Part shown: piece after piece, positions 1-64,000 of the stretch
Layout: every line of letters starts with the position of its first letter
Position numbering within the stretch: the stretch's first letter is position 1
Assembly (NCBI GenBank): GCA_029204225.1
Contig: CM055100.1
Location: 7,275,948 to 7,339,947, forward strand
Source of the DNA: Diphasiastrum complanatum
Taxonomy: Eukaryota > Streptophyta > Lycopodiopsida > Lycopodiales > Lycopodiaceae
Length of the DNA stretch: 64,000 nt
Reading direction: 5' to 3'
The notes under the pieces: generated by a model
Databases searched by the model: none
Seen by the model: the letters and a program-made list of their open reading frames with translations, nothing else
Told to the model about the DNA's origin: nothing
Made by a program: the position numbers and the translations under genes

Positions 1-71
1 TGAGTAAAATTACATAATTAGATAGATGAATGGATGTAGATTAAAGATCGATTATTCAGATAAATCCAACA
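1..71 (-). repeat. Copia 3' LTR, partial, cut by window edge
   Basis: Read on the minus strand, the sequence begins TGTTGGATTTATC directly after the polypurine stretch TAAGGGGGAG (positions 72-81). That is the usual junction of polypurine tract and 3' LTR. Only the first 71 bases of the LTR are in the window, so its length and target duplication cannot be seen. Confidence 0.6.
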
Positions 72-81
72 CTCCCCCTTA

Positions 82-790
82 ATCTGAATCCATGAATGTC
101 TTCCACCTTCAAAATTGGTTTTGCACAAAATCTTTTGTGTGCATCCAAGCTCAACGCCTCCATGAAAATATTTGTTATAATGTCTCACATTTGACAGTAC
201 TCAAGCTACCTCTCTATCAAAAACTTTTATTTTTGACATAGTGATACTTGATTTCAATGTGCTTATGCATGGAATGAAACCTAGTGTTGGCCGATAAAGC
301 AATAGCATCTTTGAGTATTAGACAATTGTCGAAGCATACTGCTTCAAACAAACATTCGATACTAAGTTTTGCAACCATATTGCTTCTTTTGTCACTTGAG
401 AGTTGTTGCTTGAGAGACAATGATATACTATGATTTTGTAGACGATAGACCTATTGAGATTTGGTACGACTAATCCATGAAATTAGACCACTATTGAGGG
501 AGAATGTAGATCCAGATGTGGATATATGAGTGTCTACATCAACTACCCAATTTCCATAACAGATGGATTGGCCCATAGTGTTCTAAGGTATCTCATAACT
601 CTTATAAGAGCTTTCCAATGTCTAATACTAGAATTAGCCATATTACTAACTTAAGGAACTGACTACAAAAAGCTATATATGGTGTAATATAGATAATTCC
701 CTACATAAGAGAATCTATTATCGAATGATATGTGTCATGTACTTTTAGTGCATCAATGCTTTTCAAGGCAATATAATATTCATTGGCCCA
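82..790 (-). pseudogene. Ty1-copia RNase H region, degenerate
   Basis: Minus-strand frames give the C-terminal half of a Copia RNase H. Around 217-420 there is a stretch ending HSMHKHIEIKYHYVK, which matches the family pattern of a basic RSKHIEVxxHFVRE block. Further up, near 430-560, pieces resembling the SGSTFSLNSGLISW block can be read. Frames are interrupted by stops and shifts, so this is a dead remnant. It runs into the polypurine tract and LTR at 1-81, so order and strand agree with a single minus-strand Copia whose upstream pol was lost where another element's gag begins near 790. Confidence 0.6.
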
Positions 791-806
791 AAAGGAGCTA
801 TTAGCC

Positions 807-1184
807 TTAATAACAAGGCGGTTCTCTCTTTAGGCCCTCCAAAGTAATTAGTAAGGATAACAGGCCAATAAAGGCCCAATGTAGTTTAAATAATACTTTG
901 TCGATGACTTCGGATCTGTCGATGACAGTTACTTCAGTGCCCTTGATGTTGGTCAGTTCGGTGACTTTGAACATGTCAAGGACTTCGACATATGGGGCAT
1001 CGGTTGAGTCGAGAACTTCGGTTGAGTTAGTTGGATTTGAGGTTGCCATGTTGCAACGATTTGATATTCTCTTTGAGCCTATTCCAATGCACTTACCACT
1101 CTCTTGAAAATCGACAAATAAACTCAAGAAGAAATCACAAAGATTTGGAAACAATCTAGCCTCTCCTTTTCTCTCTTCTAGCAA
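807..1184 (-). pseudogene. Copia gag N-terminal remnant
   Basis: A 125-codon minus-strand frame begins MLEERKGEARLFPNLCDFF and closely parallels the frame at 50281-50568 (MLEERKREARLFANICDFF), which leads into a Copia gag with the SNYSTWKVRME block. The second half of this copy (after MATSNPTNST) has diverged and shows no gag motif. It lies just inside the LTR at about 1470-2108, on the same strand, as expected for leader and gag start. Probably not functional. Confidence 0.5.
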
Positions 1185-1469
1185 ATCCTACCACATAGAA
1201 TGATGATTTCTTGATCACACTTGATTACACCTCAATATAATGACTTTTAATTTTGAAACACACTCTTGGAAAAGTTTAGCAACTTGAAATCAAGAGATCC
1301 TATTAAATTTAGGGTTCTTCCAAAAATGCAAAATATTGAATAAAGCAAAAACTATATACAAAAGCTAGAATCTTGATATATCATGTAATAGAATGTAACA
1401 TCCACAATTATGAGCAATTTGGAACAATCTCTATTTGATGGTCTATTTCGATCACCTCCTTTATCGTTG

Positions 1470-2108
1470 AAGCCGGAGGCTAGCCTTGTCCACCTACACT
1501 TAATGAATCACTAAGATCTTGACCAAATTTGGTTGCACATCTATATTGAGCTACAAGATAGAAGTAACCACTATATGCATGCTAGAACTTAGAAATGCAT
1601 GAAGATCTTATCATAAGCACTTAGATTTGACTTGTTATTGTACCTGTCTGTACTACAGTAGCAGCCTACTATCCTTCACACGTGTGGATGCACGATCAAT
1701 CATAAAAATTTCACATTCTACACACCACAAATCAAGATATCCAAGAGATGGACATAGAATCAAAAAAGATGAATTCTCCACATAAAATGAGAATACAAAA
1801 GATAAGTTATCCATGCTTGTACTACTATTTATATCTTCCAAAATTCCACTTGGCCAATTGCCCTAAACTAGCCCTAAAATGAAAACTTCTTGGTACTTCA
1901 TCAAAAACCTAGATTTTCTAGCAATGTAACTATTTTAGCCAATTAGAATGGGTCCAAATACGACATCATCTAGAAATCTACTTGCCAAAAATAGTACAAA
2001 CACTATTTAGGCCTTTATTGACAAAAATAAACCTATCTCTAAGTTGAGATTTCTTGTTGGCCTCAAAATTGCTAAATAAATCAACCAAACTAGTTGATAT
2101 TTCTCACA
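1470..2108 (-). repeat. Copia 5' LTR, diverged (family of 51034-51681)
   Basis: On the minus strand the LTR starts TGTGAGAAATATCAACTAG at 2108. Blocks match the LTR at 51034-51681, for example around 1580-1690 (ATGCTAGAACTTRGAAAT and a CACACGTGTG palindrome). The inner boundary near 1470 is an estimate, since no clear primer-binding site survives. Confidence 0.5.
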
Positions 2109-2216
2109 AAATGGAATCACTTGTAATATATATATGTATGTATGTATGTATATATGTATACATACATATTAAGAGGATGTGATTGGAAGGTTTGTCTATA
2201 ACTCAATTTTTTTTAA

Positions 2217-3215
2217 CACTAGAGTCGTTTCAAAATGCACACAAAAGTGTGCATTTCAAGCACTTATTCAAAATATCATATCTCATAAACTATGATGAAT
2301 CACATCAAATCCTTTCACATGCGTGTTCTTCATTATGTACATTTATTGATTAAAGATTTTGAGACCTTCATTTTGAGCAACTTATGTGTAAGATATGATG
2401 TGTTAAACATGTGGGGGGTACTGATGAAACTTCAATATTTTCATATATGGGACTACGTTGTTGTGAATTTTACATTTAATTTTTAGCTTGTTTACTTTGA
2501 AAAATCCTTATGATTATAGAAACATGCCTATAAAAAAAAAATTGAATTTGGAGATCTATAGAAATAGATACGTGCATTCAAAGTTACCCTTTTAAGTGTT
2601 GATAAAAATCACCACAATTAAAAATATCATATATAAGTGTATAATATCATGATTTTAACAATATTTTTTTGGTTTGTCTACTTTAAAAAGTATTATATGA
2701 CCATAAAAACATGTCTGTCAATTTTTTTTCAATTTGGAGTTATGAAAAGATAAATATGTGCATCAAGCATCTAAAGTTACCCATTGTCAAGTGCTGAAAA
2801 GTATTAAAAATTATTGAAAGGTGCTAGAAAGGTTCAGCTCTTTTGGAGGTGCATTTTACAACTCTTTTTTTGACTGTCTACTTTCAAAAATCCTTTATGA
2901 CCATAGAAACATGTCTATTAAAAAAATAAAATTGGAGTTCTATAGAGATATATAAGTCCACCTAAAGTTACCCAAGTGAAGTGCTAAAAAGTGCCAAAAA
3001 ATTGAAGTTTTTTGGGGGCAAATTGCCATCAATTGAGTAAAACAAAAATTAAGTCTTCCAATACCACAGTGAAGAGTCAAGTCTAGTTCCACATACAATT
3101 GAAAGATTGAAATTTCAATCATTTGATGGCATGTTATGTCTTGTCAAGTGACCAAGGGTTTTATGCACATTTTTGTGCGCACACGCACAAAAATGTGCTG
3201 AAAACAACTCTAGTG
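2217..3215. mobile_element. 999-bp terminal-inverted-repeat element, non-coding
   Basis: The left end reads CACTAGAGTCGTTT and the right end, reverse complemented, reads CACTAGAGTTGTTT. Both ends are flanked by TTAA (2213-2216 and 3216-3219). Subterminal palindromes follow: GCACACAAAAGTGTGC near the left end, and GCGCACACGCACAAAAATGTGC-like sequence near the right. No coding frame of note. The interior holds three diverged copies of a block of roughly 150-180 bases (about 2488-2650, 2675-2820, 2868-3010), each with a GTCTACTTT...ACATGYCTRT...AAAGTTACCC pattern. The CACTA start suggests a CACTA-type MITE, but CACTA elements duplicate 3 bases rather than TTAA, so the superfamily is uncertain. 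Confidence 0.6.
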
Positions 3216-3299
3216 TTAAGTAGACAAAATTTATATGTACGATGATTGATTTATTTTTTAACTATAGTCCGCATGTAACAATATCAACAATATAGTGCA

Positions 3300-4147
3300 A
3301 TGTGGGCATATGGTCGTCATCATCGCATTGAACTAATTGATATGAAATGCTGCACTTATGATTGTGGAGTGATGGCATCTTTCCATCAAGAAAGTCGGAG
3401 CAGCGCTCGAGATCAAAGTCCAATTTCTAGAGAGCTTGAGTATGAAGGAACTATACAAGCGTATATGAGGTGTACTTTGGTGAAATAGGTAGATATTTTT
3501 TATTTGACGTGAAATGGTTCAAAATTAATTATAGAGGATCAAATGCAACCGTAAAAAAGATCATAGTGGATTTTTTGCTATCGATTAAGCATGGATTTTT
3601 CAGACACATTCTAGTGTTGCCTGGTCATTTTGAACAGGTGTGTGTAAGAGTTTCACATTTTTTTCTTATTGTTCATCATAACTAATATCATATTAAACAT
3701 CTACACTTTACATTACATCTTTTTATTGTGAATCAAAATTTTATGATGATAACAAATCTTTAATCTTAAAATTGTTAAAATGTGTAGGTATTTTTTCAAC
3801 CAGATCGACTAAACAACAATTGGTGGTATGTTGTTCAAGTTAAGCCACGCGCAAGACATGTATATGAAAATGCATATATTGAGAATGAAATGGAGGATCT
3901 AAATTTGGACAACACAAATATATCTGATGAAGATGTTGAGATATCTTCAAGTTTTATGAATCCTGAAAGCCTTAGAAATAAATCAAATGATTCCGACTTA
4001 AATGATGATGAGGACAATAGTAATTCTCTGCATGAAGACAATATTGAGAGAAGGTCCGAGTTTTATAGGGATGATAAAAATCATCTAAGTGGAGATGAGT
4101 TGCAAGATCTATTGGCTGATGAATTTGAATCTTGCAATGATGAATAA
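3300..4147 (+). pseudogene. CACTA (En/Spm) transposase C-terminal remnant
   Basis: Three consecutive plus-strand frames can be read as one broken C-terminal part of a TNP2-type CACTA transposase (the region called DUF4216). 3300-3488 gives DCGVMASFHQESRSSARDQ followed by LEYEG. 3470-3685 gives a YFLFDVKWFKINYRG-like strand. 3790-4147 gives FFQPDRLNNNWWYVVQVK and then an acidic tail (NDSDLNDDEDNSNS). A frameshift near 3480 and a gap or intron near 3685-3790 separate the parts. Known for the family: this region follows the DDE transposase core, which is absent here. The frame stops only 10 bases before the LTR at 4157, so the two elements abut. Confidence 0.55.
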
Positions 4148-4156
4148 ACTATGTAT

Positions 4157-4864
<708 letters not shown>

Positions 4865-5330
4865 TGGATTCAGAGCTTTTGGTGTAGGTTATTGAAGAAT
4901 CAGCCATCTTTATCAAGGATTTGGAGGAGCTACCAATTCTAGAGCATGCTAGATTGATTTCTACTAAAAAATCAAGCATTTTTCATGTGTAGAATTGATT
5001 TTTTGTAAATTAGAACACAATATAGGTTGAGACCTTGAAGTAGGCTTATTTCACATGTGTCTTACTGGATTTGGACAATTTTAATTGCATTAGAAAAGCT
5101 TCATTAGAATGTACAAGATTCTATATCAAGTTTTTTGCAATTGCATGTAGAAATTGGAAGATTCAATTTTTGTGATTTTGTCAAAACCCTAATTTTGATT
5201 GGATCTCTATTTTTTGAAGTTGCTAGACTTTAATAGATTTTGTTTCAATCTTAGAAAGTGGCAAGATTCATTAGATTTTGGATAGATGATAGGTTGATCA
5301 AGAATTCTTCATTCTATGTGTTGGATTTGC
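4865..5330 (+). repeat. Internal leader of the same LTR element, truncated
   Basis: After the decayed primer-binding site, the sequence parallels the leader at 33735-34015: GGAGGAGYTACCAATKCTAGAGCATGC-like text, then CATGTGTAGAATTGAT. No coding frame follows; similarity fades near 5330. The element has lost its 3' part. Confidence 0.55.
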
Positions 5331-5914
5331 TAGTTTGGTTTAAGATTAAAAATATATGCATTCAATTTTTTTGCAAAAATGATGTAGTGCCAAAACATTA
5401 TATTGATTGATTTAAAAAAAAGTACATTGATGAGAGAAAGAATTCCCCCTTCATACATTGCCTTCTACAAGGCCTTACATTTAATTTTAGATCTCTACTC
5501 ATCATCACTTCCTCCCTTCTTGCTTCGTTCGTTTTGTAGGTGTACATTGGTGTCCACATCTTCAAACTCTCCTTCGCTCTCATTCACGTTCTCTTCCACA
5601 TTCTGCTTCTCAATATTTTTCACATTTTCCTCCACATCATGAACGCTTGAGTTGTAGAGCCTTTCTACAAAATAGAATCAAAGATTCAATTTTGTAAACC
5701 ACAAAGTAAACAATCACAAAACAATAAAGGTTAAGAGTTCACAATTGGAAACAATCCATGGGATTCCATGAAAGCTTTAAGACCAACATATCCATGATCA
5801 TAATCTTGTTTGTACTCTGCGGCGGTCATGTGTCTTCCAAAATCACTAATTCAACAAAAAAACATAGTTTAGCAATACGATATAGTTTATCAATAAAAAA
5901 CATTAACAATCTCA
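5331..5914. other. AT-rich spacer, no gene recognised
   Basis: It contains short pyrimidine-rich runs (5500-5640) and an A-rich stretch. The open frames at 5398-5642 on both strands show no family motif, and I see no promoter or RNA gene. Confidence 0.5.
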
Positions 5915-6387
5915 CTACAAATATAGAATCATGGTAAAAAATATTGCACTTACAAATTGGGCCTCTAGATTGACCCTTCTTCTCGATCCCAAGTGATTTT
6001 GGCCATGTTTTAAGAGTTTCTTGGCAGTGGCCCTACGTTGTTGTTCATACTTTTGGGGATTGTTTTGCAATAATTCCCCTTTCACCTTCCTCCAATCCCT
6101 TTTGGAGCACCATCTTGGCTTCGTAAGATTCTTGGGATTCCTCACGGCTATTCTCATCAGTTGTCATTTGTTTCGAATCCAAAGGCACATTGAATTCAAG
6201 GCCCAAGTTCTACTAAAGCATTGGATTGAGAGAATTCAGAATATAAAGTCTCTATCATTTTATTTTTGTCTTGAAGTGATTGGGAGGACCAATTGATCAT
6301 GTAATCTTTACCAAAATATAAAGCGACTAAATCACGCAAACGGGCATGAACTACATCGCCACGCGTATTTTTATAACTCCACCACAT
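5915..6387 (-). pseudogene. Plant En/Spm-type transposase remnant
   Basis: Two overlapping minus-strand frames. 6196-6387 begins MWWSYKNTRGDVVHARLRDL. 5915-6157 contains NPQKYEQQRRATAKKLLKHG followed by NHLGSRR. The spacing of a basic KxxxxxRRxxxKxLxxHxxGS block after a conserved W-rich segment resembles the Ptta/En/Spm plant transposase family (transposase_24). The frames are shifted relative to each other, so it is broken. It sits just outside the 3' LTR of the Copia element at 6473. The same pre-insertion sequence resumes at 12693. Confidence 0.45.
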
Positions 6388-6472
6388 GGATTAAGATCAT
6401 AATACACACGACATGATTCTTGGGAAGGGGCATCCTCAAGAAGGGCGCATTTCCACTTATATAGAGAGTGGA

Positions 6473-7209
6473 TGTTGAATTTCACACGTGTGGACTGTCC
6501 ACTACATGTACTTGTGATCTCCTAAGGTGTGTAGATGCACCAAGATCAAGACTAGATTGAGATTCAAGATCAATCTTGAATCCTATGGCAAAAACACACT
6601 ACTACATGCATTCAATCACTTCCAACTCTCACTCACACGTGTGGAAAGTATTCAAAAAATAATCTAAGTAAAAACAAGCTGCTCTCCTCGGGTAGAGAGA
6701 GAAAATGCATCATGAGCTCTCGGGTAGAGAGAGAAAGCTAGAAATCCAATAACTCACAAAATCCATGAAATCACCAAATCAATTGCATTCAAAATGAGGA
6801 GTACAATGATACTAGTAGGTCCACGAGCTACCACTATGCTTAACTATGATTGGACCATATTTTGTCACCTCTTGATCCTATTGGATCATTGATCTATGCA
6901 CCTCTTAATTCTATTGGACTATATTCAAGCACACCTCAATTTCCTATTGGACCTCACAAGGTTCCACCTCTAAATCCTATTGGACCTCTTGGAATTCATC
7001 AAACAAAAACTTTACACTTGTCTACACTCTAATTAGCAAGTTTTTAGCCCCTTACTCTATTTTGGCTCAATAGTGGCATTACAAGTGGAAATGCATAATT
7101 TGCCATCTATGCCAAATTTATTCCTATCAACATCCTACACCTAGATGCTTGATGTAAAAAACATAAGACCCCTATATCTAACATAGATAATCTTTTTCAA
7201 TTCTTCACA
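6473..7209 (-). repeat. 3' LTR of the Copia element
   Basis: 737 bp, ending (plus-strand view) TTCTTCACA and starting TGTTGAATTTCACACGTGTG. It carries two CACACGTGTG palindromes (about 6482 and 6613) and two copies of CTCGGGTAGAGAGAGAAA. It is flanked on the inside by a polypurine tract (minus strand TTTTTTAGGAGGAG). Confidence 0.92.
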
Positions 7210-7227
7210 CTCCTCCTAAAAAATTAT

Positions 7228-10200
7228 CTATGAAGATTTGAGCATTGATCTTGATATAGCTCCAAGATTAGATCTATGCTTGATGAAAGCACTTTTGCTC
7301 AAAGGCTTGGTGAGTAGATCAGCAATACAAGAGGACGAGTTGACATACTCCAAATAGATTTCTCCTCCAATAAGCTTTTCTCTCACAAAATGGTGTGCCA
7401 CTTCTATGTGCTTGCTTCTTGCATGAAATATGGGATTATTGGCAAGAGCTTGGGCCGAGATGTTATCACACTTGATCATTGGTAGATCATCCTCCTTGAT
7501 GCACTTTAGTTCCATTAATAACCTCTTGATCCAAAGCACTTCTTTGGTAGTTGTAGTGAGTGCTTTGTACTCGGCCTCACATGAAGAGAGAGATATAGTA
7601 TCTTGCTTTTTGGAAAGCCAAGATATTAGATTGCCTCCAAGAAAGATAGTGTATGCACTAATAGACTTTCGATCCATCTTGTCACTTGCAAAGTCCGAAT
7701 CCGAGTAGCCAATAATGGATAGATCTTCACTTTTATAGAGTAGACCATAATCACAAGATGAAGATACATATCTTAGAATCCTCTTGGCCATCTTCCAATG
7801 ATGGATCTTAGGATCTTGCATAAATTGACTCAATTTGTGCACACAAAAACTAAGATCGGGCCTAGTAATGGTAAGCCAAATCAAGGAGCCTACAAGACTC
7901 CTAAACAGTGTGATGTCCTCAAAGGATCTTTCATCACCTTTATTAGGATCTTTTACAATTTGCTCCATTGGAGTATCTATGCTCTTAGAATTTTCCATAT
8001 GGAATTTTTTCAACATAGAGTGACCATATCTAGATTGGCATATAAAGACATGATTTTCATAAAAATCAATTTCTAGGCCTAAGATGTAATGTATCTCTCC
8101 TAGATCTTGCATTTTAAACTCACATCCAAGTGCTAGCTTGGTTTCATCAACTAGCTTGATACAACTTCCACAAAGAATAATGTCATCAACATAAATTAGA
8201 ATAATGACAATATTGCTATCAACAAACTTTAGATACATGGAAGGATCATAGTCACTAAGAGTAAATCCTAGTGAGATAAGAAAAGAGTTAAGTCTTGAAT
8301 ACCATGATCTTGGTGCTTGCTTGAGTCCATAAAGACTTTTGAAGAGCAAGCACACTTTGGACTCATCCTTGATGAATCCTTGAGGTTGTTCCATATAGAT
8401 CTCCTCCTCAAGATAACCATTTAGAAAAGCATTGGATACATCTAATTGGAACACCTTCCACTTGAAAAAACAAGCAAGAAAAATAAATATTCTTATTGTC
8501 ACCATCTTTGCAATGGGTGCAAAGGTCTCCTCATAATCAAGACCATGGATTTGAGCAAATCCTTTGGCACATAATCTTGCTTTATGCTTGTTGATGGTGC
8601 CATCATGATTGAACTTGATCCGAAATACCCACTTGCAACCAATCACATGCTTGTTGGATGGAGGATCCACAAGCTCCCAAGTATTGTTGGTGATCAATGC
8701 ATCATAGTCTTGCTTCATGGCATCATACCACTCCTTGGTATTGAGTGCCTCTTGTACATTCTTTGGCTCTTCATGAGAGACATAAAAAACGTAATTAGTG
8801 GAATCAAGATCCACTTGTTTGCCTTTGTCAACATATGAGAGCCTCTTAGGCTCAGATCTATCTCTCATGGATCTTCTTGGTGAAAAAATCCGAGGAGAGT
8901 CTTCTTCAAATCTCGACCCCATCACATCATGATTGTCTTCAAAATCAGTAATTGATGATGCATCCATACATTTCTTGATCTCGGCCTCTTCAAATGATGA
9001 GTGTTGATTTTCATGAAAGACAACATCTCTACTTTCAATAACTTGAGAAGTAGAGAGTATAAAGACTCTATAGGCCTTCTTGGTGGATGAGTATCCAACC
9101 ATGATCCCTTTGCATGCACTAGGATCTTCCTTCTTCCTTGTTTCCAAGGGAATATGGACAAAGCATAAGCATCCAAAAACTCTAAGGTGATCAACCTTAG
9201 GCTTCTTCAAAAATAAGATTTCATATGGTGACTTTCCTCCAAGAGCTATATGTGGGAGCCTATTGCAAAGATAATTTGCACAATTAATGGCTTCTCCCCA
9301 AAAATCTTTGGGCAAAGATGCCTCAATTCTCATAGATTTTGCACATTCACATAGAGATCTATTCTTTCTCTCGGCCACTCCATTTTGAGATGGAGAGTAG
9401 GCACAAGAAAACTCTCTTTTAATGCCTTCAAGCTCACAAAAATCTTGAAATTTATTGGAGATATATTCACCACCTCCATCACTTCTAAGAGCTTTAATCT
9501 TGAATGAGAATTGCTTCTCTACATAAGCTTTGAAAATAAGGAAATGATCAAACACCATAGATTTTGAAGCAAGAAGATATATCCAAGTGAATCTTGTGTA
9601 ATCATCAATGAAAGTAACAAAACAAGTGGCTCCTCCCTTGCTTGTAGTTGATGAGAAATGCACATTCAAGTGGATTAACTCCAAAGGATGCTTGCTTTTT
9701 ATAGAAGATCTTTTAAATGGCTTTTTGTGAGATTTAGCAATAGCACAAGCCTCACAAGGCTTGATCTTCTTGGAGAATGACTTTGGCAAGCCAATAGCTT
9801 TGGACTCTTTGATCATAGAGAGCATGGATTTGTAGTTGGGATGTCCCAACCTCCTATGCCATAATTCCTCCATAGAGAGCTTGTTCACAAGAGCAACATT
9901 ACAAGCATTCACATACTCATTTGGATCTAGTTTATAGATGCCACCAAATCTAGATCCTAATGCAAGTATCTCATCATTCTTCTTGATAGTGCAAGTATCA
10001 ATATTGAATTTTACATCAAGGCCATTATCAAGCAATTGGCCAACACTAATAAGATTCTTGGTAAGCTTAGGTACATAAGGAACTCTAGAGAGAGAAAGAA
10101 CTTTAGAGGATGCAAGCTTCAAGGGAATGTTCCCTATGCCTTCAATAGGACATTCAAAATCATTTGCAGTGTATATTGATTTCTTCACTCCATCATAAGG

Positions 10201-10692
10201 TGCAATAGAAGAGAAAGAGTCCTTGGAGCTACACATATGTGAAGAGGCTCCACTATCAATATACCATAGGCTGTCCTTCTTGAAAGGAGTAGATGATAAA
10301 CTAGAGACCATAAGAGATCCCTCTCCATCACTTGCAATAGTATCTTCCTTCTCATTGGTAATATTGGCTTGCTTGAGTTGATTCTTCTTTTTGAAGCAAT
10401 TGGTGGCATAATGACCTTTCTTGCCACAATAAAAGCACTTGATCTTCTTCTTCTTCTTGAGCTTGGATGATGAAGCATTAGAGGAATCATCTTCCTCCTC
10501 ATCTTTGTCTTTGGATTTGACTTTGTCCTTGCTTAAGGATTGTTGATGTTGGTTCTTGCTCCTCTCTTTGTGCTTATCCTTGGCAAAGAGAGCTTTGCCA
10601 TCATTATGAGTGAGAGAAAGCTTGTCCATCCTCAAGAGCTTGTACTCTTGTCTTGATTCTTCTGAAATTAGCACACTTTGGAGAGCCTCCAA
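7228..10692 (-). CDS. Copia polyprotein: zinc knuckle, PR, IN, RT, RNase H
   Basis: One open frame of 1154 codons encodes nearly the whole Copia polyprotein used for copying the element through RNA. Visible parts in order: gag zinc knuckle CFYCGKKGHYATNC (residues 86-99); aspartic protease core DSGASSHMC (from 146); integrase HHCC finger (HRRLGHPNYK, then CEACAIAKSHKK, around 280-320); integrase core with FIDDYTRF (about 360), RSDGGGEY (about 403) and NGVAERKNR (about 435); reverse transcriptase with FQLDVSNAFLNG and the catalytic YVDD near 833; RNase H with GYSDSDFA (about 993) and SLSSCEAEY. The frame has no internal stop. The annotated Met is only the first Met after the frame break; the true protein begins in the gag frame at 10736-11266. 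Confidence 0.93.
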   Translation of the reverse strand: MEALQSVLISEESRQEYKLLRMDKLSLTHNDGKALFAKDKHKERSKNQHQQSLSKDKVKSKDKDEEEDDSSNASSSKLKKKKKIKCFYCGKKGHYATNCFKKKNQLKQANITNEKEDTIASDGEGSLMVSSLSSTPFKKDSLWYIDSGASSHMCSSKDSFSSIAPYDGVKKSIYTANDFECPIEGIGNIPLKLASSKVLSLSRVPYVPKLTKNLISVGQLLDNGLDVKFNIDTCTIKKNDEILALGSRFGGIYKLDPNEYVNACNVALVNKLSMEELWHRRLGHPNYKSMLSMIKESKAIGLPKSFSKKIKPCEACAIAKSHKKPFKRSSIKSKHPLELIHLNVHFSSTTSKGGATCFVTFIDDYTRFTWIYLLASKSMVFDHFLIFKAYVEKQFSFKIKALRSDGGGEYISNKFQDFCELEGIKREFSCAYSPSQNGVAERKNRSLCECAKSMRIEASLPKDFWGEAINCANYLCNRLPHIALGGKSPYEILFLKKPKVDHLRVFGCLCFVHIPLETRKKEDPSACKGIMVGYSSTKKAYRVFILSTSQVIESRDVVFHENQHSSFEEAEIKKCMDASSITDFEDNHDVMGSRFEEDSPRIFSPRRSMRDRSEPKRLSYVDKGKQVDLDSTNYVFYVSHEEPKNVQEALNTKEWYDAMKQDYDALITNNTWELVDPPSNKHVIGCKWVFRIKFNHDGTINKHKARLCAKGFAQIHGLDYEETFAPIAKMVTIRIFIFLACFFKWKVFQLDVSNAFLNGYLEEEIYMEQPQGFIKDESKVCLLFKSLYGLKQAPRSWYSRLNSFLISLGFTLSDYDPSMYLKFVDSNIVIILIYVDDIILCGSCIKLVDETKLALGCEFKMQDLGEIHYILGLEIDFYENHVFICQSRYGHSMLKKFHMENSKSIDTPMEQIVKDPNKGDERSFEDITLFRSLVGSLIWLTITRPDLSFCVHKLSQFMQDPKIHHWKMAKRILRYVSSSCDYGLLYKSEDLSIIGYSDSDFASDKMDRKSISAYTIFLGGNLISWLSKKQDTISLSSCEAEYKALTTTTKEVLWIKRLLMELKCIKEDDLPMIKCDNISAQALANNPIFHARSKHIEVAHHFVREKLIGGEIYLEYVNSSSCIADLLTKPLSKSAFIKHRSNLGAISRSMLKSS

Positions 10693-10735
10693 ACTTGGTA
10701 GCTCCTCCTTAATGGCATAGGATTGGACAAGGTTA

Positions 10736-11266
10736 TCAAATTCTCAAGCCATTGAGAATGACTTGAACTAGCTCATTTTGATTGATGGAATCACCAATGC
10801 AATCAAGCTCTCTATGAATATCTTTTACTCTCAAAACATAACTAGATGCACTCTCATCACTCTTTTGGCTACTTTGAAAGATTTGATTCCTAAGAGTGAG
10901 AAGCCTAGAGGTATTCCTAGCCTCATAGATAGTCTTGAGACAATCCCAAGCTTCTTTGGTTGTTGTACAAGTACCTATCTCCCTCAATATCTCATTAGAG
11001 ACATTCATCTTAATGTAGTGGAGAGCCATCCTAGCTCTCTTTTTGTATTTTTGAACCTCTTGAAGAACTTGTGGTTCTTCTTCAAGGCCAAGAACTATGT
11101 CCATCACATCTTGAAGGATCAAGATGGACTCCATCCTCATTTTCCAAATTGAATAATTTGAAGTGGTCAATCTTTCACTTGGTTCCAACAAGGATGAACC
11201 CATTGAAGACATTTGAAGTGAAAAAAACTCAAATGATGAACAATAAATGTTGTTACACATTTTCAA
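10736..11266 (-). pseudogene. Copia gag N-terminal part, frame-broken from pol
   Basis: A 176-codon frame containing SNYSIWKMRMESIL, then KEAWDCLKTIYEARNTSRLL and a VQVILNGL block. These are the DUF4219 and UBN2 gag domains that build the particle of Copia elements. It ends in a stop just after NGLRI, while the continuation lies in another frame and joins the pol frame at 10692. The pattern fits a 2-base deletion near 10740. The start is likely the second Met (MSSMGSSLLEPSERL), which matches family N-termini; the 18 codons before it are extra. Confidence 0.85.
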
Positions 11267-11943
11267 TAGGATCCAATAATTGAGTACTATCTCCTCCTAT
11301 GAAAGATCTTACAACAATTTGTGAATTGATTCTCACTAGCTACTCAAATCTCTCTAAAACAAGATCTATTTCACATCAAATGATGGAGTATAGGCAAAGT
11401 TAGGATCTAACACTCTTAGCACGTGTGAAATACACTAAGAAACCAAATTTGACTCAAATACAATGATATTGCATGAAACAAAATGGCTAAGATCTCAAAA
11501 CAATGCCTAGATCACATATAGATGAGATTGGCAAGCATACAACTGTGATTTTGGATCAACCAAGCAATCTCTTGACCAAACCAAATGTGTCCACCCAGGT
11601 CTAGGTGCCCTACCTAACCCTCTTCAAAAGCTTATAACTTTTGAGTGGCTCAACCAAATGGAATGAAACTGATTGCAACAAAAACTAGACAAAAATAGCT
11701 TCAAAACAAGCTATCAAGCAAGATAAATGGATCAAACATGAGAGAGAACTTCCAAACTGAAATTGGATGTTCCTCACACGTGTCTGAGCACCTGATTCCG
11801 TACAGTACTATCAATGTCCTTTTGATCTCTTTTGATCCAAGATTGAACAAGATAGCTAGGAAAATGGGCCTTGCCAACTTCTAGCTCAAGATTGATGAAA
11901 TTTTTTCACTTAGATGGATCAAAATGCATGGTAACCTTAGGTA

Positions 11944-11956
11944 GGCTCTGATACCA
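11944..11956 (-). other. Primer-binding site (initiator tRNA-Met)
   Basis: Minus strand TGGTATCAGAGCC lies immediately inside the 5' LTR. It is complementary to the 3' end of plant initiator tRNA-Met, the usual primer for Copia reverse transcription. Confidence 0.9.
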
Positions 11957-12692
11957 TGTTGAATTTCACATGTGTGGACTGTCCACTACATGTACTTGTG
12001 ATCTCCTAAGGTGTGTAGATGCACCAAGATCAAGACTAGATTGAGATTCAAGATCAATCTTGAATCCTATGGCAAAAACACACTACTACATGCATTCAAT
12101 CACTTCCAACTCTCACTCACACGTGTGGGAAGTATTCAAAAAATATTCTCAGTAAAAACAAGCTGCTCTCCTCGGGTAGAGAGAGAAAATGCATCATGAG
12201 CTCTCGGGTAGAGAGAGAAAGCTAGAAATCCAATAACTCACAAAATCCATGAAATCACCAAATCAGTTGCATTCAAAATGAGGAGTACAATTATACTAGT
12301 AGGTCCACAAGCTACGACTATGCTTAACTATGATCGGATTTATTTTGTCACCTCTTGATCCTATTGGATCATTGATCTATGCACCTCTTAATTCTATTGG
12401 ACTATATTCAAGCACACCTCAATTTCCTATTGGACCTCACAAGGTTCCACCTCTAAATCCTATTGGACCTCTTGGAATTCATCAAACAAAAACTTTACAC
12501 TTGTCTACACTCTAATTAGCAAGTGTTTAGCCTCTTACTCTATTTTGGCTCAATAGTGGCATTACAAGTGGAAATGCATAATTTGCCATCTATGCCAAAT
12601 TTATTCCTATCAACATCCTACACCTAGATGCTTGATGTAAAAAACATAAGACCCCTATATCTAACATAGATAATCTTTTTCAATTCTTCACA
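11957..12692 (-). repeat. 5' LTR of the Copia element
   Basis: 736 bp, TG...CA bounded, nearly identical to 6473-7209. The main differences cluster near 12325-12345 and in single bases such as ACGTG/ATGTG at the inner end. It carries the promoter of the element in principle; I did not pick a TATA box with confidence. Confidence 0.92.
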
Positions 12693-12697
12693 GTGGA

Positions 12698-14220
12698 GAG
12701 TCCTTCCAAAGTGAGCGAGGTGTCAAGTTCAAGTGCATGAGCTGTGAGGAAGACTCCAATTGGACTTAGGGTGAAGTGGAGTGCATGGATGAGGTGTATT
12801 AGTTTGGGAGGAAAAAAGGGTGATGTGTATTGGCTTGGGAGAGTTATTATGATGATTTGGCATGAAGTGAGAGTGTAGGAGGGTGCCCCATTAATATATT
12901 CTAGGTGTCAAATATCCTAGAATGCATGAGGAAAAGTAGGTGGGAGGTAGGTGGTACAAGGTTCAAACTTGACTTTTAATTACATATAATTTTACATGGT
13001 TACAACTTGGGAATTCACCCAAGTGCAATCTTCCGGAAGAGCCAAGGTATATGTCCATCTTGTTTTGCATAATGTCCATCAATTCCTATGCCCTTTTTTC
13101 TAGAGGTTGCCCATCCTTAATCATGGTCATTGGCACTTATTTTCTAGAGGTTGCCGATCATCAATCATGGTGGAACAAGTCACTAGGGTGATCAGACCCT
13201 AGGCCTTGTCTTGTTCTTTATATACTCCTCTGAGCCTTCATTATAGACTTAGTAATAAGCCTTCTTTATAGACTCTACTGAGCCTTCATTATAGACTTTG
13301 TCAAAAGCCTGCTTTATTTTGCTTAGAAAGATTCTTGTTTTGATTCTTGTTTCTTCTGGCACTTTCTCGAGTACCTGCACATACCCTCAAAGAGAGGTCA
13401 GTCCTTAAGCCCATAGGGCTTCTTATTCTTGTTTTGATTCTTCAGGTGCATTTGTGTGTACCTGCACATCCCTTCAAAGAAAGGTCAATATTCATAATAA
13501 CATCAAACATGGTTCATAGAAGATTCTTAGTTCTACAAGTATCAATGCTTGTTACTCAATTCAACACATAGAGCGTTGTCCTCAATGAAAATTTCTCAGC
13601 TAAGAGTCTTCAATCTTTTAAAAAATTTCTTGATATTCTTGGAAGAATTCTTCTTCCATTCATCTTGCATCCATAATTGAATGCTTCTTAAACTTTCTTT
13701 CTTTCAGATTTGATCTTATATGTTAGGATCAGCTTTGGGTGAAAAATCTTTTCAGCTCCTTGATCTATCTCAGATCTCTTAATCTATAAATTTCATAGTA
13801 TATTGTTTATTTGGGGGATTCAGGAATGGGATAAGGTGAAGTGGTCTTAAAATTTTCAGTCTCGTTCCTCCTTAGTATGTTGTCATACTAGTCATGGTTT
13901 TACATAATGTCTTAGGAGATTTAACTTCCTATTCATGATTTCAAAAGATGAAATCTGGGTCCATCTTAATTCAAGAAATCATTTCTAAGAAGCAATACTT
14001 CTATACTCTAAACATGACCTTCTAGTTCTTTGCAAGTAGGCTTCTAGTGTTTTGTTGTCATCTGGTTCTTCATCAAGCCTAGCAAGAGTCTTGGTCTTTT
14101 CCAAGCAGGTCTTGCTTTTTGAAGCACAAGGCCTCTTAAACATCAAGTGGAGCTTTATGTTCTTCTACATGCATGAACATACAAGGTCTTCATATCAAGT
14201 TCATAAAATTTTAAACCATA
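12698..14220. other. Old repeat-derived stretch, no intact gene
   Basis: Short local duplications are visible: TTTTCTAGAGGTTGCC twice near 13100 and 13145, GAGCCTTCATTATAGACTT twice near 13230 and 13290, and CTTGTTTTGATTCTT with a following CCTGCACAT block twice near 13340-13480. This may be the leader or gag area of the minus-strand LTR element whose primer-binding site is at 14221, but no gag motif is readable. Confidence 0.4.
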
Positions 14221-14600
14221 GCTTTGATACCAAACTGTGAACTCGAGGGTGAAGGCCTATCCTAAGTTCTTAAAGGCCTTTTTGTAACATTTTCACAACT
14301 CACGTCCAGACAAAGACATATTTCTTACATTTGATTGTTTTGTCTTTTCCATTAGTCGTTGAGAATGGCATTAGGCCAAAATGCAAAATAAATGATGGCC
14401 AAATTAAGGATCTATATAGTCTTTTGGTCCATAGGCATTTGTGCAAATATTGCTGGTCATTAAAATACAGCGCTTCTGAAGCTAAGTAAAAAACAACAAA
14501 ATCCTGACAATTGAATCGACTATATAGATAATCTTGTTTAATTCAATATTTGCTTTCATCTACGAGGACTAATTGACATCGTCTATTTTACTTTGCTATT
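14221..14600 (-). repeat. Primer-binding site and LTR edge of a minus-strand element
   Basis: GCTTTGATACCA at 14221-14232 is, on the minus strand, TGGTATCAAAGC, a common plant LTR-element primer-binding site. Two bases further the plus strand reads TGTGAACTCGAGG, a plausible LTR end. The outer LTR boundary is not visible, so 14600 is only a nominal limit. Confidence 0.35.
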
Positions 14601-14625
14601 AACTTCAATCTATCAAAGCCAATGA

Positions 14626-15162
14626 TTATACCACTGGCATTTGTGCAAATTTGCCTTTGATGTTCACTTGCATAAGTTTTAAATGTAGTCCTTTTTTGTC
14701 GCCTTCAAAGAACCGTATAAATGGCGTTCCTAGCTCCAAAATTGAATCAAACCATGTATCCTTTAAAGTAACATCAATTGACGAGCCATCCAATTTCACA
14801 ACCTTTGTTCGTAAATTTCCAATTTTTACTGCGGTTGTTTCTTTCAGACAGAGGCAACAATATGTTGAGCTTTCTTTGTTTACAAAGTTTGAAATTATAA
14901 AAATTGAGCAGGCGATCTCGTATAAACTTTGATTGATTCCAGTCACTACCAATGTTCCTTCAACCTAAAATATCGATCCAATTGTCAAATTGTTTGCTAC
15001 TTGTGTGGTAGACAATGATATTAAGTATGGAAAAGGGAATAATCTTAAAAGTACCTCATTGCCGATCGCCTTTGTTTTAGCATGTGTTTCAAAGATTCTT
15101 TCCAATTTTCGATGATCCGACCTTGTGGAACGTCGCAAATGATTGTTTGGTCCAACAAACAC
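14626..15162 (-). CDS. Unidentified frame with a possible 93-nt intron
   Basis: Two minus-strand frames, 14965-15162 and 14626-14952, are in the same phase and separated by a stop. A candidate intron removes that stop: donor GAG/GTACTTTT near 15055 and acceptor ATATTTTAG/GTT at about 14962, phase 0. The joined part holds TLVVTGINQSLYEIACS, a CCLCLKE pair of cysteines and KVVKLDGSSIDVTLKDTW. The alternating hydrophobic pattern is weakly like an OB-fold, but I do not recognise the family. A second frame over 15060-15165 is also open, so the exon structure is unsure. It may be a gene fragment or part of an old transposon. Confidence 0.3.
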
Positions 15163-15904
15163 AATTTGGTGGATTTGGCTTTTTTTAAATGCCCAAATTT
15201 CTCAGACAATATATAGTTCTTCCTTTCTCACGAAATGCATGAACAATTTTTTTGTAATCAGCTCTACGAGATGACCAAAAGGTTTTCGGGAAAAAAACCA
15301 AAAAATAGATAGTTGTTTGTTATGTAATGATTTCTTAGCACAACATCCATGCATGATAAAGAAAATGCTTTTTCAGCACAACATCCATGCATAATAAAGC
15401 TGCCTTTTTAGTCTCAAGATCATTCAAGCATGTTACTTTGGCCTTCAACAAAAGTTCAGTCCTTTAAGGTTTAGGCTCAGACCACAAAACATATCTTTAA
15501 TGTTCACTTTTTTTCTTACTCCATTGACCAGCCTCACCACATTGTATTGCCTTTGCAAGGCAAGGCCAACCAAGTATTTTTTGTGATGGACGTATTTAGA
15601 ATTTGATGGATAGTCAAATTTTTAAGTATGCATCAAAACACAATTCTTGTTCTTAAAATATCATGTAGTGGCATAAAAAGAGTAGCACACCATGTGCTAC
15701 CATTTTGTTGGATCATGGGTAGAAGAAACTCGTCAAAACCCTTTTTTGGATTCAAAATTTCTCTAATGGATACCAAAATAACATGACACAATTTTTTGAA
15801 GGTAGTGCTTGCGACCATGAAGGGGAAAAAAGCAACAAGCAAGAAAATTTAGAGAAAAAGTTATTAGAAGTGAAATGCAACTATTAAAAAAAAAAACAAA
15901 AAGC

Positions 15905-15906
<2 letters not shown>
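15163..15906. other. Spacer with a short duplication, no gene recognised
   Basis: A 35-base motif (AGCACAACATCCATGCATRA) occurs twice near 15336 and 15373. The minus-strand frame at 15633-15842 shows no motif I know. Confidence 0.35.

Positions 15907-15952
<46 letters not shown>
15907..15952. repeat. (AG)n microsatellite
   Basis: A pure AG run of about 23 units. Confidence 0.95.
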
Positions 15953-15959
<7 letters not shown>

Positions 15960-16379
15960 CAATCACCTAGCAATTGGCAAAGGCCAAGAGCTCTTTGAGG
16001 ACTGGTGTATATAATAATGGCCCAACCAATAAAACCTTATCACATGTAATTGCATATACTAGGAATGTTGGCAACTATCTAATACATTTCTCTTTAAAAT
16101 TATGGCCGGAATCTTTGGGAAGCTTGTTACGGAATATAATAAAAGCCCCAAAAACACCTAATATTCATGCCAAAGGAAGTATAGCGACGGACTCCCCGAA
16201 GCAGTGCTCTGGAAATTTGTTTCGAATTATCCTAAAGAAATGCTCGGAAAGCCTCTTTTATGCAAAATAATATAGGGCCCATCTTTTTTTTTTTACGTTT
16301 TTAATCTGAATGAGATAAAGTGCGCATCAGTTTTTAATGTAAATGAGATAGAGACAGAGCGAGAGATACTGTGGGCAAT

Positions 16380-16470
16380 GATAGACAAAAAAGTTTTTGT
16401 ATATCCTCATTGGTCCACATGTGGGCATTGATAGACAAAAAAAGGTTTTGTATATTCTCATTGGTCCACG
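16380..16470. repeat. Tandem duplication, about 45-50 bp, two copies
   Basis: ATAGACAAAAAA...TTTTGTATAT-CTCATTGGTCCAC occurs twice in a row. It lies about 400 bp upstream of the F-box-like frame, so it could be promoter material or a footprint. Confidence 0.6.
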
Positions 16471-16841
16471 TTTGCCCTAAAATTTATTTGAAGGGCATGT
16501 GAACTGCATTTGAAATGGGTTGAAAATGAGATGTGCATTTAAAATTTTTAGAGAGAGAACATGTGACTTAGAAATTAGTAAAAGTAATTTGTTTTAGAAA
16601 GATAGAAAGGTACAAGAGGACAATGATAATGATAAAGAGATGTTTTTTATATTTTAGGGTTTTTTTTAGGTTTGAGAGAGAGTGAGAGTGAGAGATATAT
16701 ATAGACATGAGAGAGAGAGAGAGAGAGAAGAGAGAGAGCGCGGGAGAAGAGAGAGAGCCGGAGAGGGAAAAGAGAGAGCGCAGGACAGACGGGGCAGAGA
16801 GCCAGAGGGAGAGCAGAGAGAGAGAGAGAGAGAGCGAGCGC

Positions 16842-17408
16842 ATGGCTGATACTGATATGGAACCTAATTATCACTTGTTCAGTTTACCCAGATGTGTGCC
16901 ACCCAGACTAGTGGTGAACCAGAATGAGCAGGATGATGATAGTGAGGACATTGATGAGAGAGATCTGCCCCTATTTTTGTTAAAGAAGATGTGAGATGAT
17001 ACGTTCATGCAAGTAATCTCGAATATGCCTCTTCGTAAGGGAGGAACGTTCATCGCTAATTACGCTTGCCGTCGCTTAAACCGGATCCTTGCAACTACAG
17101 CACGGTTAGTACCAGTGGCATACGACCCATCTCAGCCCCCTCGTCCTTGGTATATATTATTAGCTAAATGGCTCTACTCGAAAGGGGACAGTGGTGTCCC
17201 ATGGGCTTACGATCCTATCAGCAACAGGTGGTATAAATTTCCGCTTCCGCTTATGCGTTCAAGGGATCGGCGGAACTGTATGTGGCACAAAATTGCCTCC
17301 GCAGATGGATTGGTGTGTGCAACAAGTTATTCACCAGTTCTGGATTATGCGACGTACGAGCGGGAACAGTTTGAACTCTACCGATTCAACCCGGGAGGAA
17401 AAATATGA
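16842..17408 (+). pseudogene. F-box/kelch-like gene, interrupted and truncated
   Basis: The frame from ATG 16842 (MADTDMEPNYH) reads through an acidic stretch (DDDSEDIDERDLPLFLLKKM) to an in-frame TGA at 16992-16994, then continues in the same frame to 17408. After the stop come an F-box-like helix pair (ACRRLNRILATTARLV) and a kelch/WD-type beta segment with WAYDPISNRWYKFPLP and IASADGLVCATSY. Known role of the family: substrate adaptors of SCF ubiquitin ligases, with the F-box binding SKP1. The protein ends after about 190 codons, before most kelch repeats, so it is truncated. The 5' side is a purine-rich GA leader (16702-16840), common in plant 5' UTRs. A stop and a missing C-terminus suggest a pseudogene, unless an unseen intron removes the TGA. 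Confidence 0.5.
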
Positions 17409-17984
17409 GTAACAAAATGTTTTTTTTTTTATATGAATTTTGAGGGACAAAACATGTGAGTGATATGAGATATTTTGGGTACAAGAGGATCAAGTTTCTT
17501 TTAAGATTTTGAAGATCTTTTAAAAAGGACAAATGAATATCAATTATGTTTTAATTTGATATAAGACAAGTTAATGACTTGATATTGTTGGTACAAAATG
17601 ACCATGTGTTTAAAAGAATTTTGTGATTTAAAAAAAATGGCAAATGTAAATCTATAATTTGATGTCACATAAAATTTTTGGACATTAATTAGTTTATAAA
17701 GTCTTAAGCGATTTGTTATATATATGTCCTAATGTTGTGAAAAAATATTAATGTTTGTGAACATTTGATGAGCGACACTCTATTCATTTTGAACATAATA
17801 TTGATATCATCTTAGAATCATGATTATTATCACAATTGAGCGTAACCAATTGGAGTTGAATTTCTTTATGCAGAGTATGTGTTGTAACTAATATGAATGT
17901 CGAGGTTTTCTCATAAGATGATTTTTGATAAATTTTGGATCCTGACCTCTTGGAATACGGAAAAAAGCTAAATGGAACCCAGTG
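17409..17984. other. AT-rich spacer after the F-box-like fragment
   Basis: No coding frame, repeat or RNA gene recognised. Base composition is clearly more AT-rich than the preceding frame, so a breakpoint near 17410 is likely. Confidence 0.4.
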
Positions 17985-18210
17985 AGGCGAAATATCCTAT
18001 TGGGCCTAGGAAATTGAACACAGTTGTTTTTGTTTTGATGCCACACCTAGAGCACAATCCATAGTGCATGTCGCGATTGACGAAATATATAGATATTACA
18101 GGATTCATGTGTAAGCAATCTAATTACCTACGCCAGAAGACCATCGATGTAGTTCACTCTTAAAGGAAGTATCCCAATGTTTTAACAAAACAACATCATT
18201 TACAATTGGT
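17985..18210. repeat. Dispersed repeat, inverted partner at 56035-56270
   Basis: About 220 bases match the reverse complement of 56035-56270 with scattered differences. Shared blocks include GCGAAATATCCT, CACAGTTGTTTTTGTTTTGA, TGCCACACCTAGAGCACAAT, TAAGCAATCTAATTACCTA and AACAAAACAACATCATTT. It borders the eIF3d-like fragment directly. Confidence 0.8.
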
Positions 18211-18745
18211 AATCGATCTTATTTCCATCCCTCAATAACACTTGCTGTGAAAAGTTTTGATTGACATAAGCAGCCTCCACACTGAGTGAGTAAGCAGAAT
18301 TGATATCCTCCTTCGCTTCAGGAAGAGGCTCCTGAGCAGTTTCATTGACAGATAGCAAATCTAGTTGTGAACCATCACGTTTGTCGAAAAATAGCTTCTT
18401 ACCCACTCTTTGGACAACAATATCCCATGAATATACTGATCTTGGAGCACACATAAGAGTAGACAAGATGGAATCGGTGACAAACACTATAGCCTTGTCA
18501 TGTGCAACATCTAGGATAGGTGTGGTTGGGTGATAAGAACGTTCTAGAGATTCGGAAACATGGATTGACTCACAAGGCATTGATGAACTAATTATATCAT
18601 GCAAGGGGTCATTCTCAACAAGAGCATCATCTAAGGCCAATGATGATCCAAAATCAATATTCATGTGATTTATCCTATCAATAATATTCTCGATCTCTCT
18701 TGCAACTCTTTTCCTTGAAACCAACTTATGTTCCTTCTTCTGCAA
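18200..18745 (-). pseudogene. Chimeric frame ending in an eIF3d fragment
   Basis: The minus-strand frame has 181 codons. Residues from about 78 to 173 are a strongly conserved piece of translation initiation factor eIF3 subunit d: ILSTLMCAPRSVYSWDIVVQ, KLFFDKRDGSQLDLLSVNET and NQNFSQQVLLRDGNK are all recognisable. eIF3d normally has over 500 residues, is part of the eIF3 complex on the 40S ribosome and binds mRNA caps. Here it is cut off on both sides. Upstream are about 75 unrelated residues (RKRVAREIENIIDRINHM...) after a plausible 3' splice site TTTTGCAG at 18742. Downstream, after DGNK, the frame enters the dispersed repeat 17985-18210 and stops. This looks like a gene piece captured by a mobile element, with an acceptor site suggesting a spliced chimera. 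Confidence 0.75.
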
Positions 18746-18771
18746 AAGTTCAAAATGTTAGATGTATCAAT

Positions 18772-18772
18772 T

Positions 18773-18838
<66 letters not shown>
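18772..18838. repeat. (CT)n microsatellite
   Basis: A CT run with one interruption (CTCTCCTCTC) near 18783. Confidence 0.95.
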
Positions 18839-18839
<1 letters not shown>

Positions 18840-19031
18840 GCATGAAACATAAATAAAGATATAACAATGGACTAGTAAGCATGAAACATAAACTAACGGC
18901 ATTATACTTAAAGCTAACTACCATGAAATGTTAATCTTTGAGAACAAAAGCATGAAACACAAATTAATATATAACACAAACCGTAAACTAGTAGCATGAA
19001 ACACACACACGCATACCACAAACACACGCAT

Positions 19032-19032
<1 letters not shown>

Positions 19033-19103
<71 letters not shown>
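19033..19103. repeat. (CA)n microsatellite
   Basis: A CA run of about 35 units, with degenerate ACAC sequence on both sides. Confidence 0.95.
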
Positions 19104-19105
<2 letters not shown>

Positions 19106-19336
19106 ACACCCACCCCAAACACACATGAAGAGAAAATAGAGAGAACATTATAGAGTGCTAATGAAATCTCCCGAACCACACGATTATATCCTATTCCAGA
19201 ATGTCACCACATGCTCCCTCCCTGCAGCATTTGGGCTTTCTTGTGGAACTCATCTTCCAACAAAAAACATTTGAACCACGTCTTTAATGGAAGAAAACAA
19301 GGGCTACACACCTTTCTAGAATTGGGAGCATTGGAT

Positions 19337-19499
<163 letters not shown>

Positions 19500-19539
19500 G
19501 ACATGAATGAGTCTATTATGGGTGACTGGATATGGAAAT

Positions 19540-19704
19540 CTTCATCTAATCATTTTATCTGGATTTTTTCTTTTAGAAGCAAGTGAGAAATTAACTTCAT
19601 CTAATCATTCTACTTGGATTTTTCCTTTTAGAAGCAAGTGAGAGATTAACTTCATCTAATTATTCTATTTGGATTTTTTCTTTTAGAAGCAAGTGAGAGA
19701 TTAA
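19540..19704. repeat. Three tandem 55-bp repeats
   Basis: Units at 19540-19594, 19595-19649 and 19650-19704 each begin CTTCATCTAATYATTYTA and end GAAGCAAGTGAGARATTAA, with a few substitutions and no length change. Confidence 0.92.
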
Positions 19705-20071
19705 CTTCAAAGTATTGTGGCACTCATCCTATCGCTCAATATTTATTGGCCAAACTATACTTGAAGTGCCATAAGGGCCAAATATTAAAGCATTTCCAAA
19801 AAATACTTTAAAGAGTTTACCTCTCGTACTCTTGGATCCTCTGTGTGCACTCCATTGGCCCAAATATGATCGTTGACAATCCTCCTTGTCCGAATCCTAA
19901 GGCCTTTGCAGTGTGTGCATGTACATGGTATCCTCTCATCATATTCTAGTTGAAACTGTACAATAACTCAATTCCAAATGGCACAAATTCTTTCAGTGTC
20001 ATTCAAGTGAAAATTGACAAATTCTAACATGTGACGAATTGTAACATGTGATAAAAATTGATAAAATACTC

Positions 20072-20185
20072 TTAGTACATTTAGTGCATTTGCAACCTTC
20101 ATTTGTGATGGAGTGGTGTCTTGGCTTTCCAAAGAGCAATATACAATATCACAATCCTCAACCAAATCGGAGTACATCACTATTA
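20072..20185 (+). pseudogene. Copia RNase H scrap
   Basis: Plus-strand translation gives STFSAFATFICDGVVSWLS followed by SSTKSEYIT. This is the Copia RNase H block seen intact at 54870-55000 (minus) as AFATFLCDGVVSWLSKKQ with SSTESEY. About 38 codons are readable before similarity is lost on both sides. Confidence 0.6.
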
Positions 20186-21899
20186 CGAATAAAAAAATTG
20201 TGACATAAATCAATATACATATATGTGATGGATCAATAGGCGTCTATGTTGATTGATGGAAGAGCTTGAAGATGAACCAGTCAATAGTTGTTCATTGTAC
20301 TTTAGTCTTGCTTGCTCCTTTTTTCTGTGATAGAGCTCAATTCTTTTTTCTTTTTCTAAATCACATGGACGTATGATAATTTTCCTAGAATTCATAATTC
20401 CAATCAATGTCATTGTAAGAATAAATTTGCAAGAAAAATTATACACTCATATTCAAATAACAAATAAAGTGCAATTGATGTCAATATCAATAACAATATA
20501 CCTGCTATTGTGATCATGAGATGAATCGCTATCTGATGATGATGACATCGTCAATGACATATACACACTGTAGCCAACTACTCTATACCACATCATAAGT
20601 AATCATTATGAGACTCTATGTACTAAACAAATACAATAAAATTTGTTAAAGACATGCCAACATCTGATCCATGTATATTCTAGTTATGCTTAATGAAAAT
20701 TTAATATTCTAGTAACATTGCTATCAAGAAAATTGTTTGGGTGGGGCAACACATGATGAGCAATCAAAATGAGGTTCATACTGACAAATGTTAGACATCA
20801 GTAGATAGTGCACGCAGGCCTATCTCAACTAATTTAAAGACCACATGGCAGTCAATATTCGAAGCTTTCAGTTTGAACTCTTGTCCAGGATGAGTGATGA
20901 TCTCACTCAATCTTTCTTTCAAGATGGAATGATCAAAATCAAACAATCAGTCATATACTCAATTGATTGATTGCCCACTCAATCACTCATTCGATTAATT
21001 AATACCTGGCTCGAGTTGTTTAGTGATAAATCTCTTTGGATTGGCCTAGTGTGCCATGGTATCTCATGAGGAGCAATATGCATTCGCCCTTTCTATCTAT
21101 GGTTGCTTTGTATGCAAGATGATGTTCCTCGAATCGAAAAGAAAAGATGAGCAATTGGACAATGTCAATCAATCATATACTAGCTAGCACGTCATTGATC
21201 AACATCTTTATTACAATGCTAAATGATATTTCAACTAATAACTATGATTTCATATAAGGTAATATAGGTCACACACCAACAATTAAAAAGATATTTCATA
21301 TAGGTCACAAATCACTAAGGTTCTCAATATAGCATACATGATTTTGATCATGAATCTAAATGACCCCGTGCAACCATTTAAGAGGTCACATGACAAAAGC
21401 AAAATTTTTCTATTTGACCATATAATTATGTCATCAAATTATATCAAATCTATAACAGCTAGATTATTAGTAAACTAAATTTTTTATGAAATCATCGATT
21501 TGACATAATATTATGTCATAAAATCCTAAAAACCTTGTCAAATTACTTGTTTAATAACAATATGTACTATTTTGTATCTCATGATTTTGTCTTGTATGTC
21601 AAATCTCAAGAAAAATAAAATTTATAACAATATAAAGCTAGTTTTAACAATTAAATACTACCATAATGATCTTTGAATTGATTTTTTATGTTTCATCATA
21701 TTAAAAAATATATTTTATGTAAGATTTTATGTCAAATTCTACATTGAAATATTCTCATAAAATCTAGAAAAGATTACGACTTGCATGACATTTAAATCAT
21801 GCAAGCCCATGTGGGGGACAAAACGGTTTTTGTCCCTCTCTTCGCATGTGGGAGGGTCTCCCACATGGTTTTTTTCCCCTCTCTTCCTTGAAACTTGAA
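20186..21899. other. AT-rich spacer, no gene recognised
   Basis: The minus-strand frame 20210-20446 has a basic coiled segment (DLEKEKRIELYHRKKEQARL) but no recognised domain. Palindromic TCAATTGATTGATTG-type text occurs near 20950. Nothing else can be supported. Confidence 0.35.
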
Positions 21900-22463
21900 T
21901 GCCCATAAAACCCCATTTCCGTGAGCATTCTTGCTCCTCTTCTTTTGCTTTCAAGTTTTAGTGGTTTTCCTAATCTAGTGTTTAGTGCTCTTGCTTGCTA
22001 TTGCTCTTCCAAGCTCTATAGATCTTGCTTATTTGCTTGCTTGCTTGCTTGCTTTTGGTTGCTCTTCCTTGCTAGTGATCTTGCTCTTGCTATTGCTTAC
22101 AATCTCTTTCTAATCTATTGATCTTGCTTGCTATTGAACTATTGCTTTCTTGTCATTGCTTACTCTTCTAATCTAACACTCCTCACTACTCTTTCACTCC
22201 CATTCTCCACTACTTTCTAATTTTTAAAGTTTTTCTTTGATACAATGTCTTCAAGTGGTAGGTCAAGTGGAAGGTCAAGTGGGAGACCATCTAGGAGAAG
22301 AGCTCGCGAGGAGCCCGAAGAATATAATCAAGAGTGGTTTGAGAATCTATCTCCTCAACAAAGAGATAGAATCAAAAATATTGTGTTATCTTCTTCGGGT
22401 GAATCAGCCATTGTTTGTTTCTGTCCCAGAAGGAGAATACTGGTGTTTACTCGTTTAGGCTAG
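21900..22463 (+). pseudogene. Unidentified 5' gene end with Ser/Gly/Arg-rich frame, truncated
   Basis: A pyrimidine-rich leader with CTTG repeats (22020-22060) precedes ATG 22245. The frame reads MSSSGRSSGRSSGRPSRRRA, then EYNQEWFENLSPQQRDRI, and loses coherence after about residue 55. It is cut near 22430, where sequence of the minus-strand Gypsy area begins. A CATAAAACCCC motif near 21904 could be a TATA-like element. It may be a gag or transposon ORF start rather than a host gene. Confidence 0.3.
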
Positions 22464-22929
22464 GATGCCGATGGTGAAGTTGCCCTTGATCATGCACGCT
22501 TGGACTTTGTTGACTCAATGGGAATTTCCCATGCCTTGTCCGCAAGCTGCAAGTGTTGTTGAAGCTTTGGCCTGTTCTGTACTTGGTGAAGAGTGATATC
22601 TGTCAAGAGATATCCGAGTACTGTTGTCTACTGCTTGTTCTTAATGCAGTTCAAAACAAATTGTGCCCAGTCATAGAGATTTTGGGAATGCAGTTGTGAA
22701 TCTGCCATAAAGTGAAACAGGGACATGGGTACCCTCTGCAACTTTGTTCTTGGTCATTGTGTGCACTTTTCAAGTACGCACATGCCGCTTGTAGGTGGGT
22801 CATTAAGATATAAGTCTTGTATCGCATAACTGGGTTAACGTAAATAGTCTAATTTTGAGTTCTTGTTCGATTGCAGCTTTTTCACGGAGATCTGTTGAAA
22901 AAGTTTCCATGACTCGTAATGATGAGACT

Positions 22930-23677
22930 AAGAATTCTACTAGCATTACCGCCTCTTGACCATATACTAAGTGGAAAGGGGTAACCCACCCAGTGACTTT
23001 CTTCAGGGTGGTGCGGTAAACCCAAATAGCTGAGAAAAGTTTTGTTTCTCAATCAGAATGACTAGTTTCAACTATCTTGATCAAAATTTTACATATCGTC
23101 TTGTTAGTTGATTCAGCCTGGCCATTACATCTAGGGTAGTACGGTGTACTTTTTCTGTGAACAACAAGGTAATGGCGTAGGAGGTTATCAATGACAGAAT
23201 TTAAAAATTGCGTGCCGCGATCACTAACTAAATGGGACAGCCAAAACGTGTAATAATGTTTTCGTAAAGAAAACGTGCAACTGTTTTTGTGTTGGCGTCC
23301 TTCGTTGCTCGAGCCTCCACCCACTTAGTGGCATAATCTATGGCTATGAGGATGTAACGAGCTTGAGTATGTTTTGCTGCTAGACTGATTGGTCCAACAA
23401 AGTCAATTCCCCACTTATGGAAGGCTTCGCCTTCTATAATGGGAGTCAACGGCGTAAAATCTGCTTTGGTGTTTTTCTTGGCTCATTGACGGACATCACA
23501 TGCTTTAATGATAGCAAACGTGTCCTTAAACAAAGATGGCCACCACAGTCCTGCTCGAAGGATAATCTTTGTTGTGGCTTCAGCAGAAAGGTGGCCAACC
23601 TCCAATGCCCTCGTGAGCCTGAGATATGATAGGTCGTATTCCAGATTCATAAGCACATCGGCGAATGATACCGTCAA
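22930..23677 (-). pseudogene. Gypsy integrase, frameshifted
   Basis: Minus-strand frames in order. 23483-23677 is the HHCC finger area, with GHLSAEATTKIILRAGLWWP and a final CDVRQ (one expected Cys replaced). 23228-23449 is the core start, FHKWGIDFVGPISLA and IDYATKWVEA. 23049-23324 continues LVSDRGTQFLN and YYPRCNGQAESTNK. Near 22950 is a C-terminal TPFHLVYGQEAV-type block. Frameshifts separate the parts. The enzyme would insert the cDNA; this copy cannot. Confidence 0.8.
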
Positions 23678-23725
23678 TGCCCCTTTTGTAAAGTTGTTTC
23701 ACAATTAACTAAAAGGGCGTTATTT

Positions 23726-24151
23726 TTAGCAAAAACAATTTTTTGCCGCCGTATTTAGACCTTCTTTGAGTCTACCTGTTGTGAGAAACTGGGTGATCTC
23801 CTCAGCCCATAAGGGTGTAGCATCGATCTGAAAAAGGCATGTATCAGAGAGATCATCGTTGACTGGTGCAGTTGCTTTTTCAGCACTTGGCAGTCTGGAA
23901 AGTTGGTCCACCATGAAATGTTGGGTCCCTTTCCGAATGACTACGTGGAAATTAAATTCCTTAAAAATCAACATCCATCGAGCTATACGTCCTGTTTTAC
24001 AAGATTTATTAACGATATATAGAAGGGCTTGATGGTATGTGTAAAACGCAAAGGTCTGGCATAATAAATAATCTCTTACTTGTTGCACAGCATAGACCAT
24101 CGCCAATGCTTCTCTCTCGGTGGTTGTATAGTTTACTTCAGCAGGCACCAA
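23726..24151 (-). pseudogene. Gypsy RNase H, partial
   Basis: The frame reads NYTTTEREALAMVYAVQQVR then DYLLCQTFAFYTYHQALLYI and GRIARWMLIFKEF. These are the RNase H and tether blocks between reverse transcriptase and integrase in Ty3-gypsy elements. The usual TDHxAL motif is altered to TYHQAL. Confidence 0.75.
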
Positions 24152-24159
24152 TTACCTGC

Positions 24160-25260
24160 TCAAGAAACGTATTGGCAAGTCTTTGCCATACTCGTCCGGT
24201 TGTGCAAGAAGACCTCCAATGGCATACTTACTTGCGTCAGTATGTACTCTTTCATGTAATCTAGCGAGTGGAGTATGGGAGCCATGGTGAGGGCTGTTTT
24301 CAACTCCTCAAAGGCCTTAATTTGTTCTTCGGTCCAGCGAGGATCTACCACAACTAAATAAACGAGGTGTGCCTTGCCGGCATAGTCGATTATAAAGATG
24401 CGATAATAATTTGTATGACCAAGGAAGACATATACTTCTTTCACTGTTGCAGGTAAGGAAATTTCCACTATAATCTTGATTTTTGACGGGTTCAGTATAC
24501 TGTCCTTTGAAATTATATGCCCGAGTATGACCCCATGGGTAATCCATATTTGACATTTATCAGGGTTTAGTGAGATTTCAAATCTACGATAGTGAATGAA
24601 GATTTTCTCCAGGGCGTCAATGTGTGTAGCTGTGGATGAATGTACACCTAGATCGTCGAGATAAATCTCCACGATCCGATGTAACAGATCTTGAAAGGCC
24701 AGTTGCATGACCCTTTGGAACGTTGAAGGGGCGTTGCATAAGCCAAAAGGCATAACGCTATAAGCATAAACCTCGTTCTCTGTTGCAAAGGCCGTTTTAT
24801 GTTTATCTTCAGGGGCTATTTGAACAAGGAAATACCCGCTGAATCCATCTAAGAAGCTGAAAGCTTCAGCTCTTGCCATTTCCTTGAGGATTTGAGTCGT
24901 TAAAGACAAGGGAAAATGGTCTTTCTTTCCTAACCGTATTAAGGTTTTTGAGATCGACACAGATACAAAGCTTGCCATTTTTCTTGGGTACAACCACAAT
25001 GGGTGATACCCAATCATTATGTTGAACTTCATAAATGAAACCAACATCCAACAATTTCTTAATATCTTCGTCGATCCTCTCACGATAGACAGAGTGAGAT
25101 CGATAGGGTTAGCCCTAATAGGCTTAGCATTGTCTTCTAAAGGAATCCTATGGACAAGTATTTCAAGTGGGATTCCTTTCATTTCTGTATAATTCCATGC
25201 AAATACATCCCTGTATTTGCGGAGTAACGTTTCCAGATCATAAAGTTGGGTTGATGACAA
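24160..25260 (-). pseudogene. Gypsy reverse transcriptase
   Basis: A 366-codon frame starts with a KYRDVFAWNYTEMKGIP block, typical of OTA/Tat-Athila-type plant Gypsy elements rather than chromoviruses. It then has FSFLDGFSGYFLVQIAPEDK, MPFGLCNAPSTFQRVM and the catalytic IYLDDLGVHS, followed by LGHIISKDSI. The segment around residues 55-100 is scrambled by two frame changes: the overlapping frame 24866-25054 carries the correct VSPIVVVPKKNGKLCICVD motif. It is the middle of a minus-strand element with RNase H and integrase downstream. Confidence 0.82.
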
Positions 25261-25377
25261 ATGTGCATCAACATGAACTATTCGATCTATCTCCTCGTCA
25301 GAATCTTTAAGGTTTAGTTGAATTGTTTTACCAGGTCCTTCAAAGGAGTTGGAACTTGGTGTAGGTTCCTGATGCGG

Positions 25378-25680
25378 CTATGGTAGCTGGATAACAATGT
25401 CATCCAGTGTAGAATCTTTGAACTTCTGTGGAAGATCAAAAGGTGGGTTGACAAAAGGTTCGAAAACTTTGGGAATCATCTGAGGTAATTCACTGTCGGA
25501 CATGGAAGCTTGGTCGGATTGTTTAGTTTCTGTCCCTTTTGACAAGGGCTTGATCTGCTGTTTAAGCTTCTCACGCATCTGTTTTTGACGCTGGGTTAAT
25601 TTTGTATCAATAAATTTAGTTGTTTGTAACCGAGTTTTTTGTGGTTTTTGAGTGGGCGGTGTTGGTGCCTCACTTATCAT
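25378..25680 (-). pseudogene. Gypsy region upstream of RT (gag/spacer)
   Basis: A basic, proline- and lysine-rich 100-codon frame (TPPTQKPQKTRLQTT, KLTQRQKQMREKLKQQIKPL) lies directly upstream of the reverse transcriptase on the same strand. No protease motif is visible. The composition resembles the gag tail at 62844-63375. Confidence 0.4.
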
Positions 25681-25769
25681 ATCGTCATCGATTGTATCCC
25701 AGACTTCATTGGGTTACACATCCCATGTATACAAATTCATGCTGTCCTTTCTCTCGGATGCTCTCCCTC

Positions 25770-26165
25770 TCTCGCATCAGATCCCGACCGACAGTTTCCA
25801 TCCCAATCTTGACTGACGTTCTCAAATCAGATCTCGACCGACGACCTCGTGTCAGATCTCGACCGACAGTTTCCACCCGAATTTTGACTGACGTCCTGGC
25901 GTCAGATCTCGGCCAATAACCTCGTGTCAGATCTCGACTGACAGCTTTCGTCCCAATCTCGACCGACGCTCTCACGTCAGATCTTGATTGATGACCTCAT
26001 GTCAGATCTTGACCGACAGCCTCCGTCCCAATCTCAACCGACGACCTCGCTTCAGAACTCAACCGACGACCTCACGTCAGATCTCGACCGACGACCTCAC
26101 GTCAGATCTTGACAAACGCCCTCGCGTCAGTTCTCGACCGACGGATGCTCTCAGATGTCAACCGA
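25770..26165. repeat. 24-bp minisatellite, about 16 diverged units
   Basis: The consensus is near GTCAGATCTCGACCGACGACC plus CTC, with units varying at several positions. Because 24 is divisible by 3, both strands stay open over several units (frames 25620-25919 plus and 25706-25975 minus). These are repeat artefacts, not genes. Confidence 0.88.
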
Positions 26166-27487
26166 CCCTTGAACCATTGAGACCGTCATAAAACACACCA
26201 CAATCATTGTGACCACCTTTCATCCATAACAACCGCATTTCCCCGTAGTGATCGCTCTACACCGTGACAACTGCATTGAGCCGTAGAGAATACATTCAAC
26301 AAAACTCCATTGCTTTACACCTTGCACCATAGCCACCATAACAAGCGTCTAGGAGTCTATTTACACAATCATATGATACTCTACAAGTTGTTATGGATCG
26401 CCCTTATGATCCAAATTCTACGGAGGACTATCCACTAGAGATGGTCCTCCATGTATATCCTAGACTTCGTCAGTGCCCACCAATTTGATAAGGTAGTAGA
26501 TTGCATGAATTAAATAGGAGATCGTAGGTCCATTGGCATGAGATGATTTGCATGAGTTGGAAGCTATGCAACCGTATGCTTTTCCAACTTCATCCTCATT
26601 TTGCAGTACTTTAATCACATCCTTCTCTTCATATGGAAGCGATGAGCCCCCCACTCCCACAAACCCCCACAAATTAGAAAACAATCAAGCTAACCATTCA
26701 TGTGACATCGTCCAAGGTGATGAGAAATTATAATTACCTTCCCAAGGAATCACATGAAATCGGGCTAATTATTTTTATAGAAATTTCACTAATATATTCT
26801 TAGAATAAAGAAATAGCTTTCAAGTCTCTGCTTTTGTAGATTTGATTCATCCAAAAAAAGGAGATCGTGATCAATACCGCAAATTTTCAAGAAAACACCT
26901 TCTTGTGACTATTAGTATTTGGCATCATTTAGATTTATGGCCATACATTCATGTCAATTTGATTCGGTTAGTTTCAGATTCCCCCTTTGGAATGGCTTGT
27001 GTTCCATACCATAGGTTCTTCCGCCAGGAAAACCATCCACTTCCCAATCAAATCGTCCAAAATCAATTGATTTCATTTAGAATTTGTCTCATAGAGTTGT
27101 CAAAAATTTCTAGATCTGACAAATGACTCACATGACATTTGAGTCCAACAAATCGGTACTATCAAAGTTCTCAAGAATTTCTCCAAATTCTAACTTTATT
27201 ACAATTCCAACTCACGTTAGTTTTCACCACTTGATTTTTATTGTCACCAAAAGGAGTGTGGGTCCTCATCATTCCATGAGTGACAAATTTAGTAATGCGT
27301 AAGAATGAGTAGGAATGATATTGATTTAAGAACAATTTTGATTTAAATGCTTCAAGTAGAATTGCTCTACAAACGGGCTGAATTAAATTCAAATAGCAAT
27401 ACTAAATTTGCATATGACTTTTATTCAACCATGAGAGTTTTTTAGTTGAATCATTGTTTGTCAAATTTCTTTCGGTTCTTAAAAAAT
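26166..27487. other. Spacer, no gene recognised
   Basis: 26166-26350 is a degenerate ACC/ACAA-rich stretch continuing the minisatellite style. The open frames at 26460-26733 (both strands), 26842-27126 and 27171-27392 show no known motif. The stretch ends where the truncated 5' LTR of the plus-strand Gypsy starts. Confidence 0.4.
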
Positions 27488-27655
27488 TGCAACTGGTGTG
27501 ACTCCTCTTTCCATGACTCTGATTGATCCATAGCTTGCGGGCTACATCCGTACGATCTAGGTTTGGTTGGGTTGGTTTAACCTCCACCAGTTCCCATGTG
27601 TTGTTGCTTTGTATGGTATGCTTAGACTAGAATCCTGTTGTTCAGGACTTTATAT
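27488..27655 (+). repeat. 5' LTR remnant of the plus-strand Gypsy
   Basis: It matches the 3' LTR pieces at 33018-33069 and 36881-36988: CTGGTGTGACTCCTCTTTCC, then TCCGTACGATCTAGGTTTG and GGTATGCTTAGACTAGAATC. Only the last 168 bases of the LTR remain; the part corresponding to 32681-33017 is missing on this side. Confidence 0.8.
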
Positions 27656-27826
<171 letters not shown>

Positions 27827-28534
27827 CGTGCGCGCACGACTACGCCCTCTGAAATTGGGTTTCAGAGCCAGATGAAGGTGCGTGTGTAAGGCCCGTGAAG
27901 TGGGGGGAGGGGGAGGGGGTAGGTGGCCCCCTTAACTCAAGTTTTATTTAAAAAACTTGAGTGGGCCATGCAAGGTGGTAGGTAAGGATGGGATGGGGAA
28001 GGTTTAGGCCAGTATTAAATTTTTTTTGAGTTTCTGTAGACTTGTGGTTCTTCTTGCTCGTAGTAGGTTTTTTTAGTTTTAAGAACAGATGTTTTAATTT
28101 TGCAATTGTTATATAAGCTAGTACTTGTTAATGGATTTTCGATGCAGTGACATTTTAATTCCGGTTTATATTGCTTAGTACCCATTTGCCGATTCATTGG
28201 TATAATTTGTAAATGAGAGCAAAAATTGTCTGTAAATTGGTTTTTGTAGACATTGCTTGGTTCAGTAACTATTATACCCGTAATGAATGTGTTAACTAAA
28301 CGAAATTGTTTTTTAATTTTCAGTTGGCAAGCAAATGGATACTGATGAAATTTTGGAGGGGGGTGCTACCGATATTCACCCAGCATCACTTGGAAGTGAT
28401 GGGGGAAATACAGAAGTGATATTCAGCCGGCCTCACCCGGCAGTGATGACACCCTAGACTCAGAAAAACTGTTGCAAACCTTAGGCAAAACAAGTTTAGA
28501 ACTTCATTAGAGCAGTAAACAATGGGATAATCAA

Positions 28535-29716
28535 ATGCAAATTCTATTTAATCAACTGCAAGCTATAAACTTTAACAACTTGGGCTACCAACCGAAAATA
28601 TTTTCTGGCGATAAAAAGTTTAAACGTCCGGAAGTTGTTGAAGATTGGATAAACCATAAAACAAGCTATTTTAGCTTGCACAATGTCCCAGAAGATAAAC
28701 GAATATCATCAGTTCTATTGTTTCTGGAAGGTAAAGCCTCTTCTTTGTGGAGGGAACTTTCCACAAAACCGGTGACTTGGGCTAGATTCCTGACAGAATT
28801 CCAAAAAGCTTTTGTCACAATAGATGATTTCGAGTTGTATATTCGGTTTATCAATTGCAAAATGGGCAGCCGAAAACTAGATGGTTATGTCCAAGAGTTC
28901 TTGGACTCGTTGGCCAAGGTGCCATTGTTTGATCGTAATTTGGCACAGTGGCAATTTATTGTTGGACTGCCAACTGACTATCAAAATAAATGCAAACAAA
29001 ATATCCTTAACTCTCTAAAGGATGCTATTTGTATGGTGAAAGTCTATGATAGTACAGTTGTTGCATCACGAAGAAGCGTGCATGGCCAAACGGTTCCGAA
29101 ACCCAAGCAAGAAAAATCTAACAAGCGTAAAAAGCTATTTTTTGACGAGCTGGAAGCAGAAGCGTACCAACAGTCAAAGAAGAAGAAGAATAAGAAGAAA
29201 TTGGTGGTGAAAGACAAAGCACGATTGGCGGTGTTGAAACGGAATCTGTGTTTCCTCTGCAATAAACCCGGGCACCATGCTAAACAATGTCTCGAACGGA
29301 AAGCAAAGTTGTCAAGTTTCAAAACTGTGGATTTACCGGCAGGTATTTTGGAAGTCAATTTATTGAATAATTGTGACTATACTTGTAAGTTTAGTGCACT
29401 CTCTTTCAAGCCTAATGAATTGTTTCGTGTGAGAGGCAATATTTTAGGGAAAGACATGAATGTGCTATTTGATTCAGGTAGTACTCACAATTTTTTGAAT
29501 GCTCGACTTGTGCAAAAGCTCCGAGTGCCCACCATGGCTAGTGATCATCGTTACGTGGTCCGTCTTGCCTCAGGGTCGGACACTAAGATTTGGGATGTCA
29601 AAATCTCAAACTTAGAGCTTCGGATGCAAGACTATGTTGAGCCGTTGGATTTCCGTGTCATGAATATGGACCGGACTGATATAATTTTGGGCTATGAATG
29701 GTTTTTTGGCAAGTGA
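28535..29716 (+). pseudogene. Gypsy gag and protease, 393-codon frame
   Basis: The frame has a retrotransposon gag domain (KIFSGDKKFKRPEVVEDWIN, FLEGKASSLWREL, VQEFLDSLAKVPLFDRNLAQ), a basic linker, the zinc knuckle CFLCNKPGHHAKQC near 29250-29292 and an aspartic protease core VLFDSGSTHNFLNARLV near 29462-29512. It stops at TGA 29714-29716, where the family normally reads a Trp (WFFGKW-type). An ATG-led stub at 28334 is frame-broken from it. Known role: particle formation and polyprotein cleavage. Together with the C-terminal chromodomain-like segment, it fits a chromovirus. Confidence 0.85.
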
Positions 29717-31254
29717 GACTCTTTAGAGATAGATTTTAAAAGTCATTCTATGGTGTTTAAAGATAAGTTTGATCAGATTGTCTCTATTTCTGGAGAGATC
29801 AATGTACTTCCATCCTTGATGATTTTTTCAGATGAATTAATTGAGAAACTTCATGATTCTGAGTATGAACTCTTTCACTTGCTTTTGCAAGATTTATAGC
29901 AAGAGTTTAGTGAAGTTTTTCCGAAGCAGCTACCTTATGGACTACCACCCGCTCGGTCGGTGGATCATAAGATCGAGGAGTATCTCGAGATGGGACACAT
30001 AAGACCAGGTAAATCTCCATGGGGAGCACCTGTCCTTCTTAAGAGTAAAAAAGATGGGAGTTTCCAGCTATGTGTAGATTACAAGGGTTTGAACAAACTA
30101 ACAGTCAAAACTAAATACCCGTTGCCCAAGATGGACGATCTCATAGATCGATTGAATGGAGCTAAATACTTCACGAAAATTGATCTACGTACGGGATACC
30201 ATTAGATCAGGATACATCCAAAAAATGTATCTAAAACTAGTTTTAGGACCAAGTTTGGCCACTACGAGTGTCTTGCCTTTTCGTAGTAGTGTTTGTGGAT
30301 GATATTTTGATCTATAGCAGAACACTCAAAGAGCATGCTAAGCATCTTCGTACTGTCTTACGTATTTTAAGACAAGAGAAGCTTTATACGAAAGAATCAA
30401 CGTGTGAATTCTTCAAGAAGGAACTTCTTTACCTAGGTCATAAGATTACCTCCTTTGGGATCAAGATTAACGAGGAAAAGGTGACGACGGTAGTGGAATG
30501 GCCAGTCCCTAAAATGGTGCGTGAACTTAAGTCATTCTTAGGTTTCACTGTGTTTTTTCATAGATTTGCAGAGGAGTACTCAAAGATTGCTGCACCTCTC
30601 AACAATATGTTGAAAGGAGTGAAAAGCCGCAAAGGTAGGCCAAGTCCTCCCATTAGATGGAATGAGAAATTAGATGAGAGTTTTCGCAAACTCAAGCTTC
30701 TAATTGTCTCAGCTCCAGTTTTTGAGGATAGCGGATCCAGATTTGTCGTTCGTCATTAACACTGACGCGAGTGACACGACTATTGGAGCTGTTCTCTTAT
30801 AGGAGGGCGCCCGTTGCCTTTGAGAGTAAAACTAACTAATGCGTAGGTCAAGTACACCACTCAAGAAAAAGAGCTTTCTACGGTGATCCATGCTTTGAAA
30901 TCATGGAGGCATTACTTGTACGATAATAAATTTGTGGTTAATACGGATCATCAATCTTTGAAGTATAATCAGAATGATTTGTGAGGTCGTAAGGCCAGAT
31001 GGGCAGAACTCATGCAAGAATTTGACTTTGAAGTGAGGTATATCAAAGGCTCATCTAATCAGGTGGCTGATGCACTTAGTCGAATTGGTGAAGTGAACGA
31101 ACTTTCCTTCACTGAGATTAGTACGAACTTTTATCTCTCCCTGAGAGGTCTTTATGAAAAAGACCCGCATTTTGGACCAATCTGGAATAGGGTTCTAGCA
31201 GTTACATCAAGCAGGACTGATGATCATGTTGATCAGTCTGGGGGAAGGATATAA
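29717..31254 (+). pseudogene. Gypsy RT and RNase H, several stops
   Basis: The readable order is: the [12 protein letters not shown] entry; [43 protein letters not shown] before a TAG at 30203-30205; the catalytic VFVDDILIYSR near 30289; LGHKITSFGI; LKSFLGFTVFFHRF; then RNase H pieces around 30755-30960 and ARWAELMQEFDFEVRYIKG near 31000-31050. Stops at 29714, 29897, 30203 and 30982 replace residues that are usually Trp or Gln. The copy is dead. Confidence 0.85.
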
Positions 31255-32557
31255 AGGGTACTGATGACTTCTCTATTCGTAATGGACTTTTGTTCAGGAA
31301 AGGAAAGGTTGTGTGCCTGATGTAGATGTTGTTAAGAATAAAATTCTTTATGAATGTCATGACTCACCATGCGCAGGTCATCTCGACATACATCATACAT
31401 TGGATTTGGTATGAAGGATTTTTATTGGCCAAAACTTAAGCCTTTGTAGAATCTTATGTTGTCAAGTGTGACCAATGCCAACTGAATAAAGCTGAACACT
31501 ATAAGGCTGGCAGTCTGTTGCATCCATTGGATATCCCTGATAAAAGATGGGATAGTATTTCCATGGATTTTGTGGTTGGGTTACCGCGGATGAATAAACA
31601 ACATGATGCAATTTGGGTTGTGGTCAACCGTCTTACCAAATTGGTTATGTTTATTCCAGTAAAGACCACCGCGAAGGCTTTTGATTTAGCTCAGATATTT
31701 GTAGAGCATCTGTTTAGGCTTTACGAATTACCAAGTAATAATGTGAGCGAACGCGGTCCGAAGTTCACTGGTCACTTTTGGTCGGCCGTGTTTGCTAAAG
31801 TAGAGATGACACTGAACTTGGGTTCTTCTGATCATCCTGAGACAGATGGACAGACGGAAAGAACAAATTAGAAGATGGAACAAATGCCTTAGGCATATGT
31901 TTCTAGACGACAATCTGATTGGGAAAAGTACCTTCCATTGATTGAGTTTGCCTATAATAGTAGTAAGCAATCGACTACCGATTATAGCCCATTTATGCTT
32001 ATGTACGATTTTGAGCCTAGGTCACCCATCGTGGTTGAGACTCGAACGATCAAGTTTCAGAAAGTAGCAAATTTCCTACACGATATGCAGGAAATGCTAC
32101 GAATTGCACATGAAATGTCCAGAGTGCCCAGGATAGGGATAGACATTATGCAAATATGAAAAGATTACCAAGAGACTTCCAAGTGGGAGATTGGGTATAT
32201 TTGAGAATCCCGAAGGATTCAAGTGTAATGTGTACTGGAAAGCATTATAAGTTTTCCTTTTAGATATACAGGACCATTTAAGATCTTGAAGAAGATTGGA
32301 TCCTTAGCTTACCAATTGGAACTTCCAGAAGGATCGCAAGTGCATCCCATATTTCACGTTAGTTGTCTCAAAAAGAGTCTACGTGAAGGAGAGCATCTTG
32401 GATCTGGAGATCAGTTGGACCTGTTGGATGAATCATCGGGTGTATCTTGTCTTCAACCTGAAAAGATCTTGGATACAAGAACTAAACGATTGAGAAATTG
32501 TATAGTTACCGAGCATCTGGTTCGATGGAGGAGATGTACGGACGATGACGATTCCTA
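31255..32557 (+). pseudogene. Gypsy integrase with C-terminal chromodomain-like end
   Basis: 31518-31871 carries RWDSISMDFVVGLPR, VNRLTKLVMFIPVK and a late HPETDGQTERTN block of the integrase core. 31938-32159 continues IEFAYNSSKQSTTDYSPFML. 32286-32557 holds GSLAYQLELPEGSQVHPIFH and PEKILDTRTKRLRN then LVRWR, the C-terminal segment in which chromoviruses carry a chromodomain. Frame changes and stops (TAG near 31869) break it. The polypurine tract AATAAGGGGAAAAGAA (32665-32680) follows. Confidence 0.82.
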
Positions 32558-32680
32558 GGAACAGGAATGAAGCTTAAGGAGGAACAACATACATCATACA
32601 TTGGATTTGGTATGAAGGGATTTTTATTGGCTTTCCCAATTTTAAGTTCTGAGGACAAAATTTGAATAAGGGGAAAAGAA

Positions 32681-33069
32681 TGTCATGCCCATGATTGGTC
32701 TCGGGTAGCGTGTCCACGCTAGGGACCGGTAGACCAACAACTCGTAAGTTAATTGTGACTATAAGGAAATTGAGGCCCTTATGTGTACATGGTCATAATT
32801 AATGGTTGTAGGCCTAAACAAATGGTAGTGGAGTTAGTATGGGTCTATGAGTGAGTCATTAGGGAACTTGATGACATGGCCCAGATAGGCTGCAGAGGTG
32901 TCCAGTGAGGTGTCACAGTGCACTACTAGTGGTGCAAGGGCCTTGGAGGGTATAAGTATACCTGCTGGACTCTCACTAGTGTATGCTTGATTTTGTGATT
33001 AGTAGCTACATGCTGCTGGTGTGACTCCTCTTTCCATGACTTTGGTTGATCCATAGCTTGGGGGCTAGA
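32681..33069 (+). repeat. Gypsy 3' LTR, first part
   Basis: It starts TGTCATGCCCATGATTGG right after the polypurine tract. A GTATAAGTATA motif near 32950 may be the TATA box. The LTR is interrupted at 33070 by a younger LTR element and resumes at 36881. Confidence 0.82.
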
Positions 33070-34016
33070 TGTGAGAGATTTCAACTAGTTTAGTCTAGTT
33101 TAGTCACATTTTGGTAAAGTGTCAATAAGAGGCCAAAACTCATTTTAGACTTAGAGATAAACTTTTTGAAGTTATATTAGTTTAAAATACATTCAATAAA
33201 CACTTTTGGAAAGTGTGGGAAAGTTGGTAGTCGAGTTTGAGAGAGATTCAAATTTGAACTTTGGGTACATTGAATCTAGACCCAAAAATAGTAGGGTTTA
33301 CATTTTGGAGGGAAAGCCAAGTGGCCAAATAGGGTTTGGAAACTCTATAAAAGGATGTAACTCGTGGAGAGACACATCTTCTCTCTTCTCTCTCTCATTT
33401 CATCATTATACATGGTTCTCTTTGGGTTCTACTACTCATTGGTGCACTATCTTGGTGTTATCTTGCAATCTTGTGTGTAGAATGATCATTTATTGCTATT
33501 TTCGGTTCCACACGTGTGAAAGATAGTAGGGTACTGTAATTGTACGGAAATAAAATATATTTTATGTTTTGGTTCATGTTTGATCAATATCTCTTAGATT
33601 TTGCATCTCATTTTGTATGTAGATGCTGATTTTTCTACATTGGTAGGATTGTTGGTTTGCTCCTTATTGTAACCAAAGATTTGGGACATGGATTGGATCT
33701 TGAATGATCTGAAATCCTTCACATGGTATCAAAGCTATTGTGTTTCAGGTTATGAAAGGATCAACCATCTTTAGCAAAGGTTTTGGAGGAGTTACCAATG
33801 CTAGAGCATGCTAGATTGATCTCTACTCAAAAATCAGCATTTTTGCATGTGTAGAATTGATCTTTTGTAGGTCAAAACTCAATATAGGGTTATATACTTG
33901 ATCAATTCCGATTTCACACTTGGTTTACTGGATTTAAATGATATTTGGTGCATTAGGAAGGTCTCATTGGAGTCTACAAGAAGATATACCAAGTTTCTAG
34001 AAATTGCATGTAGAAT

Positions 34017-35078
34017 TTGAGATATTCGCTTCCTTATGCTAGATCTAGGTCAAGATCTAATACGCTTCTTGGAGATGTTCATATTTGTGCTAACTTGGCT
34101 AGTCTTGAGGATAATGATGGTGTTTCAATGGTTCTTCATGGCAAGTGCAAGCATGCAAAAGGTAAGGAAAGAGCTAACTTCATCAATGGAGGTGAAGGTT
34201 CTTCCTTGGAAAAGATTGTTGTTAATGATTTCTTTGATCGTATGTCAAAAGATGTTGCTAGGTGCATGCATGAAGGAGGTGGTTCTTCTAAATTCTTTTG
34301 TGATGAGTCCAAGAAAGTCATTTTTCCAGCAAGTGGAGTCACATGTCTTCATAAAGAGAGTACATCAAATGGTTCTATCAAGAGACTTAGTGAGGGAGAT
34401 AGTCACAAGTCAAGAAGAAGAGAAGTATGTGAAGAGTTCAAAGTAGGATGTACCTTGAATGATGTCATTGTGAATGACAGTGAGGAAGAATCATTATCAT
34501 ACGAGTCATTACCTAAAACATTGAGTAGAAGTTCTTGTTTGAAAAAAGAGAGTACTTCAATCATCCTTATGTTGAAGGTACTAATCATTTTTTTCATGGC
34601 TTCTAATGTTTTTGAGGTTTCTTCTTCTTATGATGCAATCATTAAGAGGGAGTCTTATGAAGGGAAGAGCAATGGAAGATTGGTTCTTGGGAAGATCCAA
34701 GGCATGGATCTCACATCTCTTCATCAACTCAAAGGATTCTATGATTGTGAATTGATCACTCATGATCGAGATGGCAAAAGGTTGGTTGGAGAAGACTACA
34801 TGGAGCAAATCGAGAGACAATTTTTTCAAGGCAAGGGAGATCTCATTGGTGAGCTTATTGAGGTTTGTTATGGACTCAAGAGGGCTGGATTTCTTTGGTT
34901 TGATACTCATCTTCACCTACTCTACTTCATGTTGGATGGAAAGTTTGGAATCTGCCTTTTGATCTATGATGGGGACATTGGTGACATTGTTTTCACTAAC
35001 CTTTGTGGAAATTCGAGATCAAGCTTTGATGTGTTCTTGTTGGATATTGATCATATGTTTGAGAGAGAGTATTTTTAG
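34017..35078 (+). CDS. Internal frame with degenerate RT-like segment
   Basis: 353 codons, rich in Ser, Lys and Glu. Residues about 255-350 resemble the second half of a Copia reverse transcriptase: EVCYGLKRAGFLWFDTHLHL recalls the LYGLKQAxRxW block, and ICLLIYDGDIGDIVFTN recalls the strand carrying YVDD, but the catalytic pair is lost. The first 250 residues match no domain I know. It starts near the 5' LTR side, where gag would normally be. Either a decayed pol fragment or a new frame grown from one; function unknown. Confidence 0.4.
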   Translation: MRYSLPYARSRSRSNTLLGDVHICANLASLEDNDGVSMVLHGKCKHAKGKERANFINGGEGSSLEKIVVNDFFDRMSKDVARCMHEGGGSSKFFCDESKKVIFPASGVTCLHKESTSNGSIKRLSEGDSHKSRRREVCEEFKVGCTLNDVIVNDSEEESLSYESLPKTLSRSSCLKKESTSIILMLKVLIIFFMASNVFEVSSSYDAIIKRESYEGKSNGRLVLGKIQGMDLTSLHQLKGFYDCELITHDRDGKRLVGEDYMEQIERQFFQGKGDLIGELIEVCYGLKRAGFLWFDTHLHLLYFMLDGKFGICLLIYDGDIGDIVFTNLCGNSRSSFDVFLLDIDHMFEREYF

Positions 35079-35464
35079 AGGTTCAGGTCTGAAGATATTC
35101 ATATCTTTGATATCTTTGATGATCAAGAGAAAGGTAAGCAAGAGGAAGCGACACACTTTGCTTTACTCACATGTTTTGGAGACTTTTCTTGTGTAGATGA
35201 TGCTATGCAAGTGGATATTGGTTCTCATGGTTTTAATAATGGAAAAGCAAGTAATGGATCTGGAAAACAAAGTTTGTTCAATGACTTTGATGATCAAGAG
35301 GAAGATCAAGAGGTTGGTCTCAAAGGGCTTCAACAACACAAAAGGAAAGGTGGCAATTTGGAGCTAGTCAAGAGCATCAAATGAAGGTTATTTGGCAAAG
35401 ATGTTATGGATCTATTTTTGTAGCTTATTGAAGACTAGAGTAAGGTCAAAGGAGTAGCAAGGAG

Positions 35465-36226
35465 GTGTTGTTTGAGCTACTTCATGTGGATGTGTGCAAA
35501 TTGTCAAGATATGGACAAACTAGCTACATTGTCTTGCAATATCTTATTGTTGGAGTTGTACTAGCATTCTTGGCTGGTTTTGCTAATGGAAATGAGGCTA
35601 ATGGAGGCTCATTATATTACTCATCCATGATCAAGCTCTCAAGTGTTGAGCTACTTGGTGCCAATACTTGGAGATTGTCAATTTTTGGTGAATTCATGGT
35701 CATTTTCTTGTGTCAAGTAGATCTTGAAGATGGACTAGTGCAACCTACTTGGTTTATGGAGTCATGTGGTGCTGGATTTTCATCACTAATGTACTCACCT
35801 ACTCATGGATTTCCAAGGTTTAATGGTTTCTTGTGGCAAGATGGAGATGGAGGCTCATTCATGGAGTTTTATGGTGGAGACATATCAAGAAAGGACAAAG
35901 TTGGAGGAGACAAGCAAGCAAATGGTCATCACTCACATTTATTGTTTGGTTGCTGTAATTTTCCAGAGAGTTCAAAATTTGAAACATGGAGGAATCATTT
36001 CATTCACATTCTATTTGGTTCTTCATGTTCTAGTTATATCTTGATGTGTAAAATTGATGTAAGAAATAGTGAAGCATCCAATTTGGACACTATTCTCTAT
36101 ATCAATTATGAAAGATACTTTAGAACCTTAGAAAGAAGATCTATACTTAGGATGGAGATCATTCTAAAGTTGGATCAAAGTTCTATTGTCAAAACTATGC
36201 CAAAACTAGCTGAAGAGGGAGTGTGA
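35465..36226 (+). CDS. Internal frame of unknown function
   Basis: 253 codons ending 4 bases inside the 3' LTR. The start, LFELLHVDVCKLSRYGQTSY, resembles the entry to a Copia integrase core (LELLHTDVCGP). The rest, with a hydrophobic stretch (VGVVLAFLAGFANG) and a Gly/Phe-rich part (GFPRFNGFLWQDGDGGSFME), is unrecognised. The order RT-like then IN-like is the reverse of Copia, so the interior seems rearranged. Confidence 0.35.
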   Translation: MLFELLHVDVCKLSRYGQTSYIVLQYLIVGVVLAFLAGFANGNEANGGSLYYSSMIKLSSVELLGANTWRLSIFGEFMVIFLCQVDLEDGLVQPTWFMESCGAGFSSLMYSPTHGFPRFNGFLWQDGDGGSFMEFYGGDISRKDKVGGDKQANGHHSHLLFGCCNFPESSKFETWRNHFIHILFGSSCSSYILMCKIDVRNSEASNLDTILYINYERYFRTLERRSILRMEIILKLDQSSIVKTMPKLAEEGV

Positions 36227-36880
36227 GAGATTTCAACTAGTTTAGTCTAGTTTAGTCACATTTTGGTAAATTGTGAATAAGAGGCCAAAACTCATTTTAG
36301 ACTTAGAGATAAACTTTTTGAAGTTAAATTAGTTTAAAATACATTCATTAAACACTTTTGAAAAGTGTGGGAAAGTTGGTAGTCGAGTTTGAGAGAGATT
36401 CAAATTTGAACTTTGGGTACATTGAATCTAGACCCAAAAATAGTAGGGTTTACATTTTGGAGGGAAAGCCAAGTGGCCAAATAGGGTTTGGAAACTCTAT
36501 AAAAGGATGTAACTCATGGAGAGAGACATCTTCTCTCTTCTCTCTCTCATTTCATCATTATACATGGTTCTCTTTGGGTTCTACTACTCATTGGTGCACT
36601 ATCTTGGTGTTATCTTGCAATCTTGTGTGTAGAATGATCATTTATTGCTATTTTCGGTTCCACACGTGTGAAATATAGTAGGGTACTGTAATTGTACGGA
36701 CAGCAAACATATTTTATGTTTTGGTTCACGTTTGATCAATATCTCTTAGAGTTTGCATCATATTTTTTATGTAGATGCTGATTTTTCTACATTGGCAGGA
36801 TTGTTGGTTTGCTCCTTATTGTAACCAAAGATTTGGGACATGGATTGGATCTTGAATGATCTGAAATCCTTCACACTAGA

Positions 36881-36988
36881 TCCGTACGATCTAGGTTTGA
36901 TTGGGTTGGTTTAACCTCCACCAATTCCCATGTGTTGTTGCTTTGTATGGTATGCTTAGACTAGAATCATGTTGTTGAGGACTTTATA
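36881..36988 (+). repeat. Gypsy 3' LTR, second part
   Basis: It continues the LTR of 32681-33069 after the inserted element and matches 27545-27654 base by base with few changes, ending ACTTTATA. Copia sequence begins at once at 36989, so the Gypsy sits in or next to a Copia copy. Confidence 0.82.
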
Positions 36989-38129
36989 CTTAGCTTCTTT
37001 TATTAGATCAGTACTGTTGCTAAAAAGCAATGTATCATCCATGTATAAAGTGATAATGATAAAAGCCTGTTGCACTGCTTTAATATAGATTTTTGAATCT
37101 GAAGAGCTAGGTGTGTAGCTATGATCAATAAGAAAAGTATTGATCCTTTGAAACCATGCTTGTGTAGATTGCTTCAAGCAATAAAGTGCCTTATGGAGTT
37201 TACACACATGATTGTGTTTACTCTGGATAATATAACCTTCAGGTTGCACCATGTAAATGTCTTCTTTGATAACCCCATATGTTGTCCGTACATCCATTTG
37301 ATGTATTTCCAAATCTGCTACAGCGGCAAATAATAGCAAAAGTCGAATAGAAGAATGCTTGACTATTGGACTAAAAGTTTCAGTGTAATCGACGTTATAC
37401 CTGAGAAAATCCTCTTGTGACAAGTCGTGTCTTTTTTCTGTTGATGCTTCCATCTGCACTGTAGTTGACTTTGAAAATCCATTTGCAATCAACTACATTT
37501 ATGCTAGCAGGTAATTTGACAATCGTCCATGTTTGGTTCTTGATAAGAGATGAATACTCTTTAATAACCCTCCCTCTTGCCGAGTGCAAGGATCTTATCA
37601 CACCTATCAACAATTTTGCATTGATCAAATTCGAATTCTACCTTATGACCTAAATATGTATTCTACTTATTGATAACAGATTTGTAGAGAGTTTAGGAAC
37701 ATATAAGACATGTGATAGTAATTTGAATTAATCATGTTGGAATCGCAATCTTACAGTATCTTAACCTTTAATAGTGTGAATACTATTGTCACCAAGATGA
37801 ACAAATTTCTTCGTGTTGTAAGGAGTGTAGGAGTTGAAGATCTCACGTTGATTGGTCATATGTTGAGTTGCTCCAGAATCCAGAAATCATGAATCATCCA
37901 AAAATGTGCTTTGATCTTTGACCATAAATGTGCCTTCATCCACTTGGACCTGGGGAGATGATGAGACTGTGTTTGCTTGTTGATCAGGTTGCTTGGCTAC
38001 GTTCTTCACTTGGAGAATTTGGCAATACTTGATCTCATGGTTATTGCGTTTGCAATACCTACAAAACATCTTCTTCTTTGATTGTGGATTCGATGATTGT
38101 TCTTGACTCTGAGTCGGCTTCTGATTCAT
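36989..38129 (-). pseudogene. Copia pol/gag remnant lacking integrase
   Basis: Minus-strand pieces. 37887-38129 has the gag zinc knuckle CRYCKRNNHEIKYC and then a protease-adjacent tail. 37395-37628 begins the reverse transcriptase (NQTWTIVKLPASINVVDCKW). 36989-37492 continues with FSPIVKHSSIRLLL, IHQMDVRTTYGVIKEDIYM, LHKALYCLKQSTQAW and the catalytic LYMDDTLLFSN. No protease core and no integrase can be found in the roughly 260 bases between gag and RT, so a large internal deletion occurred. The RNase H end is cut off by the Gypsy LTR. Confidence 0.82.
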
Positions 38130-38588
38130 TTTAACCTTCTTGGAGCCTTTTTGCTTCTATCATATAGTGAGTTCGGGATGTCCCAAATGCCTTTTGATGT
38201 TTTAGCTTTAGCTATGTGTCCAATCTGGGTATTTGATATATTGAGAATAATAAGTGCGAAAGCTTTACCGTCCTTTGATTTCCACTTAGAGTCGTCATTT
38301 TCAGGTTTTACTTCTATACCTGTGACAACATCCCATAATTCGTTGAAAGGTCTTCATCTTAAATTTTTACAAATGATAATTGGATCCATTCATTTTGTCT
38401 GCGATAAGACCAGTTTTACTTTGAGAATCCATCTAAAATTTAGTCTGTCGATTGTATCGATGACGCTAAGATGTAGTAATCCCAACAATAGAAAACCAAT
38501 TCTCTGATACTGAAAGGTTGGAAATAACTGAAGAGTTTAATATAAATTTGATATTGCGAAAGATATCAGATAAAGAAATAGTGAAATT

Positions 38589-38600
38589 GCTCTGATACCA
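38589..38600 (-). other. Primer-binding site of the 37-40 kb Copia
   Basis: Minus strand TGGTATCAGAGC, directly inside the LTR 38601-39774. Confidence 0.85.
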
Positions 38601-39774
38601 TGTCAAAAATATGATAGATAATAGTAGCAAAAACTTCCTACTTCTAGTGCATGACTACGCTTATCAAAATTGAACAAAACAGTAGTGATGGGAATCACAT
38701 TCAATCTTTAGCAACTAACTTTGAAATCGCTAGATACTAAATGATTACGTAGCCAAACATGAAGTATAAATTTGAATTCTCAGACAATTTCTATCAATTA
38801 CAAAGGAAATACATAGATGCATGCATTTTAGCATATACTGAACGCAATAAAAGATAGTATTTACTCAAAAAAAACAAAAAATCAGATGCTAATGAGCACA
38901 AAACAATACCGGATAGAAACCGTGCACTCTAAGCTGTCTTTGAGTAACTGAGGATAAGTCTGATAATAAGCAGCTATGCTGATAAGCAATAGCTCAATAG
39001 CAACTATAAAATATAACTCTAAAAGATTGAGCTGAAATGCTCAAGAGAGCTCAAGCTTGAAAGCTTGATAGAGAGCTAACTACAATACTTGCCGATTGAT
39101 CTCTTCGATCATTTTCTAACTTGATAATCATGAAACTGTATGAATATGAACAACTATTTATACTAAAAAATTAGGTCATCATTTGCGATTGCCAGTTGCC
39201 TGATCTTCACTGGCATCCATCCAGTTCCTTGTCATTGATTGTTGATAAGCGGTGAAAATTGGTCGTAAAGCGTCTGTCTGCATAAATGAACGAAACTGTC
39301 ATTTCTGTAGAAATGAACTAAAACAGCCACATGCAACACTGTCGCAAAAAGATGACAGTGTTGAAATTTTTGCAAAAAAAAATGAAAAGGCAACAGTGCC
39401 TTTAAATCTCATTTAGGGTTGCTCTATACTTTACCAGAGTCATTTCCTTAGCATTTGAGACTCTTTGGAAAAAGCGAAAAATGTGACACTGTGATTTTAC
39501 ACAAGATTTTTATCAGGCGAAAAATTCAAAAAAGGCATCACTGCATTTTTCCACGAGATTCCTAATAGGCAACAGCTTTGCAAAAATGTGAAAAAACCGA
39601 AGTGAGAGAAAATGCGACACTGTGGTAAAACTTCGTGTATTTGTACAAACTGTCTAAAAACACTTGTAAAACTATAGACTATGTAAAGACACGGGAAAAT
39701 TCGTAGAACTGGATAAACAATGAATGAAGATTATATTCGATTAGTCGATTGGTAAGAAGGAGGCTAATCTAACA
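38601..39774 (-). repeat. Copia 5' LTR, 1174 bp
   Basis: Bounded (minus strand) by TGTTAGATTAGCC at 39774 and TTTTTGACA at 38601, next to the primer-binding site. The matching 3' LTR is not in the window because the element is truncated at 36989. Confidence 0.78.
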
Positions 39775-39931
39775 TTTCAGGAACCCTACGCTGCCGCTCG
39801 GATATCCTTGGATAATTTTTGACTTCTTTCAATGTAGCTTCATCCTGCACACCTTCAATTACAGGTTCCCCTTTGAATCTCCCCTGGTACATCTTCATTT
39901 CTGATAGTTCCTCCATGAGTCCATCATCCCT
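39775..39931 (-). pseudogene. Short open fragment, possibly Copia IN-RT linker
   Basis: The minus strand reads about 50 codons without a stop (MEELSEMKMYQGRFKGEPVI ... RISERQRRVPE). The RxSERxRRxPE ending is reminiscent of the linker before Copia reverse transcriptase. It is squeezed between the Copia LTR and the palindromic LARD. Confidence 0.3.
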
Positions 39932-41598
39932 TCATTGATCAGCTGCCTTACACGTAACACAAGCCAGCGTACTCATATGTTTCCTCATCATTGCTGGTCC
40001 AGAGAAAGCCCATAACAAACTTTCCTTTCCACAACAAAAACTTGTCAACTTATTAGGTCCAAAGTTCGCCAGTCTCCTCGTGTGAGTATGGCTAGGTCAC
40101 CTTGACTTTGCCCCCATTTTGATCAACTTTAATTCAAAATTTGCCCCAAGAGAGAGGTGTGTGTGATAGTTCCCCTCCACTTAATAAATCAGCTGATCGG
40201 ACTTTAGAGTAGAGTTCTTCGGACAAAAGCCTTTCCAACACTTTGCTTCCCATCTGCTAGGATTATGGCTCGATCCAACTTGTTGCCAATCTCTGAAGAG
40301 GATCCTAGTCTTTTCCCCTTTGAGGAAAAACCCAACTGATACTGGATATCACCCATGCTCAGTGAGTTTCAGTTCCGAAGGTGGCCGTCCCAAAATGAAG
40401 ACCAACTGCTATAGAAGATCTCCCCTGAAATGGCCCTTTCCAACTTCTGACTTCCTGCTTGCGTCTGGTGGGCGTTGTTGCAAATGAAACTAACCCAAGA
40501 AACAGGCTAGTCATCCATCCTTTGCAAACATTGAGTCATTTCGTTGTCGTTCACGTGCGAGTACTTGAACTGCAAATCCGCCGCACAGATTCTGGATATC
40601 GCCCATGCTCAGTGAGTTTTAGTTCCGAAGGTGGCCATCCCAAAATGAAGACCAACTACTCCATAGAAGATCTCCCCTGAAATGGCCCTTTCCAGCTTTT
40701 GACTTCCTGCTTGCGTCTGGTGGGCGTTGTCGCAAATGAAACTAACCCAAGAAACAGGCTAGTCATCCATCCTTTGCAAACATTGAGTCATTTCGTTGTC
40801 GTTCACGTGCGAGTACTTGAACTGCAAATCCGCCGCACAGATTCTGTAGTCCTCTTTGTTTGATGGTATCAGCCTTCAAAAGAAAAGGTTCCTTCTCGAG
40901 CCATCAGCTCCTTGTATCACAAGCAATCATGCAAACCAGGCAAAGCACGAGTACTAAGACTCACCACGAATACGTACAAGTAAGACACTCAGGCAGGTTT
41001 ACTAACAAGTAACAAAGGCAAGGTCCCCCTTTGAGATGGTCCTGCCAACGGACCTTTTCCTGGCCGCGCCCATACAAATCGATCACGGAATCAGCCCACA
41101 TAGGACACCCCTCCAACTATCCGTGCTTTCACCATTAAGCAGCACATTGCCTCAGTCACGCCCCACCACTTTTTGGTCGATAGCCCTCATAGCTAAACGA
41201 TCGGCAGCTATCCCGCACCGGCAGCTAACTACCCGTGCTTTACACTCGAATTCGAGCAGCATCTCTATATCAATGGTTAACCCGTACAGTTCGAATATGT
41301 CACTCCGCACCCCACAAGGTACAGACCGTGCTTTCACCTCCCTAGGCAGCACTTTGCCTCATCCGTCCTACGTGCAGACAGCGCCAGGCCCGAATCGCGA
41401 GAACTGACCGTGCTTACACCTCAAGGGCAGCACCTTGACTCATCAAGTCCCCCGTTCTGCCGACCACCCCGACCGTGGACGCACCCGTGCTTACACTGTG
41501 GGCAGCACCTTGCACAACAGTTGTCTTGATGAACCCCAAACCGTGGCCATTTCCGTGAGATCCGCATAGCTGACCGGCCAGTCGGCTCTGATACCACA
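39932..41598 (-). mobile_element. LARD copy 1 (minus): truncated interior
   Basis: This is the reverse complement of 43115-45037, base for base with few differences, except that it has two rather than three copies of a 252-bp tandem unit. The primer-binding site on the minus strand is at 41583-41596 (TGGTATCAGAGCCG). No gag or pol motif on either strand; the small frames are not shared with known proteins. The 3' half of the interior and the 3' LTR are missing at 39932. Confidence 0.85.
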
Positions 41599-41883
41599 TG
41601 TAGCGCAGGCATCCCAAAGGGAGCCGGGAACCACGACTTAGCTTCCCAGCCTTCAACACTTGCCATCCAAACCCACTTGACATACAAGCAGCCAACTCGC
41701 CAACAACGATCAGACTTAACCAACTTAAAGTTCCAAAAACCAACATTGAGATCCAACCTGGCGCCATGCCAAATCGGGGGTCCCGACATGGGTGACTTCC
41801 CTCCAAACAAGCCGCCCGACATACATCAAACTTAACCAACTCGAAGCTTCGTTACAAACGAGTAACATCCATTCCAAGCAAGC
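41599..41883 (-). repeat. LARD copy 1 LTR, inner 285 bp
   Basis: It starts (plus view) TGTAGCGCAGGCATCCC and runs to CCAAGCAAGC, where LARD copy 2 begins. The rest of this LTR continues at 46431. The last five bases CAAGC (41879-41883) are one copy of the target duplication. Confidence 0.85.
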
Positions 41884-43114
41884 TGTTGTAAAGCTACCTT
41901 TACAAGCTTTACTTCCGGCGCCATCGGCGCCAACTATGTCCCCGGCGCCAGCAGCGCCCCTGCTGCTCCCGGCGCCGCTCCCGGCGCCACTGTGACCAGA
42001 ATCCAGCCGGCGCCAAGTTCCTATGGCTGAAAATCTTTGATCGGTTCTAGCGAAGTCCAGAGAGCTCAGATCGATGTGCAATCACCTCACACGATCTAGG
42101 CATGATTAAAGGAAGCCTGGGGATCAATAAAATCTAGAGAGAGAAAATGACTTTCTAGAAAGAGAAAATCCTAGAGAGAGAAAAATGTGCTTTACCAGCT
42201 TGGGTAGAGTGCTTGGTATGAGGGGGGGGTGCCGAATCACACCAATACTATAGGGGAGTGCGGGTTGCGACTCAGGGCGAGCTCCAACCAAGTCTCAGCC
42301 TCCCTTGCTGGAATGTTGTCATGGCTCTCGCCTTGGCATGCTAGCGCCCCGGAGACTAGGGTCGGTCACACACTTGAAATGTAACCTTCTCAGATTTATC
42401 AATAAAGTGGGATTTTCCTCAAACTGACTCTGATTACCTTCTGGGTTTCAATGTTCGGTAAAAGCGCCAGTTGTAAGGCCGCTTTCAAAATTTTTAACTT
42501 GGCACATAGCTGAGGGTCGTATCCCGGGACGCCAGCGGTATGCCGTCGGGACCATTCGGTCCGTGGCGCCAGCGGTATGCTGTCGGGACCATTTGGTCCA
42601 GGAACTGGTTGTTTCCATATCTGTCGCGGCTTGTGGTTCTAAGTATTCCTTGCATGAACGTGAATGGGTTAAGCTCTTGGGGAACGGGCTCTAACCTGTC
42701 GGCTGAGTTGGATGGCTTGCTTGGGTGGATGTTACCTGTTTATGGCTGTCCAGTCTGGCGAGGCGCCAGGTTGGCTTCCAGCGCTCGTGACGAAGCTTTC
42801 AGTTGGTTAAGTCTGATGTAAGTCAGACCGCTTGCTTGGAATGGATGTTACTCGTTTGTAACGAAGCTTCGAGTTGGTTAAGTTTGATGTATGTCGGGCG
42901 GCTTGCTTGGAGGGAAGTCACCCACATCGGGACCCCCGATCTGGCATGGCGCCGGGTTGGATCTCAATGTTGGTCCTCGGAACTTCAAGTTGGTTAAGTC
43001 TGATCGTTGTTGGCGAGCTGGCTGCTTGTATGTCAAGTGGGTTCGGATGGCAAGAGTTGAAGGCTGGGAAGCTAAGTCGTGGTTCCCGGCTCCCTTTGGG
43101 ATGCCTGCGCTACA
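41884..43114 (+). repeat. LARD copy 2, 5' LTR
   Basis: TGTTGTAAAG ... CGCTACA. The end has an 8-bp hairpin (TTGTAAAG / CTTTACAA) around a 4-base loop. Then comes a GC-rich block with many GGCGCC palindromes (41918-42016). Further on there is a polyadenylation-like AATAAAG near 42402 and repeated GTTGGTTAAGT blocks (42802, 42873, 42990). Confidence 0.9.
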
Positions 43115-45955
43115 TGTGGTATCAGAGCCGACTGGCCGGTCAGCTATGTGGATCTCACGGAAATGGCCACGGTTTGGGGTTCATCAAGACAACTGTTGTG
43201 CAAGGTGCTGCCCACAGTGTAAGCACGGGTGCGTCCACGGTCCGGGTGCTCGACAGAACGGGGGACTTGATGAGTCAAGGTGCTGCCCTTGAGGTGTAAG
43301 CACGGTCAGTTCTCGCGGTTCGGGCCTGGCGCTGTCTGCATGTAGGACGGATGAGGCAAAGTGCTGCCTAGGGAGGTGAAAGCACGGTCTGTACCTTGTG
43401 GGGTGCGGGGCGACATATTCAAACTGTACGGGTTAACCATTGATACAGAGATGCTGTTCGAATTCGGGTGTAAAGCACGGGTGGTTAGCTGCTGGTGCGG
43501 GATAGCTGCCGATCGTTTAGCTATAAGGGCTATCGACCAAAAAGTGGTGGGGCGTGACTAAGGCAATGTGATGCTTAATGGTGAAAGCACGAATAGTTGG
43601 AGGGGTGTCCTATGTGGGCTGATTCCGTGATCGATTTGCATGGGCGTGGCCAGGCAAAGGTCCGTTGGCAGGACCATCTCAAAAGGGGACCTTGCCTTTG
43701 TTACTTGTTAGTAAACCTGCCTGAGTGTCTTACTTGTACGTATTCGTGGTGAGTCTTAGTACTCGTGCTTTGCCTGGTTTGCATGATTGCTTGTGATACA
43801 AGGAGCTGATGGCTCGAGAAGGAACCTTTTCTTTTGAAGGCTGATACCATCAAACAAAGAGGACTACAGAATCTGTGGGGCGGATTTGCAGTTCAAGTAC
43901 TCACACGTGAACGACAACGAAACAACTCAATGTTTGCAAAGGATGGATGGCTAGCCTGTTTCTTGGGTTAGTTTCATTTGCGACAACGCCCACCAGACGC
44001 AAGCAGGAAGTCAAAAGCTGGAAAGGGCCATTTCAGGGGAGATCTTCTATGGAGCAGTTGGTCTTCATTTTGGGATGGCCACCTTCGGAACTAAAACTCA
44101 CTGAGCATGGGCGATATCCAGAATCTGTGCGGCGGATTTGCAGTTCAAGTACTCGCACGTGAACGACAACGAAATGACTCAATGTTTGCAAAGGATGGAT
44201 GACTAGCCTGTTTCTTGGGTTAGTTTCATTTGCGACAACGCCCACCAGACGCAAGCAGGAAGTCAAAAGCTGGAAAGGGCCATTTCAGGGGAGATCTTCT
44301 ATGGAGCAGTTGGTCTTCATTTTGGGATGGCCACCTTCGGAACTAAAACTCACTGAGCATGGGCGATATCCAGAATCTGTGCGGCGGATTTGCAGTTCAA
44401 GTACTCGCACGTGAACGACAACGAAATGACTCAATGTTTGCAAAGGATGGATGACTAGCCTGTTTCTTGGGTTAGTTTCATTTGCGACAACGCCCACCAG
44501 ACGCAAGCAGGAAGTCAGAAGTTGGAAAGGGCCATTTCAGGGGAGATCTTCTATAGCAGTTGGTCTTCATTTTGGGACGGCCACCTTCGGAACTGAAACT
44601 CACTGAGCATGGGTGATATCCAGTATCAGTTGGGTTTTTCTTCAAAGGGGAAAAGACTAGGATCCTCTTCAGAGATTGGCAACAAGTTGGATCGAGCCAT
44701 AATCCTAGCAGATGGGAAGCAAAGTGTTGGAAAGGCTTTTGTCCGAAGAACTCTACTCTAAAGTCCGATCAGCTGATTTATTAAGTGGAGGGGAACTATC
44801 ACACACACCTCTCTCTTGGGGCAAATTTTGAATTAAAGTTGATCAAAATGGGGGCAAAGTCAAGGTGACCTAGCCATACTCACACGAGGAGACTGGCGAA
44901 CTTTGGACCTAATAAGTTGACAAGTTTTTGTTGTGGAAAGGAAAGTTTGTTATGGGCTTTCTCTGGACCAGCAATGATGAGGAAACATATGAGTACGCTG
45001 GCTTGTGTTACGTGTAAGGCAGCTGATCAATGAAGGAACTGAGAAAGTTGAGTCTTGCATGAGAGACTTGGTATTTCGAACGGACGCTAAGGGACAGTTC
45101 GCGTTGAGATCGGACTAGTGCAAACTCTGGGTGCATGTGTCTGATTCAAAGAGAACTACTTGAAGCCAAGCTCGATGTACACTTCTTGTTTTGACTGTGA
45201 GGCAACTGACCAGTGATGGAATTGTGAAAGTCAAGTTTTGCGCGACGGACATGGTGCTTCAAACAAACGCGAAGAGATAGTTCGAATGCGGATCAAACTG
45301 GTGCGATTCTTTGGCTTTCCTCGAGGTCAATGGTTACATTTGGGCTGATTCAAAGAGCTACTTCAAGCTAAGTGAGAGGTGCATTGCGGAGTACTCAATC
45401 TTTGCCTACCTTAAAGAGCCAAGATGGAAAAGTATCAAGATCAGGCTGGGACAAGGAGAGAAATCAAGGTGCAGAAGCAACAAGGCACGAAGTGGACCAT
45501 AAAGTGTGCAATCAAACGATAAATCCTTCGGCTCAGGGAGCCTTGATACTTGTGCGGAACTGAACAAATCTGGAGCTCAGGGAGCTCAACACAAACTGCA
45601 TCAAGGACAAATCAGGAGCTCAAAGGAGTTCCAAAGTCGAAAGTCAGAAGCGATAGGGGCGAACATTTCAAAGAAAGGCCTCTGTCACCAGTTAATAAGG
45701 TTCTCGGGTTTTACGAAAGCGATATCAAATCTACGCTTTTCCCAGACAAAGATATATTTTCAAGTTATGTAATTTTTCAGTACAAAGAGCTGAGCCTCCG
45801 ACTTGTGGTGTGCCAGTTTCAATGTTAATAAAAAGTGGCCAGTAAATTGAGTACTGTGCCAAGTAGCTTAAATGTATAGTTATTTTAATTGGGAGACACC
45901 TTTACTTTAATCTGACATCTGATGAGGACATCAGATTTTATAAAGGTGGGGTGGA
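43115..45955 (+). other. LARD copy 2 interior, non-coding
   Basis: It begins with the primer-binding site and ends with the polypurine tract. 43130-45037 is mirrored in copy 1; 45038-45955 has no mirror in the window. Small frames such as 45311-45502 and 45506-45828 have no recognised domain. No zinc knuckle, protease or polymerase motif was found in any frame. Confidence 0.8.
43868..44622. repeat. Three tandem 252-bp repeats
   Basis: Units start at 43868, 44120 and 44372 with AGAATCTGTGSGGCGGATTTG. The period is exactly 252 bases (84 codons). A minus-strand frame (MRLVGVVANETNPRNRLVIH...) and a plus-strand frame recur in each. Copy 1 of the LARD has two such units (about 40345-40846). Confidence 0.92.
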
Positions 45956-46430
45956 TGTTGTAAAGCTACCTTTACAAGCTTTACTTCCGGCGCCATCGGC
46001 GCCAACTATGTCCCCGGCGCCAACAGCGCCCCTGCTGCTCCCGGCGCCGCTCCCGACGCCACTGTGACCAGAATCCAGCAGCGCCCCTGCTGCTCCCGGC
46101 GCCGCTCCCGGCGCCATTGTGACCAGAATCCAGTCAGACCGCTTGTGTAGCGCAGGCATCCCAAAGGGAGCCGGGAACCACGACTTAGCTTCCCAGCCTT
46201 CAACTCTTGCCATCCGAACCCACTTGACATACAAGCAGCCAACTCGCCAACAACGATCAGACTTAACCAACTTGAAGTTCCGAGGACCAACATTGAGATC
46301 CAACCCGGCGCCATGCCAGATCGGGGGTCCCGATGTGGGTGACTTCCCTCCAAGCAAGCCGCCCGACATACACCAAACTTAACCAACTCGAAGCTTCGTT
46401 ACAAACGAGTAACATCCATTCCAAGCAAGC
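45956..46430 (+). repeat. LARD copy 2, 3' LTR: deleted and partly inverted
   Basis: 45956-46132 repeats the LTR start, including a duplicated GC-rich block. It then jumps to GTCAGACC, which lies some 940 bases into the LTR. From 46141 to 46430 the last 285 bases of the LTR plus a GCTTG are present in inverted orientation. Intact LTR order is therefore lost. Confidence 0.8.
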
Positions 46431-47389
46431 GGTCTGACTTACATCAGACTTAACCAACTGAAAGCTTCGTCACGAGCGCTGGAAGCCAACCTAGCACCTC
46501 GCCAGGCTGGACAGCCATAAACAGGTAACATCCACCCAAGCAAGCCATCCAACTCAGCCGACAGGTTAGAGCCCGTTCCCCAAGAGCTTAACCCATTCAC
46601 GTTCATGCAAGGAATACTTAGAACCACAAGCCGCGACAGATATGGAAACAACCAGTTCCTGGACCAAATGGTCCCGACAGCATACCGCTGGCGCCACGGA
46701 CCGAATGGTCCCGACGGCATACCGCTGGCGTCCCGGGATACGACCCTCAGCTATGTGCCAAGTTAAAAATTTTGAAAGCGGCCTTACAACTGGCGCTTTT
46801 ACCGAACATTGAAACCCAGAAGGTAATCAGAGTCAGTTTGAGGAAAATCCCACTTTATTGATAAATCTGAGAAGGTTACATTTCAAGTGTGTGACCGACC
46901 CTAGTCTCCGGGGCGCTAGCATGCCAAGGCGAGAGCCATGACAACATTCCAGCAAGGGAGGCTGAGACTTGGTTGGAGCTCGCCCTGAGTCGCAACCCGC
47001 ACTCCCCTATAGTATTGGTGTGATTCGGCACCCCCCTCATACCAAGCACTCTACCCAAGCTGGTAAAGCACGTTTTTCTCTCTCTAGGATTTTCTCTTTC
47101 TAGAAAGTCATTTTCTCTCTCTAGATTTTATTGATCCCCAGGCTTCCTTTAATCATGCCTAGATCGTGTGAGGTGATTGCACATCGATCTGAGCTCTCTG
47201 GACTTCGCTAGAACCGATCAAAGATTTTCAGCCATAGGAACTTGGCGCCGGCTGGATTCTGGTCACAGTGGCGCCGGGAGCGGCGCCGGCGCCGTTGGCG
47301 CCGGCTGCAACAGGGGCGCTGCTGGCGCCGGGGACATAGCTGGCGCCGATGGCACCGGAAGTAAAGCTTGTAAAGGTAGCTTTACAACA
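46431..47389 (-). repeat. LARD copy 1 LTR, outer part
   Basis: It resumes copy 1's LTR exactly where 41883 left off (GGTCTGACTTACATC) and ends GTAGCTTTACAACA at 47389. Adding 41599-41883 gives 1244 bp, close to the 1231 bp of the other LTR. Beyond 47389 lies Copia protease sequence, so copy 1 itself inserted into a Copia. Confidence 0.85.
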
Positions 47390-48230
47390 ATTACTCTCTT
47401 CTCCTGCAAATAATTCTCATATGTTGAAAATACTTTTACGTTGAAGGTCATGTGTGCCATCGCCCCTGAGTCCAAATACTAGACTTCATCGTTGTTCCTT
47501 TCTCCTAAGTCTGCTACGTCAATCACCATTGGAATGTTTTCCCTCCACCATTTCTTGGGAGTGACCTTTGTTTTGACCTTTTGTACATTATCTCCAAGAG
47601 CCATGAGAGCTATGTTCTCCTTTGTCTACTTTGCTTCATCCATGTTCACTTGCACCGCTCCCTTTTTCTTCATGTCCTTAGTTTTCTTGGCACATTCCCT
47701 TGCAACATGGCCAGGATTGTGATAGTAGTAGCAGATGATCTGATTTTTCTTCTCGAACTGTTGTTTTGCTTGGCCTTCTTCCGCACACTGACCTCCTTCC
47801 CTCTGTTGAGCTTTCTTTGAACTTTGCCTTTGATCTACCTTTAAATATCCACTCCTATCATTCAGTGTCAGCTTTCCAATGAGTGCTAACTCATCCCTCA
47901 TCGATTGGCTCTTACTTCTCCCATCTTAATGAAGTAGCCTCTGTTTGACAACATTCAATTCCAGATCCTCCACCCTGCTATTTTCAAGGATCGTGATCAG
48001 AGGACCATATGATATTGGGGGACTATCCAGGATCGTAAATACCAAATGATTCTTCTCTATTGTTGCACCCGCCGCTTCCAGTTGCCACTCGATTGCCTTC
48101 ATTCTTTCCAAGTGTTCCTGCAATGAATCAGCCTCGCTCATCATCAAGGAGCCAGTTTTTTCCTTAGCATCAACACATTTGTCATATTTTTCCTTTGTAT
48201 ATGCCCTCCAATATGTCCCAGACCTGCTTC
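47390..48230 (-). pseudogene. Copia gag and protease start, broken
   Basis: Minus-strand frames. 47926-48147 is gag (DSLQEHLERMKAIEWQLEAA and ILDSPPISYGPLITIL). 47626-47901 has a zinc knuckle CYYYHNPGHVAREC, in which the second Cys is Tyr. 47390-47475 is the protease core (DSGAMAHMTFNVKVF), cut by the LARD LTR. Stops separate the pieces. The leader and primer-binding site upstream (48231-48362) and the LTR 48363-48891 belong to it. Confidence 0.8.
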
Positions 48231-48349
48231 ACATCCTTTGCATCCTACACCCAAAAAATTGATAGAAAATTGTGAAAAACTACGTCCTAACTTGAATAGA
48301 ATCAGAATTTTTCATACATTAGATGATTATAGCATTCAAAACTTAGTTT

Positions 48350-48362
48350 GGCTTTGATACCA
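48350..48362 (-). other. Primer-binding site
   Basis: Minus strand TGGTATCAAAGCC, directly inside the LTR 48363-48891. Confidence 0.8.
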
Positions 48363-48891
48363 TGACAAAAATCAACAAGTTCACATGTGTGGGATGTACA
48401 ATAATTGTGTGAATGATCCTACTAAGCTTTGTGTTAGCACATAAATCAATTGAGATTCTATGGCTAGGTCACAATCTAGAATGCTAATTATCAAACTATG
48501 AACACTTTCACACATGTGGGAAAAGTACATAAATATTCAAGTATGAGAGAAAGCAATTTAATCTTAAAAGTGCAAAATCCAAATTGACAAGAAGATAGCC
48601 TCAATGCTAATTCATCATCAAAATTTGTGAGAGATCCCACATACATATATAGTGATGGTATCGTGCTCATGGTAGATATGCAACTCTATCTACCTACTTT
48701 CTACATGTGTCATTTCTAGACTACAAATGTACAAATCTTCATGCATGTCACAATACAAGTCTTAGTTTGCCTTGCATGTCACATTTGTCAAAATTAGACA
48801 TGCTTCATGTGTAGTGGCTCGAGTTCTACTAGGCCAATTTTGGCATTTTCAAGTTGTAATACTACATGGATGTTGTAAAACTTCATCAACA
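48363..48891 (-). repeat. Copia 5' LTR, 529 bp
   Basis: Minus strand TGTTGATGAAG ... TTTTTGTCA. It carries CACATGTGTG and CACACATGTG near its inner end. It interrupts the integrase of the next Copia at 48892. Confidence 0.75.
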
Positions 48892-50568
48892 CCAAAGGTC
48901 AAGATAGATGGCTTTTTGATTTTCAACAACCGTGGTCTGAAACCATGAACCAACATTTCTTCCTCTTTAGAAGATATATCCAACAATATCTACTAAATTC
49001 ATCAATGCAAGTCACAAACATATTTGTTCCTCCATTACTCAAAGAATAGTACAATGCACATCCAAATGTACTAAGTGAAATGGAATCTTAGATCTTGAGC
49101 TAGATCTAGAATAACACAACCTTTGAGACTTTGACATTGAACCGAGCTCACCAACTTGCTTCTTTGCCTTCAAACCACCATAGTTACTACCAACATATCC
49201 ATCAAGTTTGTAGAGCTCACCTTGTCTCTTGCCTTGGGCAATCAAGACTTTTGATCAAGCAAAAATCACCAACAAATTCTAGTTTAAGCCCCTTTTCAAC
49301 CATTTGACATACACTAAGAACATTCTTAGTAAGGGTAGGTATGAATAAAACATTCTTCAAGCTTACATTACTATTTGTTGATGAGAGAAAAATAGGAATA
49401 GTATCAATTCCCTTGATAACAACTTTACCACCATTTGCCATGTTGATGACTCTCTTTCATAAGGCACCAAAGAAGTGAAGACGTACTCATTGTGACATGT
49501 CATATTAAAGCTTTCTCCACTATCAATCCATCATGGATAATATCTCCATCATCAAACAAGAAGACATAAAAATAGAACCACTTGAATTTTGCTCATCAAC
49601 ACCATCATCATCAAAACTGAAATTGCATTGCTTCTCACCTTGATCTTTTTTCTTCTTGAGCCAATCGCAAGGAAAATGTTCTTTGACTCCACAATAGAAA
49701 CATTTCAACTTTGACTGTCATTTTTACCCTCAAAAGAAAATGACTCACCTTGATCTTGTCCTTTAGACCACTTGCCTTTGTCCTTGCCCTTGAACTTGAT
49801 CTTGCCCCTCTAGAACATAGATTCCTCCTCTCCAACTTGAGATGTAGAAGATGATCTTCCTCTTGCTTGGAGTCTAAATTCTTCAGCCACCAAGACCTCT
49901 TGCAAGTCCTCCACACTTGGAAACGTCTTTTGAATAGAAAAATTTTCCACCAAGTTAGCATGATCATCCAGTAAGCCATTAAGAACAACTTGAACAAGCT
50001 CCACATCATAATGCTTTCACCAATACATGCTAATTCATCATTCAAAACTTTAACATTCAAAACAAAAGCATGAGCACTTTCATTATTCTTTTGAAGACTT
50101 TGAAATTTTTGGCTCCTTAGAGTTAGAACCCTAGATGTAGACTTGGACTCATAGACCTTCTTCAAAGTTTTTCAAGGCTCACGAGATGTTGTGCACTTAT
50201 CAACTTCCTTGAGAAGTTCATTAGTCACATTCATCTTGATCACATGAAGAGATTTCTTTACCCTCCTATCATAATTTCTCTTAAGATGCCAAAGGTCTCT
50301 CCTCCACACCTACAACAATATCCATGAACTCATTCATCTCTAGCAAAGACTCCATCCTCACCTTCCAAGTTGAATAGTTGCTTGAGGTAAGCCTATCATT
50401 GCCTTCCAACATGAATCCACTTGAGGTTGCCATGTTGTAATGATTGATCTTCTTCCTTGAAATTATTCTAATGCGCTTAGCACTCTCTTGAAAATCAACA
50501 AATGATGACAAGAAGAAATCACAAATATTTGCAAACAATCTAGCCTCTCTTTTTCTCTCTTCTAGCAA
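48892..50568 (-). pseudogene. Copia gag to integrase start, degenerate
   Basis: 50281-50568 is the gag start (RLTSSNYSTWKVRMESLLEM). 49635-50165 has a YESKSTSRVLTLRSQKFQSL block. 49523-49708 has a zinc knuckle remnant CFYCGVKEHFPCDW. 49217-49441 is the protease-to-integrase spacer (LKNVLFIPTLTKNVLSVCQM). 49039-49245 is the integrase finger area. 48950-49030 reads MFVTCIDEFSRYCWIYLL, the first catalytic Asp strand of integrase, and is then cut by the LTR at 48891. Multiple frameshifts are present. The protease core itself is not readable. Confidence 0.8.
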
Positions 50569-51033
50569 TTCCTAGCACGTAGAATCTTGATTTCTTGATC
50601 ACAATAGATCTAAACAAATGTGATGAACTTTTTCCAACAACTAAGATTGAAACACACTATTGAAAAAGTCTAGCAACCTAAAATCAAGATATCCTATCAA
50701 ATTTAGAGCCTCACCAAAAATGCAAAATATTGAATCAAGCAAATTCTACATGCAAAAGCTAAAATCTAGATATCTCATCTAATAGAATATAGCATGCATA
50801 ATCATGAGCAATTTTTGTCTCCACATTCCAGTAATTGGATTAAAAAAAAATCCTACTCCACGTGATTTGACCTAAAATGATGCTAGGATCACAAAGATCC
50901 ACTTGCTACACTTGAAAATGCTTGATTTGAGCTAGAAACCACTCCAACTCCTCATAGAATTGATGGCGCCCTTAAATAAACCTCTAGATTTGGCAAATCC
51001 ACCATATTTATCCAGAAACCTGCTCTAATACCA

Positions 51034-51681
51034 TGTGATAAAATCAGATTCAAAACATGCCTAACGGATCATTAGATCTTTAGGCAAAGGACGCACATCT
51101 AGAATCATTCACGAGCTAGAAATCATGCACTACCATGCTAGAACTTGGAAATAGATGAAGATTTGATCAAAATCACTAAGATATGATACAATACTATTTT
51201 TTTTTATACAAAAGCATTAGCACATTACCCTTCACATGTGTGAAATCAAGTACAACAAGAAAAATCACATTCTACACATTAGAACTCAAGATATCATGAG
51301 AAATACGCAAGAGATAGACATAGAATCAAAAGAGAAAAGTTCTTCATACAAAATGACAACATGAAGATCATTTCTCCACTTTTTTACAACTATTTATACC
51401 ATCCATAATGCCATTTGGCCAGTTTCCCTAAACTTGCCCTAAAATGACAACTTCTAGGTACTTCACTGAAAACCTAGAAATAAGTGACTAGTTTCAATGT
51501 ATCTCAACTAACCAATAGTAGTAGCTCTAGATCCGACCTTATCTACTTATATACTTGCTATTATAAATAGGAAACTATTTTTAGTCCTTATTGACATTAA
51601 GAAATATATCTTTGAGCTTAAATTTCACATTGGCCTCCAAATTGCCAATTAAACCAACTAAACTAATTCACATTTTTCACA
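51034..51681 (-). repeat. Copia 5' LTR, 648 bp, with primer-binding site
   Basis: Minus strand TGTGAAAAATGTGAATTAG ... TTTTATCACA. The primer-binding site TGGTATTAGAGC (51022-51033) has one change from the consensus. It carries CACATGTGTG near 51234. The relative at 1470-2108 shares order and motifs. Confidence 0.78.
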
Positions 51682-53067
<1,386 letters not shown>

Positions 53068-53197
53068 AGCCTCTCTCAAAAATTTCAAAATTGATCTCCA
53101 AAAAGAGCCTAGGACCCCAATTTTCTCATTTCGTGCATTTTTTTTATTCCAAAATTTTTGCGTGGCAATGCCACGAACTCTCCCCGAGTGAGGACTT

Positions 53198-53650
53198 TCA
53201 ATGCTCAATTGGCACTAATGAAATAGTGTCATGATGTTGTTAGGTTCAATGAGGACTTTAAATCTTCCATTTGCACTAATGACATATTTTGGTATTACTG
53301 GTAGGATGTTCCCGATCACATAGATCTAGGTACATAGAATCAAAATCCATTTGATAAAGTTGTTTATGGTAGTCCTTTTTACCAATAATGCTTACCAACT
53401 CGGATCCGAACAAGGATAAATCCCTTGACCTTGGATTCCTTGACCCAGGATCACAGTTATGAACTCCCCATTAACTCTATTGAATCCTACTCCCAATCGG
53501 CATTAATGAAATAGTGGTATGATGTTCTTAGATCTATATGAGGATTCAAAATTATTTATTTGTACTAATAAAAAAGTAGTATGATGTTCCTAGGTCCATA
53601 TGAGGACTCGAAATTCTCAATTGGCACTAATGAAATAGTGGTATGATGTT
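53198..53650. repeat. Degenerate repeats of about 61 bp, two clusters
   Basis: A unit of the type GGCACTAATGAAATAGTGGTA ... ATGAGGACT recurs near 53205, 53266, 53497, 53557 and 53619. About 200 unrelated bases separate the first two from the last three. Confidence 0.7.
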
Positions 53651-53991
53651 ATGTTATTTGCCATAAAAAAATAAGAAAAGGATGATTTTTTTTTTATATT
53701 ACTAATGGAACTATTAATAAATGGGTAGGGTTGGCTTTGTGTCGTTGTAGTAACAATTCCTTCACGGAACAAGATAAAAAAAAATATAAATAATTTTTCT
53801 ATTGGAGCTAAGTATTCAAGCCAAGAACTCTATGTAATGTGAAAAGTACAATACTAAGGACCATAAATGGATCTTTGAATGATCCACAAGGTGATTGTAT
53901 GCTTGTTAAACAATCTATCAGAAACTAGTCATCAGAAAACAAGATCTAGTTTAGCAGCTTGATAGGAAACAAGTAGAGACAATCAAAGCAT

Positions 53992-54528
53992 TGATCAAAT
54001 AGTCTAATCCAACTCCGCAGGTGTGGAAATAAGGCTGTAGTATGGCCTGTAGATAGTGTTTACAAAGTGCCAAAGCTGGGTTTCATTGGAAATCAAGAGT
54101 AATCACCATACAATGAGAGGAAACTCGAGTTTCTCCTTGAGGCTCCAAAAAGTTTCTATCTTCTCACTATGGAGAATGGGAATACATAGTAAAACACACT
54201 TCCTTTGCAAAGTTATGTGAAAATCCAGCATGCAATAAGGAAGTAGACTCCACTCTCTTGCCCTAATGTGAAAACCCTTGCCTAGATCCAAGAGTCATGC
54301 TTGGTAGGTGCATGGTAGGTACAAATCTCATCATAAATCATGGTCTAGATCCTACAAAGTAGGAATCACTACCAAATAGACACAACCACTCCTCTTGACT
54401 CGTGGTAACCTACTTAAGGTGTGTATGTACAAGTGGCACTTTAACCATTCAAGTAACCAACAAACAATATTGACAAAATATACAATATTCTACATGGCTA
54501 GATTTGCCAATGTAGGCAATTTTTCACA
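53992..54528 (-). repeat. Copia 3' LTR, inner end certain, outer end estimated
   Basis: The minus strand starts TGTGAAAAATTGCC right after the polypurine tract GAGGAGGAG (54529-54537). The outer end near 53992 (TGATCAAATAG) is a guess from TG/CA rules and a G-box-like GCAGGTGTGG nearby. Confidence 0.55.
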
Positions 54529-55551
54529 CTCCTCCTCAAATCTAGCCTTGGAGATCACAATGCTTTTATCAATAACTCCAATTGAAGATCTAAGCTTGAC
54601 AAATGAATCTTTAGGTAAAGGTTTAGTAAACAAATCAGCCAAGCAACTTGATGATGGCACGTGTTGGAGCTTGATCTCTTTAGCTTGCACTTTTTCCCTC
54701 ACGAAATGATGAGCAATTTCGATGTGTTTGCTCCTTGCATGGAATGTAGGATTAGTTGCAAGTGATTGGGCTGATTGGTTGTCACAATAGATGATAGGGA
54801 TCTCCTCCTCCATGACATGAAGCTCCACCAATAGCCTTTTGAGCCACAAGACCTCCTTGCATGTTGATGTCAAGGCCTTGTATTCGGATTCTGTGGAAGA
54901 TAGGGAGATGGCATCTTGCTTTTTGGAAAGCCATGATACTACTCCATCACATAGAAAGGTGGCAAAGGCACTTGTTGATCTTCTATCCACTTTGTCACCT
55001 GCAAAATCCGAGTCACTATAGGCTCTTAAGCCAAGATTAGTTCCTCCATACAAAATACCAAAGTTCTTAATGAATGAAATGTATCTAAGAACTCTTTTGG
55101 CCATCTTCCAATGTGAAACTAGAGGACTTTGCATGAATTGGCTTAACTTTCCAACACTATAACTAAGATCAGGTCTAGTTATAGTTAAATAGATCAAGGA
55201 GCCAATAAGCCTTCTATGTAATGTGATGTCCTCAAAGGATGCTTCATCACAACCAATAGATGCTTTTACATGTTGCTCCATTGGTGTCTCAATGCCTTTA
55301 CAATTCTTCATTCCAAATCTATCTAGGATGGATGTAGCATATTTAGATTGACAAATGAAGCTAAAATCACATCCTCTAATAACCTCTATTCCAAGAATGA
55401 AGCTCAATAGACCGAGATCTACCATCCTAAACTCTTTTGCTAAAGCAATTTTTACATCCCTAATTCCATCTAGATCATTACCACTCAAGATAATGTCATC
55501 TACATACAAAACAAGAATAATGATCATGCCATCATGAAAACTTATATACAA
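54490..55551 (-). pseudogene. Copia RT end and RNase H, 353-codon frame
   Basis: One undamaged frame begins just before LYVDDIILSGNDL, the catalytic site of Copia reverse transcriptase. It continues with GLLSFILGIEVIRG, TRPDLSYSVGKLSQFMQSP and RNase H blocks (AYSDSDFAGDKVDRRSTSAF, SLSSTESEYKALTS, IYCDNQSAQSLATNP, RSKHIEIAHHFVRE, LADLFTKPLPKDSF). It ends inside the 3' LTR. The frame is well preserved, but the upstream two thirds of pol are absent beyond 55560, so it is a 5'-truncated copy. Confidence 0.88.
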
Positions 55552-55559
55552 TGATCTGA

Positions 55560-56034
55560 CTTTACTACCACACCTTTTCCTTCTATGTACGACTAATTAG
55601 AGTAATAGAAAGGAATATAAATAATATACTAATCATCAAAAAATGATTCATAAGAAGGAAATGAACCATGGAATTGGTTCATCCTTTAACCCCATTCATT
55701 TCTTCACTGGTTTTTCATGTGAAGTATTTCAGATGGAGCGAGAAACAAAAAACCTATGAGCTTCGTGCTAGATATGCCACAACGTAGTTGACTCTTGATT
55801 TTTGTTCTATTTTCCAATGATAGGTGCTTTTTGGGTCCTAGCGGTCCCTAAGTACCGTTATTAGCTACAGACCCGCTTCTCGTTTTCACTTTCTTACCTT
55901 ATTCCTTAGGCATTCCCAGAAAGCTTTCTCGATTGCTTTTGTTGTTATATGTTGGATGGTTTTTCTCTCTTTGTGACCTATGGTGCTTGTAGAGGTTGGC
56001 TCTTGATCCGCATATTCTAGATTATGAGATGCAT
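55560..56034. other. Unidentified stretch upstream of the truncated Copia
   Basis: Less AT-biased than the surroundings. The plus strand near 56000-56055 reads LALDPHILDYEMHEVLWLPV without a stop, which might be an exon scrap. No match recognised. Confidence 0.3.
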
Positions 56035-56270
56035 GAGGTCTTATGGTTACCAGTTGAAATGATGTTGTTTTGTTAGAACGTTAAGATACTTCCTTTAAGA
56101 GTGAACCGCATCGATGGTCTTCTAGCGTAGGTAATTAGATTGCTTACACATGAATCCTATAATGCTTGTAGATTTCGATGATCGTGGCATGCACTATGGA
56201 TTGTGCTCTAGGTGTGGCATCAAAACAAAAACAACTGTGTTCAATTACCTAGGCCCAAGAGGATATTTCG
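56035..56270. repeat. Dispersed repeat, inverted partner of 17985-18210
   Basis: Matches the other copy over about 220 bases. Here it is not joined to an eIF3d fragment and instead runs into an LTR scrap at 56285. Confidence 0.8.
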
Positions 56271-56284
56271 CCTTAGATCTATTC

Positions 56285-56514
56285 CAAACCCTAGATCTCA
56301 AGTGACTAGATTCAATGTATCTAAATCAACCAATTACAATAGATCTATATGCGACCTTATCAACTTGCCTAAGTTGTCAAAAATAGTAAATCAACTATTC
56401 TTAGGCCTAAATAACATTGTAAAGTTTATCTTTAAGTTTTAAAATAAATATTGACCAGAATTGCCAATTAAACTCAACATGATAAATCTCAAACTAGTTG
56501 ACAATTTCTCACAA
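56285..56514 (-). repeat. LTR scrap of the 51034/1470 Copia family
   Basis: The minus strand starts TGTGAGAAATTGTCAACTAG at 56514. Blocks such as GTGACTAGATTCAATGTATCT and CCTTATCWACTT match 51481-51550. Confidence 0.7.
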
Positions 56515-56925
56515 TAATTAGTTTGGCTCTAGACTTTAATACATTTTTTCAGTGGCCCATAATAAAGTTTTAACAAAGTGCATGCCATTTTACTTCTTGT
56601 TAAATACAAAGATCCTACAAGTATTTCTTAATCATTATTAAATCCTAACATATATCAAAATGTACAAATTTAACACTATGATATTGATTATTTCATTATT
56701 ATGATTTTTTGTGTTTTCTAGTTGTTGCCAGTTTTTCTAAAATCTTGCCTTCCAGATTTTGCATCTCAATTTGTTGGCAAAATAATACGATTCACATTAA
56801 TAAATCATTTTGTTGACTTAATAAAGCTATGGCGCAAACGTACGCTTTATATGGATCTACCTACTTTACTACACATATATTGTTTGTTTTTTTTTTTTTG
56901 ATAGCTTAATTTCACTATTAGATAT

Positions 56926-57300
56926 TCACAAATGTACAAATACAAAAAACGACTTCCATGGCCGAAAATTACTGTAACTTACAGAACTGTCAAAAGCCCA
57001 AAAGTTAGGCACTCTAGCATACCACGCAGGGTAGCAGTCTAAAAACAACTTTAAGTAGAATGTAAAAAGTACATAGCTAGCCGAATACAAGCCGTGGCAG
57101 ACAAAGAGGGGGGGTTCCCCCTCAAAAACCTGATGATTCCTGGCTGTCCAAATCCTCCACAAGACCGCTAGCCTGCACACATGCCAAAGGGTAAGAGTAG
57201 AAGAATCTGTCAGAACGGATTCCCCCCCGATAAGATAGTAGCAGTGTCCATAGAAAAGGTGAGACCCCACCGCGAGAAGATGTGGCTCAACTCCAACCAA
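56926..57300 (-). pseudogene. LINE reverse transcriptase tail (zf-RVT), remnant
   Basis: A 124-codon frame includes LTLWHVCRLAVLWRIWTARN followed by HQVFEG. This is the WxIWxxRNxxxFE signature of the zf-RVT segment at the end of plant non-LTR (L1-type) polyproteins. The upstream zinc-binding residues are not visible. It is a short dead piece. Confidence 0.6.
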
Positions 57301-57727
57301 ATATGTCGATAACAGTGAAGGAATTGTTTGAATTTCATAAAAGTTGTCAATTTTTTAAGAGTCAATTTACTGTAAGTATTTCACGAAGTTAGTTTATGGA
57401 GAATGATGCTAGTTCCATTCCTATACTTTGACGGCTTTCTCGAACAATGACCCAAAATTTAAATCTATTGAAATCTAACGAAAAAGAACAAATGCCTTGT
57501 AAAGCGTTGACATATAAAAATTTGAGATGTATTGAATTATTTTTTTTTTGAGCCTTCTCCTTATGATTCTTCAGGCTTTTAGCCCATGATTGTTAAAAAG
57601 CTTGCAAAATTAGGTTTTATGTTAGATTGAAAAAAAAGTTTTTCTTAAGCTTTGCTCATAAGAATAGATTCATCTATTTGCTTTCTAATTAAAGGTTGCG
57701 ACGTTTTTGGATTTAGACGTGCTGCTC

Positions 57728-57731
<4 letters not shown>

Positions 57732-57802
<71 letters not shown>
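57732..57802. repeat. (GA)n microsatellite
   Basis: A GA run of about 35 units, about 880 bases upstream of the LCIB-like start codon. Confidence 0.95.
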
Positions 57803-57804
<2 letters not shown>

Positions 57805-57945
57805 AATACACTCTTGGACGCTTATATTTCATATAATTGATGTTGGGTTGATTTTAACGCCTTTTTGGGCTCTATATTGAGTTATGCTAAAAAAAAACTT
57901 GCATTTTTTTTAAAGCCGTTGGTTTTTTGAAAACTTTTACTCAAC

Positions 57946-57972
57946 AGGGTATATATATGCTTGTATAAAAAT
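57946..57972 (+). promoter_or_regulatory. Candidate TATA region of the LCIB-like gene
   Basis: GGTATATATATGC followed by TGTATAAAAA lies about 710 bases upstream of the ATG at 58680. A plausible 5' UTR intron acceptor (TTGTTGCAG near 58248) lies between. This is inference only; no transcript evidence is available. Confidence 0.3.
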
Positions 57973-58679
57973 CCATCGAGGATCGAGGATTTTATGAACG
58001 GTTTTAGGGTAATTACGCCGGTTCTTTTCCTATTGTTTGCCGGTTTTCCCAGGACTGGGCCAGGGCCTAGCCCCCACAGCCCAGGTCAACTCGCCATTGA
58101 TTGGTTCGTCTGAGTCTTCAGTGTTTGTTCTGATCTGCGTTTTTTGAAGCCTGTAAAGCAAGTCTGAATGCCATGGCCTACCATAATTCATGAGCAAATA
58201 GATTGATTTCCTGTTCATTTGTCCAAATCTGCTGGTGTCATTGTTGCAGCAAAGATGGTTGAATCATAACTGAGGCAGATGTGGGAAGTGCAATGTATCT
58301 GGTCAGATAGGGAAGGATTGAAAAGGTGCAGCTCATGGGGGGGCAATTGGCACACCAAGGGCCAACGGATCCAGATAATTTAGCAGTGGTGGATTGTGGT
58401 GTGGCCCCGCTTCGTCCAGATTAGACAGAAATCTGAAGGAACATGCGCTTGGAGATTGTTTGATAGTTAAATTGGAGTTTTAACCATTGAGGTGATGCAT
58501 TTCAGTTGAATGCTTCCATCTTGGATTTTAAAGATTTGTTGCTTCATGTTTATACAATACAAATGTGACGGAATTCGAGGACTGTAGATGCTTTTTCATT
58601 GTTGTGTAGTTTGTGTACTGCTAGATTGAACTTGTAGTTTGTCTTGCCGCTTGTTGAAGGCAATTCTTTCTGTCATACA

Positions 58680-60969
58680 ATGAGTTCGCAACCTCTCCAG
58701 GCGTCAGAGGCTGCTTTGGAAACCATTTCCAAGTATTTTCCAATTGCCTTGGTAGACACCGTTTTCTTCGGCGCCTTGTTTAATGCTCTCGAGGCTTTGG
58801 GATTTAAAAGGTGATCTCACAAATGAGCATCTCAGGTTGTCTTTCTAAAAATCTTTAATATCAGAGGTTACTTCCGCAATATTAATTTAGCAAATTTGCG
58901 GGTTGATCGAGATCGTTTTCTTAAATTGCTCACGTTGCACAGTGATACGCTGTAGATTATTTTGAGCGGGTCTTCAAAATTTCAATCTTATCTGAACTTG
59001 TTTCAAAATGAACAGTGATAACTCCATTGCGATAGTCAACACTTGCCGAGACGAGCTTGCGCGACCTCTTTCCAACAGTTTCGACAAGGTTAACGCCGGC
59101 CCTTTCATAAGCCATTCTCAATCATCGCATTAGAACCTAGAAGCACGTTAACTATCTAAGTTGATAATGTGGAGAAACAAAAAGGAGAAGCTAGGAAGGG
59201 GGGTTCAACTCACCTTCTCTAGTCCGAATTATACATCATTTTGAGTATGAATTGTGAACTTCTTAATGGCCACATTCTGATTGTTACCATTATGGTGGAC
59301 TTCCAGATTAATTGCTTGTACGGCGAGATTATTCGCCAGGATGCAGTATAGTCTTTACTTCTTATGGCTAATTGAGCTTTACGTCATTGTTGTGTTACGT
59401 GTAGACATATGGTAACTCGTTCAATCTGTCGGGTATAGCTGGTATCGTGACGGCTGGAACACTTGGCTTCAAGGCTGCCATATCACATTCTCCAGTGTCT
59501 GAAGATGGAAAGGAAAAGTGTAAGTTCTTGAAATTTATGACAGAAAACGTTTGAACGTTGATTGTTAGACAGCTACACTTACCCTTTCTTGGCTGGGTAA
59601 ATGCGTTGACGACAAGTTGGCAATGATGAATGCGACAATGTGAATCTCTGTAAAATCTTCGCAAACACATGCACGCTGATAGGCCTGATTACTTCAGGTA
59701 TAATATGGATATATAAGCATGTGCTTTATCAAGTGTAGCACTGTAGTTTGCAATCATTAGTGTAGGAGAAACAGGGATAGCAGTTCGATCTCTAATTGGT
59801 TCCTGCAACTGGAATCTGCAAAATTTCACCTCCCTTGTACATAATTTGCTGCCCTTAAAACTTTGACCTTCAATAGTTGCGAATGATTGTTTGCAGATGT
59901 GTTTTTCGGGTCTACACATGTTGCGGTGGATGAGAAGGGTATGTTGCATTTGGCCTTACTTTCAAAATTCATGGGTTAAACTCAGTGTTCATTGTGGCAC
60001 TACACGTCTGCATAGAACGTATAATTTGAATAAAGACATACTAACTGAAAACTGGATTATTTTACCTCCTCCAGGAGTCGAGGGTCAAGTCCTGAGAGAA
60101 GGCCGACCGAAGCCATCAAATGCATGTGGAGCCATCGTGGCTATCAAGCAAGAATTTGATAGCAACATACAGCAGGATGGTGTGGTTCACGATGACAATG
60201 TTGAGTACGGAATTTTGAAGAAGAAGCTCTTTGCAAAGGCTCGTGGCAGTTGCACTTTCTCTCATTATGAGCTCACAGCATAAGTACCTAGTGTTCGGTA
60301 GCTTAGCTTTGCATTGTCATCATACACAGCTTGAAGTTTGATTCATTACCTACATAACTGCAGAATCTTGGCGCTAATCCAACCATCTTTGAATTGACAA
60401 AGGCCACATGTGAGGTAGGTGGCAGAGATTTTGCTTCTAATTATTAGCTCTCCAATCTACAAGTACTTACTGATATTGCATGTTTAGTCCGCCCCTTGGA
60501 TTTGAATGTTTCTTCTAATACGTTGCTCAGATTATCACTAGTGACATTGAGGACCATATCTCTAAAACTGTCGATCCAAAAAAGTCTGACTATGCTGTGA
60601 TCACGGGAGTACAAATTCATGCGGGAAGGCTTGATGGCTCCTGGATTCCAGATGCTGTTATTGACTACATTGCACCTTGTAAGAGTTGGTATTCTTATGC
60701 AAACGTACTAAAGCACATTATAATCCAGATTATTAGATTCAGATTTTTGTAAAGCCAAAGTTCAGCAGTCCACAAATTCTAGTTAAAGGTGAATATATGT
60801 CAAAAGAGAAAAAGAGTGGGCTCGGAATGTATTATCTCTACCCTTATCTTTATTTCATTGACTCGTAAATAAGCTAAATGCAGTGACTTCCTATGTTGTG
60901 ATCGGAGGAGAACGTCATGAACTCAAGACAGATGGGAAAAGCTACTTCCCAGAGAAGACGGCAGCGTAG
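58680..60969 (+). CDS. LCIB/LCIC-like protein (carbonic-anhydrase-like), 8 exons
   Basis: Predicted exons: 58680-58810, 59016-59088, 59405-59519, 59897-59938, 60075-60238, 60364-60414, 60531-60678, 60884-60969. Together they give 810 nt, an unbroken 269-residue frame. All introns are GT-AG except intron 5, which appears to be GC-AG. Family hallmarks in order: TCRDELARPLSNSF (Cys54, Asp56), YGNSFNLSGIAGIVTAGTLG (from residue 70), YVFFGSTHVAVDEKG (His114), EGRPKPSNACGAIVAI (Cys138), DYAVITGVQIH and a C-terminal TSYVVIGGERHELKT. In known LCIB proteins two Cys and one His bind zinc in a beta-carbonic-anhydrase-like site; the three ligands and the Asp seem present. Algal LCIB works in CO2 recapture around the pyrenoid. 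Here the protein starts almost at the core, with no obvious transit peptide, so a cytosolic location is likely. The ATG is supported by an in-frame TAG at 58635. Function in CO2/bicarbonate conversion is inference. Confidence 0.82.
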
Positions 60970-62023
60970 ACAATGCACTGGGAGGATTGCTATGATGGGG
61001 AAAGCTTTTTATTTGCTACGAAATATTAGTAAATCGTTTGTCTCTACTCAGAAGAAAACACTGTCAGGTTAAGTTTTATCATAAGCTGACGTTGCAAGGC
61101 GCAGCTACTAAACACAAATGATTTACCTTGATGTAGTCCAAGCAATGATCGGTCTTTCTGCATGATTTTCTCTGTTATCTTTCTGCAGTTTATTGCAAGC
61201 TGTGATGCACAAATGTAGTCTGATGCTTTAACGGTTGGATATTAGCATCCGACATAAATCTTTTGTTTATCATTACTTTCCTATGTCATGAAGCTGGTTC
61301 TATCCTGACATATACATATCACTAATCTTTTTGTTTATCACTAGTTTGCCATGTCATGGAGCTGGTTCTATCCTAACATATGCATATCTTTCCGAAATGC
61401 TTAGCCAAAATCTCGGTCGATCTCATGCTTACACGCCGGTTTGAAAATAAGAAGAACTGAATTTTAACATGCAAGTGTATCTTTATTGCAATGGTTTATG
61501 ATATCGAGTCTATGGACCATGGCTTAGTTTGTGATCCTGATGCTCGTAGAGGACAACCTTTTGAACTAAATGATGGCCAGATCAATCCTAAGTTGGGTTT
61601 GTCTAAGTTGAATTTATTGTTTGGCATTGCTTCATAAGTGTTGGGTTCTAGTAAGGACAATGACATTGTAGAACAATCATGTAGATGCATTTCTAGGGGA
61701 TGGGGCATCACCGATGTGGTCCCGAGAGAGGCCCTCCACATATCTCATATGAAATGTATCTTTGTAAAGAATTTGGGCCTAAGGGCCACGCACACACACG
61801 TACCCACGTGAGCCGCTTACTGGGATCCCAACCTTAGTCGCCTAGCCACCCGCCATCCGTCTAAACCCCAAAAGGGTTGGAACCAGGGAATAGAGGATAT
61901 AGAGAAGCCCCAACTTATATATGGGAGATCTCAAGGCAAGCAGTTACTTATGGGATATTGAGAATTCTCAAGGCCTTCACTGGGCGCTCAAGCCCACGAC
62001 ACTTTCCTGTGTGTGGCTTGCAA
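60970..62023. other. 3' flank of the LCIB-like gene, no further gene recognised
   Basis: It holds a tandem duplication (61257-61393) and GC-richer text near 61770-61870. The minus-strand frame 61496-61741 and plus-strand frame 61877-62107 have no known motif. No clear AATAAA was found just after the stop codon. Confidence 0.4.
61257..61393. repeat. Tandem duplication of about 68 bp
   Basis: TTGTTTATCAYTA...ATGTCATGRAGCTGGTTCTA...ACATATRCATATC occurs twice in a row, about 290 bases after the LCIB-like stop codon. Confidence 0.8.
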
Positions 62024-62227
62024 CTAAACATTCCGCAACAAGGCCAGCTCCTGTATCTGTCTAAGAGACGGTTTGAAAAGGTTGCCGAAGCAGACGTAGA
62101 GAACTGATGAAGCTTCTTGATCGTTCAACCAATTTAGAGCTTTCTGGACCTCTGGCTTTGAGGTAGATCCATCATCGGAGGTTTCTGCAATAGCCAAACA
62201 TGGGCCTATTGGAAATATCTTTACCAC
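62024..62227 (-). pseudogene. UDP-glycosyltransferase fragment
   Basis: Minus-strand 67-codon frame with IFPIGPCL, then ALNWLNDQEASSVLYVCFGN and QIQELA. These are the segments just before the PSPG box in plant family-1 glycosyltransferases, which attach sugars to small molecules (the usual form is CLxWLDxQPxxSVxYVSFGS). After QELA the frame goes to LLRNV and a stop. The PSPG box and the acceptor-binding N-terminus are absent. About 60 of the usual 450-500 residues are present. Confidence 0.7.
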
Positions 62228-62234
62228 GTCAATC

Positions 62235-62840
62235 TAGCATCAAAGAGATGAAGTTAGTTGTCACACATAGATTCATTCCCATGAGAGCGATAGTATAGTT
62301 CAGATTTTAGCATGAATGGAAGATTCACATCTAACTCTAACATCCATTAACCCTAAGCATTAACACTACATCCACTAACACTAGATCCACAATGAAGATA
62401 GCTTACTCTTTCTCTCTCTCCCTTTCTCCCTCATAAAAGTATAAAAAATATGCAATCCCAATAACAATCAAATCTAACAATTAGCAAAACACAAATAAAG
62501 CATGAGAGATGGAGGAAAAGTAAGAGAGAGTAAGGACATTCATAAATCCATTTCACAAGAGAACCAACTGCTTTATTGAAATGAAGAAATGTACATGTGT
62601 AGGAACTCGAGCTGGTCCCTTTTTATAGTAGAGAAGAGGACCCTGGCCTCTGAGTCCTATTGGTCCATTTCTACCTCCCTAATTATTCAAATTTGAAAAA
62701 GAGTGGGAACCATCCAAATTGGAGGGAAACCCAACTTTATTCACTAACTAAGCAGAACCTTAGGCCCTACGACATTAAAAGTCCCGCAAAAAGGCCTAAA
62801 GTCCTTTTATTGACTTGTAACTAATCAAATAACTATGTGA
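62235..62840 (-). repeat. LTR-like region with TATA box and polyA signal
   Basis: On the minus strand CTATAAAAAGGGACC (near 62620-62634) is followed about 60 bases on by AATAAAG (near 62570). This is the U3-R arrangement of an LTR. It lies downstream of the gag frames at 62844-64000 on the same strand. TG/CA ends and a polypurine tract were not found, so the limits are approximate. Confidence 0.4.
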
Positions 62841-62843
62841 TCA

Positions 62844-64000
62844 TCAGGTTGGACTTACACACGCACAAAAAAGTGGCTCCTGATGGACTTCTGGTTCTGC
62901 TTGAGCTAACTTTTGCGCTGATACTTCTTTTGCTTTTGGCACCAACTTCAGGAACTCTCCCAATAAAATATTGATCTTACTAGACAAAATTTTCATGAGC
63001 AGTTTTGTTTGCGGTGCTTCCGGTTCAGTCATCCTGAAGGGTTCTTCATGATGATGCAACTGATCATTCATATCTGTATGTGAATTTTTCGGTGGCTGCA
63101 AAGGTGAAGAATGAACTTCGGCTGTTCACTTTAGCAGCTTCAAGTTACTCTTCTTCTTGTAGATGTTTAATCCACTGTCTCATATCCTGATATCTTCTTC
63201 TTTTTGCATGAAGATTTGGATAGTTTCCAGATGTTGTTGGTATATCAGTTAATGGCATAGAATCAGCAGGTATTGGATCTGCTACCGGTTCTTTCTGCTT
63301 TTGTGCTCTGGCTACCACCATCAAGGGTACACTTGGTTTACTTTGAGCTACTGGTCTTTGCTTGATTGTTATCAAATTTACAAGAGTTGTAGCTAGTGGT
63401 GGCTTCGGTCTTGCTGGACAGTCTTTATAGCAATGCCCATAACCACAATCACGATAGAATGGTACAAATTTCTCTTTATTTGGACATTCTGCAACTTTGT
63501 GATTTTCTCCACATGCAAATCATCCAAGTGGTGCTCTGGTCCAGTTTCTAGATGCTTATTGTTGCGCGGCAGCATAAATAGCATATTGTTCTGAAGATCC
63601 ACCTTCTTGATCATTATCATAATTCCATTGCTCGACACCTTTGTAAGGTTTTGGTTCCATCAAATTGGCAGGAGGAGCGGGGTGCTTTAGTGGGGTAGGT
63701 AAGGCTAAACGCTCCGGGTATCCAAGATTGTCGAGGTCTAGCTGCTGGATTTCCTCCATATTGTGGTTCTCAATACTCCATCTGAGCATACCATTGCTAA
63801 ACTATTCGAGGATTGAAGTTGCGAAAAGCAGTCTCATGATTAGGTGAATTACACAAATGGCATATACTGATTTCCATTCGTTTTTTCAATTGAGGATGGT
63901 CATTCACTGTGTGATTTCCTGTACAAATAGAACACCATACATTTTCCCTAGTAGGAAAAGTCTTCGCAAACTTCTCAAGTTCCTTGTTCGCTTGTCCATG
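62844..64000 (-). pseudogene. Gypsy-type gag with zinc knuckles, runs off window
   Basis: Minus-strand reading from the window edge gives CSICTGNHTVNDHP and CHLCNSPNHETAF (degenerate knuckles). Then follow frames 63556-63789 (NLGYPERLALPTPLKHPAPP) and, near 63400-63520, a CPNKEKFVPFYRDCGYGHCY-type block. The tail is basic and Pro-rich (63145-63375 and 62844-63101). Frames shift several times and a TAG lies near 63800. The style is that of Tat/OTA Gypsy gag rather than Copia. No reverse transcriptase follows before the LTR-like region, so the element is internally deleted. Confidence 0.55.

What the first reader, a model, noticed from the sequence alone, without database searches (positions are those of the whole stretch)
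58680..60969. LCIB-like carbonic-anhydrase-family gene in a land-plant genome
Eight exons join into an exact 810-nt frame that carries the ordered LCIB hallmarks (TCRDE, GNSFNLSGIAG, STHVAVD, SNACGA, DYAVITGVQIH) and the putative Cys/His/Cys zinc ligands. LCIB proteins are known from green algae, diatoms and some bacteria, and have been reported in hornworts, but are not general in land plants. Plant-like introns and surrounding plant retrotransposons argue against contamination. A compact form without transit peptide would suggest a role different from the pyrenoid one.
Basis: partly seen in the sequence, partly recalled or inferred. Interest (0 to 1): 0.88.

Follow-up and report, generated by a model that had tools for sequence, protein, structure and literature searches.

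The report
Algal-type carbonic anhydrase in a clubmoss
A clubmoss carries an intact gene of an algal carbon-capture enzyme family (LCIB) that a leading paper found on land only in hornworts; it lacks a chloroplast address and groups with a liverwort protein, so the family may be older on land and less tied to pyrenoids than thought.

The parts
58680..60969 (+). LCIB/LCIC-family (theta-type) carbonic anhydrase gene, 8 exons, 269 aa
58680..58810 (+). exon 1; start codon 58680, first in-frame upstream stop TAG at 58635
59016..59088 (+). exon 2; Cys54 (putative zinc ligand) and R55-D56-E57 (CRDE)
59405..59519 (+). exon 3; GNSFNLSGIAG, His96 (aligned with LCIB His162)
59897..59938 (+). exon 4; G-S-T-H, His114 (putative zinc ligand)
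60075..60238 (+). exon 5; Arg128 (aligned with LCIB Arg194), Cys138 (putative zinc ligand, SNACGA)
60239..60363 (+). intron 5, non-canonical GC-AG, kept in 4 of 4 copies; a second annotated isoform (P0002, same locus tag as P0001) lacks 13 residues at the end of exon 5
60364..60414 (+). exon 6
60531..60678 (+). exon 7; SDYAVITGVQIH
60884..60969 (+). exon 8 with stop TAG
57879..61749 (+). unit of about 3.9 kb shared (about 94-97%) with the copies at C9:7.11 Mb and, from about 57933, C9:8.20 Mb
35566..64000 (+). stretch found again around C9:8.36 Mb (99.6-99.8%); reaches the window's right end

Best explanation
A working nuclear gene for a compact LCIB/LCIC-family (PF18599, theta-type, beta-CA-like fold) zinc carbonic anhydrase in the clubmoss Diphasiastrum complanatum. 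Shown: gene structure, family, conserved core residues, fold of a 97%-identical paralogue, absence of an N-terminal extension, four intact copies with dN/dS well below 1. Inferred: the protein pairs as a beta-CA-like dimer, binds zinc through Cys54, His114 and Cys138, uses the Asp56/Arg55 pair (a beta-CA feature, recalled) with His96 and Arg128 to interconvert CO2 and bicarbonate, and does so outside the plastid, most likely in the cytosol (bicarbonate supply, pH buffering or CO2 handling) and not at a pyrenoid. It descends vertically from a compact LCIB already present in the common ancestor of zygnematophyte algae and land plants, kept in clubmoss and liverwort and lost in many other land plants.
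Against: No RNA-seq, localization or activity data. A review passage reports purified LCIB homologues of known structure without CA activity (PMC5876011), so conserved residues do not prove catalysis. AU tests reject none of the alternatives tried: with the zygnematophyte plastid-like rows p 0.217 and 0.117, with Spirogloea-type rows 0.156 and 0.165, with chlorophytes 0.075, with short metagenomic forms 0.088, all compact streptophyte rows together 0.43. Being short is not peculiar to this clade: 3 of 15 plastid-like-clade rows have 0, 15 and 47 residues ahead, and 57 of 189 other rows have 20 or fewer, partial sequences included. Only two species in the land clade are named (Diphasiastrum, Calypogeia); 3 of its 6 rows are unnamed. 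Absence of a transit peptide was judged from alignment and composition; no predictor was available.
Confidence: 0.72

Rival explanations
1. A plastid CA with internal or non-canonical targeting that does an LCIB-like stromal job (CO2 recapture) without a pyrenoid.
For: Chlamydomonas LCIB is stromal or pyrenoid-peripheral (PMC8825250, passages); core residues are the same.
Against: Alignment with other family members starts at about residue 8, leaving no room for a transit peptide in 6 of 6 land rows; the start codon lies 14 codons after an in-frame stop.
Confidence: 0.12
2. Horizontal acquisition (from an alga, bacterium or symbiont) in the clubmoss and liverwort lines rather than vertical descent.
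For: Patchy distribution: the only named land plants in the listed rows are Diphasiastrum and Calypogeia; AU does not exclude joining the short metagenomic forms (p 0.088).
Confidence: 0.1
3. A non-catalytic family member acting as a structural or regulatory protein.
For: A review passage reports purified homologues without activity (PMC5876011).
Against: Core positions are kept in 4 of 4 copies and 6 of 6 land rows; diatom PtLCIB3/4 are described as active in PMC9614477 (passage).
Confidence: 0.12
4. Contaminant or pseudogene.
For: None found.
Against: 67-Mb contig, four copies, introns, intact frames, dN/dS below 0.4.
Confidence: 0.02

Closest known systems
Diphasiastrum complanatum O6H91_09G010300 (P0001, hypothetical protein)
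   Same: Same family, 269 aa, 97% identity, same exon model; equals the 7.11-Mb copy of this genome
   Different: A paralogue of the window copy; 8 amino-acid differences
Calypogeia fissa (leafy liverwort) unnamed protein product (P0006)
   Same: 57% identity, 267 aa, compact, G-x-T-H, same clade
   Different: No genomic context seen
Chlamydomonas LCIB / LCIC (5k5w, 5b5x)
   Same: Same family, fold and core residues
   Different: LCIB is a 448-aa plastid protein (PMC5876011 passage), about 40% identical over the segment aligned; the clubmoss protein has no N-terminal or long C-terminal extension
Zygnematophyte plastid-like LCIBs (Closterium, a Mesotaenium-style id, and unnamed rows)
   Same: Streptophyte clade; the single-sequence hits P0007-P0015 are 45-48% identical
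   Different: 12 of 15 rows carry 92-187 residues ahead (3 of 15 are short); P-H in place of T-H before the putative zinc His in 15 of 15
Compact zygnematophyte-type LCIBs (P0099, P0124-P0130; 4 of 8 named Closterium)
   Same: 242-283 aa, at most 30 residues ahead of residue 18, G-x-T-H
   Different: 37-43% identity to P0001; separate clade (100/100)
Hornwort LCIB (Li et al. 2020, PMC8075897)
   Same: Reported land-plant LCIB with conserved active site (abstract and passages)
   Different: Not among the named rows listed here; class (compact or plastid) unknown

Membership tests
LCIB/LCIC (theta-type) carbonic anhydrases, PF18599 | Match to the family profile above the curated cut-off | tested here: met
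   177.1 bits against a cut-off of 25, residues 35-247 to profile 13-222 of 223
LCIB/LCIC (theta-type) carbonic anhydrases, PF18599 | Cys/His/Cys zinc ligands and CRDE core | tested here: met
LCIB/LCIC (theta-type) carbonic anhydrases, PF18599 | LCIB fold | tested here: met
LCIB/LCIC (theta-type) carbonic anhydrases, PF18599 | Zinc-dependent carbonic anhydrase activity | not testable with these tools
   needs purified protein
Pyrenoid/CCM LCIB (Chlamydomonas-type) | Chloroplast-targeting N-terminal extension | tested here: not met
   No extension in the window protein or the 5 other land-clade rows; judged without a targeting predictor
Pyrenoid/CCM LCIB (Chlamydomonas-type) | Host has a pyrenoid | not testable with these tools
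   Papers call hornworts the only land plants with pyrenoids (PMC7027989 section 9; PMC10473226 passage)
Compact streptophyte LCIB (class proposed here) | No long N-terminal extension and G-x-T-H before the putative zinc His | tested here: met
   6 of 6 land and 8 of 8 compact algal rows
Compact streptophyte LCIB (class proposed here) | One clade of land and compact algal rows | tested here: inconclusive
   Supported 97/86, 95/86, 94/83, but AU tests reject none of the alternatives tried

The most novel reading that the evidence does not exclude
Streptophytes had two LCIB lineages before land plants: a plastid one tied to pyrenoids and a compact, extraplastidial one. Land plants without pyrenoids kept the compact one, so the presence of LCIB in a land plant (hornworts perhaps included) is not evidence for a pyrenoid-type CO2-concentrating mechanism.
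Probability: 0.45. Interest if true: 0.75.

Novelty: new variant of a known kind. Interest (0 to 1): 0.56.

Why it matters
Li et al. [quoted passage not shown] An intact, multi-copy LCIB gene in a clubmoss and one in a leafy liverwort, groups not known to have pyrenoids, weakens the uniqueness part of that argument and gives a land-plant LCIB to test. It also offers plant engineers a compact land-plant member of an enzyme that is being moved from algae into tobacco (PMC13275658, listing and start of abstract).

Tried and rejected
Canonical GT donor for intron 5: the GT at 60284 follows an in-frame TAA at 60281-60283; phase-0 GT donors lie further upstream and delete residues conserved in relatives (isoform P0002 lacks 13 of them). 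The GC-AG join keeps the conserved VEYxxLKKK stretch and is the one in P0001.

Bacterial source: a genome-contig scan with A1 (patterns VI[TV]GVQIH and N[STC][IF][AV][LI]VN[TS]C) gave 69 pattern matches and no relative by tblastn. This is a strict test and does not show that bacteria lack the family: many short PF18599 proteins from unnamed metagenomic contigs were found. NCBIfam matched 0 of 5 proteins.

A plastid-type LCIB elsewhere in the genome: the PF18599 search of the own genome found 4 matches, all the exon-3 stretch of the same four copies; it missed the other exons, so it is not sensitive. The window protein found 24 exon matches, 6 in each of the four copies. The further search with a plastid-type protein (P0019) did not complete, so a divergent plastid-type gene is not excluded.

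Long-branch attraction: leaving out either compact clade left the other at the same place, sister to the plastid-like rows (85/46 and 90/71, weak), and leaving out the Spirogloea-type rows kept land + compact algal rows at 94/83.

Whether the four copies are real or partly an assembly artefact (uncollapsed haplotypes): not decided. The two close pairs differ in divergence (2 and 4 of 810 exon sites; 5 of 1479 and 27 of 1553 intron sites) and in relative orientation, which a simple haplotype duplication would not give.

The second look with VIA-align compared 999 chains; I read no absence from it.

Full report
Observation. The eight exons join to an exact 810-nt frame, 269 aa. Intron 5 is GC-AG; the other six are GT-AG. 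A search of a 5.8-billion-protein collection gave 18 hits among 1813 candidates, all 18 bearing PF18599; the best is P0001, Diphasiastrum complanatum O6H91_09G010300, 97% identical, same length. Pfam places the window protein in LCIB_C_CA at 4.2e-52; the best solved structures by sequence are Chlamydomonas LCIB and LCIC.

Source and copies. The window is G000:C9:7275948-7339947 of a 1.74-Gb genome. C9 is 67,473,394 bases, close to the 67,477,060-base contig of P0001, and P0001 equals the translation of the copy at 7.11 Mb; I take the genome to be D. complanatum (inference; Lycopodiales). The gene occurs four times on C9: 7.113-7.115 Mb (-), 7.335-7.337 Mb (+, the window), 8.197-8.200 Mb (+) and 8.356-8.359 Mb (+). 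All four give intact 810-nt frames with the same splice dinucleotides (GC donor in 4 of 4). The window and 8.36-Mb proteins are identical; the 7.11-Mb copy differs from the window at 8 residues, the 8.20-Mb copy at 6. dN/dS is 0.22-0.38 in the five pairs with amino-acid changes. The window and 8.36-Mb copies share at least 28 kb (window 35566-64000, 99.6-99.8%); the window shares only about 3.9 kb around the gene with the 7.11- and 8.20-Mb copies.

Relatives and tree. After the clubmoss come three unnamed 267-aa proteins (62-64%), the liverwort Calypogeia fissa (57%, 267 aa; taxonomy), then unnamed and Closterium rows at 45-48% and below. A profile search gave 368 hits, of which the best 120 were listed. 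A second gave 108 hits, all listed, and revealed a compact algal form (P0099, P0124-P0130; 4 of 8 named Closterium, the rest unnamed) and four proteins with SM ids that I recall as Spirogloea's. The only named land plants among the listed rows were Diphasiastrum and Calypogeia; many rows have no name. Hornwort LCIB, known from print, was not among the named rows, so absence here is weak evidence of loss. The groups below are my choice from the hits. In a 53-row tree rooted on chlorophytes the six land rows (window, P0001, Calypogeia, three unnamed) are one clade (100/100), sister to the compact algal rows (97/86), within streptophytes (100/100); a 62-row tree with short metagenomic forms agrees (95/86). 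AU tests reject none of the alternatives tried (p 0.075 to 0.43). Each long compact clade, with the other removed, takes the same place, though weakly supported (85/46, 90/71). The residues before the putative zinc histidine are G-x-T-H in 14 of 14 land and compact algal rows, in 1 of 189 remaining rows (a second has T without G; 8 are gapped) and in 0 of 4 Spirogloea-type rows (P0002 left out).

Compactness. 6 of 6 land rows have 17-19 residues ahead of residue 18. Of 15 rows in the zygnematophyte plastid-like clade, 12 have 92-187 residues ahead and 3 have 0, 15 and 47; of all 189 other rows, 57 have 20 or fewer, partial sequences included. So shortness is typical of the land clade but not peculiar to it; the motif and the tree set the class apart.

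What is in print. Li et al. [quoted passage not shown] Zhang et al. [quoted passage not shown] their supplementary figures were not seen. So LCIB outside hornworts has been claimed in general terms. In the listings and passages seen I found no paper that names a lycophyte or liverwort LCIB, a compact class, or the Diphasiastrum gene. Searches: LCIB with land plants (51 papers, 20 listed), liverwort (4), lycophyte (5, 4 listed), hornwort/pyrenoid/Anthoceros (at least three of four terms: 41, 25 listed), Klebsormidium/streptophyte/Zygnematophyceae/Diphasiastrum/Calypogeia (at least two of six terms: 558, 25 listed), bryophytes and carbonic anhydrase (5), Selaginella (4, 3 listed). The library is open-licence and lacks most subscription papers. 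PMC10473226 and PMC13159521 (passages) name hornworts as the only land plants or single land lineage with pyrenoids. PMC8825250 (passages) was read for LCIB localization. Jin et al. 2016 was not held.

Verdict. It is a new variant of a known enzyme family: intact, multi-copy and in a plant group not known to have pyrenoids. The strongest consequence, that land-plant LCIB need not mean a pyrenoid-type CO2-concentrating mechanism, awaits hornwort sequences, localization and activity data.

Noticed in passing
window 39929-47036: GC-rich (45-52% per 2-kb step from 40001 to 48000) block with three overlapping inverted-repeat pairs of 891-1476 nt, 97-100% complementary; perhaps a fold-back or composite transposon.
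   Followed up: partly
window 7228-11296, 23726-31871, 54490-55596: Retrotransposon ORFs: Ty1/copia type (RVT_2) at 7231-10743 and 54493-55596; RVT_1 at 24163-25377 and Retrotrans_gag/aspartyl protease at 28511-29713, Ty3-like.
   Followed up: partly
window 35566-64000: Left breakpoint of a duplication of at least 28 kb, 99.6-99.8% identical, found again about 1 Mb away on the same contig; recent segmental duplication or assembly duplication.
   Followed up: partly
window 62024-62233 (-): 69-aa ORF that by eye resembles a plant UDP-glycosyltransferase fragment (recalled motif); no Pfam match.
   Followed up: partly
P0202-P0206: Metagenomic proteins listed with ankyrin-repeat domains together with PF18599, an unusual combination.
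   Followed up: no
P0172, P0183: Metagenomic PF18599 proteins listed with an additional PF00330 or PF00440 domain; may be gene-fusion artefacts.
   Followed up: no
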